Shown here: in pieces, positions 1-64,000 of the stretch
How the letters are laid out: each line of letters starts with the position of its first letter
Numbering within the stretch: the first letter of the stretch is position 1
DNA from: Halococcoides cellulosivorans
GTDB lineage: Archaea; Halobacteriota; Halobacteria; Halobacteriales; Haloarculaceae
Reading direction: 5' to 3'
Assembly: GCF_003058365.1 (NCBI RefSeq)
Contig: NZ_CP028858.1
Location: 2,158,836-2,222,835, forward strand
Length of the DNA: 64,000 bases
Translations under genes and position numbers: made by a program
Notes under the pieces: generated by a model
What the model was told of the DNA's origin: nothing
Seen by the model: the letters and a program-made list of their open reading frames with translations, nothing else
Database searches by the model: none

Positions 1-1000
1 TCACCGCAGCGGTCCCGTCGGCGTCCGACCTGGCGACGTCCGCACCGCGCAACTCGACCGTCGCGTCGGGGACGGGATCGTCGCCCGCGGTCACCCGGAT
101 CGTCGCCGGATCACCCGGCGTCGCGAGCAGGCGGTCCGCCGACAGCGACGCCCGGAGGTGGGCGATGTCGATCTCGCGGGTCCCCGCGAAGTCGCCCCGC
201 TCGACTGTGATCTGGACGGTCTCGCCGGACTCTGGCAGTCGGACGCGTGCACGACCCGAACTGTCGGTCCGGCCCGTCCGGTCGCCGTCGAGTGTGACGG
301 TCGCGTTCGGCACGGGGCGAGATCCGATCGCGGCCCTGACGGTCACGACCGATCCCGGATAGAGGTCGCCAGTGACGGAGACGACCAGAGTCCCGCGGAC
401 GGTCACCGTCCGCTCGATCCGATCGGTGCCGTTCTCGGGAGTCGCCGTCGTGGCCGTCTGTGCGGCGACCACGCCGATCCCGGCGCGCTCGACGGTCACC
501 GTCTCGGGGGGCTGGCAGGCGGCGTCGCTCGGCAGATCGGCGGCGACGGTCAGGCGGCGCTCGTAGGGGACGCGCGTCGCGACCGTCCCGCTGTCGTCGG
601 TGACGCCGATCGACCGATCGTTGACGAAGACCTCCGCGCCCGCGACCGGGCCGCGCGGCGACCGCACGACGACGGCCATTCGATCGCCGGGCACGACCCG
701 CGCGGGCACGACGATCGAACACGTCGGCGCCAGCAGTTCGCCGCCCGGATCGCCGTCCTCGACCGGACGGGTTTCGCCCCCGTCGGTGCCCTCGCTCGGA
801 TCGGCGGTCTCGCCAGTCTCCTCGGGCGACGGTGCGGTCTGAGTGGCGTTCTCGCCGGGACCGGTCGGCTCGCGAGCGTCGCTCGGGTTCGGGTGTGGCG
901 CGGCGACCGCCGCGAACAGGAGTGCGACGACACAGAGCGCGATGACGAACAACTGATCGGCCGGCCAGTCGGCCGCGAGACGACGCAGGTCACTCAGCAT
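1..1000 (-). CDS. Membrane-anchored surface protein with Ig-like domains, 3' end outside window
   Basis: The frame is open from an ATG at 1000 to the left edge (333 residues visible), so the C-terminus is missing. Residues 15-31 form a hydrophobic segment (FVIALCVVALLFAAVAA), followed by an acidic Thr/Pro/Glu-rich linker to about residue 75. After that come at least three beta-rich repeats of the carboxypeptidase-regulatory/Ig-like kind, with recurring patterns such as GAEVFVNDRSVGVTDDSG, NATVTLDGDRTGRTDSSG and DATVELRGADVARSDADG. This indicates an extracellular protein held by its N-terminal helix. It is divergent from hisC. The missing part could carry a DUF4129-type domain, as in some archaeal surface proteins, but that is a guess. 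Confidence 0.75.
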   Translation of the reverse strand, partial: MLSDLRRLAADWPADQLFVIALCVVALLFAAVAAPHPNPSDAREPTGPGENATQTAPSPEETGETADPSEGTDGGETRPVEDGDPGGELLAPTCSIVVPARVVPGDRMAVVVRSPRGPVAGAEVFVNDRSIGVTDDSGTVATRVPYERRLTVAADLPSDAACQPPETVTVERAGIGVVAAQTATTATPENGTDRIERTVTVRGTLVVSVTGDLYPGSVVTVRAAIGSRPVPNATVTLDGDRTGRTDSSGRARVRLPESGETVQITVERGDFAGTREIDIAHLRASLSADRLLATPGDPATIRVTAGDDPVPDATVELRGADVARSDADGTAAV

Positions 1001-1070
1001 CGGCAGGTGACCCACCGTTCGCCCCACGGGGGCGTCATTCTGTCGGACACCGCGATCCGAGGTAGGGAGA

Positions 1071-1076
1071 CTTATC
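1071..1076 (+). promoter_or_regulatory. TATA-like box of hisC
   Basis: The sequence cttatc lies 25-30 bases before the hisC ATG, the spacing of a haloarchaeal promoter with little or no leader. Confidence 0.4.
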
Positions 1077-1100
1077 TGGGGGCGTCCCCCGGTTTCGTAC

Positions 1101-2189
1101 ATGGAGCCGCGCGACCTCTCGGCGCATTCGGTCTATCGGCCGGGTCGCGGTATCGAGGAGACGGCCCGCGAGTTGGGCCTGGATCCCGACGACCTGGTCA
1201 AGCTCTCCTCGAACGAGAACCCCCTCGGCCCGAGTCCGGCGGCCGTCGACGCCGTCCGGGCGGCGGCCGATCAGATGCACGTCTACCCGACCACGAGTCA
1301 TACGGACCTCACCGCCGCGCTGGCCGAGGAGTGGGACGTTTCCGACGCCCAGATCTGGCTGGCCAACGGCGGCGACGGCGCGCTTGATTACCTCGCACGC
1401 GCGATGATCGAGCCCGGCGACCGCGTGCTCGTCCCCGAGCCCGATTTCACGTATCACGCGATGAGCGCGCGATACCACCACGCGACCGTCGACAGCGTCC
1501 CGCTGGTCGCCGAGGAGGAGTTTCGCCAGACGCCCGACCGGATCGCCGGGGCCGTCGACGACCACCGGATCGTCTATCTCACCCGCCCGCACAACCCGAC
1601 GGGGTCGACGATCGACCTCGAATCGCTCCGGGCGATCGCCGATCGAACCGGCCCTGAAACGCTCGTGGTCGTCGACGAGGCCTACCAGCGCTTCGCGGAC
1701 GTGACGAGCGCCGTCGAGTTGCTCTCGGAGCGCGACGACGTCGCCGTCCTGCGGAGTTTCTCGAAGACCTACGGGATGGCGGGCATCCGCCTGGGGTATG
1801 CGGTCGTCCCCGAGGCCTGGGCCGACGCCTACGCCGCGATCAACACCCCGTTCGCGGCGAGCGAACTCGCCTGTCGGGCCGGCCTCGCCGCGATCGAGGA
1901 CGACGAGCACCTCGACCGGACGCTCGATCTGGTGGAGTGGGCCCGCTCGTACATCCGCGAGCACCTCGACGCGCCGACGCTGCCCAGCGGCGGGAACTTC
2001 GTGCTCGCCGAGGTCGGTGACGCGACGAGCGTCACCGAGCGCGCCCGCGAGCGAGGCGTCCTCATCCGGGACTGTACCTCCTTCGGCCTCGAGGAATACG
2101 CCCGGATCTCCGTGGGCCGACGCGAACAGCTCCCCGACGCGATCGAGACGCTCAACGACGTGCTCGCGACCGTCGAGACCACACCATAG
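1101..2189 (+). CDS. hisC: Histidinol-phosphate aminotransferase
   Basis: This 362-residue class I/II PLP aminotransferase converts imidazole-acetol phosphate to histidinol phosphate in histidine synthesis. The N-terminus has the family signature LSSNENPLGPSPAA (about residues 34-47). NPTGS is at about 173-177, VVDEAYQRF at about 193-201, and the PLP lysine lies in SFSKTYGMAGIRLGY near residue 221. Length is normal for the family. The ATG at 1101 follows a TATA-like box by about 25 bases. The next gene begins one base after its stop, so hisC, the AK6-like kinase and the phosphatidyltransferase look like one operon. Confidence 0.95.
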   Translation: MEPRDLSAHSVYRPGRGIEETARELGLDPDDLVKLSSNENPLGPSPAAVDAVRAAADQMHVYPTTSHTDLTAALAEEWDVSDAQIWLANGGDGALDYLARAMIEPGDRVLVPEPDFTYHAMSARYHHATVDSVPLVAEEEFRQTPDRIAGAVDDHRIVYLTRPHNPTGSTIDLESLRAIADRTGPETLVVVDEAYQRFADVTSAVELLSERDDVAVLRSFSKTYGMAGIRLGYAVVPEAWADAYAAINTPFAASELACRAGLAAIEDDEHLDRTLDLVEWARSYIREHLDAPTLPSGGNFVLAEVGDATSVTERARERGVLIRDCTSFGLEEYARISVGRREQLPDAIETLNDVLATVETTP

Positions 2190-2190
2190 C

Positions 2191-2697
2191 ATGCGCGTCG
2201 CACTCACTGGCACCCCCGGGACGGGCAAGACCACCGCGAGCGAGTTGCTCGACAGCGACCTCTCGATCGTCCACCTCAACCAGCTCGTCACCGAGGAGGG
2301 ACTCGCACTGGGCCACGACGAATCGCGAGACAGCGCGATCGCAGACCTCGACGCGATCACCGATCGGCTCGACGGCCGCGACGACGTGCTGATCGAGTCG
2401 CATCTCGCCCATCACCTCCCGGTCGATCGAGTCGTCGTGTTGCGCTGTCAGCCCGAGGCCCTGATCGATCGGCTCACGGATCGCGGCGAGTCGGCCGCAT
2501 CGGCCCGCGAGAACGCCGAGAGCGAGGCGCTCGACGTCGTCCTCGGCGAGGCCGTCGCGGCCCACGGAGAAAGCGCCGTGATCGAAATCGACACGACCGA
2601 CCGCTCGCCCGCCGAGGTGGCCGCCGCGATCGATCGCGCGATCGACGGCGACGGGCCCGCGCCAGGGTCGGTCTCGTTTATCGAGTATCTCACATGA
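2191..2697 (+). CDS. AK6/Fap7-type adenylate kinase
   Basis: A 168-residue P-loop kinase. Walker A is GTPGTGKTT at residues 6-14, directly after the first beta strand. The later stretches VLIESHLAHHLPVDRVVVLRC and LIDRLTDRG are typical of the small AK6 group. Members interconvert AMP/ATP and ADP, and the eukaryotic homologue Fap7 also acts in small-subunit ribosome maturation. The start at 2191 lies one base after the hisC stop, and the stop overlaps the next start as ATGA, so translation is probably coupled. The C-terminus (SVSFIEYLT) agrees with archaeal members. Confidence 0.88.
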   Translation: MRVALTGTPGTGKTTASELLDSDLSIVHLNQLVTEEGLALGHDESRDSAIADLDAITDRLDGRDDVLIESHLAHHLPVDRVVVLRCQPEALIDRLTDRGESAASARENAESEALDVVLGEAVAAHGESAVIEIDTTDRSPAEVAAAIDRAIDGDGPAPGSVSFIEYLT

Positions 2698-3305
2698 CAC
2701 TCGATCGCTTCCGCTCGGTGGCCGACCGCGTGATCGACCCGTTCGTGAGCGGTGCCGATCGCATCGGCCTCACGCCGAACGCGATCAGTTGGCTCGCGCT
2801 CGTGCTCGCGGTCGGCGCGGCGCTATCCTTCGCGCTCGCTGGCGAGCGCACGCTCCTGTACGCGCCCGCCGCTGTGGTCGTGCTCGCGAGCGGTGCGTGT
2901 GACGTTCTCGACGGCGCGCTCGCGCGCCACCAGGGGTCGAGTTCGCGCGCGGGTGACTTCCTCGATCACGTCCTCGACCGGTACGCCGACCTGGCGATCG
3001 TCGCGGGCCTCGCGGTCGGGATCGGCCGGCTCGACCTGGGCTTCGCGGCGATCACGGGCGTCGTGTTCACCTCGTATCTCGGGACACAGGCCCAGGCCGT
3101 CGGCCTGAATCGCGCCTACGGCGGGGCGCTCGGGCGGGCCGACCGCCTGGCGCTCGCGGCGGTCGTCGGCCTGATCGCCGCGACGGACGTCTCGCTGGCG
3201 GGCCACTCCCCGATCGCGTGGCTGCTCGTGATCTTCGCGCTCGCGGGCCACGCCACCGCCATCCAGCGGTTTATCGTCGCCTATCGCGACTTGCGCGAGA
3301 ACTGA
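2694..3305 (+). CDS. CDP-alcohol phosphatidyltransferase family membrane enzyme
   Basis: A 203-residue integral membrane protein with about five or six helices. It carries the full family motif: CDVLDGALAR followed by GDFLDHVLDRYAD, matching D-x2-DG-x2-AR...G-x3-D-x3-D, whose aspartates bind the metal. Such enzymes join a CDP-activated archaeol to a polar head group. Archaetidylinositol-phosphate synthase is the likely archaeal activity, but the substrate cannot be read from sequence. It overlaps the kinase gene by ATGA, and its 3' end overlaps the convergent gene by 25 bases. Confidence 0.88.
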   Translation: MTLDRFRSVADRVIDPFVSGADRIGLTPNAISWLALVLAVGAALSFALAGERTLLYAPAAVVVLASGACDVLDGALARHQGSSSRAGDFLDHVLDRYADLAIVAGLAVGIGRLDLGFAAITGVVFTSYLGTQAQAVGLNRAYGGALGRADRLALAAVVGLIAATDVSLAGHSPIAWLLVIFALAGHATAIQRFIVAYRDLREN

Positions 3306-4267
3306 TCCAGGCCGACCTGCCGATACGGCCCCGGCGGATCCCGAACCCACGCCGACGAGTTGTCGCGCTCGCGGTCGGGGTCCGGGGTCGATGGGGCCAC
3401 GTCGGGGTCCGCGGCGGCCTCGAAGCCCGGACAGTCCGGGCCACACTCCGCGCGCGGGTCGACGATCCGGTCGGCCCACGCACAGTCGGGCAGCGTCGCC
3501 GTGCCGACCGAGACGGCCGAACACCGCGCACAGGCCGGCCAGTCCGATCGCGAGGGTCGCCAGCCCGCGCCGTAGGCGCGCTCGGCGATCGCGATCCGCC
3601 GGCGGCGTTTCGCGCTCTGATCGACCGTCTCGATCGTCCACGCGCCCGGATCGCGATCGAGCACTTCGAGGCCCCAGTCGTCCGGATCGAGTGAAAGCGC
3701 CTCGCGGACGACACGGCGCTCGCCGCTCGCGGGGTCGAACTGCCAGATGCCCACCGGATCGGGCACGCGGTGTTCGTGCGCCCCGGTGACGTGGGAGGCG
3801 GTCACGAGCACGACGCGGTCGACGACCCCGAGGCTCACGTCGTGGCGCACCTGGGCGCGGAGGTCGCCGGGTCGATCGAGGTCGGGTTTGTTCTCGATCG
3901 CGACGATCGAATCGACCCAGTCGTCGGGATACGGCCGGGCAAGTCGGTAGGTCGTCCGCCGCCCGTCGCGCTCAGCGACGAGCGCGCCCGCGTCGAGAGC
4001 GTGCTCGATCGCGCGCTGGGCGTGCTCGGGGTGGGCATCGACCGCGGCGGCCGGGCGCGGGTCGCTCGCCGCGAACGCCTCGATCACGACCGGCGGAATC
4101 GCCCGATCGGTGATCGACGCCCGAGTCTCGAAATCGGGCCCCGGGTCGAGAACGATCACGTCCGCGATCCGGCGCGTGTCGACACCCGTCCCGATCTGGC
4201 GAGCGAGGACCCGGTCGCGCTCCTCGACGTGGGCACACACCGCGAGTTCGAACGCCGCTTCGCGCAC
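3281..4267 (-). CDS. DUF5787-like haloarchaeal protein
   Basis: A 328-residue soluble protein starting at GTG 4267 (VREAAFELAVCAHVEE). The N-terminal region has alternating acidic and hydrophobic stretches, with IVAIENKPDLD and VVLVTASHV in the middle, which recall a PD-(D/E)xK nuclease-like core (E-N-K). The C-terminal quarter has cysteines in pairs (CARCSAVSVG, CAWADR, CGPDCPGFE) that could bind zinc. I recognise the family only as a conserved haloarchaeal one. The GTG was chosen because the family N-terminus aligns there and nothing upstream looks like protein. The last 25 bases overlap the convergent gene. Confidence 0.75.
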   Translation of the reverse strand: MREAAFELAVCAHVEERDRVLARQIGTGVDTRRIADVIVLDPGPDFETRASITDRAIPPVVIEAFAASDPRPAAAVDAHPEHAQRAIEHALDAGALVAERDGRRTTYRLARPYPDDWVDSIVAIENKPDLDRPGDLRAQVRHDVSLGVVDRVVLVTASHVTGAHEHRVPDPVGIWQFDPASGERRVVREALSLDPDDWGLEVLDRDPGAWTIETVDQSAKRRRRIAIAERAYGAGWRPSRSDWPACARCSAVSVGTATLPDCAWADRIVDPRAECGPDCPGFEAAADPDVAPSTPDPDRERDNSSAWVRDPPGPYRQVGLDQFSRKSR

Positions 4268-4345
4268 GACCAGTGATCGGACCGGTGGCTCAAAACGCCC
4301 CCGACCCGGGAAAGATTGACATCGGCCCGGCCGCGACCGCCGTTC

Positions 4346-4552
4346 ATGGACGACGATCGGGGCTGTCCGAAGTGCGGTCACGAAGAGACCGACGTGGGCG
4401 AGATCGCGACCACTGGCACCGGCCTCTCGAAGCTGTTCGACATCCAGACGAACAGCTTCAACGTGGTCTCGTGTACGAACTGCGGGTATTCGGAGCTGTA
4501 CCGGGACCGGACCAGCGGGTCGAGCGACATCGTCGACGTCTTCCTCGGGTGA
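4346..4552 (+). CDS. Small zinc-ribbon protein
   Basis: A 68-residue protein with two Cys pairs, CPKCGHEETD near the N-terminus and CTNCGYSELY near residue 45, forming a zinc ribbon. The sequence between (GLSKLFDIQTNSFNVVSC) matches a conserved archaeal family annotated as nucleic-acid-binding zinc ribbons. The ATG at 4346 was preferred over an upstream in-frame start because the cysteine motif normally begins within the first ten residues. Its stop overlaps the GTG of the next gene. Confidence 0.8.
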   Translation: MDDDRGCPKCGHEETDVGEIATTGTGLSKLFDIQTNSFNVVSCTNCGYSELYRDRTSGSSDIVDVFLG

Positions 4553-4713
4553 GCAGCGTGACTGGTGGCACGGGCCTCGCGATCGTCCTGTTCGCGATGA
4601 CCGTCGGCCTCGGCGGGGGGCTCGCCCTGTACGCACTGGTGCGGGCCGAACACGACCGAAGGGTCACCGATCGCGAGACCGCCGAGCGACTGGCCCGGCG
4701 CGATCGGGACTGA
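4549..4713 (+). CDS. Single-pass small membrane protein
   Basis: 54 residues with one clear transmembrane helix (LAIVLFAMTVGLGGGLALYALV) followed by a charged tail rich in Arg and Asp. The GTG start overlaps the stop of the zinc-ribbon gene (GTGA), which supports it as a real, coupled gene. A second in-frame GTG lies at 4558. Function is not known. Confidence 0.6.
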   Translation: MSSVTGGTGLAIVLFAMTVGLGGGLALYALVRAEHDRRVTDRETAERLARRDRD

Positions 4714-4794
4714 CCCGCGGGTCGTCACCGACTGCCAGGTCAATCACGACCGGCGAGCCGCGACGCTCTTGGGGCCGGGCCGCGAAGGGCGTGC

Positions 4795-5676
4795 GTGCTC
4801 TTCGGGTATCTGTTCGCCGGCGTCGCTGCGTTGCTCTTCGGCGTCTACCTCGTCGCGATCAAGGAGTATTTCACCGACTATCCGTTCCCGATCTTTCTCG
4901 CGACGATCAACTCGATCGCCCTGTTGACCTACCTGCCGTTCGCGGTGCTCACGCTCGACGGGCCCGCACTCCCCGGTGGTGCGGACCCCCGGACGGTGGG
5001 GACGATCGTCGCCGTCGCCGTGCTCACCGGCGTCGCCGTCCTCTTCTTTTTCCACGCGCTCGTGCGTGGCGAGGCCTCCTACGTCGCGCCGATCAGCAAG
5101 ATCGTCCCCGTGTTCGTCCTCCCGATCGAGGTGATCGCGCTCGGTGAGATCCTCTCGGGACTCCAGATCGCGGGCGTCCTCGTCGCCACGGTCGCGATCT
5201 ACGTCGCGAACTACCGCCCGGGCGAACTGTTCGAGCCGATCCGCCGTGCGGCGACCTCGCGGGCGGCCCAGTTGGCGCTCGCGAGCGCGCTCACCTTCGG
5301 GTTCGTCGACGTGGGCAAGCGCTTCATCGTCGATGCCGACCACCTGGGCGTCCCCCCACAGACGTACATTCCGATCATGTTCGCGATCACGACGCTGATG
5401 GTGCTGCCCTTCGCCGTCCGGCGGGAGATGCCCACGGGCTTTCGGGACGACCTCCCACTCTTTCTCGCGGCGGGGCTCCTCGTCGCCGTCGGGAATCACC
5501 TGGTCTTGCTCGCCTTCCAGGTGATCCCCGCGAGTGTGGGGTCACCGATCGTCAACGCCCAGGCCGTCGTCGCCGTCCTGATCGGCGGCTTCGTGCTCCA
5601 CGAGAAGTACCTCCGCGTGCGACTCGTCGCCGCGCTGCTCGCGGTGCTCGGCATCGCGATGATCACGCTCGGATAG
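4795..5676 (+). CDS. EamA/DMT-superfamily transporter
   Basis: A 293-residue protein with about ten transmembrane helices in two repeats of five, as in drug/metabolite transporters. Typical EamA features are the repeat ends (YVAPISKIVPVFVLPIEVIALGE and SVGSPIVNAQAVVAVLIGGFVLHEK) at equivalent places before the last helices of each half. The substrate is unknown. The start is GTG at 4795. It is convergent with the dockerin protein downstream. Confidence 0.85.
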   Translation: MLFGYLFAGVAALLFGVYLVAIKEYFTDYPFPIFLATINSIALLTYLPFAVLTLDGPALPGGADPRTVGTIVAVAVLTGVAVLFFFHALVRGEASYVAPISKIVPVFVLPIEVIALGEILSGLQIAGVLVATVAIYVANYRPGELFEPIRRAATSRAAQLALASALTFGFVDVGKRFIVDADHLGVPPQTYIPIMFAITTLMVLPFAVRREMPTGFRDDLPLFLAAGLLVAVGNHLVLLAFQVIPASVGSPIVNAQAVVAVLIGGFVLHEKYLRVRLVAALLAVLGIAMITLG

Positions 5677-5706
5677 CGACAGGCCATCGAGACCGAACCG
5701 AGTCGG

Positions 5707-6432
5707 TCAGACGTCTTCGAACAGCGCGAGGACGTCCTGGAGGTCGACGCTCCCGTCCGAATCGACGTCGTAATACTGGCTGTTGGCGGCCACAGCCTCC
5801 GTGCCGGTGTGCTGGAACAGCGCGTTCACGTCGGGGAAGTCGATCCGGCCGTTTCCATTCAGGTCTTCGTAGAGGCCATCGCCGTCGGGATCGGTGGCCC
5901 CCGGATCGGCCGGCCACGTCGGGCCCGACTCCGGCGTCGGCGTCGTCGTCGGATCGGTCGGCGTCGGCGTCGGGTCGCCCTCGACGAACACGTCGAATCG
6001 GACGCTCCCGGAAAAATATGGGGGTGCACTGTACTCGGCCACATAGCCCGTGGTTTCGGTCGGACGCACCGTCCGTTCGCGGCCGGTCGATCCGTCGTCC
6101 CAGAACCAGTCGTAGACACTCCCACTGGTCACGTGCAGTGCGAGTGTCACCGGCGTCCCCGGGGCCACGGTGACACTGGTTGTCTCCTGAATCGGCCCGT
6201 CGTCGACCTGGATAGTGGGTTCGATTTCGGGGGGCGTATGCCCCGTGATCACTCGCGTCGAGGTGGTCCGGGACGTCGGCGTCTCGTCGTCCGTGGCCGC
6301 TGTCGACTCCGCCCCACTCGCGACGTGGCTCCCGACGACGACCCCGCCCAGTGTCGTCGCCAGCCCCGCCTTGAGCGCGCTCCGTCGGGTGCAAACCTGG
6401 TCCTCCTCCGGTGATTGTGATCGGTCGGGCAT
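5707..6432 (-). CDS. Tat-exported dockerin-domain protein
   Basis: 241 residues. The N-terminus has twin arginines before a hydrophobic stretch (TRRSALKAGLATTLGGVVVG), a Tat-type signal. Residues about 75-150 form a PKD-like beta domain with a Trp-rich core (YDWFWDDGS). A Thr/Pro linker follows, and then a type I dockerin with two calcium-binding repeats: DPDGDGLYEDLNGNGRIDF with PDVNALFQH, and DVDSDGSVDLQDVLALFE. Dockerins bind cohesins, and two cohesin proteins lie in this window at 37384-39527. The PKD-like part could bind a substrate or the envelope; no catalytic domain is visible. Confidence 0.8.
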   Translation of the reverse strand: MPDRSQSPEEDQVCTRRSALKAGLATTLGGVVVGSHVASGAESTAATDDETPTSRTTSTRVITGHTPPEIEPTIQVDDGPIQETTSVTVAPGTPVTLALHVTSGSVYDWFWDDGSTGRERTVRPTETTGYVAEYSAPPYFSGSVRFDVFVEGDPTPTPTDPTTTPTPESGPTWPADPGATDPDGDGLYEDLNGNGRIDFPDVNALFQHTGTEAVAANSQYYDVDSDGSVDLQDVLALFEDV

Positions 6433-6694
6433 AGATTGACGCTCTCGTTCGAACTAATTTGTTTTCTGACGCCGTTAATCTATTGGAAAATAACTGAGAG
6501 TCACAACCATCGGACGAAGAAACCGCCCCGATGGGGCTTCAGACAACCATTCAGTCCAGATCGGCGGAAGCGAATCGGCTCCACAGTCGCCAGCGCTGGC
6601 GTCGCATCGGTCCGCTCGGGACTCCCGACAGCCCACCGAGAACAACGCCTTTATCACCGCCACCGGCCGAAACTCCGGTACGATTACTCCCGAG
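6433..6694. other. Divergent intergenic region with promoters
   Basis: 262 bases between divergent genes, locally AT-rich at 6450-6500. A TATA-like ctttatc at 6649-6655 lies 40-46 bases before the aIF2 gamma ATG, which would give a short leader of roughly 15 bases. I see no gene in it. Confidence 0.45.
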
Positions 6695-7924
6695 ATGACA
6701 GAACATCGTCAACCGGAGGTGAACATTGGTCTCGTCGGGCACGTCGACCACGGCAAGACGACGCTCGTCGAGGCCTTCAGCGGGGAGTGGACCGACCAAC
6801 ACTCCGAGGAAATGAAGCGGGGCATCTCGATCAGACTCGGCTACGCCGACGCGACCTTTCGTCGGTGTCCGGAGTGTGAGGACGCGGCGGGGTACACCGT
6901 CGCAGAGACCTGTCCCGAACACGACTGTGAGACCGAGTTCTTGCGGACGGTCTCCTTTGTGGACGCGCCGGGCCACGAGACGCTCATGGCGACGATGCTC
7001 TCGGGCGCGGCGATCATGGACGGCGCCGTGCTCGTCATCGCTGCGACCGAGGACGTCCCCCAGGCCCAGACCGAAGAGCACCTGATGGCGCTGGACTCGA
7101 TCGGCATCGAGAACGTCGTCGTCGCACAGAACAAGATCGACCTCGTCGACCGCGAGCGCGCCGCAGAGCACTACGAGCAGATCCAGGAGTTCATCGCGGG
7201 GACCGTCGCGGAGGACGCTCCGATCGTCCCGATCAGCGCCCAACAGGAGGTCAACACCGACCTGCTGATCGAGGCGATCGAAGAAGAGATCCCCACGCCC
7301 GAGCGCGATTCCGACGCCGACGCCGAGTTGCTCGTCGCCCGGAGTTTCGACATCAATCGTCCGGGTGCGACGCCCGATCAGTTGACGGGCGGCGTCGTCG
7401 GCGGCACCCTGCTCAGCGGCGAACTCACCGTCGACGACGAGATCGAACTCGTGCCCGGCCGCGAGGTCGAGTCCGGCGGGCAGACGACCTACGAGTCGAT
7501 CACGACGACGCTCCGGTCGCTCCAGGCCGGTGGCGACCCCGTCGACTCGGTCCGTCCGGGTGGGCTGCTCGGCGCGGGCACCGGCCTCGACCCGTCGCTC
7601 ACCAAAGGCGACGCACTCGCGGGCCAGGTCGCCGGCCCGCCGGGGACGCTCCCGCCCGTGCGGGACAAATTCACGATGAAGATCGACCTGCTCGATCGCG
7701 TCGTCGGCGCAGACGGTGACGTCGACGAGGTCTCGACGGGCGAACCGCTGATGTTGACGGTGCGCACGGCGACGACGGTCGGATCGGTCACGAGCGCGCG
7801 CGGCGGCGAGGCCGAGGTCGCGCTCAAGCGCCCGGTCGCCGCCCGAGAGGGCGCGAAGATCGCGATCAACCGCCGCGTCGGGTCGCGCTGGCGGTTGATC
7901 GGCATCGGCACGCTCGACGGCTGA
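6695..7924 (+). CDS. eif2g: Translation initiation factor aIF2 subunit gamma
   Basis: 409-residue GTPase subunit of aIF2, which brings initiator tRNA to the small ribosomal subunit. G1 is GHVDHGKTT at residues 14-22. The [12 protein letters not shown] switch region is followed by a zinc knuckle with CPEC and a second Cys pair (CPEHDC). G3 is DAPGHE and G4 is NKID. Domains II and III follow with the conserved [11 protein letters not shown] region, and the protein ends IGIGTLDG. Length is normal. In many archaea this gene is followed by the PIN, rpoE1 and spt4 genes found here at 9533-10692. Confidence 0.97.
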
Positions 7925-7996
7925 AAGACCACCTTCCTTCGGGCGCACGCCCGGTCGTCCCACCCAGGCAGTCACGTCGCTCGACCCGGCCCGGTT

Positions 7997-8275
7997 TCAC
8001 AGGACGACGGCGTACACGACTGCGAGGAGAGCGATCGCGACGAGCGCACCCTCCTCGTGCTGGACGCCCAGAACGCGCGGATTGATGAGCCCGTAGACGC
8101 CCACCGCGAAGACGGGCACTGCGAGACTCCCGAGCACCGTAACCGTCGTCGACCCCCCTGCGATCGAGCGGGCACCCGCCACGACGAACGGTACTGTTAG
8201 CACGACGAAACACGCCGCGTAGAGGCGACCGCGAATGCGATGGCCTCCCTCCGGCCGATCCGTGAGCCGACGCAT
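7997..8275 (-). CDS. Small multi-pass membrane protein
   Basis: 92 residues with three predicted helices (LYAACFVVLTVPFVVAGA, VTVLGSLAVPVFAVGVYGLI, ALVAIALLAVVYAVVL). ATG 8275 is preferred over an in-frame GTG at 8317 because the extra residues look non-coding. It lies downstream of the HTH gene on the same strand and may be its operon partner. Function is not known. Confidence 0.6.
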   Translation of the reverse strand: MRRLTDRPEGGHRIRGRLYAACFVVLTVPFVVAGARSIAGGSTTVTVLGSLAVPVFAVGVYGLINPRVLGVQHEEGALVAIALLAVVYAVVL

Positions 8276-8433
8276 GGCCGAGACGACGACCCACGCCACC
8301 TTGGTCCTTCTCGTCACGTCGACGGGGCTGCTCGTCGATCTGCGTCGAGCGCCGCGTCGGTGCCGTCCGCCCGGTCGCCGTGGGCGAGCGCGCGAGGATC
8401 GCGATCGAGTGCCGCGTCGGCACCGGCGGCTGA

Positions 8434-8778
8434 TCAGTCCTCACCGACGTCGTCCCAGAGTTCGTCGACCCGGTCGCTGGGGTCGCCACGGTCGATATTC
8501 CGGAGGTCGAGCCCGTCCGCTTCGACGTCGAGTTCCAGTCGGTCGATCACGGTTTCGTACACCTGGTGGTGGTTCCCGTCCGGGTCGATATGCGTGTGCT
8601 CGACGAGCATCTCCGCCTCGACCATCTCCGAGACGCGGCGGTAGATCGTCGATTTCGCGACGCCACACTCGGTTTCGAGGGTCCGCACCGAGGCTGGCGA
8701 TCGCCCCGCGACGACCAGAATCTCTCGAACGACCGGATCGCCAAGCAGGTCCAGGACGGTGTCGGCCTCGAAGGTCAC
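8434..8778 (-). CDS. Winged-helix (ArsR-like) transcriptional regulator
   Basis: 114 residues with a winged-helix fold: LGDPVVREILVVAGRSPASV, then the helix-turn-helix (SVRTLETECGVAKSTIYRRV) and the wing (HIDPDGNHHQVYETVIDRLE). The start is GTG at 8778. It is divergent from the blue-copper protein gene across a 169-base gap, so autoregulation or control of that gene is plausible. No effector-binding cysteines are seen. Confidence 0.8.
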   Translation of the reverse strand: MTFEADTVLDLLGDPVVREILVVAGRSPASVRTLETECGVAKSTIYRRVSEMVEAEMLVEHTHIDPDGNHHQVYETVIDRLELDVEADGLDLRNIDRGDPSDRVDELWDDVGED

Positions 8779-8947
8779 AGGACCGACTGTATCGGCGTCG
8801 AGCGGTTAAGCGTTCGCCAGCCCCCGGCCGAGAGTTGCCGGTTGCGTGTGCCTCACTTGTCGTGACTGCGTGCCCTGCTCCTGTGAGCGTGACACACGAC
8901 ACGGTCCACCACGCCTCGGTCGTGCGTGGGCCGCATGGAGGTGACCG

Positions 8948-9475
8948 ATGGACGCGACAGCAGTGACGCGACGGCAGTATCTCGCGAGCACCGGCGGCCT
9001 CGCCGTCCTCGGACTCGCCGGCTGTTCGTCCGGCGACGGCGGAGCGGGCCCGGACGGCAGCACCGTCGAGATGGTCAGCAACGGCGACGGCCACCACTTT
9101 CACCCGCACGTCCTCCGGATCGAACCCGGCGAGACGGTCACCTGGACGCTGGAGAGCGGCGTCCACACCGCGACGGCGTACGCGTCGGCCAACGATCGCC
9201 CGGACCGAATTCCCGAGGCTGCGGCGGCCTGGGACAGCACCACCATCGCGGAGGAGGGCGCGGAGTTCACGAAGACCTTCGAAATCACGGGCGTCTACGA
9301 CTACTTCTGTCGACCCCACGAGGCCGGCGGGATGCTCGGGTCGATCGTCGTCGGGGAATCGAGCGACGGCCCGGGGCTGGCTGCCCCGCAGTCCGCCCTC
9401 CCAGAGGGTGCGCGGACGAAGATCGAATCTTTGAATCACGAGGCCACGGAGGGCGAGAGCGATCACGATCACTGA
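8948..9475 (+). CDS. Halocyanin/plastocyanin-like blue copper protein
   Basis: 175 residues. The N-terminus has twin Arg (TRRQYLASTGG) and a lipobox ending LGLAGCSS, so it is probably a Tat-exported lipoprotein. The cupredoxin domain (about residues 35-135) has the type 1 copper ligands: His in GVHTATAY, then Cys, His and Met in YFCRPHEAGGM. Halocyanins carry electrons at the outer face of the membrane. The C-terminal tail ends in SDHDH and may also bind metal. It lies, with the HTH and small membrane genes, inside the otherwise conserved aIF2 gamma-rpoE1 neighbourhood. Confidence 0.9.
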   Translation: MDATAVTRRQYLASTGGLAVLGLAGCSSGDGGAGPDGSTVEMVSNGDGHHFHPHVLRIEPGETVTWTLESGVHTATAYASANDRPDRIPEAAAAWDSTTIAEEGAEFTKTFEITGVYDYFCRPHEAGGMLGSIVVGESSDGPGLAAPQSALPEGARTKIESLNHEATEGESDHDH

Positions 9476-9532
9476 CGCGACAGCCCGGTCGATCCGAAAC
9501 GGTCAACTGGCTCGACGGCGACCGTCCGTCGG

Positions 9533-9916
9533 ATGCCCCCCACAGTCGTCCTCGACGCGAACGCCCTCATGGCGCCCGTCGAGGTCGGCGTCCGCGTCTT
9601 CGACGAGTGCGACCGCCTGCTCGGGAATCCCGACTACGTCGTCCCCGCGGCCGTCCACGCGGAACTGGAACGACTCGCCGCGGGCAGTGGCGAGGCCGCG
9701 ACGGCCGCCGGCGTCGGCCTCGACCTGGCCGAGCGGTGTACGATCCGCGAGACGCCCGCCGAATCGGGCGATCAGGCCGTCGTCGACCTCGCTCACGAGC
9801 CCGGCGTCACCCACGTCGTCACCAACGACGCCGCGTTGCGGCGGGTGTTGCTCGACGCGGGCGTTCCGGTAGTTAGTTCAAGGGGCCAGCACAAACTCAC
9901 GCTCACTCGACCATAA
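9533..9916 (+). CDS. Fcf1-like PIN-domain protein
   Basis: 127-residue PIN domain. The acidic residues expected for metal binding are visible: VVLDANALM near the N-terminus, VHAELERL, GDQAVVDLA and VVTNDAALRRVL. Archaeal PIN proteins in this place, between aIF2 gamma and rpoE1, are related to Fcf1 and are thought to act in rRNA processing. It is followed one base later by rpoE1, so they share an operon. No antitoxin gene is next to it, which argues against VapC. Confidence 0.82.
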   Translation: MPPTVVLDANALMAPVEVGVRVFDECDRLLGNPDYVVPAAVHAELERLAAGSGEAATAAGVGLDLAERCTIRETPAESGDQAVVDLAHEPGVTHVVTNDAALRRVLLDAGVPVVSSRGQHKLTLTRP

Positions 9917-9917
9917 C

Positions 9918-10496
9918 ATGTACAAACGCGTCAGACTCCGGGATACCGTCGAGGTGCCCCCCGAACACCTCGACGACGTGACTCCGGAGCTCATCACGAA
10001 GCTGCTGCGGGACAAACTCGAAGGACGCCTCGACGAAGAGGTCGGATCGGTCGTCTCGGTGATCGACGTCCACGACATCGGCACGGGCGCGGTCGTGCCC
10101 AACCAGCCCGGCGTCTATTATACCGCCGAGTTCGACGCGATCACGTTCGACCCCCACATGCAGGAAGTCGTCGACGGCGAGGTCGTCGAAGTCGTCGAAT
10201 TCGGCGCGTTCGTCGGCCTCGGCCCGGTCGACGGCCTCCTGCACGTCTCACAGATCGCCGACGAATACCTCGCCTACGACGGCGAGAATCAGCGGTTGGC
10301 CTCACGCGAGGACGACAAGGCCCTCGGCGTCGGCGATTCGGTGCGCACACGGATCGTCACCAAATCGATCGACGAGCGCAACCCGCGGGACTCGAAGATC
10401 GGCCTGACGGCCAAACAGGTCGGCCTGGGCAAACTCGGCTGGCTCGACAGCGAGTACGAGGCCCGCCAGGCACAGACGGGTGAGGCCGATGGCTAA
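9918..10496 (+). CDS. rpoE1: DNA-directed RNA polymerase subunit Rpo7 (RpoE1)
   Basis: 192 residues. The N-terminal RNP-like domain starts MYKRVRLRDTVEVPPEHL and the C-terminal S1 domain begins near residue 80 (GEVVEVVEFGAFVGLGPVDGLLHVSQI). Rpo7 forms the stalk of archaeal RNA polymerase with Rpo4 and helps promoter opening and RNA binding. The stop overlaps the start of spt4 by 8 bases. Confidence 0.96.
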   Translation: MYKRVRLRDTVEVPPEHLDDVTPELITKLLRDKLEGRLDEEVGSVVSVIDVHDIGTGAVVPNQPGVYYTAEFDAITFDPHMQEVVDGEVVEVVEFGAFVGLGPVDGLLHVSQIADEYLAYDGENQRLASREDDKALGVGDSVRTRIVTKSIDERNPRDSKIGLTAKQVGLGKLGWLDSEYEARQAQTGEADG

Positions 10497-10692
10497 GCGA
10501 CTCGTCTGCCGGGAGTGTCACCGCGTCCAGGACGCCGAAATCACCGAGGGCGACGCCTGCATGGCGTGTGGGTCGAACTCGCTGACCGAAGACTGGGCGG
10601 GCTACGTCGTGATCGGCCACCCCGAGGACAGCGAGATCGCCACCGAGATGGAGGTCACCGAGCCCGGAAAGTACGCGCTGAAGGTCCGCTAA
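10489..10692 (+). CDS. spt4: Transcription elongation factor Spt4 (RpoE2)
   Basis: 67 residues with a zinc ribbon formed by CREC near residue 7 and CMAC near residue 24, then the conserved SLTEDWAGYVVIGHPEDSEIA. It pairs with Spt5 to raise elongation processivity. ATG 10489 gives the usual start MAKRLVCREC, and it overlaps the end of rpoE1. Confidence 0.95.
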   Translation: MAKRLVCRECHRVQDAEITEGDACMACGSNSLTEDWAGYVVIGHPEDSEIATEMEVTEPGKYALKVR

Positions 10693-10694
10693 CC

Positions 10695-11288
10695 GTGTCC
10701 GCGCCCGACGATCGCTCCGACGTGCTCGTGAGTGTCCCGGATCAGCTTCGGGACGACCTGCGCGAGGCGCTCGGCCCGGTCTACGAGGACGCGGCGGCAC
10801 TGCTGGCCGACGTCGACGGCCCGATCGCCGCGGTGGGCGACATCGTCACCTACCACCTCCTGGAGGCGGGTCACTCACCCGCGCTCGCGCTCGTCGACGA
10901 ACGCACCGAGCGGTCGGCCGTCGAGGAGACGGTCCTGGAGTCGGTCCGTCCGGACCAGGGTGGGCCCGACGCGTGGTTCGATCAGCGCATCGAGACCGCG
11001 AACCCCGCGGGCACGATCACGACGGCGCTGCTCGAAGCGATCGAGGTGGGCCTGACCGTCCCCGAGCAACGCGTGCTCGTCCGTGTCGACGGCGAAGAGG
11101 ACCTCGCGACCCTGCCCGTCGTCGCGCTCGCGCCGTCGGACTGGACGGTCGTGTACGGCCAGCCAGACGTCGGCATGGTCGCTGCCCCCGTCTCGACGGC
11201 GACGCGATCGACCGTCCGCGAGTTGATCGGTCGGATGGACGGCGAGTCCGAGCGCCTGCTCGACCGACTCGACACGAACGCGGCCTGA
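10695..11288 (+). CDS. GTP-dependent dephospho-CoA kinase (DUF359)
   Basis: 197 residues. It matches the archaeal DUF359 family, which performs the last step of CoA synthesis using GTP. Visible signatures are GDIVTYHLLEAGHSPALALVDE (about residues 46-66), ANPAGTITTALLEAI, VRVDGEEDLATLPVVALAP and VVYGQPDVGMV. The GTG start lies two bases after the spt4 stop, in the place this gene holds in many euryarchaea. Confidence 0.92.
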   Translation: MSAPDDRSDVLVSVPDQLRDDLREALGPVYEDAAALLADVDGPIAAVGDIVTYHLLEAGHSPALALVDERTERSAVEETVLESVRPDQGGPDAWFDQRIETANPAGTITTALLEAIEVGLTVPEQRVLVRVDGEEDLATLPVVALAPSDWTVVYGQPDVGMVAAPVSTATRSTVRELIGRMDGESERLLDRLDTNAA

Positions 11289-11369
11289 GATCGGTGTCAC
11301 GGGCGGCGCCACGCCGTGAGAGCAATACTCAAGGATTAATACCCGGGGGGTCGAACGGATCCGGACAGA

Positions 11370-11672
11370 ATGGACTTCGCCGTGCTCGTCGCCCGTGGCG
11401 TCTTGATCGTCATGCAGTTCGTCGTGTTCGGACTCTCGCTGGGCATCACGGTCATCAGCTTCCAGGCCTACCGCGATTCGGGCAGTGAGCGTCTCCAGTA
11501 CGCCTTCATCGGCTTTGCCTTCCTCAGTATGGGCGTCGCGCTGGGGAACGTCGTCACCCAGATCGGGACGTCGGCCGGCGGATCCGAACTCCTCCAGGTG
11601 TTTTTCCACACGACGCGGATGGTTCCGTTCGCGGTCGGGTTCGCGGCGCTCTACGTCTCGCTGTACCGCTAG
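11370..11672 (+). CDS. DUF7521-type three-helix membrane protein
   Basis: 100 residues with three helices (GVLIVMQFVVFGLSLGITVI, AFIGFAFLSMGVALGNVV and MVPFAVGFAALYVSLY) and the short motif SFQAYRDSGSERLQYAFIGF of the haloarchaeal DUF7521 family. Genes of this family often lie near HTH regulators. A TATA-like gattaatac sits about 30 bases before the ATG. Confidence 0.7.
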   Translation: MDFAVLVARGVLIVMQFVVFGLSLGITVISFQAYRDSGSERLQYAFIGFAFLSMGVALGNVVTQIGTSAGGSELLQVFFHTTRMVPFAVGFAALYVSLYR

Positions 11673-11701
11673 TCGGCCGTCTGGAGCCAGAAGTCACGTC
11701 G

Positions 11702-11707
11702 TTTATA
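11702..11707 (+). promoter_or_regulatory. TATA box of the UvrD-like helicase gene
   Basis: tttata lies 26-31 bases before the ATG at 11733, the expected spacing for a leaderless haloarchaeal transcript. Confidence 0.5.
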
Positions 11708-11732
11708 GGACTGGAGCGCGTCTAGATGTGCA

Positions 11733-13568
11733 ATGACCGACGGAACGCACGTGACGCGACTGTTCGGGGGGCCGGGGAGCGGGAAGACGACGGCACTGCT
11801 CGACCGGGTCGAAGAGATCCTCGACGGTGACGTCGACGTTCGAGACATACTGGTCGTCTCGTATACCCGGGCGGCCGCGGCGGAGATTCGCGAACGCCTG
11901 GCCGAGCGGTTGGACACGACGCCTCGGCACCTCCAGGGCAACGTCTGTACGATGCACGCGAAAGCGTACGAACTGCTCGATCTGTCGAGTGCCGACGTCG
12001 TCGACGAGTCCGCCAAGGAGGCCTTCTGTGACGAGTTCGGGATCGACTACGAAGACGAAAACGACAGTTCCCGACATCGCACCGCCCGGTCGACGACGAT
12101 GGGCAACAAGATCATCGCCACCAGCCAGTGGCTCCAGCGGACCGGTCGCGACGTCGCGGACTGGTACGACGTCCCCTTCCAGTGGAACGACGACGAAGTG
12201 CGTCTCCCGCCGGAGATCGACGACAACGCCCAGACCGGCAACAAGTACACCCCGACCTGGCCCAGCGACGACGACCGCGTGGACGTCCCCGAGGCGATCC
12301 GGGCCTGGCGCACCTACAAGGGTGACAACGGCATCGTGGGCTTCGCAGACATGCTCGAACGGGTCGCCCAGCGCTCGCTGGTCCCCTCGGTCGATTACCT
12401 GGTGATCGACGAGTTCCAGGACATCACGACGCTGCAACATCAGGTCTACCAGGAGTGGAAACCGTACGTCGACACCGTCCTGATCGCCGGTGACGACGAC
12501 CAGGTGGTCTACGCCTGGCAAGGCGCCGACCCCGATCTCTTGCTCGACGAACCGGTCGACGAGGACGTCGTCCTCCCCAACTCCTATCGGTTGCCCTCGA
12601 AGATCCTCGACGTCGTCAACCGCGAGGTCGAACACATCGACAAACGCCAGGACAAGGACCTCGACCCGCGCAAAGAGGGCGGCACCGTCGAGGCCGTGCG
12701 CCGGCCCTCGATGCTCGAAGTCGTCCGGAACGTCCGGGGGACCGTCGAGGAGACCGACGGGTCGATCATGCTCCTCTTTCGGGCGCGCTATCAGATGTTT
12801 CAGTTCATGGACGAGTTCATCGACGAGGGGATCCCCTTTAGCGTGTTGACCGATCAGCGGATGTGGACCGATCGGCTCACTCAGTACGTCCGCGGGATCG
12901 AAAACCTCGATTCGGGCGAGGAACTCACCGCGCTGCAGGCCCGCCGCCTGGCCGATATGTTCGCAGACTCGGCGTTTGGGACGGGCGAGCGTGACGACCT
13001 GTTCGACGCCATCGACGAACTGACCGATGCCGCCGAGACGGACGATCTGACCGAGATTCCGATCGATCCGGATCTGATCGACGAGCACGTCCCGTTCGCA
13101 CCCGATCCGAGCGCCGCGGCGGACATGCTCCGGAAGGTCACGAGTTTCCAGGAGTCCTCGATCGAGGCGTACTTCGCTGGCGACTATCAGGGGATGGATC
13201 CGAACCGCGTCCGCGTCGGGACGATCCACTCCGCAAAGGGTCGTGAGGCCGATCACGTCCTGCTCGCGACCGACCTCACCGAGAAGGTCGTCGAGCAGAT
13301 GGCCGCGACCGTCCGCCAGGAGAACATCGACGTCGAGGGCGTCGAGGAGTTCACCAAGACCACCTCGCCCGTCCCGACGCTCACCGACAACGAGCGACGC
13401 GTGTTCTACGTCGGGATGTCACGCGCCCGCGAGCGCCTGGTCATCCTCGAAAATCTCGTCGACGGCGCGCCGACGCTGCCGATCGACGTGTTGTTGACGA
13501 ACGGGCCGACCGAGGAAGACCCCCAGACGCTGATCGACGAGAGCGAGCGCGTCGCGCCGACGCACTGA
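11733..13568 (+). CDS. UvrD/Rep-family superfamily 1 DNA helicase
   Basis: 611 residues. Walker A is GGPGSGKTTALLDRV at residues 12-26. Motif Ia is VVSYTRAAAAEIRER, motif II is VIDEFQDITTLQHQVY, motif III is LIAGDDDQVVYAWQGAD, motif IV is PNSYRLPSKI, motif V is VGTIHSAKGREADHVLL and motif VI is RRVFYVGMSRARERLVIL. It is a 3'-5' ATP-driven helicase, probably acting in repair or replication restart. It is shorter than bacterial UvrD (about 720 residues), as is usual for the haloarchaeal form. The gene is monocistronic with its own TATA box. Confidence 0.93.
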   Translation: MTDGTHVTRLFGGPGSGKTTALLDRVEEILDGDVDVRDILVVSYTRAAAAEIRERLAERLDTTPRHLQGNVCTMHAKAYELLDLSSADVVDESAKEAFCDEFGIDYEDENDSSRHRTARSTTMGNKIIATSQWLQRTGRDVADWYDVPFQWNDDEVRLPPEIDDNAQTGNKYTPTWPSDDDRVDVPEAIRAWRTYKGDNGIVGFADMLERVAQRSLVPSVDYLVIDEFQDITTLQHQVYQEWKPYVDTVLIAGDDDQVVYAWQGADPDLLLDEPVDEDVVLPNSYRLPSKILDVVNREVEHIDKRQDKDLDPRKEGGTVEAVRRPSMLEVVRNVRGTVEETDGSIMLLFRARYQMFQFMDEFIDEGIPFSVLTDQRMWTDRLTQYVRGIENLDSGEELTALQARRLADMFADSAFGTGERDDLFDAIDELTDAAETDDLTEIPIDPDLIDEHVPFAPDPSAAADMLRKVTSFQESSIEAYFAGDYQGMDPNRVRVGTIHSAKGREADHVLLATDLTEKVVEQMAATVRQENIDVEGVEEFTKTTSPVPTLTDNERRVFYVGMSRARERLVILENLVDGAPTLPIDVLLTNGPTEEDPQTLIDESERVAPTH

Positions 13569-13675
13569 GACGGGAGTCGCCCTCGACCGGCGAGAATTAC
13601 GGCCGGCGAAACGGCTCCCGACTGGCCCGGATCGGTCGTCACGAAAAATTACCGCGGGCGGCCCCCGGACGCCGC

Positions 13676-14041
13676 TCAGGCCTCGGCTTCGGTCTCGTCG
13701 CTTTCCTCTTCGATCGTCTCGATGATCTTCAGCGGGACGTCCCGCAGGGCCCCACCGACCTCGCTTTTCGCGATGCGGCGTGCGTGCTCGACGCTCTCGG
13801 CGTTGAAGATGTCGATTTCGAGGACGAGGCCGACGAGCGCGGTGTCGGCGGCGATGAAGGCCGAATCGAACGGCTCCGCGCAGGCCGGGCAGGTCGTCGC
13901 GCCCACTTCGACCTCGACGTAGTCCATGTCGCTGTCGTTGAGTCGCTTCCCGGACTCGCTGACGGCGACTCCGATCGCGTCGTCGATGTCCGCGACGTCT
14001 CTGACCAGCCACGCCGCCTCCATCACGACCAAGTAATTCAT
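13676..14041 (-). CDS. DUF555 family protein (UPF0212)
   Basis: 121 residues starting MNYLVVMEAAWLVRDVADID, with YVEVEVGATTCPACAEPFDS near the middle and EIGGALRDVP-like SEVGGALRDVPLKIIE near the end, all diagnostic of DUF555. A Cys pair (CPAC) could bind metal. The family is widespread in euryarchaea and has no assigned function. ATG 14041 gives the conserved start; upstream in-frame residues are not conserved. Confidence 0.9.
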   Translation of the reverse strand: MNYLVVMEAAWLVRDVADIDDAIGVAVSESGKRLNDSDMDYVEVEVGATTCPACAEPFDSAFIAADTALVGLVLEIDIFNAESVEHARRIAKSEVGGALRDVPLKIIETIEEESDETEAEA

Positions 14042-14297
14042 GTCTCCACCTTTCGTCGGGCCGTATACCTGTGTTTTGATTCGTCCCGGGCGTGCGGACG
14101 TGACCCGAAACCTCGCTAAATAATATGCGATGCTCACGGCTGGCCCAGTCGCGTTATATCGATTGAGCGGCCGCGACGGGCGGCCGGCGCGGCCGGACGG
14201 GCTTCGAGGGGAAACCGCCAGACAGCGGCGTTTTCTGGGCCTGCCGTCCCCCGATATCTTTATACCTCTGGATGGCCCGAGATTTCACTCACACCCA
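14042..14297. other. Intergenic region with divergent promoters
   Basis: 256 bases between the start of DUF555 (minus) and a small membrane gene (plus). A TATA-like ctttatac at 14258-14265 lies 33-40 bases before the ATG at 14298, and AT-rich aaataatatgcg near 14117 may serve DUF555. I see no gene here. Confidence 0.4.
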
Positions 14298-14468
14298 ATG
14301 GCCCCACGACCCACCGCACTCGCGATGGTTGCCCTCCACAGACTCGTCGTCCTGATCGGCATCCTGCTGATGCCGATCGCGGTCCTGGCCCGAAAGGCCG
14401 GCATCACCCTCCCGGTCCACCGCGTGATCGAGCGTGTCGACGACGAGGCCGACCAGTCGGCGGACTGA
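14298..14468 (+). CDS. Small single-pass membrane protein
   Basis: 56 residues with one helix (LHRLVVLIGILLMPIAVLAR) and an acidic tail. The ATG lies 33 bases after a clear TATA box. It resembles short conserved haloarchaeal membrane proteins; its function is unknown. Confidence 0.6.
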   Translation: MAPRPTALAMVALHRLVVLIGILLMPIAVLARKAGITLPVHRVIERVDDEADQSAD

Positions 14469-14521
14469 GCGACTGCGATCGGCCCGGGAGACCTTTCAGG
14501 TAGCGGATCTATGCGTCGGTC

Positions 14522-15025
14522 ATGGACCCAGGGGTCGACGATTCGCGACGACTGGCGCTGGTCGTCGCAGTCGTCGTGATCGCCATACTCGTGAGTACAG
14601 TCGGACTGCGCACGCTCACCGGCAATCCAGCCGTCCCCGACCTCGAAACGACCGTCACCGGGACGGATTCGTTCGGCGTCGATCGGCCTGGCGAGGTCCG
14701 GATCGCGACGATCGAACACACCAGCGGCGACCCCGTCGCGTTCGTCGACCTCTCGGTCGTGATCGGAACGCGTGCCGACGGGTTGGTGTTCTCGACGGAC
14801 ACGAACTGGACCTCGACAGCTGGACCGTTGACCTATCGGCTCGACCGGTCGACCGGCCCCGATCAGTTCGGGCCGGGCGATCGTGTCGTCCTTCGGAAAG
14901 TCGACGGCACCTTCCAGCCGGCGCCGACGGTCAACGTGACCGTCCGCCTGATCCACCGGCCCTCTCAGCGAACCATCGACAGCCACGACGTGACGTTTCG
15001 ATCGAGTGAGTCGAACGGCTTATAG
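14522..15025 (+). CDS. Type IV pilin-like / membrane-anchored secreted protein
   Basis: 167 residues. An N-terminal helix (LALVVAVVVIAILVSTVGL) follows a short charged leader, and the extracellular part has the haloarchaeal pilin-like core IATIEHTSGDPVAFVDLSVVIG with FGPGDRVVLRK downstream. Archaeal pilins of this kind are cut by a prepilin peptidase, but no clear cleavage motif is visible here, so it may be only a related anchored protein. It precedes the pqqD-like gene by 28 bases on the same strand. Confidence 0.55.
   Translation: MDPGVDDSRRLALVVAVVVIAILVSTVGLRTLTGNPAVPDLETTVTGTDSFGVDRPGEVRIATIEHTSGDPVAFVDLSVVIGTRADGLVFSTDTNWTSTAGPLTYRLDRSTGPDQFGPGDRVVLRKVDGTFQPAPTVNVTVRLIHRPSQRTIDSHDVTFRSSESNGL
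15019..15025 (+). promoter_or_regulatory. TATA-like box before the PqqD-like gene
   Basis: cttatag lies 28-34 bases before the ATG at 15053 and overlaps the end of the upstream gene. It suggests that the PqqD-B2-nucleotidyltransferase trio has its own promoter. Confidence 0.45.
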
Positions 15026-15052
15026 TCGAGAGCCGACACGTTTCAATCGACA

Positions 15053-15349
15053 ATGGACGACGCGACCGGCGGGCTAGACGGGGACGCCACCGTCGTCGCG
15101 ATTGCGGAGGCCATCACCTCGACCGTCGGCGGCGAGACCGTTCTGCTCAACCTCGACGACGGGACGTACTACGGGCTGAACGACGTGGGAGCGCACCTGT
15201 GGGACCACCTCGACGAGCCCACAACCGTGACCACACTCGAACGCGAGACGGCGACGGCGTTCGGCGTCGACCGTGAGACGTGCCGGGCCGACGTGCAGGC
15301 GTTTCTCACAGAGCTACACGACCGAGGGCTCATCGAGGTGCAGTCGTGA
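15053..15349 (+). CDS. PqqD-like RiPP recognition element (lasso B1-like)
   Basis: 98 residues with the PqqD fold: a strand-rich N-terminus ending ETVLLNLDDGTYYGLNDVGAHLWDHL (conserved D-G-x-Y-x-x-L-N-x-x-G-x-x-L/W signature), followed by helices and LTELHDRGLIEV. In lasso-peptide systems the B1 protein binds the precursor leader through its YxxP motif and presents it to the B2 protease. The next gene is B2-like and overlaps by GTGA. A matching precursor lies about 20 kb away at 35280-35402. PqqD domains also serve other RiPP and kinase-linked systems, so the substrate is inferred. Confidence 0.88.
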   Translation: MDDATGGLDGDATVVAIAEAITSTVGGETVLLNLDDGTYYGLNDVGAHLWDHLDEPTTVTTLERETATAFGVDRETCRADVQAFLTELHDRGLIEVQS

Positions 15350-15735
15350 CCGGGCCGCGCCGCGCGGCGATCCTCGGGCCCGCCCTCGTCGCGATCGTCG
15401 TCGCGGGTCTGGCGGTGCGCCTGTGGGGACCCGCGCGGACGGCCCGCCTGCTCGCGTGTCGGCCGCGGCGGGCCGACGCGGCGGTCCACCCCGAGACCGT
15501 CGGCTGGGCGGTCCGGACCGCCGACCGGGTCGTCCCGCGGACGGCCTGCCTGGAGCGGGCGCTGGCGGCGCGAGCGCTGTGCCGGCGCTACGGCTACGCC
15601 GCCAGCGTCGACGTGGGGTGTGTCCGCGAGGGCGAGCACCTCCGCGCACACAGTTGGGCCGTCTGTGGCGAGTACACCGTCGTCGGCGGCGACGTGACGG
15701 CGTTCGACCGGTTGGGGAGGATCGCGGACCCGTGA
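15346..15735 (+). CDS. Lasso peptide biosynthesis B2-like transglutaminase-fold protease
   Basis: 129 residues. After an N-terminal membrane helix (AAILGPALVAIVVAGLAVRLWG) comes the B2 core: the nucleophile Cys in RTACLERALAARALCRRYG, His in LRAHSWAVC and Asp in the final FDRLGRIADP-like stretch (possibly GGDVTAFDR). This is the Cys-His-Asp arrangement of lasso leader peptidases, which cut after the leader. The GTG start overlaps the stop of the PqqD-like gene, and the stop overlaps the next GTG. The membrane helix is a variation on soluble bacterial B2 proteins. Confidence 0.88.
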   Translation: MTGPRRAAILGPALVAIVVAGLAVRLWGPARTARLLACRPRRADAAVHPETVGWAVRTADRVVPRTACLERALAARALCRRYGYAASVDVGCVREGEHLRAHSWAVCGEYTVVGGDVTAFDRLGRIADP

Positions 15736-16796
15736 CCGTCGAGGCACTGTGTGACCTCCTTCGCGACGGCGACCCGGACGATCCGGACTGGGCCCGCCTG
15801 CTCGATCTGGCCGCGGCCCACCACGTCACCGGACGGATCGACGCCGACGCCGTGCCGGCGGCCCACACCGAGCGAGTGCGGGCGGCCCACCGCGAGAGCG
15901 CCGGCCACGGATTGGGCCTGGTGGCCGCGCTCCAGGCCGTCGACAGTCGCCTGGCCGAAGCCTCGATCCCCGCGCTCGCGTTCAAGGGCCCGATTCTCAG
16001 CGACGTCGTCGCCGGCGACCTCGGCGTCCGCCGATCGGTCGACGTGGATCTGGCCGTGCCGGACGACCAGTTCGCGGCCGCCGAACGGGCGCTCGTGGCC
16101 GACGGCTACGACGTCGTCGAGCGCTTTCGCGGCCTGGGAGAGGTCACGCTCCGCGACACCGACGGGGTCTCGGTCGACCTCCATCGCTCGGTGCTGGGGC
16201 GCGCGCTTCCACGGCGACCCGGAGTGGAGACGCTGCTCGATCGCGGTTCGCGGCGGTCGGTCGGCGGGCGGACGGTCGCGACGCTGTCACCGGTCGATCG
16301 CGCGGTCGTGCTCGCGGTCCACGGCACCAAACACCGCTGGTATCGCCTCGACTGGATCTGTGACTGGGCCGCGCTCACCGAGGAAGCGATCGACTGGCAC
16401 GCGGTCGATCGGCGGGCCCGGTCGTGGTCGGTACGGGGGGCCGTCCTCACGGCGGCGTGGATCGCCCGCGCGGTGCTCGGTGCCGACCTGCCGGGGCCGC
16501 TGTCGGCGGCCGTCGACGCGGACCCGCGCGGACGGTCGATCGGGCAGGAGTGTCTGGACGCGCTCCGGGCGGGCCCGCCCACACCGCCGGCCGATCGCGC
16601 GCAGTTCCGGACCCTCTGGCGGGCGCTTGATCGTCGCCGGGACCGTCTGCAGTACGGCGTTCGCGTGGCGACGATCCCGAGCGAGGCCGATCGGGCGGCC
16701 GTTCCGCTACCCGACGCACTGGACGGCCTCTACCGGGTGGTCCGGCCGATCAGACTGGGCGTCCGGGCCGCCCGCGATATTCCTTCGGGTGACTGA
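15732..16796 (+). CDS. Nucleotidyltransferase-family protein of lasso-type clusters
   Basis: 354 residues of the uncharacterised nucleotidyltransferase family (PF14907-like). The core is IPALAFKGPILSDVV followed by GVRRSVDVDLAVPDDQF, where the D-x-D pair is the likely metal site, and SVDLHRSVLGR. The rest is helical with several Trp/His-rich stretches. Homologues occur beside PqqD, B2 and HPrK-like kinase genes in bacterial lasso clusters of the paeninodin kind, where they may modify the peptide or its phosphate group; the reaction here is unknown. The GTG start overlaps the B2 stop. Confidence 0.8.
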   Translation: MTVEALCDLLRDGDPDDPDWARLLDLAAAHHVTGRIDADAVPAAHTERVRAAHRESAGHGLGLVAALQAVDSRLAEASIPALAFKGPILSDVVAGDLGVRRSVDVDLAVPDDQFAAAERALVADGYDVVERFRGLGEVTLRDTDGVSVDLHRSVLGRALPRRPGVETLLDRGSRRSVGGRTVATLSPVDRAVVLAVHGTKHRWYRLDWICDWAALTEEAIDWHAVDRRARSWSVRGAVLTAAWIARAVLGADLPGPLSAAVDADPRGRSIGQECLDALRAGPPTPPADRAQFRTLWRALDRRRDRLQYGVRVATIPSEADRAAVPLPDALDGLYRVVRPIRLGVRAARDIPSGD

Positions 16797-16841
16797 CCTC
16801 CGGAACCATTAAGTTGGCGGGACGAAAAGAGTCGTTCAACT

Positions 16842-17093
16842 ATGGGAGTCGCGGCTATCACGTCGAGTGCGGCAGGGAGTGCGACGGTGACGTCGTTGCT
16901 CTCACCGGTCGGCTTCGGCGTCGGCGGCGTCGTCGTCGCCGCGCTGTTGATCGGGCTGTTGGCGTATCTCGACGTTCTCACAGCACGGCCGGAGACCGAT
17001 TCGACCGTGCGGGTCGGCGTCATCGCGGCGGTCATCCCGCTCGGTCTGACCTTCGGTGCGGTCGTGCTCTTTCAGACGCTCCAGTTGGTCTGA
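16842..17093 (+). CDS. Small two-helix membrane protein
   Basis: 83 residues with two helices (GVGGVVVAALLIGLLAYLDV and VRVGVIAAVIPLGLTFGAVV) separated by a short acidic loop. It looks like a conserved haloarchaeal membrane protein of unknown role. It starts 45 bases after the nucleotidyltransferase gene, with attaag about 30 bases before the ATG as a possible promoter. Confidence 0.6.
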   Translation: MGVAAITSSAAGSATVTSLLSPVGFGVGGVVVAALLIGLLAYLDVLTARPETDSTVRVGVIAAVIPLGLTFGAVVLFQTLQLV

Positions 17094-17239
17094 GGGTCGT
17101 TTCGTTCCGTGTCGGTCGGAGAGTGAGAACGTATAGCGGGAATTCTCTGTCGAGAGGTCGCTGTGTCGAGGGGTCGCTGAACGGGAGTTCTGTATCGACC
17201 GTGCCGTGAGTGGGTCGGTCTGGACGGTCCGATCGGCGC

Positions 17240-18022
17240 TCAGATCGGCGTCCCGAAGATCGGAATGACGGCGAACAGGACGACGTTGAGCGCGCCGTGC
17301 ATCACCACGATGAGAGCGAGACTGTCCGTCCACTCGTAGAGCGCCCCGAAGACGAACCCGATCGTCCCCGCGAACACGAGTTCTCCGGGCTGGTGATAGC
17401 CGGAGTGCATGATCGCGAACACCGCGCTCGCCAGGACGACCGCGGGCCAGCGCCCGACGTGGCCCGCGAGGCCGCGCTGGAGCAACCCCCGGAACAGGTA
17501 CTCCTCGACGAACCCGACGAACCCGACCATCACCACGACGATGGCGAGCACCTGGAGTGGCGTCCACGCCGCGATCAGCGCCTCCGGACGGATGATCGCC
17601 CACTCGACGCGCGCGAGCGCCGCCGCGATGGCGATCCCGGGAATCGCACCCAGCAGGCCGACGCGCCACCCCGGTCGGACGTCGATGTCGGGATGGTACC
17701 GGTCGACGACGAACAGCGACGGGATCAGCGGGCCGTAGATCACCGGCATCGTGAACACCGTCAGCGAGAAGAAGACCGGCATCGCGAGGTTGACCAACCG
17801 AAAGAGGGGCACGAGCGCGACGATCGCCAGCGTGGGGTGGGTCCGGCCGATCACGAGCACGGCCCCGCTCAGCGTGAGCGCGTGGACCGAAATCGCGGGC
17901 CAGGTGTGCCCGCCGTACAGCAACAGTTCCGCGAGCGTGATCGCCGCGAGGGCGACCGCGATCGCGGCGCTCGTCGTTCGATCGGTCGGGCGCTGGACGG
18001 CGGTGAGCAGGCGAGTTGCCAT
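17240..18022 (-). CDS. CPBP-family intramembrane metalloprotease
   Basis: 260 residues with about eight helices. The CPBP (Abi) motifs are present: EEYLFRGLLQRG (EExxxR), FAIMHSGYH and HGALNVVLF, giving the Glu/His metal ligands. Archaeal members are thought to cut membrane substrates or to process protein C-termini. ATG 18022 was chosen because the upstream frame is not protein-like. It is divergent from the DUF1616-like gene and sits at the edge of the surface-glycan island. Confidence 0.85.
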   Translation of the reverse strand: MATRLLTAVQRPTDRTTSAAIAVALAAITLAELLLYGGHTWPAISVHALTLSGAVLVIGRTHPTLAIVALVPLFRLVNLAMPVFFSLTVFTMPVIYGPLIPSLFVVDRYHPDIDVRPGWRVGLLGAIPGIAIAAALARVEWAIIRPEALIAAWTPLQVLAIVVVMVGFVGFVEEYLFRGLLQRGLAGHVGRWPAVVLASAVFAIMHSGYHQPGELVFAGTIGFVFGALYEWTDSLALIVVMHGALNVVLFAVIPIFGTPI

Positions 18023-18076
18023 CTGAGTATCGACCGCGTAGTTTATGTCAATCTCGCCTGAACAAAAAGGTAACTG

Positions 18077-18535
18077 GTGACGACATCGCACTCGACCGAT
18101 CGGGAGACGATCACGCGCGCGCTGACGGTCGGCCTCGCAGCGGTGCTGATCGTCTCGCTGGTCGGCGTAGTCGCGCTCGCGGCCGCGCCGCCGACGACGA
18201 CCGAGCCGACGACGGAGTTCGCCCTGCTCGACGGGAACCGGTCGGCGGCGGACTATCCGACCGAGTTGGCCCCCGGGGAAACGGGCGAGGTCTGGGTCGA
18301 GATCGGAAATCACGAACACCAGCCGATCGCGTACGACGTCGCGGTCGCGTGGAACGGGACCGTCACGCAGACGTTCGGGACGACGCTCGTCGCGGGGGCG
18401 GCGGGCCAGCGGCCGACGCGGCTGGTCGCGCCGAGCGATCCCGGCCTGTATCGGGTGACGGTTTCGCTGTCGGGGAACGCGAGCGTGGAGTCGATGGAGA
18501 CCCGGCTTTATGTCGATGTGGGAGAGGAGAACTGA
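18077..18535 (+). CDS. DUF1616-like membrane-anchored protein
   Basis: 152 residues. An N-terminal helix (ALTVGLAAVLIVSLVGVVAL) is followed by an extracellular beta domain with FALLDGNRSAADYPTELAPGETGEVWVEIGNHEHQP, which corresponds to the soluble half of DUF1616 proteins found near archaeal glycosylation genes. Full DUF1616 proteins are longer and have more helices, so this is a short form. The start is GTG at 18077. Function is unknown. Confidence 0.65.
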   Translation: MTTSHSTDRETITRALTVGLAAVLIVSLVGVVALAAAPPTTTEPTTEFALLDGNRSAADYPTELAPGETGEVWVEIGNHEHQPIAYDVAVAWNGTVTQTFGTTLVAGAAGQRPTRLVAPSDPGLYRVTVSLSGNASVESMETRLYVDVGEEN

Positions 18536-18628
18536 GGGCGTGGCGTTCGGGGCCTGTTTCCGGAGTCGAGCGTTCCGAGCGCGCGTCCGATCAGTCTGTG
18601 GGTCAGTCACGACCGACTCGCTCGGCCG

Positions 18629-18909
18629 TCAATCGTCGGCCGTGTATGCTCCGCTCCGGGGGCGAACGCTCTCGACGCGGAGGAGGCGGTCGTCGTGGTG
18701 GAGTCGACATCCGAGCCGAAAGTCTCCGACACGGAGTTTCTCGAACGGCGAGTTCGTCAGTGGCTCCAGGTAGTCGCCGGGTTCGCGCCATTCAGAGAGA
18801 CGATATCGTCGAGTTTGTCCATGATCCGTTGCTGATCGTCAGCGTCGAGTTGAGCGAATTGATCGGCTGCCCGTGGCGAGAACGCCCAGTCCCAGGCGTC
18901 ACTCGTCAT
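18629..18909 (-). pseudogene. RelE-like toxin with a 1-base frameshift
   Basis: From the ATG at 18909 the frame reads MTSDAWDWAFSPRAADQF and then QRIMDKLDDIVS, a RelE/ParE-type start. Near 18792-18796 the reading must shift by one base to continue EWREPGDYLEPLT, then FEKLRVGDFRLGCRLHH and LLRVESVRPRSGAY, ending at a TGA at 18629. The reading span is 281 bases, not a multiple of three, so one base is missing. Without the shift, translation stops soon after residue 50. The ATG overlaps the antitoxin stop by 11 bases, as in type II toxin-antitoxin operons. It may be a true inactivation or a base-calling error. Confidence 0.75.
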
Positions 18910-19171
18910 CGTGACCGTACGTCGATCGCATCTCCTCGCTCGCTATCACGTCACCGTCCAGATCGGCCTCGCTGATCGCGAGATCCTTCCAGAATCCCGC
19001 GCCCTCGGGATGAGTGATGGCATCCCGGAGCGCATGCCGGATGAACTCGCTCCGACTGTTGAAGCCCCGCTCGCGCCAGGTCTCGTCGACGACATCGAGA
19101 AAGGACCGCGCGAGGCGGAGATTGATCCGATCGATTTCGGGATCGGGATCGTTGGCGTCGGCTCCTGACAT
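18899..19171 (-). CDS. Ribbon-helix-helix antitoxin
   Basis: 90 residues. The N-terminal ribbon-helix-helix is IDRINLRLARSFLDVVDETW followed by RGFNSRSEFIRHALRDAI, and the C-terminal half (GFWKDLAISEADLDGDVIAS) is the toxin-binding tail. It is the upstream partner of the broken RelE-like gene. Antitoxins of this type bind their own promoter. Confidence 0.8.
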   Translation of the reverse strand: MSGADANDPDPEIDRINLRLARSFLDVVDETWRERGFNSRSEFIRHALRDAITHPEGAGFWKDLAISEADLDGDVIASEEMRSTYGHDDE

Positions 19172-19258
19172 ACGTCCGTGTGTCTACCGCGCGTACAGTC
19201 AAAGTCGTTACGGGTGGGTCGTGTTCGGATGAGGAGTGGTCTCGGTCGAGGCCATCCT

Positions 19259-19430
19259 CGAAAGCCCTCGGTTCGCTCGTGGCCGCTCGCCGGGATATCC
19301 TCGGTCGCGTCGCTCCCTCGGATAGGGCCTGCGTGGGCGGCACTCGCCGCCCACGTCATGGACGCTCGGCGCTGCCGAGCGCCCCGCCGAGCGACCACGA
19401 CCGACCTCGCCCTTTCAGTCCGCCAGGATG
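19259..19430. repeat. Dispersed palindromic repeat, copy A
   Basis: This copy begins gaaagccctcgg, contains gatatcctcgg and ctcggata, and ends cctcgccctttcagtcc. The same landmarks occur in the same order on the opposite strand at 54595-54812. Such GC-rich palindromic units resemble small non-autonomous elements. Confidence 0.5.
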
Positions 19431-19472
19431 CAGTCGGTTGGGGGGCTGGCAGTGTGGACGGTGCGATACACC

Positions 19473-19489
19473 GCGGGTCGACGACCCGC
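19473..19489 (-). terminator. Perfect hairpin after the glycosyltransferase gene
   Basis: An 8-bp perfect stem (GCGGGTCG/CGACCCGC) with a one-base centre lies 22 bases past the stop of the minus-strand gene at 19511. There is no T-run, so termination or 3'-end protection is inferred. Confidence 0.3.
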
Positions 19490-19510
19490 CGGCGGAATGG
19501 GCGCCGGGTG

Positions 19511-20458
19511 TCACTCCAGGACGGACTCGTAGACCGCGCGGGTCTCGGCGGCCGACTCCGCCCAGGTGAACCCGGCGGAGCGGTCGTGAGCGCGCTCTGC
19601 GAGCGCGCGGCGTTCGCGTGCGTCGGCCAATAGCTCCTCGATGGCCGCGACGTGGGCGTCGACGGCGTCGGGGTCGAACAGTCGCGCGGCGTCGCCCGCG
19701 ACCTCGGGGACCGAGTAGACGTCCGAGGAGACGACCGCACACGAGGCCGCCATCGCTTCGAGGACGGGCAGGCCAAAGCCCTCGTGGCGCGTCGGGAAGT
19801 AGAACACGCCCGCGCGGTGGTACAGATCGATCAGGTCGGCCTCGGGGACGAACCCCGGCGTCTCGATAGCGTCGTCGGGGATGCGATCCGACCACCCGCT
19901 GCCGGCGACGACCATCCGGCCGTCGAGGCGGCGCGCCACCTCGACGACCGCCTCGGGGTTCTTCCGTGGCGCGGCGAGGCTGACGTGGAGGACGAAGGGG
20001 TCGGTGTCGGCGTACGGCGCGCGATAGGCGTCGCGGACGCCGTGGTGGACGACGCTGATCGGCGTGTCGACGTGCGGGGCGAGTCGCCCCCGGACGCTCT
20101 CGGAGAGCGCGATGATCGCGTCGCTGTGGGCGAACAGTCGGCGCTGGAGGCGGTGGTTGAGTCCGTAGAGTCTGGGGTGGACCGTCAGCGACGGGTCTCC
20201 CGAGAAGTACAGATCGTCCGTCGAGATGACCAGCGGCGTCTCGGAGCGGACGATGCGCGCGAGCGTGGGGAATTGGAAGGCTGTCAGCGTCTGGGTGGTC
20301 AGCGCGTTCACCTCGAAGCAGTGGACGACGTCCGCGTCGCGCCAGTCGTCGACGGGGACGACGTCGTGGTCCGCGAGTGCGTCGCGCAGTTCCGCGAGGT
20401 AGATGTGTTCGGACCCGCCGCCGGGCGTGAGCGTGAAGAAGTGGACGTGGAGCGTCAT
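19511..20458 (-). CDS. GT4-family glycosyltransferase
   Basis: 315 residues with a GT-B fold. The C-terminal nucleotide-sugar site has the family pattern GVFYFPTRHEGFGLPVLEAMAASCAVVSSD, whose E-x7-E motif contacts the donor, and VHHGVRDAY plus HVSLAAPRKNPEAVVEVA precede it. It probably adds a sugar to a lipid-linked surface glycan on the inner membrane face. It overlaps the upstream sulfatase gene by ATGA. It closely resembles the glycosyltransferase at 28144-29181 (shared KNP-A-V-E and FYFPT-EGFGLP patterns), so the two may be paralogues. Confidence 0.9.
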   Translation of the reverse strand: MTLHVHFFTLTPGGGSEHIYLAELRDALADHDVVPVDDWRDADVVHCFEVNALTTQTLTAFQFPTLARIVRSETPLVISTDDLYFSGDPSLTVHPRLYGLNHRLQRRLFAHSDAIIALSESVRGRLAPHVDTPISVVHHGVRDAYRAPYADTDPFVLHVSLAAPRKNPEAVVEVARRLDGRMVVAGSGWSDRIPDDAIETPGFVPEADLIDLYHRAGVFYFPTRHEGFGLPVLEAMAASCAVVSSDVYSVPEVAGDAARLFDPDAVDAHVAAIEELLADARERRALAERAHDRSAGFTWAESAAETRAVYESVLE

Positions 20459-21780
20459 CGGTACCCCAGGTGTTCCAGGCGTGCCTCGACGTCGTCGGGG
20501 ACCTCCGCGGTCGCGCCTTCGCCCGTGAAGTCGCCCAGTCCCGCGCGGAGGTCCCGGACGCGCCGTTCGAGCGCGTCGTCGTCCGTGCGCGTGCCGTCCT
20601 TGTCGTGGATCAGCGTGGCGTCGGCGGTCCGAAGCGTGTAGTGTGGGTCACCCCACGAGGCCGGCACTTTCGCGCCGAGGCCCTGGGCGTCCGGTGCGTA
20701 CTGGCCACACCCGACGCTCTCGGCGTAGACCGCGCGGTCGTCCGTGCGGTCCTCGAACAGCGACCGGCCGCGCGTGTGCTCGCCGGGGTCGATGCCCGCC
20801 ACGTCGAGCAGCGTGCGGCGAACGTCGAGGAGACTCGTCACCGCGTCGGTCTCGCCCTCGGGGACGGCGTCACCGACGGCCAGAGCCGGGACGTGCACCA
20901 GGTCGTCGTACACCCCATACTCGTGGCCGCGGATGCCGTGCTCCCCGAACAGTTCGCCGTGATCGCTGACGACGAAGAGCACGTCCCAGTCGATGGCGTC
21001 GACGATCGCCGGCAGTTCGTCGTCGAGATACCGGGCCGCGCCCTCGTAGTTGCGCTTGTGGCGCTCGTGTTCCTCGTCGGTGACCGGGTCGTCCCGGAGC
21101 GTGAGTTCCAGCGGGTCGACATCCAGCGGGTCGAGATCGCAGTACTCCTCGGGCGGGTCGTAGGGGTAGTGGGTCGGCATGAGGTTCGCGAACAGAAAGA
21201 GGTCCTCGGGCGGCGAGCGGGCGATCTCCTCGACCGCGTCGAGAAACCAGGTGAGATCGTTGGTCGTCTCGTTCACGGGCGGGGCCCGGAACAGTTCGAT
21301 GCCCGTCTTGAGCGTTGACAGCGTCGGCGCGTCGGCGGCCACGATCTCTTTGAGCGCCTGGACCGGGCGCAGCGGACCGTCGTCGAGACGACTGAACAGC
21401 GCGTCCCAGTCGAAGTCCGCGTCCCGTTGCTCCGGGCGGTCCTGCAGGGCGGGCCCGCGCGTGATTGACGCGAAGCCCTCGGTGAACCCGAAAAACGGGT
21501 CGATGTGGACGTTGTTGCTCAGGCAGTGGGTGGTGACGCCCGCGTCGGTGAACCGCTCCGCGAGCGTCGGCACCGTGACGTCGAACGTGCGGTTCGCGGA
21601 GTGCGTGCCCGCCTCGGTCGGATAGAGGCCGGTGAACAGCGATCCGTGGGCTGGGACCGTCCACCGCGAGGTGGAGTAGCAGTTCGTGAAGACGTGGTCG
21701 GCCGTGGAACGGATCGCTGGCATCTCCGCCTCGAAGGTGTCGTACCGGAGGGTGTCGAGGACGATGAGGCCGGTTTTCAT
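20455..21780 (-). CDS. Sulfatase/alkaline-phosphatase-fold enzyme
   Basis: 441 residues of the alkaline phosphatase superfamily. The first metal site is LIVLDTLRYDTF, the nucleophile region is SRWTVPAHGSLFTGLYPTEAG and the second metal site is DVLFVVSDHGELFGEHG. The nucleophile position holds Thr (T-V-P-A-H) rather than the C-x-P-x-R sulfatase signature, so it may transfer a phospho-alcohol group or hydrolyse a phosphoester instead of a sulfate ester. The protein ends VEARLEHLGYR, a tail shared with two other proteins here. It begins a two-gene operon with the glycosyltransferase. Confidence 0.85.
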   Translation of the reverse strand: MKTGLIVLDTLRYDTFEAEMPAIRSTADHVFTNCYSTSRWTVPAHGSLFTGLYPTEAGTHSANRTFDVTVPTLAERFTDAGVTTHCLSNNVHIDPFFGFTEGFASITRGPALQDRPEQRDADFDWDALFSRLDDGPLRPVQALKEIVAADAPTLSTLKTGIELFRAPPVNETTNDLTWFLDAVEEIARSPPEDLFLFANLMPTHYPYDPPEEYCDLDPLDVDPLELTLRDDPVTDEEHERHKRNYEGAARYLDDELPAIVDAIDWDVLFVVSDHGELFGEHGIRGHEYGVYDDLVHVPALAVGDAVPEGETDAVTSLLDVRRTLLDVAGIDPGEHTRGRSLFEDRTDDRAVYAESVGCGQYAPDAQGLGAKVPASWGDPHYTLRTADATLIHDKDGTRTDDDALERRVRDLRAGLGDFTGEGATAEVPDDVEARLEHLGYR

Positions 21781-21891
21781 GGGTTTATTGTATAATATTC
21801 CTGCCGCAATTTATTTCCTCCGAAAGTGTCTAATATGCTGCCGTCACTAAGGCGCAAATTATAAGCATACAATATAACTCTAATTACCGCC
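21781..21891. promoter_or_regulatory. AT-rich divergent promoter region
   Basis: 111 very AT-rich bases between two divergent sulfatase-fold genes. aattataagc lies about 25-35 bases before the ATG at 21892, and the opposite strand has tattatacaat about 12-20 bases from 21780. Confidence 0.4.
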
Positions 21892-22827
21892 ATGATTAAA
21901 GAACTCCAATGGATTTACCGCCACCCACCCGTGGTAGGACGAGGTTTGAACCGAATATACCATACTAAGATGGGATCCAGAAAGGGATATGCTGAAGGCG
22001 TGCCACTTTTTGATTTAGATTGGGACGTCTGTGCTATCTTGGACGCGTGTAGGTACGATATTTATAAAGAAGTCGTTTCTAGCCATGATTTAGGAGGGAA
22101 ACTCAAATGTCGTCCTTCTCCCGCAAGTAGTACCCCTGAATGGTTAATGAGGTCATTCCAGAACACCACCCATACAGATATAGTATATGTCACAGCGAAT
22201 CCGCAGTATTACAATCACGAAAATGATTTAGATCCAACATTCCACAAAATTATAAACGTATGGAAAGATAATTGGGACGAAGATCTTCAAACAGTACCTC
22301 CTGCGAAGATGTCTAAAGCTGTTAAAGATGCGTCTGATGAGTTTCCAAATAAGCGAATATTGGCACACTTCGTACAACCTCACGTTCCCTTCATTGGTGA
22401 ATTTGGGCGTCAAAAATTCCCTATCAGCCTCAATTCAGCGGTAGATAACGACTGGAATGCTGCACGGAAATTCTGGCCATCAATCCGTCAAGAAGAGCGG
22501 GAATATACTGACGAAGACTTGAGAGAAGCATACATTGAAAATATTGAAGTTGTCTTGAACGAAGTACTTCCCCTCTTCAAGTCGATAGATGGAAAACCAC
22601 TCATCACATCCGATCACGGACAGTTATTGGGGGAGCGAATTTCCCCACTCCCAATCAAAGAGTATGGGCATCCAGCAGGAATATATGTGCCAGAGTTGAT
22701 CGAAACCCCGATTCATTTCTTGGATTTCAAACAACGTAGGGAGATCACGAAGGGAGATCTTGAAAACAAAAAGGAGATTGCTAGTGATAGCGTAGACGAA
22801 CGTCTTAATGCTCTTGGATACAAATAG
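21892..22827 (+). CDS. Sulfatase-fold enzyme encoded by an AT-rich, probably acquired gene
   Basis: 311 residues. Metal-site motifs are DVCAILDACRYDIYK (residues 43-57) and KPLITSDHGQLLGERI; FVQPHVPF lies between. DxCR rather than DxLR at the first site is found in a subgroup of archaeal sulfatase-like proteins. The protein is shorter than the others here (429-441 residues). It ends DSVDERLNALGYK. Base composition is far lower in GC than its neighbours, with many A/T-ending codons, so recent transfer is likely. Substrate unknown, presumably an envelope glycan or lipid. Confidence 0.8.
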   Translation: MIKELQWIYRHPPVVGRGLNRIYHTKMGSRKGYAEGVPLFDLDWDVCAILDACRYDIYKEVVSSHDLGGKLKCRPSPASSTPEWLMRSFQNTTHTDIVYVTANPQYYNHENDLDPTFHKIINVWKDNWDEDLQTVPPAKMSKAVKDASDEFPNKRILAHFVQPHVPFIGEFGRQKFPISLNSAVDNDWNAARKFWPSIRQEEREYTDEDLREAYIENIEVVLNEVLPLFKSIDGKPLITSDHGQLLGERISPLPIKEYGHPAGIYVPELIETPIHFLDFKQRREITKGDLENKKEIASDSVDERLNALGYK

Positions 22828-23274
22828 CAAAAGAATTTTTTAAGGTAGGTTGAGACATTTCAGGTCACGAAAGCAATCGTTAGAACTGGCCTTAAAAATA
22901 ATATGTGGTTTGAAAATGTTTAGGTGGTAGTAAGCAAAGCTCATGCGGGTGGGCGGAGGCTCAAGCAATCCCTCCATCCTCAATTAAAAACAATTATATA
23001 TCAAAGAAAAAACCACATGGTAAAAATGTAATAATGGAATGATGAACTAATCTATTTGAATTATATTGGATTTTGCGGTTGGTAGACGGGTACTTACTCG
23101 GGTTTCAAAACTATGTATATAAGTTGGGTTGGGCTGAGTCCTCTTCCATGATGCTATTTTCGTTAGTCGATTTTAAGATAGAAGAAAGTGTAAACTGTCT
23201 AATCACACTTAAATATAGCTAATCTCTAATTGGGGCCCATCAAAATATAACTACACCACTTAATTTATAATATA
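22828..23274. other. AT-rich gene-free region
   Basis: 447 bases, strongly AT-rich, with no credible gene on either strand. It begins with a T-run (gaattttttaag, 22834-22844) that may end the upstream transcript. The composition matches the gene before it, so both probably arrived together. Confidence 0.6.
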
Positions 23275-24207
23275 TTAAGATATCGACCCATTATGAGAAT
23301 CACCAAGCACGAACCGGTTGTGCAACCGACGTCCGTATTTCCAGGCTGGACGGCCAAAGAAGGAGGCCAGCAACCCGCCGGCACAGGCCAAGTCGAAGCC
23401 TTTCGAGTGGTAATTCGCCAAGACCATGTGGCGAATCGCCTCATATGACCAGAACTGATTTTCCAGCCGAACCGCAGCCTCAAGTAAGTGCGATCGGCGT
23501 AAGGCAGCCCTCTTCAGTTCCGGGTTCACTTTCTCGTACAGGTCATCGTAATAGTCGATGATCGAGAGACGAACCGAGTCCTCGTCCTCGCCGACCTCTC
23601 CCCCACCGCTACTGAGAGCATCCGGAGAGTCACCTTTGTGAGTGAGTGCGTCATCGACAAAATCGAATTCCGTCCGTCGAGCAAGTTCGATTTTCATCGG
23701 TCCGTCGTCGCCCGGGAGATCAGCCGTCGGAGCAACGTCACGGAGAGTCGACCGGTCGATGAGCATCGTCGAAGGAAGACAGGGAGCCATCTCGAAGCCG
23801 AGGGCATTTTCGAGCACATTTCCCCGGATCTCGGGGTCGGGACGGACTTCGTGTCCGTTCTCCCAACGCAATCCATTGTAGACCACTCCGACGCCCTCGC
23901 CCTCATTCATGACGTCCATTTTCCGTTCGACTGTCGAGGGATCGAGTCGATCATCGTCGTCCAGAAAGTGAATATAGTCGTGAGTCGCCGTCTCGATGCC
24001 GAGATCACGATCTGCGGCGATGCCTCGGTCTTCGTCTTGGGCGACGTAAGTCACATCGAACCGATTGGCCACGTCTCTGGCGTGCTCTTCGCCAGATCCA
24101 TCGACGACGATCACTTCGACGGGGTCGTAGGTCTGATCGAGTGCACTCTCGATCGCCTCTGGTAACACGTCGTTTCTATAATGCGTCGTCACGACGATCG
24201 AAACCAT
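23275..24207 (-). CDS. GT2-family glycosyltransferase
   Basis: 310 residues. The GT-A domain starts MVSIVVTTHYRNDVLPEAI, with VEVIVVDGSGEEHARDVA and the donor-metal motif HDYIHFLDDDDRLDPSTVE (DxD). The C-terminal half has amphipathic segments, so it may sit at the membrane surface. It likely builds the surface glycan made by this island. ATG 24207 follows a TATA-like box on the minus strand. Confidence 0.9.
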   Translation of the reverse strand: MVSIVVTTHYRNDVLPEAIESALDQTYDPVEVIVVDGSGEEHARDVANRFDVTYVAQDEDRGIAADRDLGIETATHDYIHFLDDDDRLDPSTVERKMDVMNEGEGVGVVYNGLRWENGHEVRPDPEIRGNVLENALGFEMAPCLPSTMLIDRSTLRDVAPTADLPGDDGPMKIELARRTEFDFVDDALTHKGDSPDALSSGGGEVGEDEDSVRLSIIDYYDDLYEKVNPELKRAALRRSHLLEAAVRLENQFWSYEAIRHMVLANYHSKGFDLACAGGLLASFFGRPAWKYGRRLHNRFVLGDSHNGSIS

Positions 24208-24230
24208 TCATCCGTTCTTAAGTAACCAAC

Positions 24231-24238
24231 CAATAAAA
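24231..24238 (-). promoter_or_regulatory. TATA-like box of the GT2 gene
   Basis: On the minus strand ttttattg lies 24-31 bases before the ATG at 24207. Confidence 0.4.
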
Positions 24239-24340
24239 CCTTCTCACATCGTGCTGATTGAATCTTCCCTGATGCCCTGAGCATATCCGTGGCGTTTTAC
24301 AGTATCCCTTCTGAAGCGGAATCAAGTCGAGCAACGACGA

Positions 24341-25876
24341 ATGTCCGAGTCAAACGACGACCAATCGGCCGTCGACGCCGTCTCGACAGTCCTCTCCGGA
24401 GGAGTCCTTGTCTCCCTCGGAAAGGTGCTCGCTCTCGCCGCCGGATTTCTGACGCAAGTCACGATGGCCCGCCTCCTCACAGAGGCGGCCTACGGTGAAG
24501 TCGTACTTGCACTCTCGGTCGTCAACATTCTCGGATTGATCGGCAAGATGGGCCTCGACGACGGCCTCATGCGACAGTTCCCTCATTACGAGGACGACCC
24601 TGCGAAGGCACACGGCGTCGTCCGTGCTGGTTTCGGACTCGGAGTCCTGTCCGGTCTCTCGATCGGTGCCGCGATATTCCTCGCTGCGCCGATCATCGCC
24701 GGGCGTATCTTCGACAATCCCTCGCTCGTGCCACTCATTCGCCTCGCGGCGGTCATCGTTCCGCTTGCGACGATCAACCAGATCGCAGTCTCACTCGCTC
24801 GCGGGGCCCGCGATGCACGCCCACGTGCGTACATCAATCAGGCCCTCCAGCCAGGGTCGCGGTTCGTCCTCACGGCAGTATTTCTGCTGTTGGGACTCGA
24901 CGCGATCGGTGCGATCGGCGGGAAGGTCGGGTCGGTGCTGATCGGGACAGTCCTCGTCGTCTGGATGGCCTACCGGATTCTCCCCTCTTACGACGTCGAT
25001 CCCGAACCGATGTATCGCCCGGTGCTGGCGTTTTCGATCCCGCTGATCCTCGTCCAGGGACTGGGCTTTCTCAACACGAACGTCGACATCTACATGGTGG
25101 GCTACTTCCTGGAATCGGGCGATCTGGGGATCTACAACATCGGCCTGCAACTCAGCAACATGGTGAGTGCCGTGTTGATGACCGCAGGCTTCCTGTTGCC
25201 GCCGATGATGACGCGGTTGTACGATCAGGGCCAGACCGCCGAGACGCGCCGCGTCTACCAGTTGATCACGAAGTGGATGGTCGTGATCATCCTCCCGGTC
25301 GTGATCGTCCTGTTTTTCGCGCCACGCCTCGTGATCGGGACGCTGTTCGGGGAGGGGTATATTCCTGGTGCGACGGCCCTGCGGATCCTCCTCGTGGCCA
25401 AGGTCGTCGGCATCCTGATGGGGCTGAACACCCAGGGGCTCATCGCGCTGGGCGAGAACAAGATCGTCTCGTACGTCATCGCCTGCCAGACCGCCGTCAA
25501 CGTGGCCCTGAACGTCCTGCTCATTCCCGTCATCGGAATCGAGGGGGCGGCGATCGGCATGGCCGTGAGCGGTATCGTCGGCGACGTGCTCGGCGTCGCG
25601 ATTCTCCACCGGAAGTTCTCCGTCCACCCGTTCTCGCGGTCGGTGCTCGCCCCACTCGGGACGATCGGCGGCGTCGCCACTCTCACGGCGGCGGCCTTGT
25701 TCGTCCTCGAAGCGCCGCTCTACTGGACGGTCCCCGTGGTGGGACTCGTCTACCTGCCCATCGTGGTTCTGCTCGTTCCCGAACCCGAGGACCGCGAGTT
25801 GCTCACGCGCGTCGAGGACCAGATTGGCGTCGACCTCTCACTCGTCGATCGCCTGCTGTTCAGGAACCAGCACTGA
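24341..25876 (+). CDS. Wzx-like oligosaccharide flippase
   Basis: 511 residues with about 14 transmembrane helices. It is of the polysaccharide-exporter (MATE-like) superfamily: VLSGGVLVSLGKVLALAAGF at the N-terminus, RLLTEAAYGEVVLALSVVNI, GYFLESGDLGIYNIGLQLS and LFGEGYIPGATALRILLVA are all typical. It should turn lipid-linked glycans to the outer face. Its 3' end overlaps the convergent DUF2206-like gene by 17 bases. Confidence 0.93.
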   Translation: MSESNDDQSAVDAVSTVLSGGVLVSLGKVLALAAGFLTQVTMARLLTEAAYGEVVLALSVVNILGLIGKMGLDDGLMRQFPHYEDDPAKAHGVVRAGFGLGVLSGLSIGAAIFLAAPIIAGRIFDNPSLVPLIRLAAVIVPLATINQIAVSLARGARDARPRAYINQALQPGSRFVLTAVFLLLGLDAIGAIGGKVGSVLIGTVLVVWMAYRILPSYDVDPEPMYRPVLAFSIPLILVQGLGFLNTNVDIYMVGYFLESGDLGIYNIGLQLSNMVSAVLMTAGFLLPPMMTRLYDQGQTAETRRVYQLITKWMVVIILPVVIVLFFAPRLVIGTLFGEGYIPGATALRILLVAKVVGILMGLNTQGLIALGENKIVSYVIACQTAVNVALNVLLIPVIGIEGAAIGMAVSGIVGDVLGVAILHRKFSVHPFSRSVLAPLGTIGGVATLTAAALFVLEAPLYWTVPVVGLVYLPIVVLLVPEPEDRELLTRVEDQIGVDLSLVDRLLFRNQH

Positions 25877-28142
25877 CCCGCTCCGCTCGCGTCGTGTTCC
25901 GTTCCCGGACGATCTTGGCGTGATCGTTGACGTACAGGACGTGTCCATCGGTGTACGGCCCGAGATCGGTCTCGTAGAAGTTGAACTTGTACCCGATCGA
26001 AAAGCCCTGCAGGTCGAGGTTGTGGCCGAGCAGTCCGAGATAGGCGTTCGGTGGCAGACCGTCCATCGTCGAATTGACCATCTGATAGCGGTGACTCTGG
26101 CCCGTTCTGGACTGGATCGTTCCGGCATAGAAGTCCAGTTGGTTGCCCATCATCACGTCACCGTAGATCGTCGAACCCTGAGGGACGTTGTCACCGAGCC
26201 AGACGTGGGTCCGAACGTCACAGGGGACACACGCCCGCACCTGGAGCCGTTCGCGAGGCACGTCACTCGCGAGCAATCGCTGTTCGCTGACCTGGTTGCT
26301 CGGGGCGTAGTCGTTCGTGATCGTCTCGGCGACGAACCCGCTGTTGAGCAAGAAGAACACGGCGATGACCACTGCCAGAGCCGTCCGCGTGGCGGTGAGA
26401 GATCGGCCCACGTCGATAGCGTGGAGCCGATTCAGAAGCGACGGGAGTTCGTCCAGCCCGATCACCACGAACGGCACGGTGAACGTGAAGATGATCATCA
26501 TCACGCGCGCGACGGCGAACGCGTTCCCCGACGGGAGTGCCGACCCACCGAACATGGCGAAGAATCCGATTCCCAGCGCCAGGTGGCCCGTCGGGACCAC
26601 CTCCTCCCGATCGACGACGAGCCTGAAGATTGCGATGGCGATCCCGGCGGCCATGAGCAACCCAAAGACGACGTAGAGATACTTGGCCACCGTGATCGAG
26701 ACGGCCGAGTAATCCTGCTGGAACGAACTCACGGCACTCCCCGAGGTCTCGGCGTACATCACGCCCCTGACTCCGTCCAGGACCTTCGTCGGGAGTGTCG
26801 AGTACTTCCCCCCGAGCCCGGTGTGCAGATACCACGCGAGCGCCAGCGTGGCGTAGTACGCGACGTACCACGGCGAGAGGATCGCCGGCCGTGCGATCTC
26901 GAACGATCGCTCGGCGACACTGTCGAGGTGAGTCCGCAGTCGTCCCTCAGAAATTCGTGATGCCACCAGCGCGGGGAGATTGATCACGTGGAGCAGCTTG
27001 AGCAACGGGAACACGAACCCACCGGCGATGAGTGCGAACATGACGACGTACGCAGTCCCGTAGTGCGTGACAGCGACGCCAGCGCCGAACAGCAAGGCGA
27101 GTTTGTGTCTCGTCGACGGGACCAGTTCAGAGTCACTCGTCGCCAGCGCGAGCAACGCGAGGAAGATCACCGGTGTCGCCGCCCGCCCACCCGTGGGGTA
27201 GAGGACGTAAAACGAGTACGCGAACATGAAGATGCAGGCAGCGAGAAACGCCCCCGTCGGCGACGTGTACCGACGGTATGCTTCGTACAGCGCCACCGGA
27301 AGCACCGCGACGATGAACGGGTTCACGAGGTTCCACTCCAGAGCCATCGGCAAGCCGGTGACGACCGCGAAGACCGGGTACAGAACGCCGTTCGCCAGGA
27401 GTGACCCGATTCCCGATGCGTAGTTCGGGACCCACCGACCGAGTTCCATCGTGAGATTGGGGAGGGGTTGGGTGATCGTGAACGAGTCGAACAGCCGACC
27501 GTGATACACCAGCGACAGCGAGATACTCCAGACGGCGAGCGGCAAGTACCGCCGGCCACGGTCCGTCATCGCCACACCGACCGGGATGACGCCGATCACC
27601 CCGAGGAGCGCGAGCAAGAGCGCGTTGACTCCACCGACCGAATAGAGGGTGGTCCCGAACACGCTGGCGAACGGCAACAATAGCAACGCGAGCGGGACCG
27701 GCGAAACGATGTCCTCAGTTCGAACGCTGAGCGCGATCGTGGAATCACTCCAGACAGCCACGAGAGTGGCCAGGACTGCCGACAGTCCGACCAAAACCGG
27801 CAGCGTGAGTGGCCGATCTATCCCAACGAGTGGCAAGACGAGACTGGCCACACCCCCGATGGCCATGATCGAGGCGAGACTCAGCCCATAGATGTAACAG
27901 AGCGTCGTCGCGAGCGATCGTTCGGGAGCCCCGAGCGCCAGATAGGCGAACGCGCCGGGGACAAATAGGAGAAAGGCGACGGCGAACACTGGTCTGACCA
28001 GGGGAAGGTGAGGCCCAATCCAGTCGAGGACGGCAGGAACGACGATCCCCACGAGAAAGAATCCCGTGAGTCCCAACAGAGTTCGCCCGGTCAATCGGAG
28101 GCGAACGCGACCATCGTTTCGTTCGAACGATCCAGCGTTCAT
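25860..28142 (-). CDS. Large DUF2206-like polytopic membrane protein
   Basis: 760 residues with roughly 14-16 helices and an extracellular C-terminal domain of about 150 residues (from QVRACVPCDVRTHVWLGDN to the end). Patterns such as FLLFVPGAFAYLALGAPERS near the N-terminus and AVTHYGTAYVVMFALIAG fit the archaeal DUF2206 family, which resembles membrane glycosyltransferases of the GT-C type. A role in glycan assembly or transfer is likely from context. It is the last gene of the long minus-strand run and starts one base after the preceding stop. Confidence 0.8.
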   Translation of the reverse strand: MNAGSFERNDGRVRLRLTGRTLLGLTGFFLVGIVVPAVLDWIGPHLPLVRPVFAVAFLLFVPGAFAYLALGAPERSLATTLCYIYGLSLASIMAIGGVASLVLPLVGIDRPLTLPVLVGLSAVLATLVAVWSDSTIALSVRTEDIVSPVPLALLLLPFASVFGTTLYSVGGVNALLLALLGVIGVIPVGVAMTDRGRRYLPLAVWSISLSLVYHGRLFDSFTITQPLPNLTMELGRWVPNYASGIGSLLANGVLYPVFAVVTGLPMALEWNLVNPFIVAVLPVALYEAYRRYTSPTGAFLAACIFMFAYSFYVLYPTGGRAATPVIFLALLALATSDSELVPSTRHKLALLFGAGVAVTHYGTAYVVMFALIAGGFVFPLLKLLHVINLPALVASRISEGRLRTHLDSVAERSFEIARPAILSPWYVAYYATLALAWYLHTGLGGKYSTLPTKVLDGVRGVMYAETSGSAVSSFQQDYSAVSITVAKYLYVVFGLLMAAGIAIAIFRLVVDREEVVPTGHLALGIGFFAMFGGSALPSGNAFAVARVMMIIFTFTVPFVVIGLDELPSLLNRLHAIDVGRSLTATRTALAVVIAVFFLLNSGFVAETITNDYAPSNQVSEQRLLASDVPRERLQVRACVPCDVRTHVWLGDNVPQGSTIYGDVMMGNQLDFYAGTIQSRTGQSHRYQMVNSTMDGLPPNAYLGLLGHNLDLQGFSIGYKFNFYETDLGPYTDGHVLYVNDHAKIVRERNTTRAERVSAGS

Positions 28143-28143
28143 C

Positions 28144-29181
28144 TCAATCGTATCTGTTCTTTTCCACGGTTTTGTAAATACTTATCGTGAGATTTGCCGT
28201 TCGTTCCCACGTCATCTCGCGGGCAAACGCCCGTGACGCAGCACTCCGGCGGTCACGGTCGGTGTCGTCGTCGAGGAGTCGGCCCAGAAGTTCGACGTGG
28301 CGACCGATGTCGAGGGGATCGACGAGTTGGACCCCCTCGGTGTCGAAATCTCTCGCTGCCGAGTGCTCTGATGCGACGACCGGCGTCCCACAGGCCAATG
28401 CTTCGAGGATCGGCAACCCGAACGGTTCGTATGTCGACGGAAAATAAAACGCGGCGGCAGAACTGTACAGTTCGATCAACCGCTCCTTGGAGACGTACCC
28501 GAGGACCTCGACAGTCTCGATGGAATCCAATACCTCGCCGTGGTGTTCTGTCCATCCGTCCCCCGCGATGACCATTCGCCTCGACAATCGCTTGGCAGTT
28601 TCGATCACTGCAGACGGATTCTTGTGTGGCGAACACTTGCTCACGTGAAAGACGAAGTCACCGTCTCTCGATGTCGTCGGCGAGTTCAAGAAGGCCTCGT
28701 CGACCCCGTGAGGGACGAAATGGACCTGCTGGCTGTCGAACCCTGCATCCAGAAGGTACTCACGATCCATCGAACTGATCGCGATGATCGCGTCGACGTA
28801 TCTGCTAAATATCCGCTCCACACCGCGTTTGAACCTATCTGCGAACTGTCGAACTGCGTCGTTCGATTCGAGGTACATCGTCGCCTCGACGTCCGAGAAT
28901 TCCTCGACACCGTGTTCGGTCACGACGACTGCGGTGTCGTCTGAGCGAACGATCCGAGAGAGATCGGCAACGTGTCTCGACAGGCTCTCTTTCCCGTGGA
29001 CGAGGCGACCGAGTGGGTTGAGAGAGTTGAAGTGGATGACGTCAGCGGCCCCCGGAGTGTCGACCACGTCGACACCGTCGATTCGATCGCATTCGTCCGC
29101 CAACCGATCCATATACCGTCGTTGTGACGTCCACGTCGCATCGTTGCGATCCAGATACACCGACAGTTCGGACGCACACAT
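28144..29181 (-). CDS. GT4-family glycosyltransferase
   Basis: 345 residues with a GT-B fold. VHFVPHGVDEAF, HVSKCSPHKNPSAVIETA and AAFYFPSTYEPFGLPILEALACGTPVVASE mark the donor-binding half. ATG 29181 lies one base after the upstream stop, which favours it over an in-frame ATG at 29217 inside the previous gene. It resembles the enzyme at 19511-20458. Confidence 0.88.
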   Translation of the reverse strand: MCASELSVYLDRNDATWTSQRRYMDRLADECDRIDGVDVVDTPGAADVIHFNSLNPLGRLVHGKESLSRHVADLSRIVRSDDTAVVVTEHGVEEFSDVEATMYLESNDAVRQFADRFKRGVERIFSRYVDAIIAISSMDREYLLDAGFDSQQVHFVPHGVDEAFLNSPTTSRDGDFVFHVSKCSPHKNPSAVIETAKRLSRRMVIAGDGWTEHHGEVLDSIETVEVLGYVSKERLIELYSSAAAFYFPSTYEPFGLPILEALACGTPVVASEHSAARDFDTEGVQLVDPLDIGRHVELLGRLLDDDTDRDRRSAASRAFAREMTWERTANLTISIYKTVEKNRYD

Positions 29182-29182
29182 A

Positions 29183-30286
29183 TCAGTACAACTCGGCGAG
29201 TGATTCGACCCGTCCATCCCACGAGAACGCGTCGGCGAACCCCGTGAGATTTCGTTTCATCGTCGATCGCTGGCCCTCGTCCCGAAGCACTCCCTGCACT
29301 GCACTCCCGAAAGCGTCCTCGGGGGAAACGACGACTGCCGCAGACTCGTCCGCGAGGTCGTCCGCGACACTCGGGCCCTCCGAAAGCACCATCGGGACCC
29401 CGAGTGCCGCGTAGTAATAGATCTTCACCGGCGACGAGGCCTTCTGGAGCGACGAGGGCGTCTGTGGATTGATCGCCACCGCGGCCCGCGCGAGCAGCGG
29501 GAACGCCTCCGCGTCGGGCAACCGCCCCCGGACCTCCAGGGCGTCCAGGTCGCGCTCGCGTTTGCCCCGTTCCAGGGCCTCGCGTTTGGCCCCGTCCCCG
29601 ATCACGATGAGTTCCTCGACCTCGGGCAGCGCGGCGATCTCGAAAAACGCCTCGGCGTCGAGTTTCGGGTGGAGCGTCCCGAGAAAGACGACCCGTCCGG
29701 CCACGGTCTCGTCGGTCCGATACGGCGCGACGGTCTCGCCGTCGTAGCCGTTCGGGATGACGCTGATCGAGCGTGGATCGCGATCCCACTCCTCGGCGAC
29801 GAGCGTGCGCATGTTCTCCGAGACGACGACGATGTCGCCGGCGGCCTCGATCGCCCGGCTCTCGATACCGTAGATGGCGCGCTGGACGAGACCCCCCAGC
29901 GGGAGATCACCGTACCGCGACGAGGAGTGTGCCAGGTCGTGCATGTCGAGCACGTAGTCCCGCAGCCCCCAGAGCTGTCCGATTCCGGCGAGCGTCGAGT
30001 GTTCGAGTTGGACGGTCGCGTCGGACTCCCTGGCCAGCCGTTTCGCCCGGCGGACGATCAGCGACGCGCGGAGCGGTTCGTCGAGAATGCTCGCATTGGG
30101 CGTCGAGACGTCCGACACTTCGACCGCGGAGAGCCGCTCGGGCAGGTCCCGATCGGGCGTCGGGACGACGAGCGTGACCTCGAACCCACGCTCGGCCAGC
30201 CCGGACGCGAACGCCGTGACGCGGTTCGTCCCGCCGGTGGGATGGGACACGTCGCCGCCGTGGGCGATCACGATGTCGCGGGTCAT
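29183..30286 (-). CDS. GT4-family glycosyltransferase
   Basis: 367 residues with a GT-B fold. The N-terminus has IVIAHGGDVSHPTGGTNRVTAF, and the donor half contains ISVIPNGYDGE, VVFLGTLHPKLDAEAFFEIA and SSPVKIYYYAALGVPMVLSE. The usual E-x7-E is weak, so the donor is uncertain. ATG 30286 overlaps the stop of the upstream sulfatase-fold gene (ATGA). Confidence 0.88.
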   Translation of the reverse strand: MTRDIVIAHGGDVSHPTGGTNRVTAFASGLAERGFEVTLVVPTPDRDLPERLSAVEVSDVSTPNASILDEPLRASLIVRRAKRLARESDATVQLEHSTLAGIGQLWGLRDYVLDMHDLAHSSSRYGDLPLGGLVQRAIYGIESRAIEAAGDIVVVSENMRTLVAEEWDRDPRSISVIPNGYDGETVAPYRTDETVAGRVVFLGTLHPKLDAEAFFEIAALPEVEELIVIGDGAKREALERGKRERDLDALEVRGRLPDAEAFPLLARAAVAINPQTPSSLQKASSPVKIYYYAALGVPMVLSEGPSVADDLADESAAVVVSPEDAFGSAVQGVLRDEGQRSTMKRNLTGFADAFSWDGRVESLAELY

Positions 30287-31509
30287 GGCTGTTCGGTGCG
30301 GGCGAGCGTCGCCGTGGCGTCCGCGATCCGTGACTGTTCGGCCAGGTGCGTCCGGAACCGCTCGGCGAGGGCGTCGATGGGGTCGTCCCCCTCGGTCCAC
30401 GCCCCCGACACCGCCGACGTGTCGACGATCCGGCGCTCGCCGTCGGCCTCGACCAGCACCGCCGATCCGTCACGCGTCCACACACGGACCCCCGGCGCGC
30501 TCGACATCGCCGGCTCCGACCCGTCGGCCAGCGCCCCGAGAAACGACGGGAGCTCCCGAAGCGAGACGGTCTCGGAGACGGTCCGATCGTCGACGCCGTC
30601 CACGACGAACGGGACGTGGACGTTCTCGTCGTGGAGATACGGTTCGTGGCCGTAGAATCCGTGCTCGCCGAACGCCTCGCCGTGATCGCCGTGGACGGCG
30701 ACGATCGCGTCGTCGAGATCCTCGCGTAACTGCCCGAGAAAGGCGTCGCTGTACCGGATCGAGTCGTCGTACGCCGTCACCAGTTTGTCGTGCAGCCCGT
30801 CCGAAAACGGCGTTTCGTGACTCTGCCGCCAGAACTCGAAGTTCGCGTGAAACTCCTGTATACGCGACTGGTGCCGGAACTCCGAGTCCGACATGTAGGG
30901 GTTGTGCGCGTCCATCAGAAAGACCCACAGAAAATAGGGCTCGTCCGTATTGCTCGCCCACGAGACGGCGTCGTCGTAATAGGACTCCCAGGGCTTGAAC
31001 ACTTCCTCGCGCTGCCAGACGTTCATGAACACGCGGGCCAGCGACGAGACCCGACTCTCGTCGAGAAACCCGTCGAACACGCGTTGATACAGTCGGCCAC
31101 GGTTCGACTCGTCCATGAAGTCCTCGAACTGATCGAACCCCTGATCGAACCCGAAGTGTCGCGACGTGAACGGATTGGGAGTGAACGCGCCCGTCGTGTA
31201 CCCCCGGCGCTGGAGCGTCTCGGGCAGCGTCTCTCGGGCCTCCATGTGCGATCGAATGCGCTCACGGCGCGCCACGAGCGTCGAGTCGGCGTCCGTCTCG
31301 CGGTCGACCGGCCACTGACCGGTGAAGATGACCGGCATCGATTCGGGGGTGGCCGGACCGGGCGCGACGGCGTTCTCGAAGACGAGTCCGTCCGACGCCA
31401 TCGCGTCCAGTGTCGGCGTCGTCTCCTCGTCGTAGCCCATGAACCCGCAGTGATCGGCCCGAAGGCTGTCGATCGTGACGAGCACGATGTTCGGCCGGTC
31501 GTCGCTCAC
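30283..31509 (-). CDS. Sulfatase-fold enzyme
   Basis: 408 residues. The first metal site is NIVLVTIDSLRADHCGFMGY and the second IVAVHGDHGEAFGEHGFYGH. The nucleophile region (ENAVAPGPATPESMPVIFTG) lacks C-x-P-x-R. It is closely related to the neighbour at 31506-32795 (shared ADHCGFMGYD-ETTP-LDAMASDGLVFENA), which indicates tandem duplication. The GTG start overlaps the upstream stop. A glycan- or lipid-modifying role in the envelope is inferred. Confidence 0.88.
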   Translation of the reverse strand: MSDDRPNIVLVTIDSLRADHCGFMGYDEETTPTLDAMASDGLVFENAVAPGPATPESMPVIFTGQWPVDRETDADSTLVARRERIRSHMEARETLPETLQRRGYTTGAFTPNPFTSRHFGFDQGFDQFEDFMDESNRGRLYQRVFDGFLDESRVSSLARVFMNVWQREEVFKPWESYYDDAVSWASNTDEPYFLWVFLMDAHNPYMSDSEFRHQSRIQEFHANFEFWRQSHETPFSDGLHDKLVTAYDDSIRYSDAFLGQLREDLDDAIVAVHGDHGEAFGEHGFYGHEPYLHDENVHVPFVVDGVDDRTVSETVSLRELPSFLGALADGSEPAMSSAPGVRVWTRDGSAVLVEADGERRIVDTSAVSGAWTEGDDPIDALAERFRTHLAEQSRIADATATLARTEQP

Positions 31510-32795
31510 GTATCGGACACCTCCTCGACCGCCGCCCTGATCGCTCGCGTCTCCGTCTCCATCTGGACGTGCCTGGTCAGCGCGTCCGAGAACGCGTCGC
31601 GTCCCTCGGGCGACTCCTCGACGCGGTTGTCCTGTTCGCCCGGGTCGGCCCCGAGGTCGTACAGCGCCTCTCGGTCACCGTCCTTGAGGTATTTCCCCGA
31701 GCGCGTCCGCACGGCGGCGCGACGGTGTCCCTCGGCGAACACCTTCGAGGTCACCCACGGCCGCCCCGAATCGTCGAGCATCGACGGCGCTCTGAACGAC
31801 TGTGACGCGTCCGCCAGGTCTGCGATCGTCGGTGCGAGCTGCCGCAACCCGACCGGATCCGACACCCGTTCGTCGCGTCCGAGATTCCCGACGACGAGCG
31901 GGACGTGAATCAGCTCCTCGGTCAGGTAGGGTTGGTGGCCGTACCGGCCGTGTTCGCCGAACTCCTCGCCGTGGTCGGCGTGCACGACGAACACCGGATC
32001 GTCCGCAGCGAGATCGGATTGCAGTCGGTCGAGAAACTGGTCGCCGTATCGGATCGAATCGTCGTAGAGATTCACGAGACGGTCGTGAGTCTCGTCGTCG
32101 AAGTCCGGTTCCCACCCGTTGGTGAACATCTCGTAGTACTGTTGAAAGGCCCGATACTTGTCCGAGCGTGAACTCCACCGCTGGGTCTCCGATGGCGGCA
32201 TCCACGGATGGTGCGGTTCGAGCAAGAGCACCCACAGAAAGTAGGGCTCCTCGACGCGCTCGCGCCACGCCATGATCTGGTCGTAAAAGTCCGACCAGGG
32301 GCGAAGGATCTCGTCTTTCGTCACCACGTTTTTGAACAGTCGAAGGTACGTCGACAGCCCACCGCCTTCGATGGAATTCCGGAACACACGGTTCCATGCC
32401 CGTTCGACGACGCCCGTGTCCTCGGCCAGGAAGTCCTCGAACCAGTCGAACCCGCTGTCGAATCCGAAATACGACGACGCCGGTGGATTGGGCGACAGGG
32501 CCCCCGTACTGTACCCCGCGTTCGAGAGCACCTCGGCGATCGTCCGTCGGGAGGTGACTTGTTCACGCTGTTCGGTGTTGAACCCGATCTCGGGACTCGC
32601 CAGCGAGTGTTCGCCCGTCATCACCGCCGTCATCGAAGCGATGGTCGGAACCCCCGACGCGATGGCGTTCTCGAAGACGAGCCCGTCCGACGCCATCGCG
32701 TCGAGTGCGGGCGTCGTCTCTCGGTCGTACCCCATGAAACCGCAATGGTCGGCTCTGAGACTGTCGTATGTGATCAGGACGATATTCCGTGTCAT
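31506..32795 (-). CDS. Sulfatase-fold enzyme
   Basis: 429 residues. Motifs are NIVLITYDSLRADHCGFMGY, AIASGVPTIASMTAVMTGEH and VFVVHADHGEEFGEHGRYGH, with RTRSGKYLKDGDREALYDLG near the C-terminus as in true sulfatases. It is a close paralogue of the next gene. ATG 32795 overlaps the glycosyltransferase stop (ATGA), so an upstream in-frame ATG at 32843 is unlikely. Confidence 0.9.
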   Translation of the reverse strand: MTRNIVLITYDSLRADHCGFMGYDRETTPALDAMASDGLVFENAIASGVPTIASMTAVMTGEHSLASPEIGFNTEQREQVTSRRTIAEVLSNAGYSTGALSPNPPASSYFGFDSGFDWFEDFLAEDTGVVERAWNRVFRNSIEGGGLSTYLRLFKNVVTKDEILRPWSDFYDQIMAWRERVEEPYFLWVLLLEPHHPWMPPSETQRWSSRSDKYRAFQQYYEMFTNGWEPDFDDETHDRLVNLYDDSIRYGDQFLDRLQSDLAADDPVFVVHADHGEEFGEHGRYGHQPYLTEELIHVPLVVGNLGRDERVSDPVGLRQLAPTIADLADASQSFRAPSMLDDSGRPWVTSKVFAEGHRRAAVRTRSGKYLKDGDREALYDLGADPGEQDNRVEESPEGRDAFSDALTRHVQMETETRAIRAAVEEVSDT

Positions 32796-34039
32796 ATGAT
32801 CTCCTCGTACGTCGCAATACATTGCTGGGCGACCGTCGACCACGAATACTCGGCCGCGCGCTCGCGAGCGGCCCGCTCGACGCTCGGGCCTGTCCGGTCG
32901 GCCAGCGCGCGGTCGATCGCCGCCGCCAGCGCGTCGGGATCGTTCGGATCGACCAGCAGGCCCTGCTCGCCCGCACCGAGCAGGTCGGGCAGTGCGCCGA
33001 CGGTCGTCCCCACGACGGGCGTGCCCGCCGCGAGCGCCTCGACGGCGGTCATGCCGAAGCCCTCTTCGAGCGAGGGCAACACGAACAGATCCGCGATCGC
33101 GTACAGCGCGGGCAGGTCGGCCTCGGGGACGAACCCCGGCATCGTGAGGGCGCCGGCGACGCCGACGTCACGAGCGGTCGCCTGGACCCGGTCGACGTAC
33201 TCGCCGTCGAGGTCGTCCTCGCCGGCGACCACCAGATCGAGCGCGGGGCCGTCCACCTGACCGATCGCACGCACCAGATCGAGCACACCCTTCCGGGGCA
33301 TGACCGTCCCGACGAACAGGACGACCGGACCGTCACCGAGGCCGTACGCCTCCCGCACGCGCTCGCGCTCGGCCGTCGGGACGTCCCCGAACCGCTCCAG
33401 GTCGACGCCGTTGGGCAACACCGAGACGGTCGCCGGGTCGACCCCACAGTCGACGAACGCGTCGGCGACGTCGTCGTTCAGCACGGTCGTGTGCGCGACG
33501 CGAGTCGCGAGATACCGGTCCGGCGACGCGACCGAGAGGATCGACGGCGCGCTCACCAGGCCGTCGGCGCGCTGGTCGTCGGTCAGGACGTCCAGGCGCA
33601 ACTCCCCGAGGTGGGCGGTGTAGACCGTTCGCTCGCGCAATCCGGGCGCGACCGTCGCGAGCACGCTCGCCGCGAAGGGGAGATGGACGTGGATCACGTC
33701 GGGGTCGATCACCTGCAGGCGGCGGCGGGCCCGCCGCGCGAAGTTCGTCCGGTCGGCGACGAGACGGGCCAGGCCGAGCGGCGACGTGACCTGATCGTAG
33801 GGCACGCGCTCCCAGGGCTCGTCGGCCCCGGTCCGGAGTGCGATGCGATCGAAGGTGACGCCGTCGTGGCTGGCACTCGCGGGCAGGCCCGCCCATTGCC
33901 GCTCGACGACGCGCACGTCGTGGCCCTCTCGGGCGGTCTCGTGGGCGAGATGCCAGACGACGCGGGGGACCGACCCACGGCCGTCGTAGACCTGTTCGTG
34001 GCCGTCGTAGACGTGAACGACGGTGAGCGAGTCGGTCAC
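32792..34039 (-). CDS. GT4-family glycosyltransferase
   Basis: 415 residues. VSVLPNGVDLERF, VVLFVGTVMPRKGVLDLVRA and ADLFVLPSLEEGFGMTAVEALAAGTPVVGT are classic GT4 features with the donor-binding E-x7-E. The N-terminus (HVYDGHEQVYDGRGSVPRVVWHLA) should bind the acceptor. GTG 34039 overlaps the stop of a 33-residue ORF (GTGA) and fits the family start. Confidence 0.9.
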   Translation of the reverse strand: MTDSLTVVHVYDGHEQVYDGRGSVPRVVWHLAHETAREGHDVRVVERQWAGLPASASHDGVTFDRIALRTGADEPWERVPYDQVTSPLGLARLVADRTNFARRARRRLQVIDPDVIHVHLPFAASVLATVAPGLRERTVYTAHLGELRLDVLTDDQRADGLVSAPSILSVASPDRYLATRVAHTTVLNDDVADAFVDCGVDPATVSVLPNGVDLERFGDVPTAERERVREAYGLGDGPVVLFVGTVMPRKGVLDLVRAIGQVDGPALDLVVAGEDDLDGEYVDRVQATARDVGVAGALTMPGFVPEADLPALYAIADLFVLPSLEEGFGMTAVEALAAGTPVVGTTVGALPDLLGAGEQGLLVDPNDPDALAAAIDRALADRTGPSVERAARERAAEYSWSTVAQQCIATYEEII

Positions 34040-34137
34040 TGACGGGGCCCTCCACGAGCGCTGTCCACGGGGTCGATCGACGCCGCCGGTCCCCACCGCT
34101 CGACCGCCGTCGCCGGATCCACACCCACCCCACCCAT
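34036..34137 (-). CDS. Possible 33-residue peptide
   Basis: An ATG 5 bases after the stop of the ribbon-helix-helix gene opens a frame of 33 residues (MGGVGVDPATAVERWGPAAS..., ending GGPRQ) whose TGA overlaps the GTG of the glycosyltransferase. Spacing and overlap fit a coupled operon gene, but the peptide matches nothing I know and does not contain the lasso motif. Confidence 0.25.
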   Translation of the reverse strand: MGGVGVDPATAVERWGPAASIDPVDSARGGPRQ

Positions 34138-34142
34138 CGCCG

Positions 34143-34364
34143 TCAGTCCTCCAGATATCCGAGTGATTTGAGCCGGTCCTCGACCTCCTGTTCGTCGACC
34201 GTGTCGTCGACGGCGTCGTCGGTCTCGACGCTGGCGAGCACCTCTTCGATCACGAAGGTGATGTACTCGCTCGCGGAATCGAACTCGGTCCGCGACAGTC
34301 GGTCCTCGACCCGATCGACGATCTCCGGCGGGAGGTCGACCGACTGTGTGGTGGCAGGGGTCAT
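34143..34364 (-). CDS. Ribbon-helix-helix-like protein with a sulfatase-type C-terminal tail
   Basis: 73 residues. SVDLPPEIVDRVEDRLSRTE and FDSASEYITFVIEEVLASV form a ribbon-helix-helix-like unit. An acidic linker leads to EVEDRLKSLGYLED, almost the same tail as in the sulfatase-fold proteins ending at 20455 and 22827. No toxin gene follows, so it is not an obvious antitoxin. It could regulate the island or dock to its enzymes. It lies 46 bases after the kinase gene, and that gap is AT-rich enough to hold a promoter (attgtacaaaa at 34390-34400). Confidence 0.7.
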   Translation of the reverse strand: MTPATTQSVDLPPEIVDRVEDRLSRTEFDSASEYITFVIEEVLASVETDDAVDDTVDEQEVEDRLKSLGYLED

Positions 34365-34410
34365 AACAACTAATTCAACTGAACGGGTGATTGTACAAAA
34401 CAGTTGCCGT

Positions 34411-35271
34411 TCACGCTACGTTCCCCTCCTCCAGAACGGCTCGCACCGCGGCCCTGGTCTCGACTGCCGATCGGTCGCCGTCGGCCCCCGCGACCGAGAC
34501 GACCGGGACCGATTCAGCGAGCGCGGTCCACCGGTCGACGGTCCGCTCGACGGTGTCCGGCCGCGCGTCGAGATGGGTGGTGTATGAGGCCCCCAAGAGC
34601 GTGAGTGCTGCCGCGGCCGGCGACCGACGCCCGCCGTCATCGTCGAGGGCGACGATCGCATCGATCGGAAGGACTGCGCCGGATCGGTCCGGCGACAGGC
34701 GGTGAATCGCGCCGTCGCCGGTCGCCAGCGGGTGGCGCTCGACCGGCGTCAGCCCGGTGGCCTCGACGGCCGTCGGCGTGGTCCGGACGAGCGGTGGGCC
34801 GGCGATCAGCGCCGGACGGTCGGCCAGAACGGGCACCACGTCGTCAGCGAGCACCGTCCCACCGGCCGCGGCAAGCTGCATCGCGAGCGTGGACTTGCCG
34901 GCCCCCGAGGGCCCGACGATCACGACGACCCCGCCGTCGATCAGTGCGGCGCTGCCGTGGAGCAAGTCCCGCCCGCGCTGATGGCAGAGAGCGGCGATAC
35001 CGACGCCGAGGATCGGCCCGGCGAGTGCGGCCGCCGACACGCCCTCGGCGCGGTCGACGACGAGGCGTCGCCCCTCGTGGGCCGACAGCGTCGCCACGTC
35101 CGGAATCCGGACACCGCCGCGCGTCTCGTCGACGGGCGCGGCGAGCACCCTCTCCTCGACCGTCCCGGTCTCGATCCGAACGTCCGGGTCGCCTGTCGCT
35201 GTCGGGAGGGGTAACTCGACCGGCGAGTCGAAAAGCAGATCGAAACAGCGGTACGTCTCGCGGGTCGCCAT
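34411..35271 (-). CDS. HPr kinase-like protein of the lasso locus
   Basis: 286 residues. The C-terminal half has the HPrK-like P-loop fold: LLHGSAALIDGGVVVIVG then GPSGAGKSTLAMQL (Walker A at about residues 118-125), followed by VLADDVVPVL. The N-terminal half is the variable domain seen in HprK-related kinases. In the paeninodin lasso cluster of Paenibacillus such a kinase phosphorylates the C-terminal Ser of the precursor. Here it begins 8 bases after the precursor stop, and the precursor core has Thr and Ser near its end. The substrate is inferred from position. Confidence 0.85.
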   Translation of the reverse strand: MATRETYRCFDLLFDSPVELPLPTATGDPDVRIETGTVEERVLAAPVDETRGGVRIPDVATLSAHEGRRLVVDRAEGVSAAALAGPILGVGIAALCHQRGRDLLHGSAALIDGGVVVIVGPSGAGKSTLAMQLAAAGGTVLADDVVPVLADRPALIAGPPLVRTTPTAVEATGLTPVERHPLATGDGAIHRLSPDRSGAVLPIDAIVALDDDGGRRSPAAAALTLLGASYTTHLDARPDTVERTVDRWTALAESVPVVSVAGADGDRSAVETRAAVRAVLEEGNVA

Positions 35272-35279
35272 CCCGAGTG

Positions 35280-35402
35280 TCAGGGAGACCCGGTCGCGAA
35301 CGCGTCGAAGTCGCCGCCTCCAGTCCCCCGAGTCAGGTGCTCGACAGCCCCGTACTCGTGGAGTTCCGGCGGTTCGTAGTCGTCGGTGCCGTCTTGATCC
35401 AT
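35280..35402 (-). CDS. Lasso-peptide-like precursor peptide
   Basis: A 40-residue ORF missed by size filters. The leader (residues 1-25) has Tyr9, Pro12, Leu14, Gly18 and Leu23-Thr24, an exact match to YxxPxLxxxGxxxxLT, the site bound by B1/RRE proteins. Thr24 is at position -2 and Arg25 at -1. The predicted core is GTGGGDFDAFATGSP: Gly at position 1 and Asp at position 8 would close an eight-residue macrolactam ring, leaving a seven-residue tail with Phe10 as a possible plug and Thr12/Ser14 as possible phosphorylation sites. It sits 25 bases after the cyclase-like gene and 8 bases before the kinase gene. An alternative is a non-lasso RiPP using the same RRE. Confidence 0.82.
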   Translation of the reverse strand: MDQDGTDDYEPPELHEYGAVEHLTRGTGGGDFDAFATGSP

Positions 35403-35427
35403 ACGTCTTTTTTCGCGGTGAGACACT

Positions 35428-37272
35428 TCAATGCTTGGGAGCGTCCGGCCGGTGGTGGGACCACGCCGCGAGCATCCCGGGCCGGTAGACCCGCGCCGTC
35501 AACGCCGGAAACGGGCCCTCGGCCGCTCGGTCGAGCGCCCCGAGACACGCGTCGCGGTCGAGATACCGCCAGAGGGCGTCCGGCGTAGTGTCGTACAGCT
35601 GACGAATCTGCTCGCGCTCGTCGACCAGCGCGCGCCGATAGGCCGGCGCGAGCGAACTCTTGTGGTGGCGGTCCCGAACCCGCTCGGGGAGTTCTACCGC
35701 CCGCCGGAGGATCGACCGGGACACGCCGTCTCGCAGGGACTGATCGGCGGGCATCCCGATGCAGAACGCCATCAGCCGGCGATCGAAGAAGGGAAATCGT
35801 GGCTCGACGCCCGCGGCCGCGCCGAGCGCGTTCGCGGCTTCGAGGTCGAACTGCCAGTTCGGCCGTGCGAGGCCGGCGACCTGTCGCTCGCGATGGGTCG
35901 CCAGCGGTGAGGGCGTCACCTGCGCTTGGCGCAGGCGATCGGGCCACGCGACCGCGCGGGCCCGATCGCGGTCGATCACCGGCGACAGGCGCTCGATCGG
36001 ATCACCGTCCCGGAGTCGACGGGCGAGACGACGGGCCGAGCGGGGCACCAGCGGGCGGACGGCGTCGGTGTACAGCCGTCGCCAGGGCGACTCCCCGCGG
36101 TGATGTGCTCGCGCGCGGAGTTCCCGCGCCAGGCCGAGCCAGTGGCCACGCCGCGCCAGATCGGTGAGGCGCCCGAGGCCGTGTGAGACGACCGCGTCGC
36201 CGCCGAACCCGCCGAGCACCACGTCGACGTCGGCCGCCGCGGCCCGGTAGAGCCGCCAGTGGAGATACGTCGTGTTGCCACGGATCGGCCGGCCGACCGC
36301 CGACAGCATCGCCTCGGCGTCCGCGAACGGGCCAGGGGCGTCGCCGTCGACGACGGTCGATCGCGCGCCCACGTGATCGACGACCGCTCGGGCGTACTCG
36401 CGCTCGTCGGAGACCGGCGTCGCGTCGAACCCCAGCGAGTACGTCGGAATCTGCGATCGGTGGCCGGCCGCCGCGCAGGTGACCGCCGAGGAGTCCAGCC
36501 CACCGCTGAGGAGACTGCCGACCGCGGGGCCGCGACAGCGATCTGCGACCGCACGGTCGAAGAGTTCGCGAAACCCGACCTCGTAGGCCCGATCGGAGGG
36601 CAGATCGAGTGGGTCGATCGCTTCGGGTCGCCAGTGCCGGCGTCGTTCGATCCCGTCGGTCGTGACCGTCGCACTCGTCCCGGCCGGGAGGCGGTCGACG
36701 TCGGCGTAGATCGTCCGCGCGGCCGACGAGGCGGCGCCGACGAGGCCCTCGACGACCACGCCGTCGTCGACCGCAGTCGTGACCCATTCGAGCGCGAGCA
36801 ACGGTTCGATGTCGGAGGCGACGGCCACCCGGTCGGCGGTCCGAGCCAGAAACGCCGGCCGGAGCCCCGCGTGATCGCGCGCGAGGAAGACCCGGTCGGC
36901 CGCTCGATCGACGATCGCCACCGCGTACGCTCCGACCAGGTGTACGGGACAGGCCCGGCCCCACTGCCGATAGGCCGCCAGCACGAGCGCGGCGTCCGAG
37001 ACCGGGTCGTCGAACGGACCGAGTCGGTCCCGGAGTGCGGCCCGGTTGTCGATCCGGGCCGCGCCGGTCACCAGCACCCGACCGTCCTGCAGTGGAAACC
37101 CCGTGGGCCAGGGCGTCGTCCGGTGCTGAAGGTGGGCCAGCGCGACCGACCCGTCGACGAGCGAACGGCGACCGTCCGGGCCGCGGTGGGTGATCACCGA
37201 GACCGCACGCTCGACGGCGTCGACGTCCACAGGCGTCCCGTCCAGTCGGGCGATCGCGACGAACCCGCTCAC
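35428..37272 (-). CDS. Asparagine-synthetase-like lasso cyclase (C protein)
   Basis: 614 residues. The N-terminal class II amidotransferase-like domain (about 1-190) contains THRGPDGRRS and LARDHAGLRPAFLA. The synthetase domain has the PP-loop SLLSGGLDSSAVTCAAAG (about 235-250), YSLGFDA, VLGGFGGDAV and a C-terminal RFPFFDRRLMAFCIGMPADQ. Lasso C proteins activate the ring Asp/Glu as the adenylate and close the macrolactam. GTG 37272 aligns VSGFVAI with MCGIVGI of AsnB, so the nucleophile Cys is replaced by Ser and glutamine hydrolysis is unlikely. GTG is also preferred because a TATA-like box covers the upstream ATG at 37299. True asparagine synthetase is the alternative, but gene context favours a cyclase. 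Confidence 0.85.
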   Translation of the reverse strand: MSGFVAIARLDGTPVDVDAVERAVSVITHRGPDGRRSLVDGSVALAHLQHRTTPWPTGFPLQDGRVLVTGAARIDNRAALRDRLGPFDDPVSDAALVLAAYRQWGRACPVHLVGAYAVAIVDRAADRVFLARDHAGLRPAFLARTADRVAVASDIEPLLALEWVTTAVDDGVVVEGLVGAASSAARTIYADVDRLPAGTSATVTTDGIERRRHWRPEAIDPLDLPSDRAYEVGFRELFDRAVADRCRGPAVGSLLSGGLDSSAVTCAAAGHRSQIPTYSLGFDATPVSDEREYARAVVDHVGARSTVVDGDAPGPFADAEAMLSAVGRPIRGNTTYLHWRLYRAAAADVDVVLGGFGGDAVVSHGLGRLTDLARRGHWLGLARELRARAHHRGESPWRRLYTDAVRPLVPRSARRLARRLRDGDPIERLSPVIDRDRARAVAWPDRLRQAQVTPSPLATHRERQVAGLARPNWQFDLEAANALGAAAGVEPRFPFFDRRLMAFCIGMPADQSLRDGVSRSILRRAVELPERVRDRHHKSSLAPAYRRALVDEREQIRQLYDTTPDALWRYLDRDACLGALDRAAEGPFPALTARVYRPGMLAAWSHHRPDAPKH

Positions 37273-37294
37273 ACCCGTCGATCGGAGGCGACAG

Positions 37295-37303
37295 CCCATA
37301 AGC
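37295..37303 (-). promoter_or_regulatory. TATA-like box of the cyclase-led operon
   Basis: On the minus strand gcttatggg has its ttat core 26-29 bases before GTG 37272. It would be the promoter of the whole lasso-glycan run and decides the start codon. Confidence 0.5.
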
Positions 37304-37351
37304 GATCGGCCCCACTCGTGGACCGATCCCATCGTTGCGATGATCGATAGA

Positions 37352-37357
37352 TTTTAT
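37352..37357 (+). promoter_or_regulatory. TATA box of the cohesin/dockerin gene pair
   Basis: ttttat lies 27-32 bases before the ATG at 37384. It is back to back with the cyclase promoter. Confidence 0.5.
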
Positions 37358-37383
37358 GGGTTTGCAATCCGAAGAGAAAACGA

Positions 37384-38892
37384 ATGGGCGAAATGATAGG
37401 TATTCGACAGGCTGCAATCGTTCTCGCGGTCGTCGCGGTGGTCGGTGGGGCGTTCGCGGGCGTCGCGTCGGCCCAGAGTGGAGTGTCGGACCGGATCGTC
37501 GTGGACGCGTCGGGCAACGGCGACTACACGTCGATCCAGGCAGCGGTCGACAACGCGAGTACAGGGACGACGATCGAGATCGAGCCGGGCGAGTACAGCG
37601 AGGCAGTCACCGTCGGGACCTCGAATCTGACCATCGTCGGAACACCCGGCGAGGACCGTCCAGGCCCGGGTGAGGACGCCCCGGTCATGAACGGGACGGG
37701 GAGCGACGCCCCGGCCGTGACGCTCGGCGCGGGCGTCGAGGACGTGCGTATCGAGGGGCTCGTCATGGAGGACTACCGGGCGGGCGCGACGTTCGTGAAC
37801 GGCGTCGATGCGGGTGACCACGAGGACGTGGTGATCGCCCACAACCGCATCGAGGCTCACTCCGGCGTCGGGGTCGTCGCGAGTGACGGCACGACCCTCT
37901 CGGACGTTCGCGTGACCGCCAACGTCGTCGACGTCACTGCCAACGGCGTGCTCTCGAAGACCGTCGACGACGGCAGTCCGGCCGTGATCGAGAACCTCAC
38001 GATCGAGAGGAACGCGTTCACCGGCGGGGTCAACGGGATCTATCTGGTGGGCTCCAGCGCCGGTGACCAGCGAGCGGTCTCGATCACGAACAACACCTTC
38101 CAGAACGTCGACGTCGGTGTCGAACTCGACACCGAGATGAACGCGTCGGCGGTGACCGTTCGGGCGAACGCGTTCGACGAGACGGACTCCTACGGCGTCC
38201 AGAACCGCAACACGGCAGCGAACGTCGACGCCACGCACAACGACTGGGGCGCGCCGTCCGGCCCGTACAACCCGACGACGAACCCCGGCGGGGCTGGCGA
38301 GCGCGTCAGCGCGAACGTCGAGTACGACCCCTGGGACACGCGATACGTCGAGTTGGGATCGGCGTCTGGCGGGAGCGGCCAGAACGTAACGGTTCCAGTG
38401 ACGGTCCACAGCGACGACATCGCCGGCTACGAACTGGAGATCAGCTACGACCCCTCGGTGGTCCGTCCGGTCGGTATCAGCGATGGAGAGTTCGAACGCC
38501 CGGTCAGCCACATCGACGAGAGCCACGGGCTGATCAACATCACGGCCGCACAGGCAACGTCGGCCTCCGCGCCGACGGTCGCCCAGATCACCTTCGAGGT
38601 CGTTGGCGAGGTGAACGACACCGCCACGATCGAGGTCGATTCGGGCGAGTCGGCCGTCTTCGGGACGAACGGGACGGAACTCGACGCCGCCTACGGGCAG
38701 AGCACCGTCAGCGTCGACCTGCTCGGTGACGTCGACGACGACGGCCGCGTCACCGCCGGTGACGCCGTCCTCCTCCAGCGGCACCTGGTGGGCGAGTCGG
38801 TCGCGATCGACGAGAGCGCCGCCGACGTGGACGCCGACGGTGACGTCGACGCCGGCGACGTGCTGGCGCTCCAGAAGCGACTGGTGGCCTGA
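37384..38892 (+). CDS. Secreted beta-helix protein with cohesin and dockerin domains
   Basis: 502 residues. A Sec signal peptide (AAIVLAVVAVVGGAFAGVASAQ) is followed by a right-handed parallel beta-helix at about 35-310, with repeats such as VSITNNTFQNVDVGVELD and an N-terminal GNGDYTSIQAAVDNASTGTT typical of pectate-lyase/NosD folds. A cohesin-like domain (about 335-435, NVTVPVTVHSDDIAGYELEI) precedes a type I dockerin (DVDDDGRVTAGDAVLLQRHL and DVDADGDVDAGDVLALQKRL). It could bind both ways within a surface complex. The beta-helix may bind or cut a polysaccharide; no catalytic residues are certain. It is followed after 8 bases by the anchored cohesin gene. Confidence 0.88.
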   Translation: MGEMIGIRQAAIVLAVVAVVGGAFAGVASAQSGVSDRIVVDASGNGDYTSIQAAVDNASTGTTIEIEPGEYSEAVTVGTSNLTIVGTPGEDRPGPGEDAPVMNGTGSDAPAVTLGAGVEDVRIEGLVMEDYRAGATFVNGVDAGDHEDVVIAHNRIEAHSGVGVVASDGTTLSDVRVTANVVDVTANGVLSKTVDDGSPAVIENLTIERNAFTGGVNGIYLVGSSAGDQRAVSITNNTFQNVDVGVELDTEMNASAVTVRANAFDETDSYGVQNRNTAANVDATHNDWGAPSGPYNPTTNPGGAGERVSANVEYDPWDTRYVELGSASGGSGQNVTVPVTVHSDDIAGYELEISYDPSVVRPVGISDGEFERPVSHIDESHGLINITAAQATSASAPTVAQITFEVVGEVNDTATIEVDSGESAVFGTNGTELDAAYGQSTVSVDLLGDVDDDGRVTAGDAVLLQRHLVGESVAIDESAADVDADGDVDAGDVLALQKRLVA

Positions 38893-38900
38893 CTGCCGGC

Positions 38901-39527
38901 ATGTCCCGCCGTTCGATCGCCGTCACACTCGTCGTCGTCGCGGTCCTCGCCCCGTCGGTCGCGGGCGCACAGACCGCCGTCTCCGTCGGGAACGCGACTG
39001 GGGCCCCCGGAGAGACCGTCACCGTTCCCGTCGCGATCACTGACGCGACCGTGGCGAGCTATCAGGTGCGGATCGAGTACAACGCCTCGGTCCTCGCGGT
39101 GGAGTCGGTCTCGGGCGTCGACCTCGGAGACCCCGTCGTCGCCGGCGACGACGGCGTCCTCCAGGTGACCCAGACCAGATCGGACGGCGTCACAGATCCC
39201 GTCGTCGCGCGCGTGACCTTCGAGGTGATCGGCCCCTCAGAGACACCGTCCACGCTGTGGATCGCGCCGTCGGCCACGAAGGCGTTCGCCCCCAACGGAA
39301 CCGAACTGTCGATCACGGAGTATCGTCACGGCCAGGTCCGGGTTGGATCGGCGGCGCCGACCAGCCAGGCCGTCGCGTCGTCGACGGCGACTGCGGCGAC
39401 GACCACACCGAGCGCCGGGCCGAGCGAGAAGGCCTCCGGCAGCCCCGTGCTCTGGATCGTCGGGGCACTGGTCGGGGGCGTGCTCCTCGGCGCACTCGTC
39501 GTCCTCGCGATCGGCCGCTGGACCTAG
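38901..39527 (+). CDS. Membrane-anchored cohesin protein
   Basis: 208 residues. Signal peptide (AVTLVVVAVLAPSVAGAQ), one cohesin-like domain at about 22-150 (VSVGNATGAPGETVTVPVAI ... YQVRIEYNASVLAVESVSG), a Thr/Ala/Ser linker and a C-terminal helix (LWIVGALVGGVLLGALVVLA) that fixes it in the membrane. Cohesins bind dockerins, so this protein could hold the dockerin proteins at 37384 and 5707 on the cell surface. It is in one operon with the preceding gene. Its stop overlaps the convergent acetyltransferase stop. Confidence 0.85.
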   Translation: MSRRSIAVTLVVVAVLAPSVAGAQTAVSVGNATGAPGETVTVPVAITDATVASYQVRIEYNASVLAVESVSGVDLGDPVVAGDDGVLQVTQTRSDGVTDPVVARVTFEVIGPSETPSTLWIAPSATKAFAPNGTELSITEYRHGQVRVGSAAPTSQAVASSTATAATTTPSAGPSEKASGSPVLWIVGALVGGVLLGALVVLAIGRWT

Positions 39528-39997
39528 AATATCGAGAACCGGCCCGCGAGACCGTCGTCGCGCAACTGGAGATAGTACGCGTCGCCGCCGTCCTCGTAGT
39601 ACGAATCGATTCGGCGTTCGATCTCGAAGCCGACCGCCTCGTAGAAACCCAGCGCCGAGCGGTTGGTCGCCCGGACGTGGCAGTTCACCTCGCCGTTCTC
39701 GTCGGCCACCCGGGCGATCAACCGACGACCGAAGCCGTGACCGCGATAGTCTGGTGCGACCGCGAGAAAGAGCACGTAGCCGTCTCGGCGGACGACGGCG
39801 AAGCCGACGACCGGTGTCGTCTCGGTCCGGTCGAGATAACAGAACACCGTCGAGCGGCGATAGGCGTCGACGAAAAAGCCGCGTCGCTGTCGGAGAACGC
39901 CTTCGGACTCGCGAATCCGCTCTTTGAGTTCCCAGGCCGCCTCGACGTGATCGTCGCTGCCCGGATCGACGACGACGGCCTCAACGCTTGTACTCAC
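39524..39997 (-). CDS. GNAT-family (RimI-like) acetyltransferase
   Basis: 157 residues. The acetyl-CoA site is VLFLAVAPDYRGHGFGRRLIARV (Q/R-x-x-G-x-G/A), followed by NCHVRATNRSALGFYEAVGFEIE, which is typical of RimI-type N-acetyltransferases that modify protein N-termini. The start is GTG at 39997. The substrate is unknown. Confidence 0.85.
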   Translation of the reverse strand: MSTSVEAVVVDPGSDDHVEAAWELKERIRESEGVLRQRRGFFVDAYRRSTVFCYLDRTETTPVVGFAVVRRDGYVLFLAVAPDYRGHGFGRRLIARVADENGEVNCHVRATNRSALGFYEAVGFEIERRIDSYYEDGGDAYYLQLRDDGLAGRFSIF

Positions 39998-40114
39998 TGC
40001 CCGACAGTAGTGGATCGGCGGTCTTAACTCTTGTAGCTGGAGGGGTATCCGCGTCGCGGTCGAAACCGACCCACATGGAAACAGTTAACAGCCCTCGGAG
40101 TGCGCTCACAACCG

Positions 40115-40342
40115 ATGGCATCAGACAACGAGCGGTTGATCGCGGTGATTCTGTCCGCGATCATCCCAGGTGTCGGACAGCTGTATCAGGGACGAACGAA
40201 GATCGGGGCAATCTTGCTGGTCGCGATCCTCGTTTCGGCCGGACTGTCGTTGTTCCTCATCGGTGTGCCGCTCGCACTCCTGACGTGGCTCATCGCGATC
40301 TACGACGCCTACACGCGCAAGCTCGACGACTATCTCGGCTGA
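40115..40342 (+). CDS. Small two-helix membrane protein, TM2-like
   Basis: 75 residues with IAVILSAIIPGVGQLYQGRT and LLVAILVSAGLSLFLIGVPL, the pattern of short TM2-like membrane proteins, and a charged tail (DAYTRKLDDYLG). ATG 40115 is favoured over an in-frame start at 40100. Confidence 0.65.
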   Translation: MASDNERLIAVILSAIIPGVGQLYQGRTKIGAILLVAILVSAGLSLFLIGVPLALLTWLIAIYDAYTRKLDDYLG

Positions 40343-40437
40343 TCGGCTCCACCGCCCACCGGTTTTGCGGCCACCAGACCGACCAGCGGCGGCCGCGTGC
40401 ATCGGGAACGCGCTCGCCGACGCGCTCGCCGCACAGT

Positions 40438-41352
40438 TCACGACGGCGTGACCCCGACCGCGTCGCCGTCCTGCCGGCCGAGGTCCACGTCGTACAGTGT
40501 CACCCAGTACTGCTCGCCCTCGTAGATCACGAGATACTCGTGAGTGTCGTGGTCGGCGTAGACCGGCCGTTCGTCCCGGAACCGATCCACCAGTCGCGAC
40601 CAGGCCTCGCTATCGGACGTCTGATAGTAGGTGTCCGTCGTCGATTCCGAGACGATCTCGCGTTCCGCGTCGGTGAGTCCCGCGAGTGTGAACGCGTACT
40701 CCGATCGGAGGTCGCCGGCGAACGCCGCGGCCGACGGGGCGACCCGCTCGGCGTCGTACCGGTAGGTGTGGACCGTGACCTCGCGAGTGCCGTCGTTCGC
40801 GATGGCGACCCGCCGGCCGTCGACCAGGAGCGTCTCGTACTCGCTGTCGGCCACGAGCACTGACTCGTCGCGCTCGTCGGCGGTGTAGACCTCGCTGAAC
40901 CCGATCGCACGCGGGCCGTCCTCGCGGTCGAGCATCTCACGCAACTCGTCGATCGGGACGTGTTCGCGATCGACGGGCGGGAGGTCCTCGTAGGCGATCG
41001 ACCGGCCCGACGTTGCGTTGGGGCCGACCTCGAAGCGCACGTCGTAGCGGGGTCGCGTCGTGTTCTCGACGATCGACCAGGAGAGCGTATGATAGCCGTC
41101 GGCGGCGGCGATCGGCCGATCGGGCTCGATCGGCGGGCGCTCCCCCGTCGCCGTCGGCCCCTCGTCGTCGATCGCCCCGGCGATCAGCGCGCGATCCGCA
41201 CCGTCGAACGCGTCGAGTGACACCGACGCCCGCTCGGCAATCGCGGACTCGTTCGCGACGGGGTCCATCGACAGCGATCCCTCGGCCGAACAGCCGGCCA
41301 GGCCGGCGAGGACGGCGAGCGCGGCGAGCGCGAGGACGTGACGGCGGTGCAT
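40438..41352 (-). CDS. Secreted lipoprotein
   Basis: 304 residues starting MHRRHVLALAALAVLAGLAGCSA, with a lipobox (LAGC) that places it outside the membrane through a lipidated Cys near residue 21. The rest is acidic and mixed alpha/beta with no domain I recognise. It is divergent from hef. ATG 41352 gives the signal peptide; longer frames lack it. Confidence 0.75.
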   Translation of the reverse strand: MHRRHVLALAALAVLAGLAGCSAEGSLSMDPVANESAIAERASVSLDAFDGADRALIAGAIDDEGPTATGERPPIEPDRPIAAADGYHTLSWSIVENTTRPRYDVRFEVGPNATSGRSIAYEDLPPVDREHVPIDELREMLDREDGPRAIGFSEVYTADERDESVLVADSEYETLLVDGRRVAIANDGTREVTVHTYRYDAERVAPSAAAFAGDLRSEYAFTLAGLTDAEREIVSESTTDTYYQTSDSEAWSRLVDRFRDERPVYADHDTHEYLVIYEGEQYWVTLYDVDLGRQDGDAVGVTPS

Positions 41353-41460
41353 ACCGACGTATCGCAGAGTCGGGGTGTATGCCTTGTGGACGGTCAGATC
41401 GAGACTGAACGATCCCGTGGCGACGGCGGCCCGCGATGCGATCGAGCGACGGACGCGAGC

Positions 41461-41465
41461 TTTAA
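41461..41465 (+). promoter_or_regulatory. TATA-like box of hef
   Basis: tttaa lies 26-30 bases before the ATG at 41491, consistent with a leaderless transcript. Confidence 0.45.
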
Positions 41466-41490
41466 CCGGGGCCCGGACGAATCGCCGTCG

Positions 41491-44037
41491 ATGACCGCCC
41501 CCGACGGCGACGCGCTGTTCGACAACGACCTCGTCGTCGACGACGCCCTCGAACGCCGCTCGTACCAGTTGGATCTGGCCGCGAGCGCCGCGCGCGACCA
41601 CACGCTGGTCAGTCTGCCCACCGGGCTGGGCAAGACGACCGTGAGTCTGCTGGTCGGGGCCCACCGCCTGGCGACTCGTGGGGGGACCCTGTTGATGCTC
41701 GCGCCGACGAAGCCGCTGGTCGAACAGCACGCCGCGTTCTATCGGGAGACCCTCCAGATCGCAGACGACGCGATCGTCGTGTTCACCGGCGAGGTCCGAC
41801 CCGCGGACCGGGCCGCACTCTGGGACGAGGCCCGGATCGTCATGGCGACCCCGCAGGTCGTCGAGAACGACCTCCTGGGCTCGCGGATCGACCTAAACAG
41901 CGTGACACACCTCACTGTCGACGAGTGCCACCGCGCGAGCGGCGACTACCCCTACGGGTTCGTCGCCGAACGGTATCACGCGACCGCCGACGACCCGCTC
42001 GTGACCGGGATGTCGGCCTCGCCCGGCGAGGACCGCGAGTCGATCCTGGCGGTGTGTGAAGCCCTCGGCTTGCGCTCGGTCGCCGTGAAGACCCGCGAAG
42101 ACGGCGACGTCGCGGAGTACACCCACGACACCGACATCCAGTGGGAGCGCATCGAGTTGCCCGACGCCGTCATCGAGATTCGCGACGGGCTGGCGGACGT
42201 GATTGCGGATCGGCTGGCAACGCTCAAAGAGCTCGGTGTGACGAACAAAACCGACCCGAACCTGGCCCAGCGGGAGATCAACGCGATCCAGGGTCGCGTC
42301 CAGGAGTTGATGGACGCCGACAAATCGGAGGGCTACGAGGCGATGTCGTATCTCGCGGAGATCCGGAAACTGCGGACCGCGCTGACCTACGTCGAGACCC
42401 AGAGCGTCGAATCGCTCCGGCGGTACTTCGAGCGCTTGCAGGAGGGCGCACGCTCCTCGGGGGCGTCGAAGGCCGACCAGCGTGTCGTCAGCGACCCCCG
42501 CGTTCGGGAGTCGATCGATCGCGCCCGCCGATACGACGACCTCCACCCGAAATTCCGCCGGGTGCGCATGCTCATCGCGGAGGCCCTCGGCATCGAAAAC
42601 GGCGAGCGCGTGATCGTGTTCACCGAATCGCGAGACACCGCCGAGGAACTCGTCGCCTTCCTGGGCGAGCATTTCGCGACCCGGAAGTTCGTCGGGCAGT
42701 CGGACACCGAGACCAGCGCGGGCATGACCCAGACCGAACAACAGGACGCTCTCGACGCGTTCCGCGCGGGCGAATTCGAGGTGCTCGTCTCGACGAGTGT
42801 GGCCGAGGAAGGCCTGGACGTCCCCGAGGTCGATCTGGTCTGTTTTTACGAACCGGTCCCGACCGCGATCCGGGCCGTCCAGCGCAAGGGCCGGACCGGT
42901 CGCCAGGCCGCCGGACGCGTCCACGTGTTGATCGCGGAGGACACTCGCGACGAGGCGTACTTCTGGAAGGCCCGTCGCGACCAGCAACGCATGCACGACG
43001 AACTGGAGACGCTGAAGACCCTCGAAGGCGACATCGAGGGAGAGCTTCGCGGTGGCGGGTCGGCAGTCGATCCCGACGCGTCCACACCGGACGTCTCACC
43101 ACCCGACACCGCGGCGACCTCCGCTGACGGTGGCCAGACCGACCTCGGTGCCTTCGAAGGCGGCGACGGTCGAGAGGGCGATGGCGACACCGACGGAAGC
43201 GACGACCGCACCGACGAGGCGGCGACCGCCCGCGACGCCGGGGAGTCGACCGACGACGCCAAAGAGGCGGACGCCGAGGGTGCGGACGGAGACGGGCGGA
43301 GCGATCCCGTCCCCGATCCGAGCGATCTGCCCGACGGCGAGACTGTCGCGGGCGACCGGCCCGACCCGCCCGAACCGAGCGCGGACACCGTCGAAATCGT
43401 CATCGATCAGCGCGAACTCGACAGCGCGATCGGACGCGATCTGGCCCGCCGCGAGGGCGTCGAGACCCGCCTGGAGACCCTCGACGTCGGAGACTACGTC
43501 TGCTCGGATCGCGTCGTGGTCGAGCGCAAGACCGTCCCCGATTTCCTGGATTCGCTGGTGGGTGGCGACCGATCGATCTTCGAGCAGATCGCCAGCGACG
43601 CCCGATACTACGACCGGCCCGTCCTCATCCTCGAAGGCGACGGCCTGTTCGAAGAGCGGTCGGTCCACCCCAACGCGATCCGGGGTGCGCTCGCCTCACT
43701 CGCCGCCGACTTCGGCGTGAGCGTGCTTCGGACCGCCGACAGCGAAGGGACGGCGGCGATGCTCGCCGCCATCGCCAACCGCGAGCAGTCGCGGGCCGAC
43801 CGCGCGATCAGCGTCCACGGCGAGAAGCAGTCCCGGACACTGCCCGAACAACAGGAGTACACCGTCGCCTCCATCGCGGAGGTCGGCCCCGTCACCGCGC
43901 GATCGCTCCTCGACGAACTCGGGTCGGTCGCGGCGGTCGTGACCGCCGACGAAGAGGAGCTTCGCGAGGTGAGTGGCGTCGGTGCAGTCACCGCCGAGCG
44001 GATCCGCGAGGTCGTCGCGACCGAGTACGATCCGTAG
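41491..44037 (+). CDS. hef: Hef helicase-nuclease (XPF/FANCM family)
   Basis: 848 residues. The N-terminal superfamily 2 helicase has VSLPTGLGKTTVSLLVGAHR (Walker A), TVDECHRASGDYPYGFVAERY (DECH), ARIVMATPQVVEND, VIVFTESRDTAEELV and FYEPVPTAIRAVQRKGRTGR (motif VI). A long acidic Asp/Glu/Thr linker (about 515-635) leads to the ERCC4 nuclease (VVVERKTVPDFLDSLVGGDR) and helix-hairpin-helix motifs (LRKEVSGVG-like REVSGVGAVTAERI). Hef works on stalled and branched forks; in halophiles it is important when Hjc is absent. ATG 41491 follows a TATA-like box. Confidence 0.96.
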   Translation: MTAPDGDALFDNDLVVDDALERRSYQLDLAASAARDHTLVSLPTGLGKTTVSLLVGAHRLATRGGTLLMLAPTKPLVEQHAAFYRETLQIADDAIVVFTGEVRPADRAALWDEARIVMATPQVVENDLLGSRIDLNSVTHLTVDECHRASGDYPYGFVAERYHATADDPLVTGMSASPGEDRESILAVCEALGLRSVAVKTREDGDVAEYTHDTDIQWERIELPDAVIEIRDGLADVIADRLATLKELGVTNKTDPNLAQREINAIQGRVQELMDADKSEGYEAMSYLAEIRKLRTALTYVETQSVESLRRYFERLQEGARSSGASKADQRVVSDPRVRESIDRARRYDDLHPKFRRVRMLIAEALGIENGERVIVFTESRDTAEELVAFLGEHFATRKFVGQSDTETSAGMTQTEQQDALDAFRAGEFEVLVSTSVAEEGLDVPEVDLVCFYEPVPTAIRAVQRKGRTGRQAAGRVHVLIAEDTRDEAYFWKARRDQQRMHDELETLKTLEGDIEGELRGGGSAVDPDASTPDVSPPDTAATSADGGQTDLGAFEGGDGREGDGDTDGSDDRTDEAATARDAGESTDDAKEADAEGADGDGRSDPVPDPSDLPDGETVAGDRPDPPEPSADTVEIVIDQRELDSAIGRDLARREGVETRLETLDVGDYVCSDRVVVERKTVPDFLDSLVGGDRSIFEQIASDARYYDRPVLILEGDGLFEERSVHPNAIRGALASLAADFGVSVLRTADSEGTAAMLAAIANREQSRADRAISVHGEKQSRTLPEQQEYTVASIAEVGPVTARSLLDELGSVAAVVTADEEELREVSGVGAVTAERIREVVATEYDP

Positions 44038-44073
44038 CGACGGCTTGATTGCGGTCGGGCCGCTGGGAGGTGT

Positions 44074-44538
44074 ATGCCGACGACTCGGCCCGTCCGCCCC
44101 GACGAACTCGACGACCTCCTCGCCCTCTACGAGATGCTGTTTCCCGAGGAGTCCGCCGCGCGCACGGAAGCGGTCGACGACGCCTGGGACGCGATCCAGG
44201 CCGACCCGAACACGACCGTCCTCGGGACCGTCACCGATCGGCTGGTCGCGACCTGTCAGCTCACGATTATCCCCGCCGTCGCCCGCGGTGGCCAGCCGTT
44301 TGCGGTCATCGAGTACGTCGTCACCCACGACGAGGAACGCGGCGAGGGGTACGGCTCGCAGTGTCTCGAACACGCGATCGATCGCGCCGCCGACCAGGGC
44401 TGTGAGAAGGTCCTCCTGCAGACGAGTCGCGAGGACGAACGCGTCCACGCCTTCTACGAGCAGTGTGGGTTCGACCGCGACGCGAAAACCGGGTACGTCT
44501 ACCATCTCGAAGAGCGGACGGCCCCGATCGAGGCCTGA
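44074..44538 (+). CDS. GNAT-family acetyltransferase
   Basis: 154 residues. The acetyl-CoA site is IEYVVTHDEERGEGYGSQCLEHAI, and EDERVHAFYEQCGF with KTGYVYHL near the C-terminus fits the family. The start lies 36 bases after hef. Substrate unknown. Confidence 0.82.
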   Translation: MPTTRPVRPDELDDLLALYEMLFPEESAARTEAVDDAWDAIQADPNTTVLGTVTDRLVATCQLTIIPAVARGGQPFAVIEYVVTHDEERGEGYGSQCLEHAIDRAADQGCEKVLLQTSREDERVHAFYEQCGFDRDAKTGYVYHLEERTAPIEA

Positions 44539-44567
44539 GGCCGGCCACGAGTCACGATCTGCGTGCG

Positions 44568-47500
44568 CTATGCGCCCCGACGAGCGGCCAGCACGGCCGC
44601 GATCACGACCAGCACCACGACGAGCGCGGCGGGCAGGATCGCCCCCAGTGGGAGGCCACCATCGCCCGACGCGTCGGTCCGGACGGTCTCGACCGCCCCG
44701 CCGCCGTCGGTCGTGGTGGCCACCGCTGTCGCCGTCGCGGTCGGCGTCTCGGTGGGCGTCGCCGTCTCGGTCGGGGCGTCCGGCGCGCCACCGCCGGGCG
44801 CGATTGTCGGCGTATCCGTTTCGATATCCACGTCGCCGCCGATCACACCGCGCGGCTCCGATCCGTCCGGGTCGTCGCCGGCGTCAGCCCGAACGGTCAC
44901 CGACGCCTGGACCGGAGCGCCACTCGACGTTCGGTACACCGGCCCGGGCGAGTCGGCCGTTCGGTAGTGGGCGACCGCGACGAGCGTCGTCTCGGCGCTC
45001 ACGTTCGACAGCGAGACGGTCGCCGTCGTCGCCGACGGATCGAGTGTGCCGCTCGCCCCGACCGTCGGGCCCGCGGCAGTGCCCTCGTGGACGACGATCT
45101 GGCCGCCACGGTCCAGACTCACGTTCTCGACGGACAGACGGTCCCGACTCGCGGACGTGACCGAGAGCGTCGCCGCCGGCCGGTCGAGAACGACCGGCAC
45201 GTCGAACGCCTGCCCCGCGGGCCCGGTCAGCGTCAGCGTCGCCGGCCCGAACGCGTCGGTCGGAACGTCGGCATCGAGCGACCACGATCGGTTCTGACCG
45301 ACCGTGGTGGTCTCCGTGAGTGCGGCCGTGCCAGCACCAGTCGTCAGTGCGACGTCGAGTGTCTCGCCCTGCGGGACGACCGTCGTGCCCGCGAGCGTCT
45401 GGTTCGGGGCTGCCGCGAGCGGCGTCGAGAGCGTCGCGGGCGTGTCGGTGACCGCCACCCGATCGCTCACCCGCTCGGCCCCGTCGGTCAGCGGACTCGA
45501 TGCGTTCAACGTGAACGCCAGTTCGTACTGCTGGCCCGCGTCGAGGTCCAGCGCCGACGAATTGACCACCAGATAGACCGCGCCGGTGGATTCGAACGCC
45601 TCGATTGCGTCCGCGTCGATCGTGTCCGAATCTATCGCGTCCGCGTCGATTGTGTCCGAATCTATCGCGTCCGTGTCGATCCCGCCCTCGTCGGGGGCCC
45701 TCACCGTCTCGTTCGTCGCTGCCGTCGCGTTCGATCCGTTCGTCGACACCGCTCGAAGCGTCAGATTCGCGCCGACGGCGTCGTCGTCGAGCATCGCGAG
45801 GAGGTTCGCTGTCGTCGAGCCCTCGCGCTGGAGGGCCATCGGTCCGACGAGTCCCGTCGCGGAGAGGTCGACGACGAGACGATCCCCGGTGACGATCAGG
45901 TCGCGCTCGGGGAGCGATCCGGCCTTGAGCGCCCCGATGACCTGGCTCCGTGAGGTCAACGCGCCCGCAGGGCCGCCAGAGCGGATCCGGAGATCGGTGG
46001 TCGCGCGGTCCTCGACGCGCAGTTCGCCGTACGTGGGCGGGCCGTCCAGGGTCGTGCCGTTCCGCCACGGGGCCCCCGTCGCGTAGTAGCGATCGCCCGA
46101 CAGCGGTTCGACCCGGGAGGCGTTCCACGACTCGGTCGTCAGGTTGTGCACGGCGACCACCCGGTCGTCGTCTGCGGCCCAGACGCGCCGGTCGGCGGGG
46201 ATCGCGTCACCGCGAACCGCATAGCTGTTGACGTTCAGGGAGACGCGGCCGTCCTCGTCGACGTCGCTGACGTTCACGAGGACGTCCAGATCGGAGCCGT
46301 CGATGCGAACCCACCCCGATCGGGTGTGATCGAGGTCGACATCGATCTCCGCGACGTCACCGCGCGCGATCCCGGCCCCGTCGACGGCCACCGTCGGCGC
46401 CTCGACGGTCACGGTCCCCGCCGATCGCGTGACGTGAGTCCCGTTGTGAGCCACCCACTCGACCGGGACCGCACCGAACGCGCGGTCGGGCACGGCGTAG
46501 GTCACCGACACCGTCGCCGTGGTGGGCTCGGACCACGCGAACGCCGTCGCGTTCGCGTCCGTCGCGGTGCTCTCCGCGGCCGTGGCGGCGTCGGTCGCGT
46601 CCGCGGCGGTCGTCTCGTTCGCGGCGGTCGAGGGCTCGACCGACCTGTCGACGTGCTCCCAGTCGTCGGGCACACCACGCAGCGACAGGTCGGTCGCGTT
46701 CACGACCGACGCCGAGAGCGTGACGGTCTCGCCGGACAGCGTCGATGGCTGGTCGGCGTCCACGAGCGGGTCCGGCAGGTCGACGACCGTACGGGCCGCA
46801 CTCCCGTTTCGATCCCGATAGACGTGCCCGTCGGGGTGGACCGCGACCGCGACGAGACGCTCGGTGGTCGGTGCGGGATCGATCGCCGTCCTGGCGGTCG
46901 TGTCACCGGGATCGACGCTCGCCGCGCCGACGACGCGCTCACCCTCGCGCAGTTCGATCGTGCCCCCGTGGGTGAGGATGACCGGATCGAACCCGACCGA
47001 CGTTCGATTCACGGCGTCGACCGCGACGTCGGCGCCCTCCCAGACGACGCTCAGCGGTCGCGTGCGCTCGGTCGGGCCCGAGGAGACGACCAGTGTGTAC
47101 CGGTCTGGGTCGAGCGTCGTCAGATTCATCGCGAGCGACCAGTTCCCGGACGGATCGACGGTCGTCGTTCCGTTCGCGACGGTCCCGGTCTCGTCTCTGA
47201 TCGCGACGGCGACCCGGTCGTCGACACTCGTCCCGCCGATCGTTGCCGGCCCGGTCGCTACCTCGTCGCTGTCGACCGTGGCCCGCGGCGCGACGGTCAC
47301 GGTCGCGGACGCCGAGGCGTCCGTCGCCGTCGCGTTCACCGTGACGGTGTAGCTGCCCAGCGGGACGGTCGTGAGGTTCAGCGCCCCGCTCCAGGTGCGA
47401 TTCGCCGTGACCGTCGTGGTCGTCGTCGCGACCACCCGACTCCCGTTCGCGACGGTGACGGCGACCGTCGCATTCTCGTCGAGCATCGATTCGCCGTCGA

Positions 47501-48509
47501 TCGTCGCGGTGGGGCCCCGTGCCGTCGTCGTGGTCGAGACTGCCAGGCGCGGTTCGACCGCGACCGTGCGAGTCGCCGTCGCGTCGGCCTCGACGGCACT
47601 CGCGGTCACGTTGTAGGTGCCCGGTTCGACGTCGTCGAGGTCGAACGACGCGGACCACGTGCCGTCGGCGTCGACTCTCGTGACCGCCGATCGGTCGCCC
47701 GCGCCGTCGGGATCGAACGTGACGACGACTCGCTCACCCGGAGCGAGCGAGGAGTTACCCGCGACCGTCGCCGCGGGACCGGCGGGCAGCGTGTCGGTCT
47801 CGGCGGTGATCCAGGACGCGACCGACAGCGTCGTCGAGGCCCGAGCGGTCGTGTCCGGGACGGTCGCCGTGATCGTGTACTCGCCTGGTGCGACGCCGTC
47901 GAGCGGGAGCGTCAACGTCTCCCCGGCATCGACGGCGACCGTCACACCCTCGGCAGTCTCGGTCGCGCCGTCGATTCGCGCGAGCGTCTCGGTCGAGAGA
48001 TCCGCCGAGTGGAGCGCGAGACGGAACGACTCACGGTTGCTCTCGACGGCCAGCGTGGCGTTCGATCCAGCGCGCGCCGTCTCCGACCCGTCGACCGCCA
48101 GCGTCTGCGCGCGGACGCCGACGGAGGCGTTGGCCGCCGTCACCGTGTCGGACTGTATCGTCCCCTCGGAAATGCGGCGGTACGTACCGTCGCCAGGCCC
48201 GAGAGCGTACTCGCGACCGGCCGACAACGTCGTGGTGTCGATCCGGGCCGTCCCCCCGTCCTCGAAGCGAACCGCCCGGTCGGCGCTGGCGTCCGCGAGG
48301 TCGACGAGTGTCCAGTTCGCCCCGGACACGGTGTCGGCGGACACCGTGATCGTCTGGCCCTGCCAGACGTCGTCGCCGGAACTGACCGCGACGCTGGAGT
48401 CTGCGAGGACGCCACCAGTCACCGCCAGTCCACCGACCGCGACGACCGCGAACAGTGTGATCGCCACCGCCCAGGTGAGCGACCGCCGACCCGAGGACAC
48501 GGTGGTCAC
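44568..48509 (-). CDS. Giant cell-surface protein with repeated Ig-like domains
   Basis: 1313 residues with a GTG start. A signal segment (WAVAITLFAVVAVGGLAVTGGVLA) is followed by a BGTF-like surface domain (DDVWQGQTITVSADTV) and about ten Thr/Val-rich Ig-like repeats (for example LAPGERVVVTFDPDGAGDRS and LNLTTVPLGSYTVTVNAT). There are many Asn-x-Thr/Ser sites for N-glycosylation. Near the C-terminus a Thr/Pro-rich stretch precedes a helix (GAILPAALVVVLVVIAAVLA) and Arg residues, an anchor like those processed by archaeosortase, though no PGF motif is evident. It carries a 30-bp DNA tandem repeat at 45601-45682. Confidence 0.85.
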   Translation of the reverse strand: MTTVSSGRRSLTWAVAITLFAVVAVGGLAVTGGVLADSSVAVSSGDDVWQGQTITVSADTVSGANWTLVDLADASADRAVRFEDGGTARIDTTTLSAGREYALGPGDGTYRRISEGTIQSDTVTAANASVGVRAQTLAVDGSETARAGSNATLAVESNRESFRLALHSADLSTETLARIDGATETAEGVTVAVDAGETLTLPLDGVAPGEYTITATVPDTTARASTTLSVASWITAETDTLPAGPAATVAGNSSLAPGERVVVTFDPDGAGDRSAVTRVDADGTWSASFDLDDVEPGTYNVTASAVEADATATRTVAVEPRLAVSTTTTARGPTATIDGESMLDENATVAVTVANGSRVVATTTTTVTANRTWSGALNLTTVPLGSYTVTVNATATDASASATVTVAPRATVDSDEVATGPATIGGTSVDDRVAVAIRDETGTVANGTTTVDPSGNWSLAMNLTTLDPDRYTLVVSSGPTERTRPLSVVWEGADVAVDAVNRTSVGFDPVILTHGGTIELREGERVVGAASVDPGDTTARTAIDPAPTTERLVAVAVHPDGHVYRDRNGSAARTVVDLPDPLVDADQPSTLSGETVTLSASVVNATDLSLRGVPDDWEHVDRSVEPSTAANETTAADATDAATAAESTATDANATAFAWSEPTTATVSVTYAVPDRAFGAVPVEWVAHNGTHVTRSAGTVTVEAPTVAVDGAGIARGDVAEIDVDLDHTRSGWVRIDGSDLDVLVNVSDVDEDGRVSLNVNSYAVRGDAIPADRRVWAADDDRVVAVHNLTTESWNASRVEPLSGDRYYATGAPWRNGTTLDGPPTYGELRVEDRATTDLRIRSGGPAGALTSRSQVIGALKAGSLPERDLIVTGDRLVVDLSATGLVGPMALQREGSTTANLLAMLDDDAVGANLTLRAVSTNGSNATAATNETVRAPDEGGIDTDAIDSDTIDADAIDSDTIDADAIEAFESTGAVYLVVNSSALDLDAGQQYELAFTLNASSPLTDGAERVSDRVAVTDTPATLSTPLAAAPNQTLAGTTVVPQGETLDVALTTGAGTAALTETTTVGQNRSWSLDADVPTDAFGPATLTLTGPAGQAFDVPVVLDRPAATLSVTSASRDRLSVENVSLDRGGQIVVHEGTAAGPTVGASGTLDPSATTATVSLSNVSAETTLVAVAHYRTADSPGPVYRTSSGAPVQASVTVRADAGDDPDGSEPRGVIGGDVDIETDTPTIAPGGGAPDAPTETATPTETPTATATAVATTTDGGGAVETVRTDASGDGGLPLGAILPAALVVVLVVIAAVLAARRGA
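45601..45682. repeat. 30-bp tandem repeat inside the surface-protein gene
   Basis: About 2.7 copies of a 30-bp unit at 45601, 45631 and 45661. They encode a repeated 10-residue D-A-I-D-S-D-T-I-D-A pattern, with five-residue half-repeats. Confidence 0.85.
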
Positions 48510-48737
48510 GAGACTCCCCCCGGGGCCCTACCCCCCACCCGTCTATCGATTCGAGCGAAACAATCGGTATTCACAACCATATCGAGCGGAATGACCGATC
48601 GGCCACGCTTAAACCTACCGTCACACCACCGGCAAAAATGGACGAGTTCAAATTATTCCCCGCTTCAGATTGCGAAACAAACACACAGGCCGCATTCACC
48701 CACGGATCTGCGCGTTTCCGATCGCAGAATGCGAGAG

Positions 48738-49088
48738 TCAGTCCGCCGCGTCGATCAGCGCGATCACGTCGTCGGCGGGTTGGAACCCGTCGGCGACGCG
48801 CTCGACCGGTTCGCCGTCACGAAAGACGACCAGGAGCGGGACGCTCTGGACCGCAAAGCGCTCGACCAGTGGCGGATCGTCACGCGGGTTGATCGTCGCG
48901 ACGACGGCGTCGGCCTCCTGGGCGACGATCCCCAGCACTGGCTCCATCGAGGCACAGACGCCACAGCCGTCGGTGTAGAACTCCACGAGAACCGTCTCGT
49001 AGGTGTCGATCAGTGCGTCGAGGGCGTCGCCGTCGTCGAGTGCGACCGGCCGGTCCGGCGGGTCGTCGGCGTCGAACGTCTGGGCCAT
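48738..49088 (-). CDS. Thioredoxin-family protein
   Basis: 116 residues with a thioredoxin fold: ETVLVEFYTDGCGVCASMEPVL (C-x-x-C as CGVC) and SVPLLVVFRDGEPVERVADG (cis-Pro loop). The usual W-C-G-P-C is changed to G-C-G-V-C, so redox potential may differ. ATG 49088 gives family length; an in-frame GTG at 49133 overlaps the phosphate-permease stop (GTGA) and is the other possible start. It is probably co-transcribed with the permease. Confidence 0.82.
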   Translation of the reverse strand: MAQTFDADDPPDRPVALDDGDALDALIDTYETVLVEFYTDGCGVCASMEPVLGIVAQEADAVVATINPRDDPPLVERFAVQSVPLLVVFRDGEPVERVADGFQPADDVIALIDAAD

Positions 49089-49129
49089 GTCCCGATCCAC
49101 GGCCTCCAGCACCAAACCAGTACGGCCCG

Positions 49130-50335
49130 TCACTGCACACCGAGGCCGGTCGAGAACGCGGTGTAGACCACGAACCCGACGACAATCGAGGTGACGAGCG
49201 TGATCACCCAGAACGTGAGCGTGACGCCGATCTTCCGGCGGGAGACGCCCGCCGATCCGGCCGCGAGGCCACCGCCGATCACGCCCGAGATGATGATGTT
49301 GTTAAAGGAGACGGGGATGCCCAGCAGGATGGCGGCCTGCGCGATCAAAAAGCCCGGCACGAGCGCGGCGATCGAGCGGCGCTCGCCCAGTTGAGCGTAC
49401 TCCCGCGAGGTGGCCTGAAGCAGGCGCGGGGCGCCCATCCACGCGCCCGCGAGGATGCCGCCCGCCCCGAGTGCGAGCAAGACGATCGCGGGCAGGCCCA
49501 ACTGATCGGCAAAGAGTGCCTCCAGTGGCCCCGTCGCCAGACCGACCTGACTGCCCCCACCCGAAAAGGCGACGACGCTGCCGAGCGCGATCAACAGCGT
49601 CCGGATGCCGCGCTCGTGTGAGTCCTGTGTGCGCCGGCGGATCGCGACGAAGGCGAGGACGGCCATCCCGACCGTGACTGCAAGGACGCTTGGCTCGACC
49701 GGGCCGAGCCTCGGCGCGTCGACGATCATCGCCACGGTGCCCGCCAGCGAGTTCTGACTCGCCTCCGGCGGGGACGGCAACACGCCCAACTGGACGTTCG
49801 CGACGATGGCCGCCACGCCCGCCGCGATGACGGGGATCGCCACCGTCTCCGGAACGCGGTCGTCTCGGAGCATGCGCGCCGTGCCGTACGCGGTCGACCC
49901 CGAGACGATCGGCACCATCAGCCAGAACGTGCCCAACCGCCGGTAGGTCGCGAACGCGGGGTCGCCGCCGAGCGCGAGGCCCACCCCGACCATCGCGCCG
50001 GTCGTCGCGAACGCCGCCGGCACGGGATAACCGGTCTTTACGCCGACGACGATGAAGCCCGCCGCGGTCAGGAGTCCCGCCGTCGCCGCCAGCGGCGAAA
50101 TCTGGACGCCCCCGATCAGGTCCCGACCGACCGTCTCGGAGATCGATCCGCCCTGGGTGAGCGCTCCCAGCGCGGCGAGGATCCCGACGAGAAACGCGGC
50201 GCGCATCGTCGAGATGGCGTTCGCACCGATCGCCGGCGCGAACGGTGGCGAGTTCGAACTCGCGCCGAGCGCCCACGCCATGCCAAGCCCCGCGAGCGTC
50301 GCGAGCGCGATCAGCACCCAGGCAGTCAGCGCCAC
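49130..50335 (-). CDS. PiT-type inorganic phosphate permease
   Basis: 401 residues with about ten to twelve helices and the duplicated PiT signature: ALGASSNSPPFAPAIGANAISTM and GIPVSFNNIIISGVIGGGLA. PiT proteins move phosphate with H+ or Na+. GTG 50335 matches the start of its paralogue at 52042-53241; GTG at 50365 and 50392 are alternatives. It is one of two PiT genes around 2 kb apart. Confidence 0.88.
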   Translation of the reverse strand: MALTAWVLIALATLAGLGMAWALGASSNSPPFAPAIGANAISTMRAAFLVGILAALGALTQGGSISETVGRDLIGGVQISPLAATAGLLTAAGFIVVGVKTGYPVPAAFATTGAMVGVGLALGGDPAFATYRRLGTFWLMVPIVSGSTAYGTARMLRDDRVPETVAIPVIAAGVAAIVANVQLGVLPSPPEASQNSLAGTVAMIVDAPRLGPVEPSVLAVTVGMAVLAFVAIRRRTQDSHERGIRTLLIALGSVVAFSGGGSQVGLATGPLEALFADQLGLPAIVLLALGAGGILAGAWMGAPRLLQATSREYAQLGERRSIAALVPGFLIAQAAILLGIPVSFNNIIISGVIGGGLAAGSAGVSRRKIGVTLTFWVITLVTSIVVGFVVYTAFSTGLGVQ

Positions 50336-50530
50336 GCGCTCGGCCCTCCATTCGACGGGCGAGACGTCCCGACGCCCTCCTCGCGTCCGCACATGACGGG
50401 TCCTTCGAGGGGACGCCCTGTTAACGATTTGCCCCGGCTGGTGTGTCCGATCCGGTACTCCACCACTCTCCGACTCGTTCGCCAGATTTGTATTCGAAGA
50501 AATAGAAACCTGTACGCGGGAGTGGACGGT

Positions 50531-51052
50531 ATGAAACGACTGCAGTACGCACTCGTGGCCCTCGTTGTATTTGGTCTCCTCGGCGGGCTCGGAGTGTATG
50601 CCCTGCACGCGGATCCCGTTCCGGACGAGATGAGCGTCGATCACCGGTACGTGCCCGGCGACGTGCTCACCGAATCCGCGACGGCCGATCTCTCCGCGCT
50701 GGGGCCCGGCGCGTCCCGTCACCTCCACCTCACCGAGCGATCGGCGGCCCGCCAGTCGGTCGACGGACCGGTCGCGACGGCGTTCGTCGACGGCACCGAC
50801 TTCTCGACGTCGTCGATCGTCGTCGTCCAGATCGAGGGCTCCTCGACCCCACAGCTTCGCTTCGAATCCCTGCGCCGGACGCCCGACGGGATCCGTCTCG
50901 ACGTAGCCCTGACGACCTGGGAGCCACGGACCGACGACCGGGCCGTGCATACGCTGTTGGTGCGGATCACCGACCACGAACGCGGGGCCATCGAGTCCGT
51001 CGACGTTCGAGTCTCGGGGCAGTCGTTGCAGCCGACGATTCCGTTCTTTTGA
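50531..51052 (+). CDS. Membrane-anchored secreted protein, unknown
   Basis: 173 residues with an N-terminal helix (LQYALVALVVFGLLGGLGVYAL) and an acidic extracellular beta-rich part. No lipobox and no recognised domain. The ATG lies near a probable AT-rich promoter at 50488-50510. Confidence 0.6.
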   Translation: MKRLQYALVALVVFGLLGGLGVYALHADPVPDEMSVDHRYVPGDVLTESATADLSALGPGASRHLHLTERSAARQSVDGPVATAFVDGTDFSTSSIVVVQIEGSSTPQLRFESLRRTPDGIRLDVALTTWEPRTDDRAVHTLLVRITDHERGAIESVDVRVSGQSLQPTIPFF

Positions 51053-51189
51053 GCGGTGAGAGTCAGTCCTCCGCGTCGGACTCGATGGTCGATGGACCAT
51101 CATCCGTTTCCCGATGGGTCGACAATGATTACGGGAGATCGGAGGCGGCGCATACCGATTCGTCCGCGAACTGCCCGATCACGTTTCCC

Positions 51190-51579
51190 ATGACTGACAC
51201 GCTCCACATCACGGTCGAATCGACGGCGGAGTTCTTCGAGGCGGCCCTCGACGACGTCCGCCAGATCGAGGCCGACGACGCCGAGGACGCTCATGTCCTC
51301 AGCCTGCCCGACGAGGCGGCCCTCGAACGCGTCCTGAGCGCGAAGAATCTCGAACTCGTCCGGACGATCGCCACCGAAGAGCCCGAGAGCGTCCGCGAAC
51401 TCGCCAGGCTGGTCGATCGGGACATCAAGAACGTCTCGACCGCGCTCAACCGGTTGGCCGAGATCGGCCTGGTCGAACTCGACGACGACGGCTACGCGAA
51501 GCGGCCAGTCGTGTGGTACGACAATATCGAGATCGACGTTCAGGTGACGCCAGACGGGTCCGACGGTGTGGTTGCGTAG
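51190..51579 (+). CDS. HTH transcriptional regulator (HVO_A0114-like)
   Basis: 129 residues. SLPDEAALERVLSAKNLELVRTI leads into a winged helix: ESVRELARLVDRDIKNVSTALNRLAEIGLVEL, with KRPVVWYDNIEIDVQV as the wing. This is the haloarchaeal HVO_A0114-type family, many members of which are paired with toxin genes. It lies between the two phosphate permeases and might control them, but that is only suggested by position. Confidence 0.75.
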   Translation: MTDTLHITVESTAEFFEAALDDVRQIEADDAEDAHVLSLPDEAALERVLSAKNLELVRTIATEEPESVRELARLVDRDIKNVSTALNRLAEIGLVELDDDGYAKRPVVWYDNIEIDVQVTPDGSDGVVA

Positions 51580-51714
51580 GCAGCGAGTCCCGCCGATCAC
51601 TCCCCGACCGCCGCCCCTCTCCGCGTGCGCAAGACCGGCAGGCCAGGCCCACCGATCGTCTCCGCGCTTCCGCCAGTCACCGGACTTACGGGGCTCGAAA
51701 CCCACGTCCGACGC

Positions 51715-52041
51715 ATGGTTCTTGACACAGGGGTCAAGACCCACCCGTCGGTGGTGGCCAGTCTCGTGCGCACGATCCGACGCGCCCTCGCGCCCGACCC
51801 ACGATCGCGTCGGTCCACCGGAACAGTCCTCTCCCCGGCGTTCGTCCGCCGTCGCACACAGTTCGACTCCGTCAAGGCGTTCTGTGCAGCCTGTCCGTGT
51901 GACGGCGACACGGTCGGGGCCGTCCAGCGGCTCTCGGCGGACGAGCGCGACGCGTTCGTGGCGCGAACGACCGACTTCGAGACCTGGACGGCGATGAAAC
52001 AGAGCGGTGCGGTCACGGACCTCCTCGAACGGGCCGTCTGA
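51715..52041 (+). CDS. Conserved haloarchaeal protein, unknown
   Basis: 108 residues. LSPAFVRRRTQFDSVKAFCAACPCDGD and a C-terminal ARTTDFETWTAMKQSGAVTD match a short haloarchaeal family often seen without annotation. A longer in-frame start is at 51625. Its stop touches the stop of the convergent permease. It follows the HTH gene and could be its partner. Confidence 0.55.
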   Translation: MVLDTGVKTHPSVVASLVRTIRRALAPDPRSRRSTGTVLSPAFVRRRTQFDSVKAFCAACPCDGDTVGAVQRLSADERDAFVARTTDFETWTAMKQSGAVTDLLERAV

Positions 52042-53241
52042 TCAGCCGAGTCCCGGGAGCGCTGCGAGCGCGTGATAGAGCGCGAAGCTGATCGCGCCAC
52101 CGCCGACCATCGACGCGATCCACGCGCCGAGGGTGTAGCCGGTCTTCGTCGCGGAGACGCCGTCCGACCCGGAGGCCCGCCCCACGAGTCCAGCCCCGAC
52201 GATACTCGAAATCATCACCTTGTTGAACGAGATGGGATAGCCCAGCGCGATCGCGGCCTGCGCGACGAGAAAGGCCGGGATGAACGCAGCGATCGCACGC
52301 TTCGGCCCGAGTGACGCGTACTCCCGGGCGACGGCCTGTATCAGGCGTGGCGATCGCATCCAGCCCCCGAGCAGAATGCCGACTGCCCCGAGTCCGAGCA
52401 GATAGATCGAGGGCAATCCGAGCGATGAGGTGACGACGGACTCCAGGGGGCCCGTGGCGAGGCCGACCTGTGACCCGCCACTGGTGAACACGACGACGAG
52501 CGCGAGGCCGACCAGCATCCGGTCGATGCCGGTCGAGACGTCACGACGGAGTTGCCAGTAGGCCACGCCGGCCGTGAACAGCCCGATCGCGCCCCCGACG
52601 AGGAGGCCCCCGGCGGTGCCCGTCGAGAGACCGAGCGCTCGGGCGACGACGCCAGCGATCGACCCCGGCCCGCCGCCCGGACTCGGGAGGACGGCGAGCC
52701 GAATCGTCGCGAGCGCGGAGCCGACGCCACCGGCGAGCAGCGCGATACTCGGGGGATCCGCGACCCGGTCGTCCAACAGGAGCCAGGCGATCGCGTACGC
52801 GAGGACCCCCTCGACGATCGGGATCGCGAGCCAGAAGCCCAGGATCTTGGCGTACGTCGCGGCCGCGAAGCCGCCACCCAGCGCGATCCCCGCGCCGATC
52901 GCCGCACCGGTGACCGTGAACGCGGAGGGGATCGGATAGCCACGGGAGTTGCCGATGGTGATCAGCGTGGCCGCCGTGAGAAGCGTCGCGGTCGCGGCCA
53001 GCGGCGTGATCGTGACGCCGGTGACCAGTCCGTGGCCGATGGTCTCCGAGATGCGGCCCCCCTGGGCCACCGCCCCGAGCGCGGCGACGATCCCGACCAG
53101 GAGCGCCCCGCGAAGCGTCGATATCGCGTTCGCCCCGACGGCCGGCGCGATCGGTGCGGAATTGCTGTTCGCGCCGACGGTGAACGACATGAAAAGCGAT
53201 GCGACGAGCGCCACGGCGACGAGACCAGCGAGTGATGACAT
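52042..53241 (-). CDS. PiT-type inorganic phosphate permease
   Basis: 399 residues, paralogous to the permease at 49130. The two PiT signatures are VGANSNSAPIAPAVGANAISTL and GYPISFNKVMISSIVGAGLVG. The ATG at 53241 gives a start aligned to its paralogue. The duplication may give permeases of different affinity. Confidence 0.9.
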   Translation of the reverse strand: MSSLAGLVAVALVASLFMSFTVGANSNSAPIAPAVGANAISTLRGALLVGIVAALGAVAQGGRISETIGHGLVTGVTITPLAATATLLTAATLITIGNSRGYPIPSAFTVTGAAIGAGIALGGGFAAATYAKILGFWLAIPIVEGVLAYAIAWLLLDDRVADPPSIALLAGGVGSALATIRLAVLPSPGGGPGSIAGVVARALGLSTGTAGGLLVGGAIGLFTAGVAYWQLRRDVSTGIDRMLVGLALVVVFTSGGSQVGLATGPLESVVTSSLGLPSIYLLGLGAVGILLGGWMRSPRLIQAVAREYASLGPKRAIAAFIPAFLVAQAAIALGYPISFNKVMISSIVGAGLVGRASGSDGVSATKTGYTLGAWIASMVGGGAISFALYHALAALPGLG

Positions 53242-53623
53242 TGGAATCAGTCGGTGGGACCCGGCGGAACCGTCTCGACAGGCCCCATTCCCGATCTGAT
53301 GCCTTTCACTCTGTCGGTCGCGCTCGTCTCGCTCCCCCGGATCGGCAGCCAGTCGGGACGAGCGCAGGTGCGCGCCGGGCCACAACCGTACTCACGTCAC
53401 GGTCCGCGGGACACCGGGCCCGACGACCGACCGCGTCAGGTCGGTCTCACTCCCCGAACGCCGCCAGGCCGAGTTCGCGCGTCCCCGCGAGGTACCGCTC
53501 GATCCGGTCGGCATATAGTACATCAGGAGTCTCGGAGCGGATTATGATAGTAATAGTCAGCCACTCTGAAGCACTTCATTCCAATAATTATATCAAACGA
53601 CCTCGACCATATTCCGGTAACGA
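53242..53623. other. Gene-free stretch with a polB 3'-end copy
   Basis: 382 bases. The first 200 are GC-rich and show no gene. The direct repeat at 53445-53510 marks the left edge of an AT-rich insertion. Confidence 0.6.
53445..53510. repeat. Left direct repeat: copy of the polB 3' end
   Basis: 66 bases that match 55913-55978 at 64 positions (differences at 53451 and near 53492). It corresponds to the last 21 codons and stop of polB plus two bases, so it is a detached gene end. Confidence 0.88.
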
Positions 53624-54298
53624 ATGGCAAGCCGAGACCCGGACGAGCTGCGTGAAGAGTTAGAATCTGTCGAATTTGCCACCAATGAGCAGACACTAGC
53701 TGAACTGCGGTCCGAAGCGCGCGAAACGGTCAATGCCCAAATCAACACTCTCGACGACATCGACACCAAGGCAAGCAAAATACTCCGTCTCAATATCGTT
53801 CTGATCGGTATATTGGTATCTGGGCTATCAATCATAGCTCAATTTGGGAATGGTCCAAATTTCCCAGAAATTTCCAACTTCTTGAATGGCTACGTCACTC
53901 TCGGAACTGTATCAATCGTCCTCTCGACTGCATTTGCAGCCATGACATATACTGCTTCAGAGCAAGACATCGGACTGAGCCACGAAAATCTGAGTGCACT
54001 TCTTCAAGCCGATCTTGACCGTTCTGAAGCCGAAACTCTAATGTTGAAAAACTATATTGTACGTATAAACTTCAACAGAAGCACCAATGTACGCAATATT
54101 CCACTCATCCAACTCACGATTCTATTTGCAGTCATTGCTGTCGTGAGTTTCGTTCTTGGAGTACACGAAGCTCTGGTCGGGCCTGTCCCTGGGCTATATG
54201 TCTTTGGTACATTACTTGTCATTCTTACCGTTGTGGCTGTTTCCGGCGTCGTCAAGCAGATCTATCGAGCCATTCGTGATTACATCGAGTGGCGGTAG
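53624..54298 (+). CDS. Four-TM membrane protein, SLATT/Pycsar-effector-like
   Basis: 224 residues. The N-terminal 45 residues are a charged coiled coil; then LDDIDTKASKILRLNIVLIG and GILVSGLSIIAQFG form the helix entry seen in SLATT or PycTM-type effectors (conserved D-x-K-A-x-x-I). Four helices follow (for example TLGTVSIVLSTAFAAMTYTA and LYVFGTLLVILTVVAVSGVV), with a cytoplasmic loop between pairs. Such effectors are part of nucleotide-triggered defence systems, but no cyclase or other partner is next to it. AT-rich. Function is inferred and uncertain. Confidence 0.55.
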   Translation: MASRDPDELREELESVEFATNEQTLAELRSEARETVNAQINTLDDIDTKASKILRLNIVLIGILVSGLSIIAQFGNGPNFPEISNFLNGYVTLGTVSIVLSTAFAAMTYTASEQDIGLSHENLSALLQADLDRSEAETLMLKNYIVRINFNRSTNVRNIPLIQLTILFAVIAVVSFVLGVHEALVGPVPGLYVFGTLLVILTVVAVSGVVKQIYRAIRDYIEWR

Positions 54299-54335
54299 CC
54301 GAATCCTTAACCGTCTCTCAGTACAATGCGAACGT

Positions 54336-54509
54336 ATGACCGACGACGCAAGTGAGGACAGTGAAAGAAAACAGGCTCACCAAAGCAAACTGGAAGGTGG
54401 CGAGATTGTCACTGACAGCGACCTCGAAAAAGCTCAAAAGAGTGTCCTGAATGGTGGCGAACGGGTTTCGAAAGGCGGACAGCGGGGCCGTGACACAGAC
54501 GACGAGTAG
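54336..54509 (+). CDS. 57-residue charged protein
   Basis: A very hydrophilic protein with two similar segments (SKLEGGEIVTDSDLEKAQKS and KSVLNGGERVSKGGQR). It follows the membrane gene by 37 bases. I do not recognise it. Confidence 0.4.
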   Translation: MTDDASEDSERKQAHQSKLEGGEIVTDSDLEKAQKSVLNGGERVSKGGQRGRDTDDE

Positions 54510-54594
54510 TATTCGTCACTATAGGTGGTTGCCGTCATCGTTCGGTCGTGTTCAGATGATTGTGTGACATAGCCGAGTCTCCTCTGAAAGCCCC

Positions 54595-54812
54595 TCGCCC
54601 TTTCGATCCACCAGGACATTAATGCCCATAGACTGGCGATACGACCGAGTTCCTGGCGGCCTGCGAAAATCGAAGATTTTCGGGCGACCAGAATACGAAG
54701 TTTTCTGGTAAACTGAAAGGGCGAGGCCGCCTCGCGTGCATCTCAGCCGGCACTATCCGAGCGCCAGCGAGGATATCCGGCTGAGTGTGCGCGAGCGTGC
54801 CGAGGGCTTTCA
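54595..54812. repeat. Dispersed palindromic repeat, copy B
   Basis: Read on the minus strand it has the landmarks of copy A at 19259-19430 (gaaagccctcgg, gatatcctcg, ctcggata, cctcgccctttcagt). It also contains two strong hairpins: 8-bp stem at 54664-54671/54675-54682 and 7-bp stem at 54687-54693/54703-54709. Confidence 0.5.
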
Positions 54813-54862
54813 ATCTTCTTTCCTGGATCGACGGAGAGGATCTGAAACAGACATTTTGGGCT

Positions 54863-55786
54863 TGTTTAGACGCCTAATTTCACGGTCCTGAGTGGCTCAC
54901 ACTCACTTCGATGTTTCTGACAGCGCATTTCAGGACGAGTTCGCGGAACTGACCGAACCAGGTTCGGGCGCGAACGATCTCGCCGTATTTGCGCCGGAGC
55001 GCGAAAAATGTCGACTCGACGTTCGAGCGTTGATGGTAGATCGTGTCATCTTGCAAGATATTGTTCGCGACGCCGTACCAGCCGAATTCGCGGTGACGAA
55101 TCACTGGTTTAACGCCTTCTGCACGCAGTCGTTGGCGAAGGAGCCACCAGTCGTACCCTTTGTCGGCGGTAAGAATGCTCAGTTTGTCGAGGTTCCGCTT
55201 CACCATTTGCCAGCCGATCTTGGAGTCGTGCGGTTGTTTCATCGAGCAATGTATGTCGAGAATCGCATTTGTATCGCAGTCGATCAACGTGGTCACTTTC
55301 ACCGCCTGGAACGTGTAGTTCGTCCGTTTTGCATAGTGTTGGCTGGCAGCGATCCGATCCATGCCGGTTGCGTCGATCGCCTGAACGTCGCCGATGTCGT
55401 GCAGTTCCGCCGATAACCGCAAAAGGACGCGCCAGATTCGCATTTCGAGGTCTTGCTTGCGCGTACAAACGGTGGTAAAATCGGGAAGTTCAGTTACCGC
55501 TAGGTCGAGCTTCGAAACGATTCCAGGCATCTCGTGGAGTACGTCCAGCAGCCGCCGGTACGGGTGGTCGAGATATTCTCTGAGACCGTGAATTACCACG
55601 ATTACCCAGTCTGCGTACCCTCCGTCACCGGCCTGGTACGCTGGATCTGGCTCACCGACGACGGCTTTTTGAGCGAGCGAAACGATGCGACCAGTGAAGC
55701 GGGCGAGTTTCGTAGGCACAAACTCCGTTTCCCGCTTCACTTCCTAGTATCTTCGACAATTAGACGCTCTTACTAGCGTCTAAACA
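54863..55786. mobile_element. IS5-type insertion sequence
   Basis: The ends show inverted repeats: tgtttagacgc at 54863-54873 and its complement at 55776-55786. One transposase gene lies inside. The true ends may extend outward by another 10-20 imperfectly matching bases. No certain target duplication is seen. Confidence 0.65.
54880..55740 (-). CDS. IS5-family transposase
   Basis: 286 residues with the DDE catalytic set: Asp in AIDATGMDRIA, Asp in ILTADKGYDWWLL and Glu in NVESTFFALRRKYGEIVRAR. The protein starts MKRETEFVPTKLARFTGRIV and matches haloarchaeal IS5-type transposases in length and pattern. The frame is complete, so it may be active. Upstream, a hairpin (ttagacgc/gcgtctaa, 55760-55784) lies between gene and IS end. 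Confidence 0.92.
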   Translation of the reverse strand: MKRETEFVPTKLARFTGRIVSLAQKAVVGEPDPAYQAGDGGYADWVIVVIHGLREYLDHPYRRLLDVLHEMPGIVSKLDLAVTELPDFTTVCTRKQDLEMRIWRVLLRLSAELHDIGDVQAIDATGMDRIAASQHYAKRTNYTFQAVKVTTLIDCDTNAILDIHCSMKQPHDSKIGWQMVKRNLDKLSILTADKGYDWWLLRQRLRAEGVKPVIRHREFGWYGVANNILQDDTIYHQRSNVESTFFALRRKYGEIVRARTWFGQFRELVLKCAVRNIEVSVSHSGP

Positions 55787-55912
55787 CGGCCGACATTTTC
55801 AGAGGCTAAACAAGACCCACAACACCAGCTCTTGAAACAGTTCTATTTTCATTCAATGTGCCCCACATATTACTAAACCTAACCTCCATTTGGTGTGTTT
55901 CGGTTTCCTGAC

Positions 55913-55978
55913 TCTCACCCCCCGAACGCCGCCAGGCCGAGTTCGCGCGTCCCCGCGAGATACCGCTCGATCCGGTCG
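55913..55978. repeat. Right direct repeat: intact polB 3' end
   Basis: Matches 53445-53510 with two differences. It contains the polB stop codon and last codons. Confidence 0.88.
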
Positions 55979-58017
55979 CGATCCCACCCCACCGGCGCGA
56001 CGACCTCCTCGCAGGCACGAAGTACGCGATCCGCGTAAAACGCCGGGTCGAACGCGCCGTCCTCGAAGGGTAAGCGGACGCGCTCTGGACCCTGGCGTGT
56101 GTCGTCGCTGACGACGTACCGCACGTCCCGGCCCGCACCGACCGCGAGGCCCGCTCGCTTGGCACGCGCGAGCGCGTCGGCGGTGCGCGTATGCCGATCG
56201 TACGCCCCGGGATCGCGGGTGGCGCGCGTTCGGATGACGAGATCCTCGGCATCGACCGCGCCGCGCTCCAGGCGGTCGATCGCACGCTGGGCGCGCTCAC
56301 AGACGGGTTCGGGATCGCGCTCCCGATCGAAGGTTTCGATGAGCGCCTTTTGCGTCTCGGCCACGTACTCGCAGGTCGAACGCCGGCGGGCGGCGATTCC
56401 GCGGCGCTTGTACTCCTCGCGATCGGCGACCCGGCCGAAATACCGCGTGAGCGCGCCCGCCCGGGAGTCCTTGCGCGGGACGAACGCGACCCAGTCGAAT
56501 CGGTCTTCGAGTTCGAGGTCGATCCCGACCGTCTCCGAGATCGACGCCGCCACGTCCGCGATCGGGTCGGGATCCTCGCCCGCGGTGACCCAGAGGCTGT
56601 CGACGATGCCGTGGACGACCCGCCAGCCCGCCGCTTCGAGGCGGTCTTTCGCGTCCAGCAGGATCTCCCGCGCGAACGCGTTGATCGCCTCGTGGGCCTC
56701 GATCCGGCCGAACTTCGCGTTGCGATACCCCTGATAGCCGAACGACGAGACGAGAATCCACTTCAGGGCGTCGGCCTGGGCCGCGAGGCGGTCGCGTTCG
56801 GCGTCGCTGATTCCGTCCGCAGCCATCCGGGCTTTCATCGCCGCGCGATCCTCGATCAGCGGCGCGAGCACGTCGGCCATGAAGCCCCGATCGTCGCAGA
56901 TCGAGTACTCCAGCCCGGGCACGCGATCGTTCGCACAGCAGTCACAGCCGACGGTCTCGGGGCTGACGTTGTACTCGACCATGATCGAGGGGTACAGCGA
57001 GGCGAAATCCACCTCGATGACGTCCTCGTGGACGCCGACCGACGGCGCGAACGTGAAGCCGCCGCGATCGGCGTCGTACAGCGTCGGCACCGTCGTAAAC
57101 GCCTCGGGCTCCCACTTGTTCCAGGGGACGAGCACGTCACGCGCGCGGGCCTCGCGGATCTCGATCGAGGTGAGGATCGTCCCGATCGACCCGCGCGCGG
57201 TCGCCTGGAGTGGGCGACGCGAGCGCTCGGCGAGGTCGCGCAGGCCCGGGAGGCCGCCATCGTCGTGCAGAAATGAGCCCTCGCGATCGACGATCACGCG
57301 CCCGGGGACAGAATATCGCGCCGGCGAGTGGAGCACCCGGCCGTAGCTCTCGACGGTGTTCGCACCGGCGCGCTGGTCGAGGCCCGGGCGTCGCCCGAGC
57401 GGGCAGTCGATCCCGTGGCGATCGGCCGCCGCGGCGACCAGCGGGACGATCTCGCCCGTCGAGCAGACCAGCACGTCGGGATCGTCGCGGTCCAGCCGGT
57501 CGGCGAGCGTGGCGAGCGTCCGCGCCTCGCCGCCGTCGATCGGGTCGCCGTCGATGAGGAGCCCGGACAGATCGTCGTCGGCGCGAGCGGCCGCCGGAAG
57601 GTCCAACGCGAGCGTGCGCAGGTCGCGATCGGGCACCGGCGACCGGCCGGTGTCGAGACAGTAGCGGGCCCCGGGATCGAGGTCGACGTCGTACAGGCGC
57701 AGGGTGCCCGGCCCGAACGACCCCGCCTCGTGGTGCGTGCGGATCTCGCGGGCGAGCGTCCGGATCTCCCCGACGCGCTCGACGGCGACCCGCAAGACTG
57801 GCTCGCGCTCGTCGGCGTGCAGGTCGGGAAAGCGGTGGACGGTCGCCATGTCCCCGACTTTGGGGTCGTCGGCCAGCGCGGCCCGGACGTGCGTGCGCGC
57901 TTTCGAGGGCCCGCCGACGAACAGCGCCGGCGTGTAGGCGTGCCGCTCGGGCCGGGCGCTCGCGGCGGTGGTTGCCCAGACGATCGCGTCGCCGTCCTCG
58001 AACTGAACGGTGAGCAT
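55915..58017 (-). CDS. polB2: Second family B DNA polymerase (PolB2-type)
   Basis: 700 residues. Motif A is intact (VDFASLYPSIMVEYN), motif B is present in changed form (KWILVSSFGYQGYRNAKFG), but motif C is HGIVDSLWV, with the first Asp of DTD replaced by Ile. The exonuclease region lacks the DIE motif (LRTLALDLP instead). It is shorter than replicative PolB1 (about 900-plus). Archaeal PolB2 proteins are thought to be damage-response or non-processive enzymes, or inactive. It forms an operon with two upstream genes. Its last codons are duplicated at 53445. Confidence 0.9.
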   Translation of the reverse strand: MLTVQFEDGDAIVWATTAASARPERHAYTPALFVGGPSKARTHVRAALADDPKVGDMATVHRFPDLHADEREPVLRVAVERVGEIRTLAREIRTHHEAGSFGPGTLRLYDVDLDPGARYCLDTGRSPVPDRDLRTLALDLPAAARADDDLSGLLIDGDPIDGGEARTLATLADRLDRDDPDVLVCSTGEIVPLVAAAADRHGIDCPLGRRPGLDQRAGANTVESYGRVLHSPARYSVPGRVIVDREGSFLHDDGGLPGLRDLAERSRRPLQATARGSIGTILTSIEIREARARDVLVPWNKWEPEAFTTVPTLYDADRGGFTFAPSVGVHEDVIEVDFASLYPSIMVEYNVSPETVGCDCCANDRVPGLEYSICDDRGFMADVLAPLIEDRAAMKARMAADGISDAERDRLAAQADALKWILVSSFGYQGYRNAKFGRIEAHEAINAFAREILLDAKDRLEAAGWRVVHGIVDSLWVTAGEDPDPIADVAASISETVGIDLELEDRFDWVAFVPRKDSRAGALTRYFGRVADREEYKRRGIAARRRSTCEYVAETQKALIETFDRERDPEPVCERAQRAIDRLERGAVDAEDLVIRTRATRDPGAYDRHTRTADALARAKRAGLAVGAGRDVRYVVSDDTRQGPERVRLPFEDGAFDPAFYADRVLRACEEVVAPVGWDRDRIERYLAGTRELGLAAFGG

Positions 58018-58019
58018 GG

Positions 58020-58328
58020 TCAGTCGTCCAGGCGTCGCTCCAGCCGATCGACCCGGGCAGAGAGTGCCTCGATCTCGCCTTCGAGCGCCTCGATCCGCTC
58101 GTCGCGTTCGCTGCGGGCATGTTCGTGGGCGAGCGCGATCGAGAGCAGGAGTGCGATGTCGGGATCCGTCGCGTTGCAGTAGCCCGCGGCGTCGGCGAAC
58201 TGCCGGGCGTGCTCGAACAGGCGATCGAACGCGGGCCGATAGGGCCGCCGGAGCGCCCGGCGAAACGGCTGGAAGGCCTGCTCGCGCGAATCGAGCGTAT
58301 CCCGATAGGTGGGTGTCGTCCGCCCCAT
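58020..58328 (-). CDS. Small coiled-coil protein of the PolB2 operon
   Basis: 102 residues. The N-terminal half is basic (FRRALRRPYRPAFDRLFEH) and the C-terminal half is a long helix with a leucine-heptad pattern (IEALEGEIEALSARVDRLER), so it probably makes a coiled coil. Two-base gaps to both neighbours show one operon. Function is unknown, likely linked to PolB2. Confidence 0.7.
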   Translation of the reverse strand: MGRTTPTYRDTLDSREQAFQPFRRALRRPYRPAFDRLFEHARQFADAAGYCNATDPDIALLLSIALAHEHARSERDERIEALEGEIEALSARVDRLERRLDD

Positions 58329-58330
58329 CG

Positions 58331-58975
58331 TCACCCCTCCACCCGGGGGACGCGCTCGTGGACGGCCGCGCGAGCGTGCGCGTCGACCGGGCCGAACAGA
58401 TCGAGCCAGTAGGCGATCGTCGTCTGCCAGTAGCCCGGGCCGCGATAGGCCGGCGTCTCGACGTCGGGCCCGACGTAGCGGTGGCCCTCGCTCGTCGCCT
58501 CGCAGGTGATCACCCGGTCGGCGGCCGACCGAACGCGATCGGCGAGCGCGCCCGCCGTCGAGGCGAGCACGGGAATCGATCGGGCCTCCGCGAGACCGGC
58601 GAGCGCTTCGAGCGACGACCGGAGCAAGGGCTCCCGGTCGTACTCGGGCACGTCCGGATCGGCGTACAGCGCACCGACGTTGGCGGCGACGACCAGGCCC
58701 GTCCGCGGGCCCGCCTGCTGGAGGGTCCGCCGGACGAGCGAGTGGTGCTGGTAGGCCGTAAAGGCGCGGGCGACCCGCACGGAGCGCAGGCGGCGGTCGT
58801 GATCGACCAGATCGTAGAACACCCGCGTCGAGGCGGCGTTCCGGGCGTCGATCCAGAACGTTCGGCCGTCGCGGGCGGCGTGCGCCGACAGCGCCAGGCG
58901 GTGCAGCGACGGCGACCGCGCGTCGGGCGTCTCGAGCACGGTCAGGCCGGGGTCGAGATCGGGCAGGAGATCCAT
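58331..58975 (-). CDS. RecA/RadA-like protein without Walker A
   Basis: 214 residues. The stretch RTFWIDARNAASTRVFYDLV followed by VRVARAFTAYQHHSLVRRTL resembles the RadA/RadB core after the Walker site (VARAY-x-x-x-HQ-x-x-L), and the later IPVLASTAGALADRVRSAADRVITCE fits the C-terminal half. No GxxxxGK[ST] is present, so it should not hydrolyse ATP. Together with PolB2 and the coiled-coil gene it recalls RecA-like partners of bacterial mutasome polymerases. Confidence 0.65.
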   Translation of the reverse strand: MDLLPDLDPGLTVLETPDARSPSLHRLALSAHAARDGRTFWIDARNAASTRVFYDLVDHDRRLRSVRVARAFTAYQHHSLVRRTLQQAGPRTGLVVAANVGALYADPDVPEYDREPLLRSSLEALAGLAEARSIPVLASTAGALADRVRSAADRVITCEATSEGHRYVGPDVETPAYRGPGYWQTTIAYWLDLFGPVDAHARAAVHERVPRVEG

Positions 58976-59112
58976 AGCGGATCGAGGCGGGCCGCCCGGA
59001 AAACCGCGACCGGGGCGGTGCCGGGCGTTCCGGATCGGCGTGGGCGGGCGAGATTGGAGGCGTACGGGGCGCTCGTCGCCGGACCGGGATTTCCGAATCG
59101 GTTTCCGAAACG

Positions 59113-59532
59113 CTACGCGCTCCCCTCGCGGAACCGCTCGATCGGGACGCGATCGATCCCGTCGTAGTCGTCGTCGCCACCGACCAGGAGCGTTCCCTCG
59201 ACGTGTTCGGCGGTCGCCAGCGCGAACGCGTCGCCGAGCGCGGGGTTGGCCGCGAGGACGTACTCCGCGGCCGCCCGCCACACCTCCTCGACGGCGACCG
59301 TCTCGATGCCGAGCGTGGTGAGCCAGTCGAGATACTCGTCGCTCGTCGCACGGTCGTACTTCCGGGCGATCGTGTACCGAATTTCGGTGCGGGTCACTGG
59401 GCTGGCGTAGCCGGTCGTCTCCCCGAGTGCGACGGCGTCGAGGTACGTCTCGACGACGTCACTCCCGGGTTCGTCGTCCGCGTGCGCGATCAGCGGTTCG
59501 GCGTCGAAGACGACGCGATCGGGGACCGTCAT
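59113..59532 (-). CDS. PIN-domain (VapC-like) toxin
   Basis: 139-residue PIN domain with acidic residues in VVFDAEPLIAHADDE, PVTRTEIRYTIARKY, ALGDAFALATAEH and GGDDDYDGID. The ATG overlaps the antitoxin stop (TAATG). Such proteins are RNases that cut tRNA or rRNA. It is a complete pair with the next gene. Confidence 0.88.
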   Translation of the reverse strand: MTVPDRVVFDAEPLIAHADDEPGSDVVETYLDAVALGETTGYASPVTRTEIRYTIARKYDRATSDEYLDWLTTLGIETVAVEEVWRAAAEYVLAANPALGDAFALATAEHVEGTLLVGGDDDYDGIDRVPIERFREGSA

Positions 59533-59822
59533 TAGTCGTCAGGTTCCCGCCGATCGCGCTCGTTGCGGTCCTGCTCACGCTTCTCGCGCAGAATTTCGGT
59601 CGCGGGCCGGTCGCTGTCGCTGTCGTGCCGGGCGGCGAACCCTCGCATCTCGCTGGGCGATCGGATGGCCTCGACGACGACGCCGTCCTCGCGCTCCCGG
59701 AAGCGCACGGTGCCCGGGGCCTCGATCCCGAGTTTCTCCCGGAACCGCTTCGGGATGGTCGCCTGGCCGTGTTTGGTCACCGCGACGACCTCCGTCTCAG
59801 ACTCGTTCTCTGACTGGCTCAT
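59532..59822 (-). CDS. AbrB/VapB-like antitoxin
   Basis: 96 residues. TEVVAVTKHGQATIPKRFREKLGIEAPGTVRFRERED is a swapped-hairpin AbrB/SpoVT DNA-binding domain, and the acidic/basic C-terminus (TEILREKREQDRNERDRRE) should bind the toxin. It probably represses its own operon. Confidence 0.88.
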   Translation of the reverse strand: MSQSENESETEVVAVTKHGQATIPKRFREKLGIEAPGTVRFREREDGVVVEAIRSPSEMRGFAARHDSDSDRPATEILREKREQDRNERDRREPDD

Positions 59823-60071
59823 TGTTCAGAGATAGCTGTCGTTCATAGGTAAGTGTTTCTCTGATTCGTGTGGCGGACGGACCAGCACCGAGGAACCCGA
59901 GACGGCGCTCGCGATGGCGACCTCGCGGTGCGAACGACCGACTTGGACGCGAAGCGCCCCGATACCCGGCGAGGACCGACGTGCGCACGAGGGTGGTGAG
60001 ATCCGGCCTCATCGAGTGCGCGGAGCCGTGAGACGTTTGCAGACCGCGGTCGTACACTGTCTGAAATCGAC
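59823..60071. other. Gene-free region between divergent genes
   Basis: 249 bases without a credible gene. It should hold the promoter of the VapBC-like pair near 59840-59860 and that of the SDR gene. Confidence 0.5.
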
Positions 60072-60856
60072 ATGACACGCGAAATCGACCCGACACCACA
60101 GGCGGAGTATTTCAATTTCGAAGACGAGGTCGCGTTCGTCTCCGGGGCGGCGAGCGGCATCGGGCGCGCGACGGCGCTGTCGTTCGCACAGGAGGGTGCC
60201 GACGTGGTCGTCGCCGACATCGACGAGGCGGGCAACCGGAAGACGGCCGACCGCATCGAAGACCTCGGCAGTACGGCGCTAGCCGTGACGTGTGACCTGC
60301 GGGAGGCCAACGATGTCGAGGCGGCCATCACGCAGCGATCGACGAGTTCGGTCGCCTCGACTACGCCTGCAACAACGCTGGCGTGGAACAGCGCTCGGTC
60401 AAAACCGCGGACCTCCCGGTCAAGGAGTTCGATCGCGTCGTCGATACCGACCTGCGCGGCGTCTTCCTCGCGATGAAAGCGGAGATCCCACACGTCCGCG
60501 AACAGGGCGGAGCGATCGTCAACGTCTCCTCGGGTGCGGGCGTCGCGGGCTTTCCCGAATCCGCCTACGTCGCCGCGAAACACGGCGTCGTCGGACTGAC
60601 CCGATCGGCCGCGCTGGAATACGCCGAGACGGACATGCGAATCAACGCCGTCTGTCCGGGGATCGTCGACACGTCGATGATGGACCGCGTCACCGACGGC
60701 AGAGACGGCGGCCGGGAGGACGTGGTCGATCAGGAGCCGATCGGTCGGATGGGCGAACCCGACGAAATCGCGAACGCCGTTCTCTGGCTGTGTTCGGACG
60801 CCGCGTCGTTCGTCCTCGGCCATCCGATGGTCGTCGACGGTGGCCAGACAGTGTAG
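60072..60856 (+). pseudogene. SDR-family oxidoreductase with a 1-base frameshift
   Basis: From the ATG at 60072 the frame gives the cofactor motif SGAASGIGRATALSFAQEGA. Near 60330 the reading must change by one base: the second frame continues AAIDEFGRLDYACNNAGVEQ, then the catalytic YVAAKHGVVGLTRSAALEYA and a normal C-terminus ending VVDGGQTV. The combined span of 785 bases is one short of a multiple of three. All SDR motifs (TGxxxGIG, NNAG, Ser and YxxxK) remain, so the break is recent or is a base-calling error. Substrate unknown. Confidence 0.85.
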
Positions 60857-60882
60857 ACTGCGCTGGCGGGCGCGACCGGTCG

Positions 60883-61890
60883 CTACACCTCGACGACCGA
60901 ATACCGCCGATCGCGCGTCTCGCCCTCGGCGCGGATCAACCCGTACTGATCGAGTTTCGCACAGTAGTTGCGCATCATTCGGCGGCTACGCGGCTCTGCG
61001 ACGCGTGCGCTGTAGGCGTCGTACAGCGGTCCCGGCGCGATCTCGCCGGCCTCGCGAATCGCCGCGTAGACCGCACGCTGATGCTCACCGAGCGTCTCCA
61101 GGCGGCGCTCGCGGATCGTCGAGCGGGCGGTCGGGACCGCATCGGCGAGGTCCCGATCGGCGATCCGATCGCCACCGCGGCGTTCGGCCGCCCGGGCCGC
61201 CGCACGCAGCGCGTCGATGGCGACGCGGGCGTCCCCGCCCGCCCGGTCGGCGATCGTCCGCAGTCCGCGTTCGTCGATCGCGCCCGGGTCGAGGCCGCGC
61301 TCGGCGCGCGAGGCCAGGATCGCCCCGAGTTCGTCGACGCCGTACCGATCGAAGTTGACGGTCACGCCACCCCGGAGGCGGCTGTCCAGGCGGTCGTCGA
61401 GGTCCGCGAACAGCTCCGCCTCGCGGTTGGCGATCAAGACGAGCGTCACCTCGGGAGTCGCGTTGAGATCGTAGAGCAGGTCGGTCGAACTGAGCTGATC
61501 GACCTCGTCGAGGACGGCGACGAAGGGCCCATCGAGGGCCCCGCGAAACCGCTCGCGGAGCGCGTCGATCGCCGTCGACTGGCGGTGGACGTCGGTGGTG
61601 TCACCCACCGCGTCGAGCAGGCGACGGCGGACGGCAAACGGCGACCCGTCACGCCAGCAGTTGACGTACTGGGCGTCGAGTCCGGGCAACTGCTCGCGCA
61701 ACTGTCGCAGCGTGTAGCGGGCGACACAGGTCTTGCCCGCGCCCGTCGGGCCGAACAGGGAGGCGTTCTCGCCGGGCTGGTCGTCGAGCAGTGGATCCAG
61801 CGCCGTCGAGAGCCGGTCGATCTCCTCGTGGCGATGCTCGACGTCCCGTGGCACGAACTGGGCCGTGAGGACGCGAGCGTCGGTGATCAT
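60883..61890 (-). CDS. orc: Orc1/Cdc6-family replication initiator
   Basis: 335-residue AAA+ ATPase. Walker A is SLFGPTGAGKTCVARYTLRQ, Walker B is VAVLDEVDQLSSTDLLYDLN, and sensor-like LVLIANREAELFADLDDRLDSRL follows. The C-terminal winged helix (RRYSVVEV end, YDAYSARVAEPRSRRMMRN) should bind DNA. Replication initiators bind origin boxes, but I see no such boxes next to the gene, so this paralogue may act elsewhere. ATG 61890. Confidence 0.92.
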   Translation of the reverse strand: MITDARVLTAQFVPRDVEHRHEEIDRLSTALDPLLDDQPGENASLFGPTGAGKTCVARYTLRQLREQLPGLDAQYVNCWRDGSPFAVRRRLLDAVGDTTDVHRQSTAIDALRERFRGALDGPFVAVLDEVDQLSSTDLLYDLNATPEVTLVLIANREAELFADLDDRLDSRLRGGVTVNFDRYGVDELGAILASRAERGLDPGAIDERGLRTIADRAGGDARVAIDALRAAARAAERRGGDRIADRDLADAVPTARSTIRERRLETLGEHQRAVYAAIREAGEIAPGPLYDAYSARVAEPRSRRMMRNYCAKLDQYGLIRAEGETRDRRYSVVEV

Positions 61891-61930
61891 TCGGTCAGAA
61901 TAGGGTACTCGGACAGTAAAGTGGTCGGGC

Positions 61931-62599
61931 CTACAGCCGATCGAGCGCCGCGAGCGTCTCGGCGGCCTCGCGAGCGGCCGCGAGGTGGTCCTGTGCACGG
62001 CGCGGATCGGACGTCTCGGCCGCCGCGGTCGCGAACCGTTCGAGCGTGGTCTCGACCGCCGCGCGACTGTCGACGATCGCATCGCCGGAGCGGTCGGCCA
62101 CCGTGGTCTGGGCGTTCTGCGCGGTCGATCGATCGGCCCCCTGCTCGGGGACCAGCGGGTCGCGCCCGGCCTCCCCGGAGCGGTCGACGGTCGGGGAGCG
62201 ATCGGCCGCCGACTGGTCGGCCGCGGCACGGTCGCCAGTCGACGGCTCGGCCGCGGCGGCGGACGCGTCGGACGGCGATCGGTCGCTCTGGGACGGATCG
62301 GCGGACTGGGCGTCGGCAGCTCCGTCGGCATCGGCCTCACGCTGGGGAATCAGGTGGTCGACGTCGTCGGCCTCCGCGTCCGACTCCTCGACCGCGACGG
62401 CCTCCTGGCAGGTCGGGCAGAACTCCTCGTCGTTCTGGCGGAAGATCGGATCGCCACACGTCCCACAGTGGGCGTTGGTCATCGTCGCCCCCTTGAGCAG
62501 GAGGTCACTCATCCGCTGGGTCGACTCCCGATCGGCCTGATCCTGTTCGTACTGTTCGCGGAGGCGCTCGCGTTCGGCCTCCTCGTCGAACTCGCTCAT
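61931..62599 (-). CDS. Sjogren-antigen-like zinc-ribbon protein
   Basis: 222 residues. The N-terminal part (ERLREQYEQDQADRESTQRM, then SDLLLKGATMTNAHCGTCGDPIF and EFCPTCQE) has two Cys pairs of the archaeal Sjogren's/scleroderma autoantigen 1 family. A long Ala/Asp/Ser-rich, probably disordered linker leads to a C-terminal helical region (TLERFATAAAETSDPRRAQD). ATG 62599 gives the family start. Role unknown. Confidence 0.85.
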   Translation of the reverse strand: MSEFDEEAERERLREQYEQDQADRESTQRMSDLLLKGATMTNAHCGTCGDPIFRQNDEEFCPTCQEAVAVEESDAEADDVDHLIPQREADADGAADAQSADPSQSDRSPSDASAAAAEPSTGDRAAADQSAADRSPTVDRSGEAGRDPLVPEQGADRSTAQNAQTTVADRSGDAIVDSRAAVETTLERFATAAAETSDPRRAQDHLAAAREAAETLAALDRL

Positions 62600-62677
62600 A
62601 CCGGACGTGAGGGTCCGAGCACCCAAAAGGATACGGAAGCGGGGATCGGCCGGGAGCGGGCCAGAACGGGCCGATCG

Positions 62678-64000
62678 CTACACGCGATCGCGGATGACTT
62701 TGAGATTCTCCTCGGGCCCCCACCGGCCGCCGAACGTGAACAGCCACACGACGCCCAGGCCGATCACGTACGTCGCCGCGATGGGCAGGCCAAGGACGAG
62801 CATCTTCGCGACGCCCTGTGAGGTGACCGCCATCGTCACCACGAACGACCCGAGCACGGCGACCCGCCAGTGCCGGCGGAGTGCGGCATAGGTGAGGATC
62901 CCACCGTAGTGGAACAGGACCATCGAGACGGGCACCATCCCGAGCAGGCCCACGCCGACCGTGGTGTAGACCACCAGCCACCCGAAGTTCTTGATCTGGT
63001 AGGCGATGATCATGTTCGCGCGGACGGAGTCCTGAACCAGCCAGGAGATGATCGTCGGCGCGACGAGTGCGAACCCGACGATCCCGCCGACGGTCACGCC
63101 CAGGATCATCGACCCGCCCCAGACGAGCCAGGTCCGGCGATCGCCGCGGGCGTAACCGCGCTCTTTGAGCGCCGGCCAGGCGTAATAGAGGATCATCGGC
63201 ACCGTGAAGATCAACCCGACGAGCACGCCGACCTTGATCTCGAAGACCAGGTGTTCGACGGGGTGGAGCGTGACGATGTTGACAGCGCTCTCCTCGACGA
63301 GTGCGAGGCCGACGAAGTACTCTTTGATCGTCCCCATCCCGCCCTGGTAGAGCCACATGAAGATCGCGGCGCTGACCACCATGAACACGCCGACGATACG
63401 GAACGCCTTCGAGGTGAGCGAGTCGATGATGAACGTAACGTCGCGGTAGTAGCCACCGATATCGTCCTCGTCGGGTTCGTCGTCGACGAACGCGCCGAAC
63501 ATCCCCGTCGCGGTGTTCGTGAGGACGTTGCCCTCCTCGTCGGTCTCGGCGTCCTCACCAGCGGCCTCGCCCTCGGCACCGTCGGGGGCCTCACCGTCGG
63601 CAGCCTCACCCTCGACGGCCTCGTCGACAGACTGAGCGGCGTCGAACCGGGCGAGGATCGCTTCGGCTTTCTCGGGGTTGTCGTCTTGCAGCGCCATCCC
63701 GGCGTAGGCGGTCGCCTCGTCCTCGTCGAGCACACGGAACACGTCGAGCGGAGCGTCACGGACCTGCTGGGTCGAGAGCGCGCCGACGTCGACGTCTTCG
63801 GGATCGCGCACCGCGGCCATCGCGAGTTCGTCGCTGGCGAACACCTTCGAGACCGTCCGGTAGAGGACGACGAGCGCGACGAGCAGTCCGACCACGACGG
63901 CGAGGACGACCGCGACGGTCGGTCGCGAGACGCCCAGCGCCGCGGGCAGATCGGGGAACGGGTCGGTGAAGTAGACCGGATTCACCGTGCGACTCGCCTG
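62678..64000 (-). CDS. tatC: Twin-arginine translocase TatC, TatCt type, 5' end outside window
   Basis: The TatC core lies in the C-terminal half with six helices: LVFEIKVGVLVGLIFTVPMILYYAWPALKERG is the conserved second-helix region. The preceding 200 residues hold a helix (TVAVVLAVVVGLLVALVVLY) and a long acidic linker (about 115-170, rich in Glu/Asp/Ala). The frame stays open to the right edge, so the gene likely continues: haloarchaeal TatCt has two fused TatC domains. A GTG at 63985 is the start if it is a single-domain protein. TatC recognises twin-arginine signals, used by several proteins in this window. Confidence 0.85.
   Translation of the reverse strand, partial: QASRTVNPVYFTDPFPDLPAALGVSRPTVAVVLAVVVGLLVALVVLYRTVSKVFASDELAMAAVRDPEDVDVGALSTQQVRDAPLDVFRVLDEDEATAYAGMALQDDNPEKAEAILARFDAAQSVDEAVEGEAADGEAPDGAEGEAAGEDAETDEEGNVLTNTATGMFGAFVDDEPDEDDIGGYYRDVTFIIDSLTSKAFRIVGVFMVVSAAIFMWLYQGGMGTIKEYFVGLALVEESAVNIVTLHPVEHLVFEIKVGVLVGLIFTVPMILYYAWPALKERGYARGDRRTWLVWGGSMILGVTVGGIVGFALVAPTIISWLVQDSVRANMIIAYQIKNFGWLVVYTTVGVGLLGMVPVSMVLFHYGGILTYAALRRHWRVAVLGSFVVTMAVTSQGVAKMLVLGLPIAATYVIGLGVVWLFTFGGRWGPEENLKVIRDRV

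Follow-up and report, generated by a model that had tools for sequence, protein, structure and literature searches.

Probable Precursor Gene

The window analyzed here is a 64-kb stretch of the genome of the haloarchaeon Halococcoides cellulosivorans. At 35280–35402, on the minus strand, it carries gene A, a putative lasso precursor gene of 40 codons and a stop codon. The original prediction had placed at this site a 40-residue open reading frame with every fixed position of the leader pattern YxxPxLxxxGxxxxLT. The frame exists, on a strand that the prediction left unstated, and its minus-strand translation, MDQDGTDDYEPPELHEYGAVEHLTR followed directly by GTGGGDFDAFATGSP and the stop, contains Tyr9, Pro12, Leu14, Gly18, Leu23, and Thr24. 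The plus-strand reading of the same interval reads through and lacks the motif, and was rejected. An alternative GTG start located 8 codons upstream, which would give a product of 48 amino-acid residues, is possible.

Against NCBIfam NF033521 (lasso_leader_L3, "lasso RiPP family leader peptide-containing protein"), the product reaches 22.7 bits (E 6.8e-05), above the curated cut-off of 19. The strict pattern occurs once in the six frames of the window and nowhere in 200 kb of random control DNA of related genomes. Residue composition predicts 1.3e-3 strict matches for each window and 3.1e-6 for the 156-nt gap between the genes that flank A, which bears out the earlier view that the match is beyond chance. 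The expectation that gene callers would miss such a frame is plausible, given that the homologous frame of Halopiger xanaduensis has no CDS in the incomplete gene table of PLSDB, but the NCBI leader model would flag frames of this kind.

The 25-residue leader peptide MDQDGTDDYEPPELHEYGAVEHLTR (35328–35402, minus strand) has Tyr at −17, Pro at −14, Leu at −12, and Thr at −2, a register as in Bradymonas BsfA (PMC10368454). The core peptide GTGGGDFDAFATGSP (35283–35327, minus strand) has Gly1 and Asp8, as originally proposed, and thus an acceptor within positions 7–9, where Asp or Glu is sought. The leader register, together with the G1...D8 cores of type II homologues (see section Precursor Types), predicts a Gly1–Asp8 macrolactam with a 7-residue tail. 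The sole bulky residue in this tail is Phe10, two positions beyond the acceptor, which leaves stable threading uncertain. The core ends in TGSP, in which Ser is penultimate rather than C-terminal. The predicted [M+H]+ of the core is 1338.560 for the cyclic form (minus water), 1418.526 with added phosphate, and 1580.579 with phosphate and hexose.

Cyclase and Kinase Genes

Gene A lies between a cyclase homologue and a kinase homologue, with gaps of 25 nt (cyclase stop at 35428) and 8 nt (kinase start at 35271), in agreement with the original prediction. Gene C (35428–37332, minus strand) encodes a putative AsnB-like lasso macrolactam cyclase, and its likely true start is a GTG at 37272 (MSGFVAI...). 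NF033535, the lasso cyclase family, is its best family match (415.6 bits, below the group-model cut-off of 525), and PF00733 is also matched. The ATP motif SGGLDSS is intact, and alignment with homologues places the start at MSG, without the glutaminase Cys. Among 146 genomes of the same family, the cyclase sides with other lasso cyclases, with matches of 1e-84 to 1e-115 in eight (G131, G431, G277, G412, G396, G390, G414, and G392), whereas all others, to ordinary AsnB-like proteins, are at 1e-38 or weaker. This gap, the lasso-like MSG start, the missing glutaminase Cys, and the fact that C is the only AsnB-like match in its own genome rule out a housekeeping AsnB.

Gene K (34411–35271, minus strand) encodes a putative HPrK-like peptide kinase. 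It scores 28.2 bits against PF07475, below the cut-off of 33.3, and the structure predicted for it (pLDDT 90) corresponds to the PEPCK/HPrK fold. The motif His105, Lys126, Asp143, Asp144 is invariant in 21 homologues; the His-Lys-Asp-Asp motif is essential in lasso kinases (PMC9266682). A C-terminal Ser was considered and set aside as a requirement for the relevance of the kinase: the core of A lacks one, yet BsfK modifies Ser3 of its core (PMC10368454). Both C and K sit on long branches in their trees.

B1, B2, and N Genes

Lasso biosynthesis needs an RRE (B1) and a leader peptidase (B2) in addition to the cyclase. The original prediction was right about the cyclase and kinase, but the pathway is larger and split: it overlooked B1, B2, and N, which lie in the same window on the plus strand and overlap one another in turn by a few bases. 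B1 (15053–15349) encodes a PqqD-like RiPP recognition element with 79 bits against PF05402 and 71.7 bits against NF033536, under the cut-off of 80 for the latter; like C and K, it thus scores under the curated cut-off of its best family model. A profile built from B1 together with its homologues hits TbiB1, a lasso RRE of solved structure (PDB 5v1u), at 6e-21. B2 (15346–15735), which overlaps the B1 stop, encodes a putative leader peptidase that exceeds the cut-off of 33 for the NCBI lasso-B2 model NF033537 (59.2 bits) and matches PF13471 at 62 bits; Cys68 and His102 are invariant among its aligned homologues. N (15732–16796) encodes a PF14907 nucleotidyltransferase (NTP_transf_5; 148 bits) that, by analogy, probably tailors the product with sugar-phosphate.

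B1 and B2 are the only matches over cut-off to PF05402 and PF13471 in the whole 2.72-Mb single-contig genome. A full-length match to the haloarchaeal lasso ABC exporter (MsbA-like D) is absent from the genome. As judged from gene content, the system is complete apart from this exporter, but rearranged.

Arrangement of the Genes

In the window, C-A-K and B1-B2-N are about 18 kb apart, whereas in a syntenic locus of the same family (L059, genome G131) C-A-K-B1-B2-N is contiguous. The cyclase of that locus is sister to C of the window (support 99/97), and its cluster is flanked by orthologues of the window genes at 14522, 16842, 17240, 19511 (glycosyltransferase), and 20455 (sulfatase). Because the intact cluster is flanked by orthologues of window genes, the window is read as one locus in which the two halves have been separated. 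Synteny thus points to a single system, of which C-A-K and B1-B2-N were moved apart inside a surface-polysaccharide locus. Exporter D is absent locally from the intact cluster also. In a further genome (L068, G392), the block that adjoins K in the window (28144-29183-30283-31506-32792-34143) keeps its gene order and lies next to a different lasso cluster.

The precursor of the intact locus (L059:9865-10020), the closest relative of A, has the core GSKGKGRGRGRGRGRGASRGDGLGGGR, which contains no Asp or Glu at positions 7–9 although the layout is shared and a cyclase is present. This precursor overlaps the longest kinase frame and is possibly repeat-derived or degenerate.

Precursor Types in Haloarchaea and Bacteria

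All 31 tabulated haloarchaeal precursors, including that of the window, fit Y..P.[LIVMF]...G....[LVI]T. A similar pattern served in part to gather this set, but the position of these genes beside C or K does not depend on it. The conservation of Tyr, Pro, Leu, Gly, and Thr that the original prediction named as a check is therefore found in 30 other precursors, nearly all of which adjoin a lasso-type cyclase or kinase. The B2 profile is positive in 29 of the 392 genomes of the order. Named members of the precursor set come from Halopiger xanaduensis (L077 = NC_015658.1), in which B2 is annotated as a lasso protein, Halosimplex salinum (L136), and Natronoglomus mannanivorans (L133). About 20 related archaeal loci have the same kind of gene adjoining the same enzymes. 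Because all needed enzymes are encoded nearby and these loci pair such a gene with the same enzymes, A very probably encodes the raw material of a lasso peptide. Co-linear C-A-K with B1/B2/N is also found in cyanobacteria, Rubrobacter, Acidobacteria, and other bacteria. Three loci with leader-model matches in which lasso enzymes are absent (L079, L081, and L082) were left out.

The window belongs to type II, with co-linear C-A-K and a G1...D8 core, together with L063 and one cluster each in L070 and L073. In the last of these loci (Natronoglomus mannanivorans, = L133), a type I precursor lies on each side of the type II cluster, and the locus carries two cyclases and three kinases.

Type I, the majority (L061-L078, L119, and L120), has a conserved x-K-x5-D core in which x is mostly Asn or Asp and which ends near LxGS; its kinase gene mostly lies on the other strand. 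An Asp follows the core Lys at +6 in each of the 23 sequences that were counted, whereas the distance from the leader Thr to this Asp varies from 10 to 14. Because the Lys–Asp spacing is fixed and the Thr–Asp distance variable, the type I ring probably does not begin at the residue that follows Thr-x. The spacing points to a ring that begins at the residue before Lys, or to a Lys–Asp side-chain isopeptide. A count from the residue before Lys brings these cores into line with Gly1...Asp8 and the aromatic residue 10 of the window core. The same K+6 Asp spacing occurs in some cyanobacterial and acidobacterial precursors (L142, L145, L146, and L151).

Type III consists of B1-B2-A-K-N without a local lasso cyclase, and is found in one genus with many B2-positive genomes (six of which were fetched) and in G032 and G029. 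Its loci (L113-L118, L121, and L122) include a 32-residue precursor, MKEYETPSVETYGTVEEKTNWWDHDDGYGKWS, that is conserved in the one genus. In a whole-genome check that covered six of these eight, G198, G083, G032, and G029 were without a lasso-type cyclase, G227 gave one weak match, and G125 and G003 gave only AsnB-like matches near 1e-62. Type III clusters resemble the linear polyphosphorylated peptides (LPPs) of Bacilli, from which they differ by the B2 peptidase.

Genomic Surroundings

The region between the two halves (19511–34096) contains surface-polysaccharide genes for glycosyltransferases, three sulfatase-fold proteins, a flippase, and a DUF2206 membrane protein, and orthologous blocks lie beside the lasso clusters of L059 and L068. 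Next to K, a gene at 34143–34364 (minus strand) encodes a small acidic protein that appears RHH-like by inspection; it has no significant Pfam family match, and its homologues occur in the sulfatase/glycosyltransferase block of other lasso loci. Homologues of the glycosyltransferase, sulfatase, flippase, or related membrane genes of the window are present in 17 of 22 haloarchaeal cyclase-bearing loci and in none of 10 random 20-kb stretches (Fisher p 5e-5, with some loci near-duplicates, controls from few genomes, and one control with an RHH-like match only). Paeninodin-like lasso and LPP clusters of Bacilli are likewise located in capsule loci (PMC13381572).

A role of the haloarchaeal product at the surface is a reasonable hypothesis. 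In a broader form, these clusters, that of the window included, would make phosphorylated or phosphoglycosylated lasso-type peptides of the cell surface or extracellular matrix rather than secreted antibiotics, and the type I ring would be closed from the fixed Lys (a Lys to Asp+6 isopeptide) or from a start set by Lys, not from the residue that follows the leader Thr. The surface or matrix reading arises because the window has no dedicated exporter and the genes are set among glycosyltransferases, sulfatases, and a flippase; this combined proposal is a speculative one, and rather unlikely to hold in full.

Further features of the window lie outside the lasso genes. At 37384–39527, divergent from the cyclase gene, a secreted beta-helix protein that carries cohesin and dockerin domains is encoded, and after it another secreted protein, an unusual pair beside lasso genes in an archaeon. 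Genes at 21892–22827 and 53624–54298 have third-position GC of 0.40 and 0.47, against about 0.85 in their neighbors, which suggests a recent foreign origin. A DDE transposase gene lies at 54880–55740.

Model for Peptide Maturation and Alternatives

There is good reason for confidence that 35280–35402 encodes a haloarchaeal lasso precursor of the phosphorylated type (paeninodin/Bradymonas). The points that weigh against this reading are the short tail, the penultimate Ser, the scores of C, B1, and K below curated cut-offs, the long branches of C and K, the split gene set, the lack of an exporter, and the core of the closest relative, which has no ring acceptor. In a mechanism modelled on paeninodin, pseudomycoidin, and BsfA (PMC8498205, PMC9266682, PMC10368454), B1 would bind the YxxPxL leader and K, through His-Lys-Asp-Asp, would phosphorylate a Ser or Thr of the core, most likely Ser14 or Thr12 and possibly Thr2. 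B2 would cleave after Arg25, behind Thr(−2), and C would adenylate Asp8 and join it to the amine of Gly1, forming an 8-residue ring with a 7-residue tail. N may then attach a sugar to this phosphate, like its homologue in the pseudomycoidin pathway.

The same enzymes might instead yield a peptide that is not classically threaded, either branched-cyclic (unthreaded) or a linear, LPP-like phospho- or glyco-peptide. Such an outcome would fit the short, Gly-rich core of A without plug residues, the core at L059 that has no acceptor despite a cyclase, the related haloarchaeal B1-B2-A-K-N loci without any cyclase, and the LPPs, which are phosphorylated, lack a cyclase, and lie within capsule loci (PMC13381572). 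It is nevertheless unlikely, though worth bearing in mind, as an intact lasso-type cyclase gene adjoins A and Gly1 and Asp8 stand in the exact classical register. The 18-kb split, the lack of an exporter in the genome, the long branches of C and K, and the scores below cut-offs are also what would be seen in a decaying cluster, inherited from a complete L059-like operon, then split and losing function. All six reading frames (C, A, K, B1, B2, and N) are intact with conserved catalytic motifs, however, and A keeps all leader positions and the acceptor Asp, which makes decay improbable.

That A is a chance frame between a housekeeping asparagine synthetase gene and an unrelated kinase gene is hardly credible. 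It has only 40 codons, and the number of strict matches expected per window is above zero, but that expected in the C-K gap is 3e-6, the cyclase has a lasso start without the glutaminase Cys, and B1 and B2 are present in the genome; the conservation of the leader in 30 other haloarchaeal precursors refutes it. With the lasso precursor as the preferred reading, the locus is a compact testable case, as the core has 15 residues, five enzymes are identified, and the masses are predicted exactly, and the role of phosphorylated lasso peptides becomes testable in genetically tractable haloarchaea.

Comparison with Known Systems

The original prediction regarded archaeal lasso peptides as little explored. 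Lasso clusters in archaea had in fact been predicted earlier by genome mining (PMC10093198, PMC12144867), but no report of a purified archaeal lasso product was found in the literature searched; within the literature searchable here, lanthipeptides are the only archaeal RiPP products described as validated (PMC12144867). The plasmid cluster of Halopiger xanaduensis (PMC10093198; lassopeptides in PMC12144867) resembles that of the window in having B1, B2, an AsnB-like C, K, and N in Halobacteria. It belongs to the type I clade, with an x-K-x5-D core and a kinase gene convergent to A, whereas the window falls in the other clade: its C-A-K genes are co-linear and its core is of the G1...D8 form.

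The bsf cluster of Bradymonas sediminis (PMC10368454) shares A, B1, B2, C, K, and N, the leader residues Tyr(−17), Pro(−14), and Leu(−12), the Gly1–Asp8 ring, and the His, Lys, Asp, Asp kinase motif. It differs in being bacterial and contiguous, in its ABC exporter D, in Ile(−2) for Thr(−2), and in phosphorylation of core Ser3, a position occupied by Gly in the window. The Bacilli clusters for paeninodin and pseudomycoidin (PMC8498205, PMC9266682) have A, C, K, B1, and B2 in common with the window (N too, for pseudomycoidin), as well as an HPrK-like kinase with His-Lys-Asp-Asp. Their kinases modify a C-terminal Ser, whereas that of the window core is penultimate, and they carry exporter D, which the window genome lacks. 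The Bacilli cyclases found are only about 24–29% identical to C.

LPP clusters (PMC13381572) have in common with the window an RRE, an HPrK-like kinase, an NTP transferase, and a YxxP leader in polysaccharide loci; they lack a cyclase and employ a SipW-like peptidase, whereas both C and B2 are encoded in the window. Seen side by side, the loci reveal a broader haloarchaeal family in which at least three types of precursor occur, one of them cyclase-less; as in Bacilli, the family recurs in surface-polysaccharide loci.
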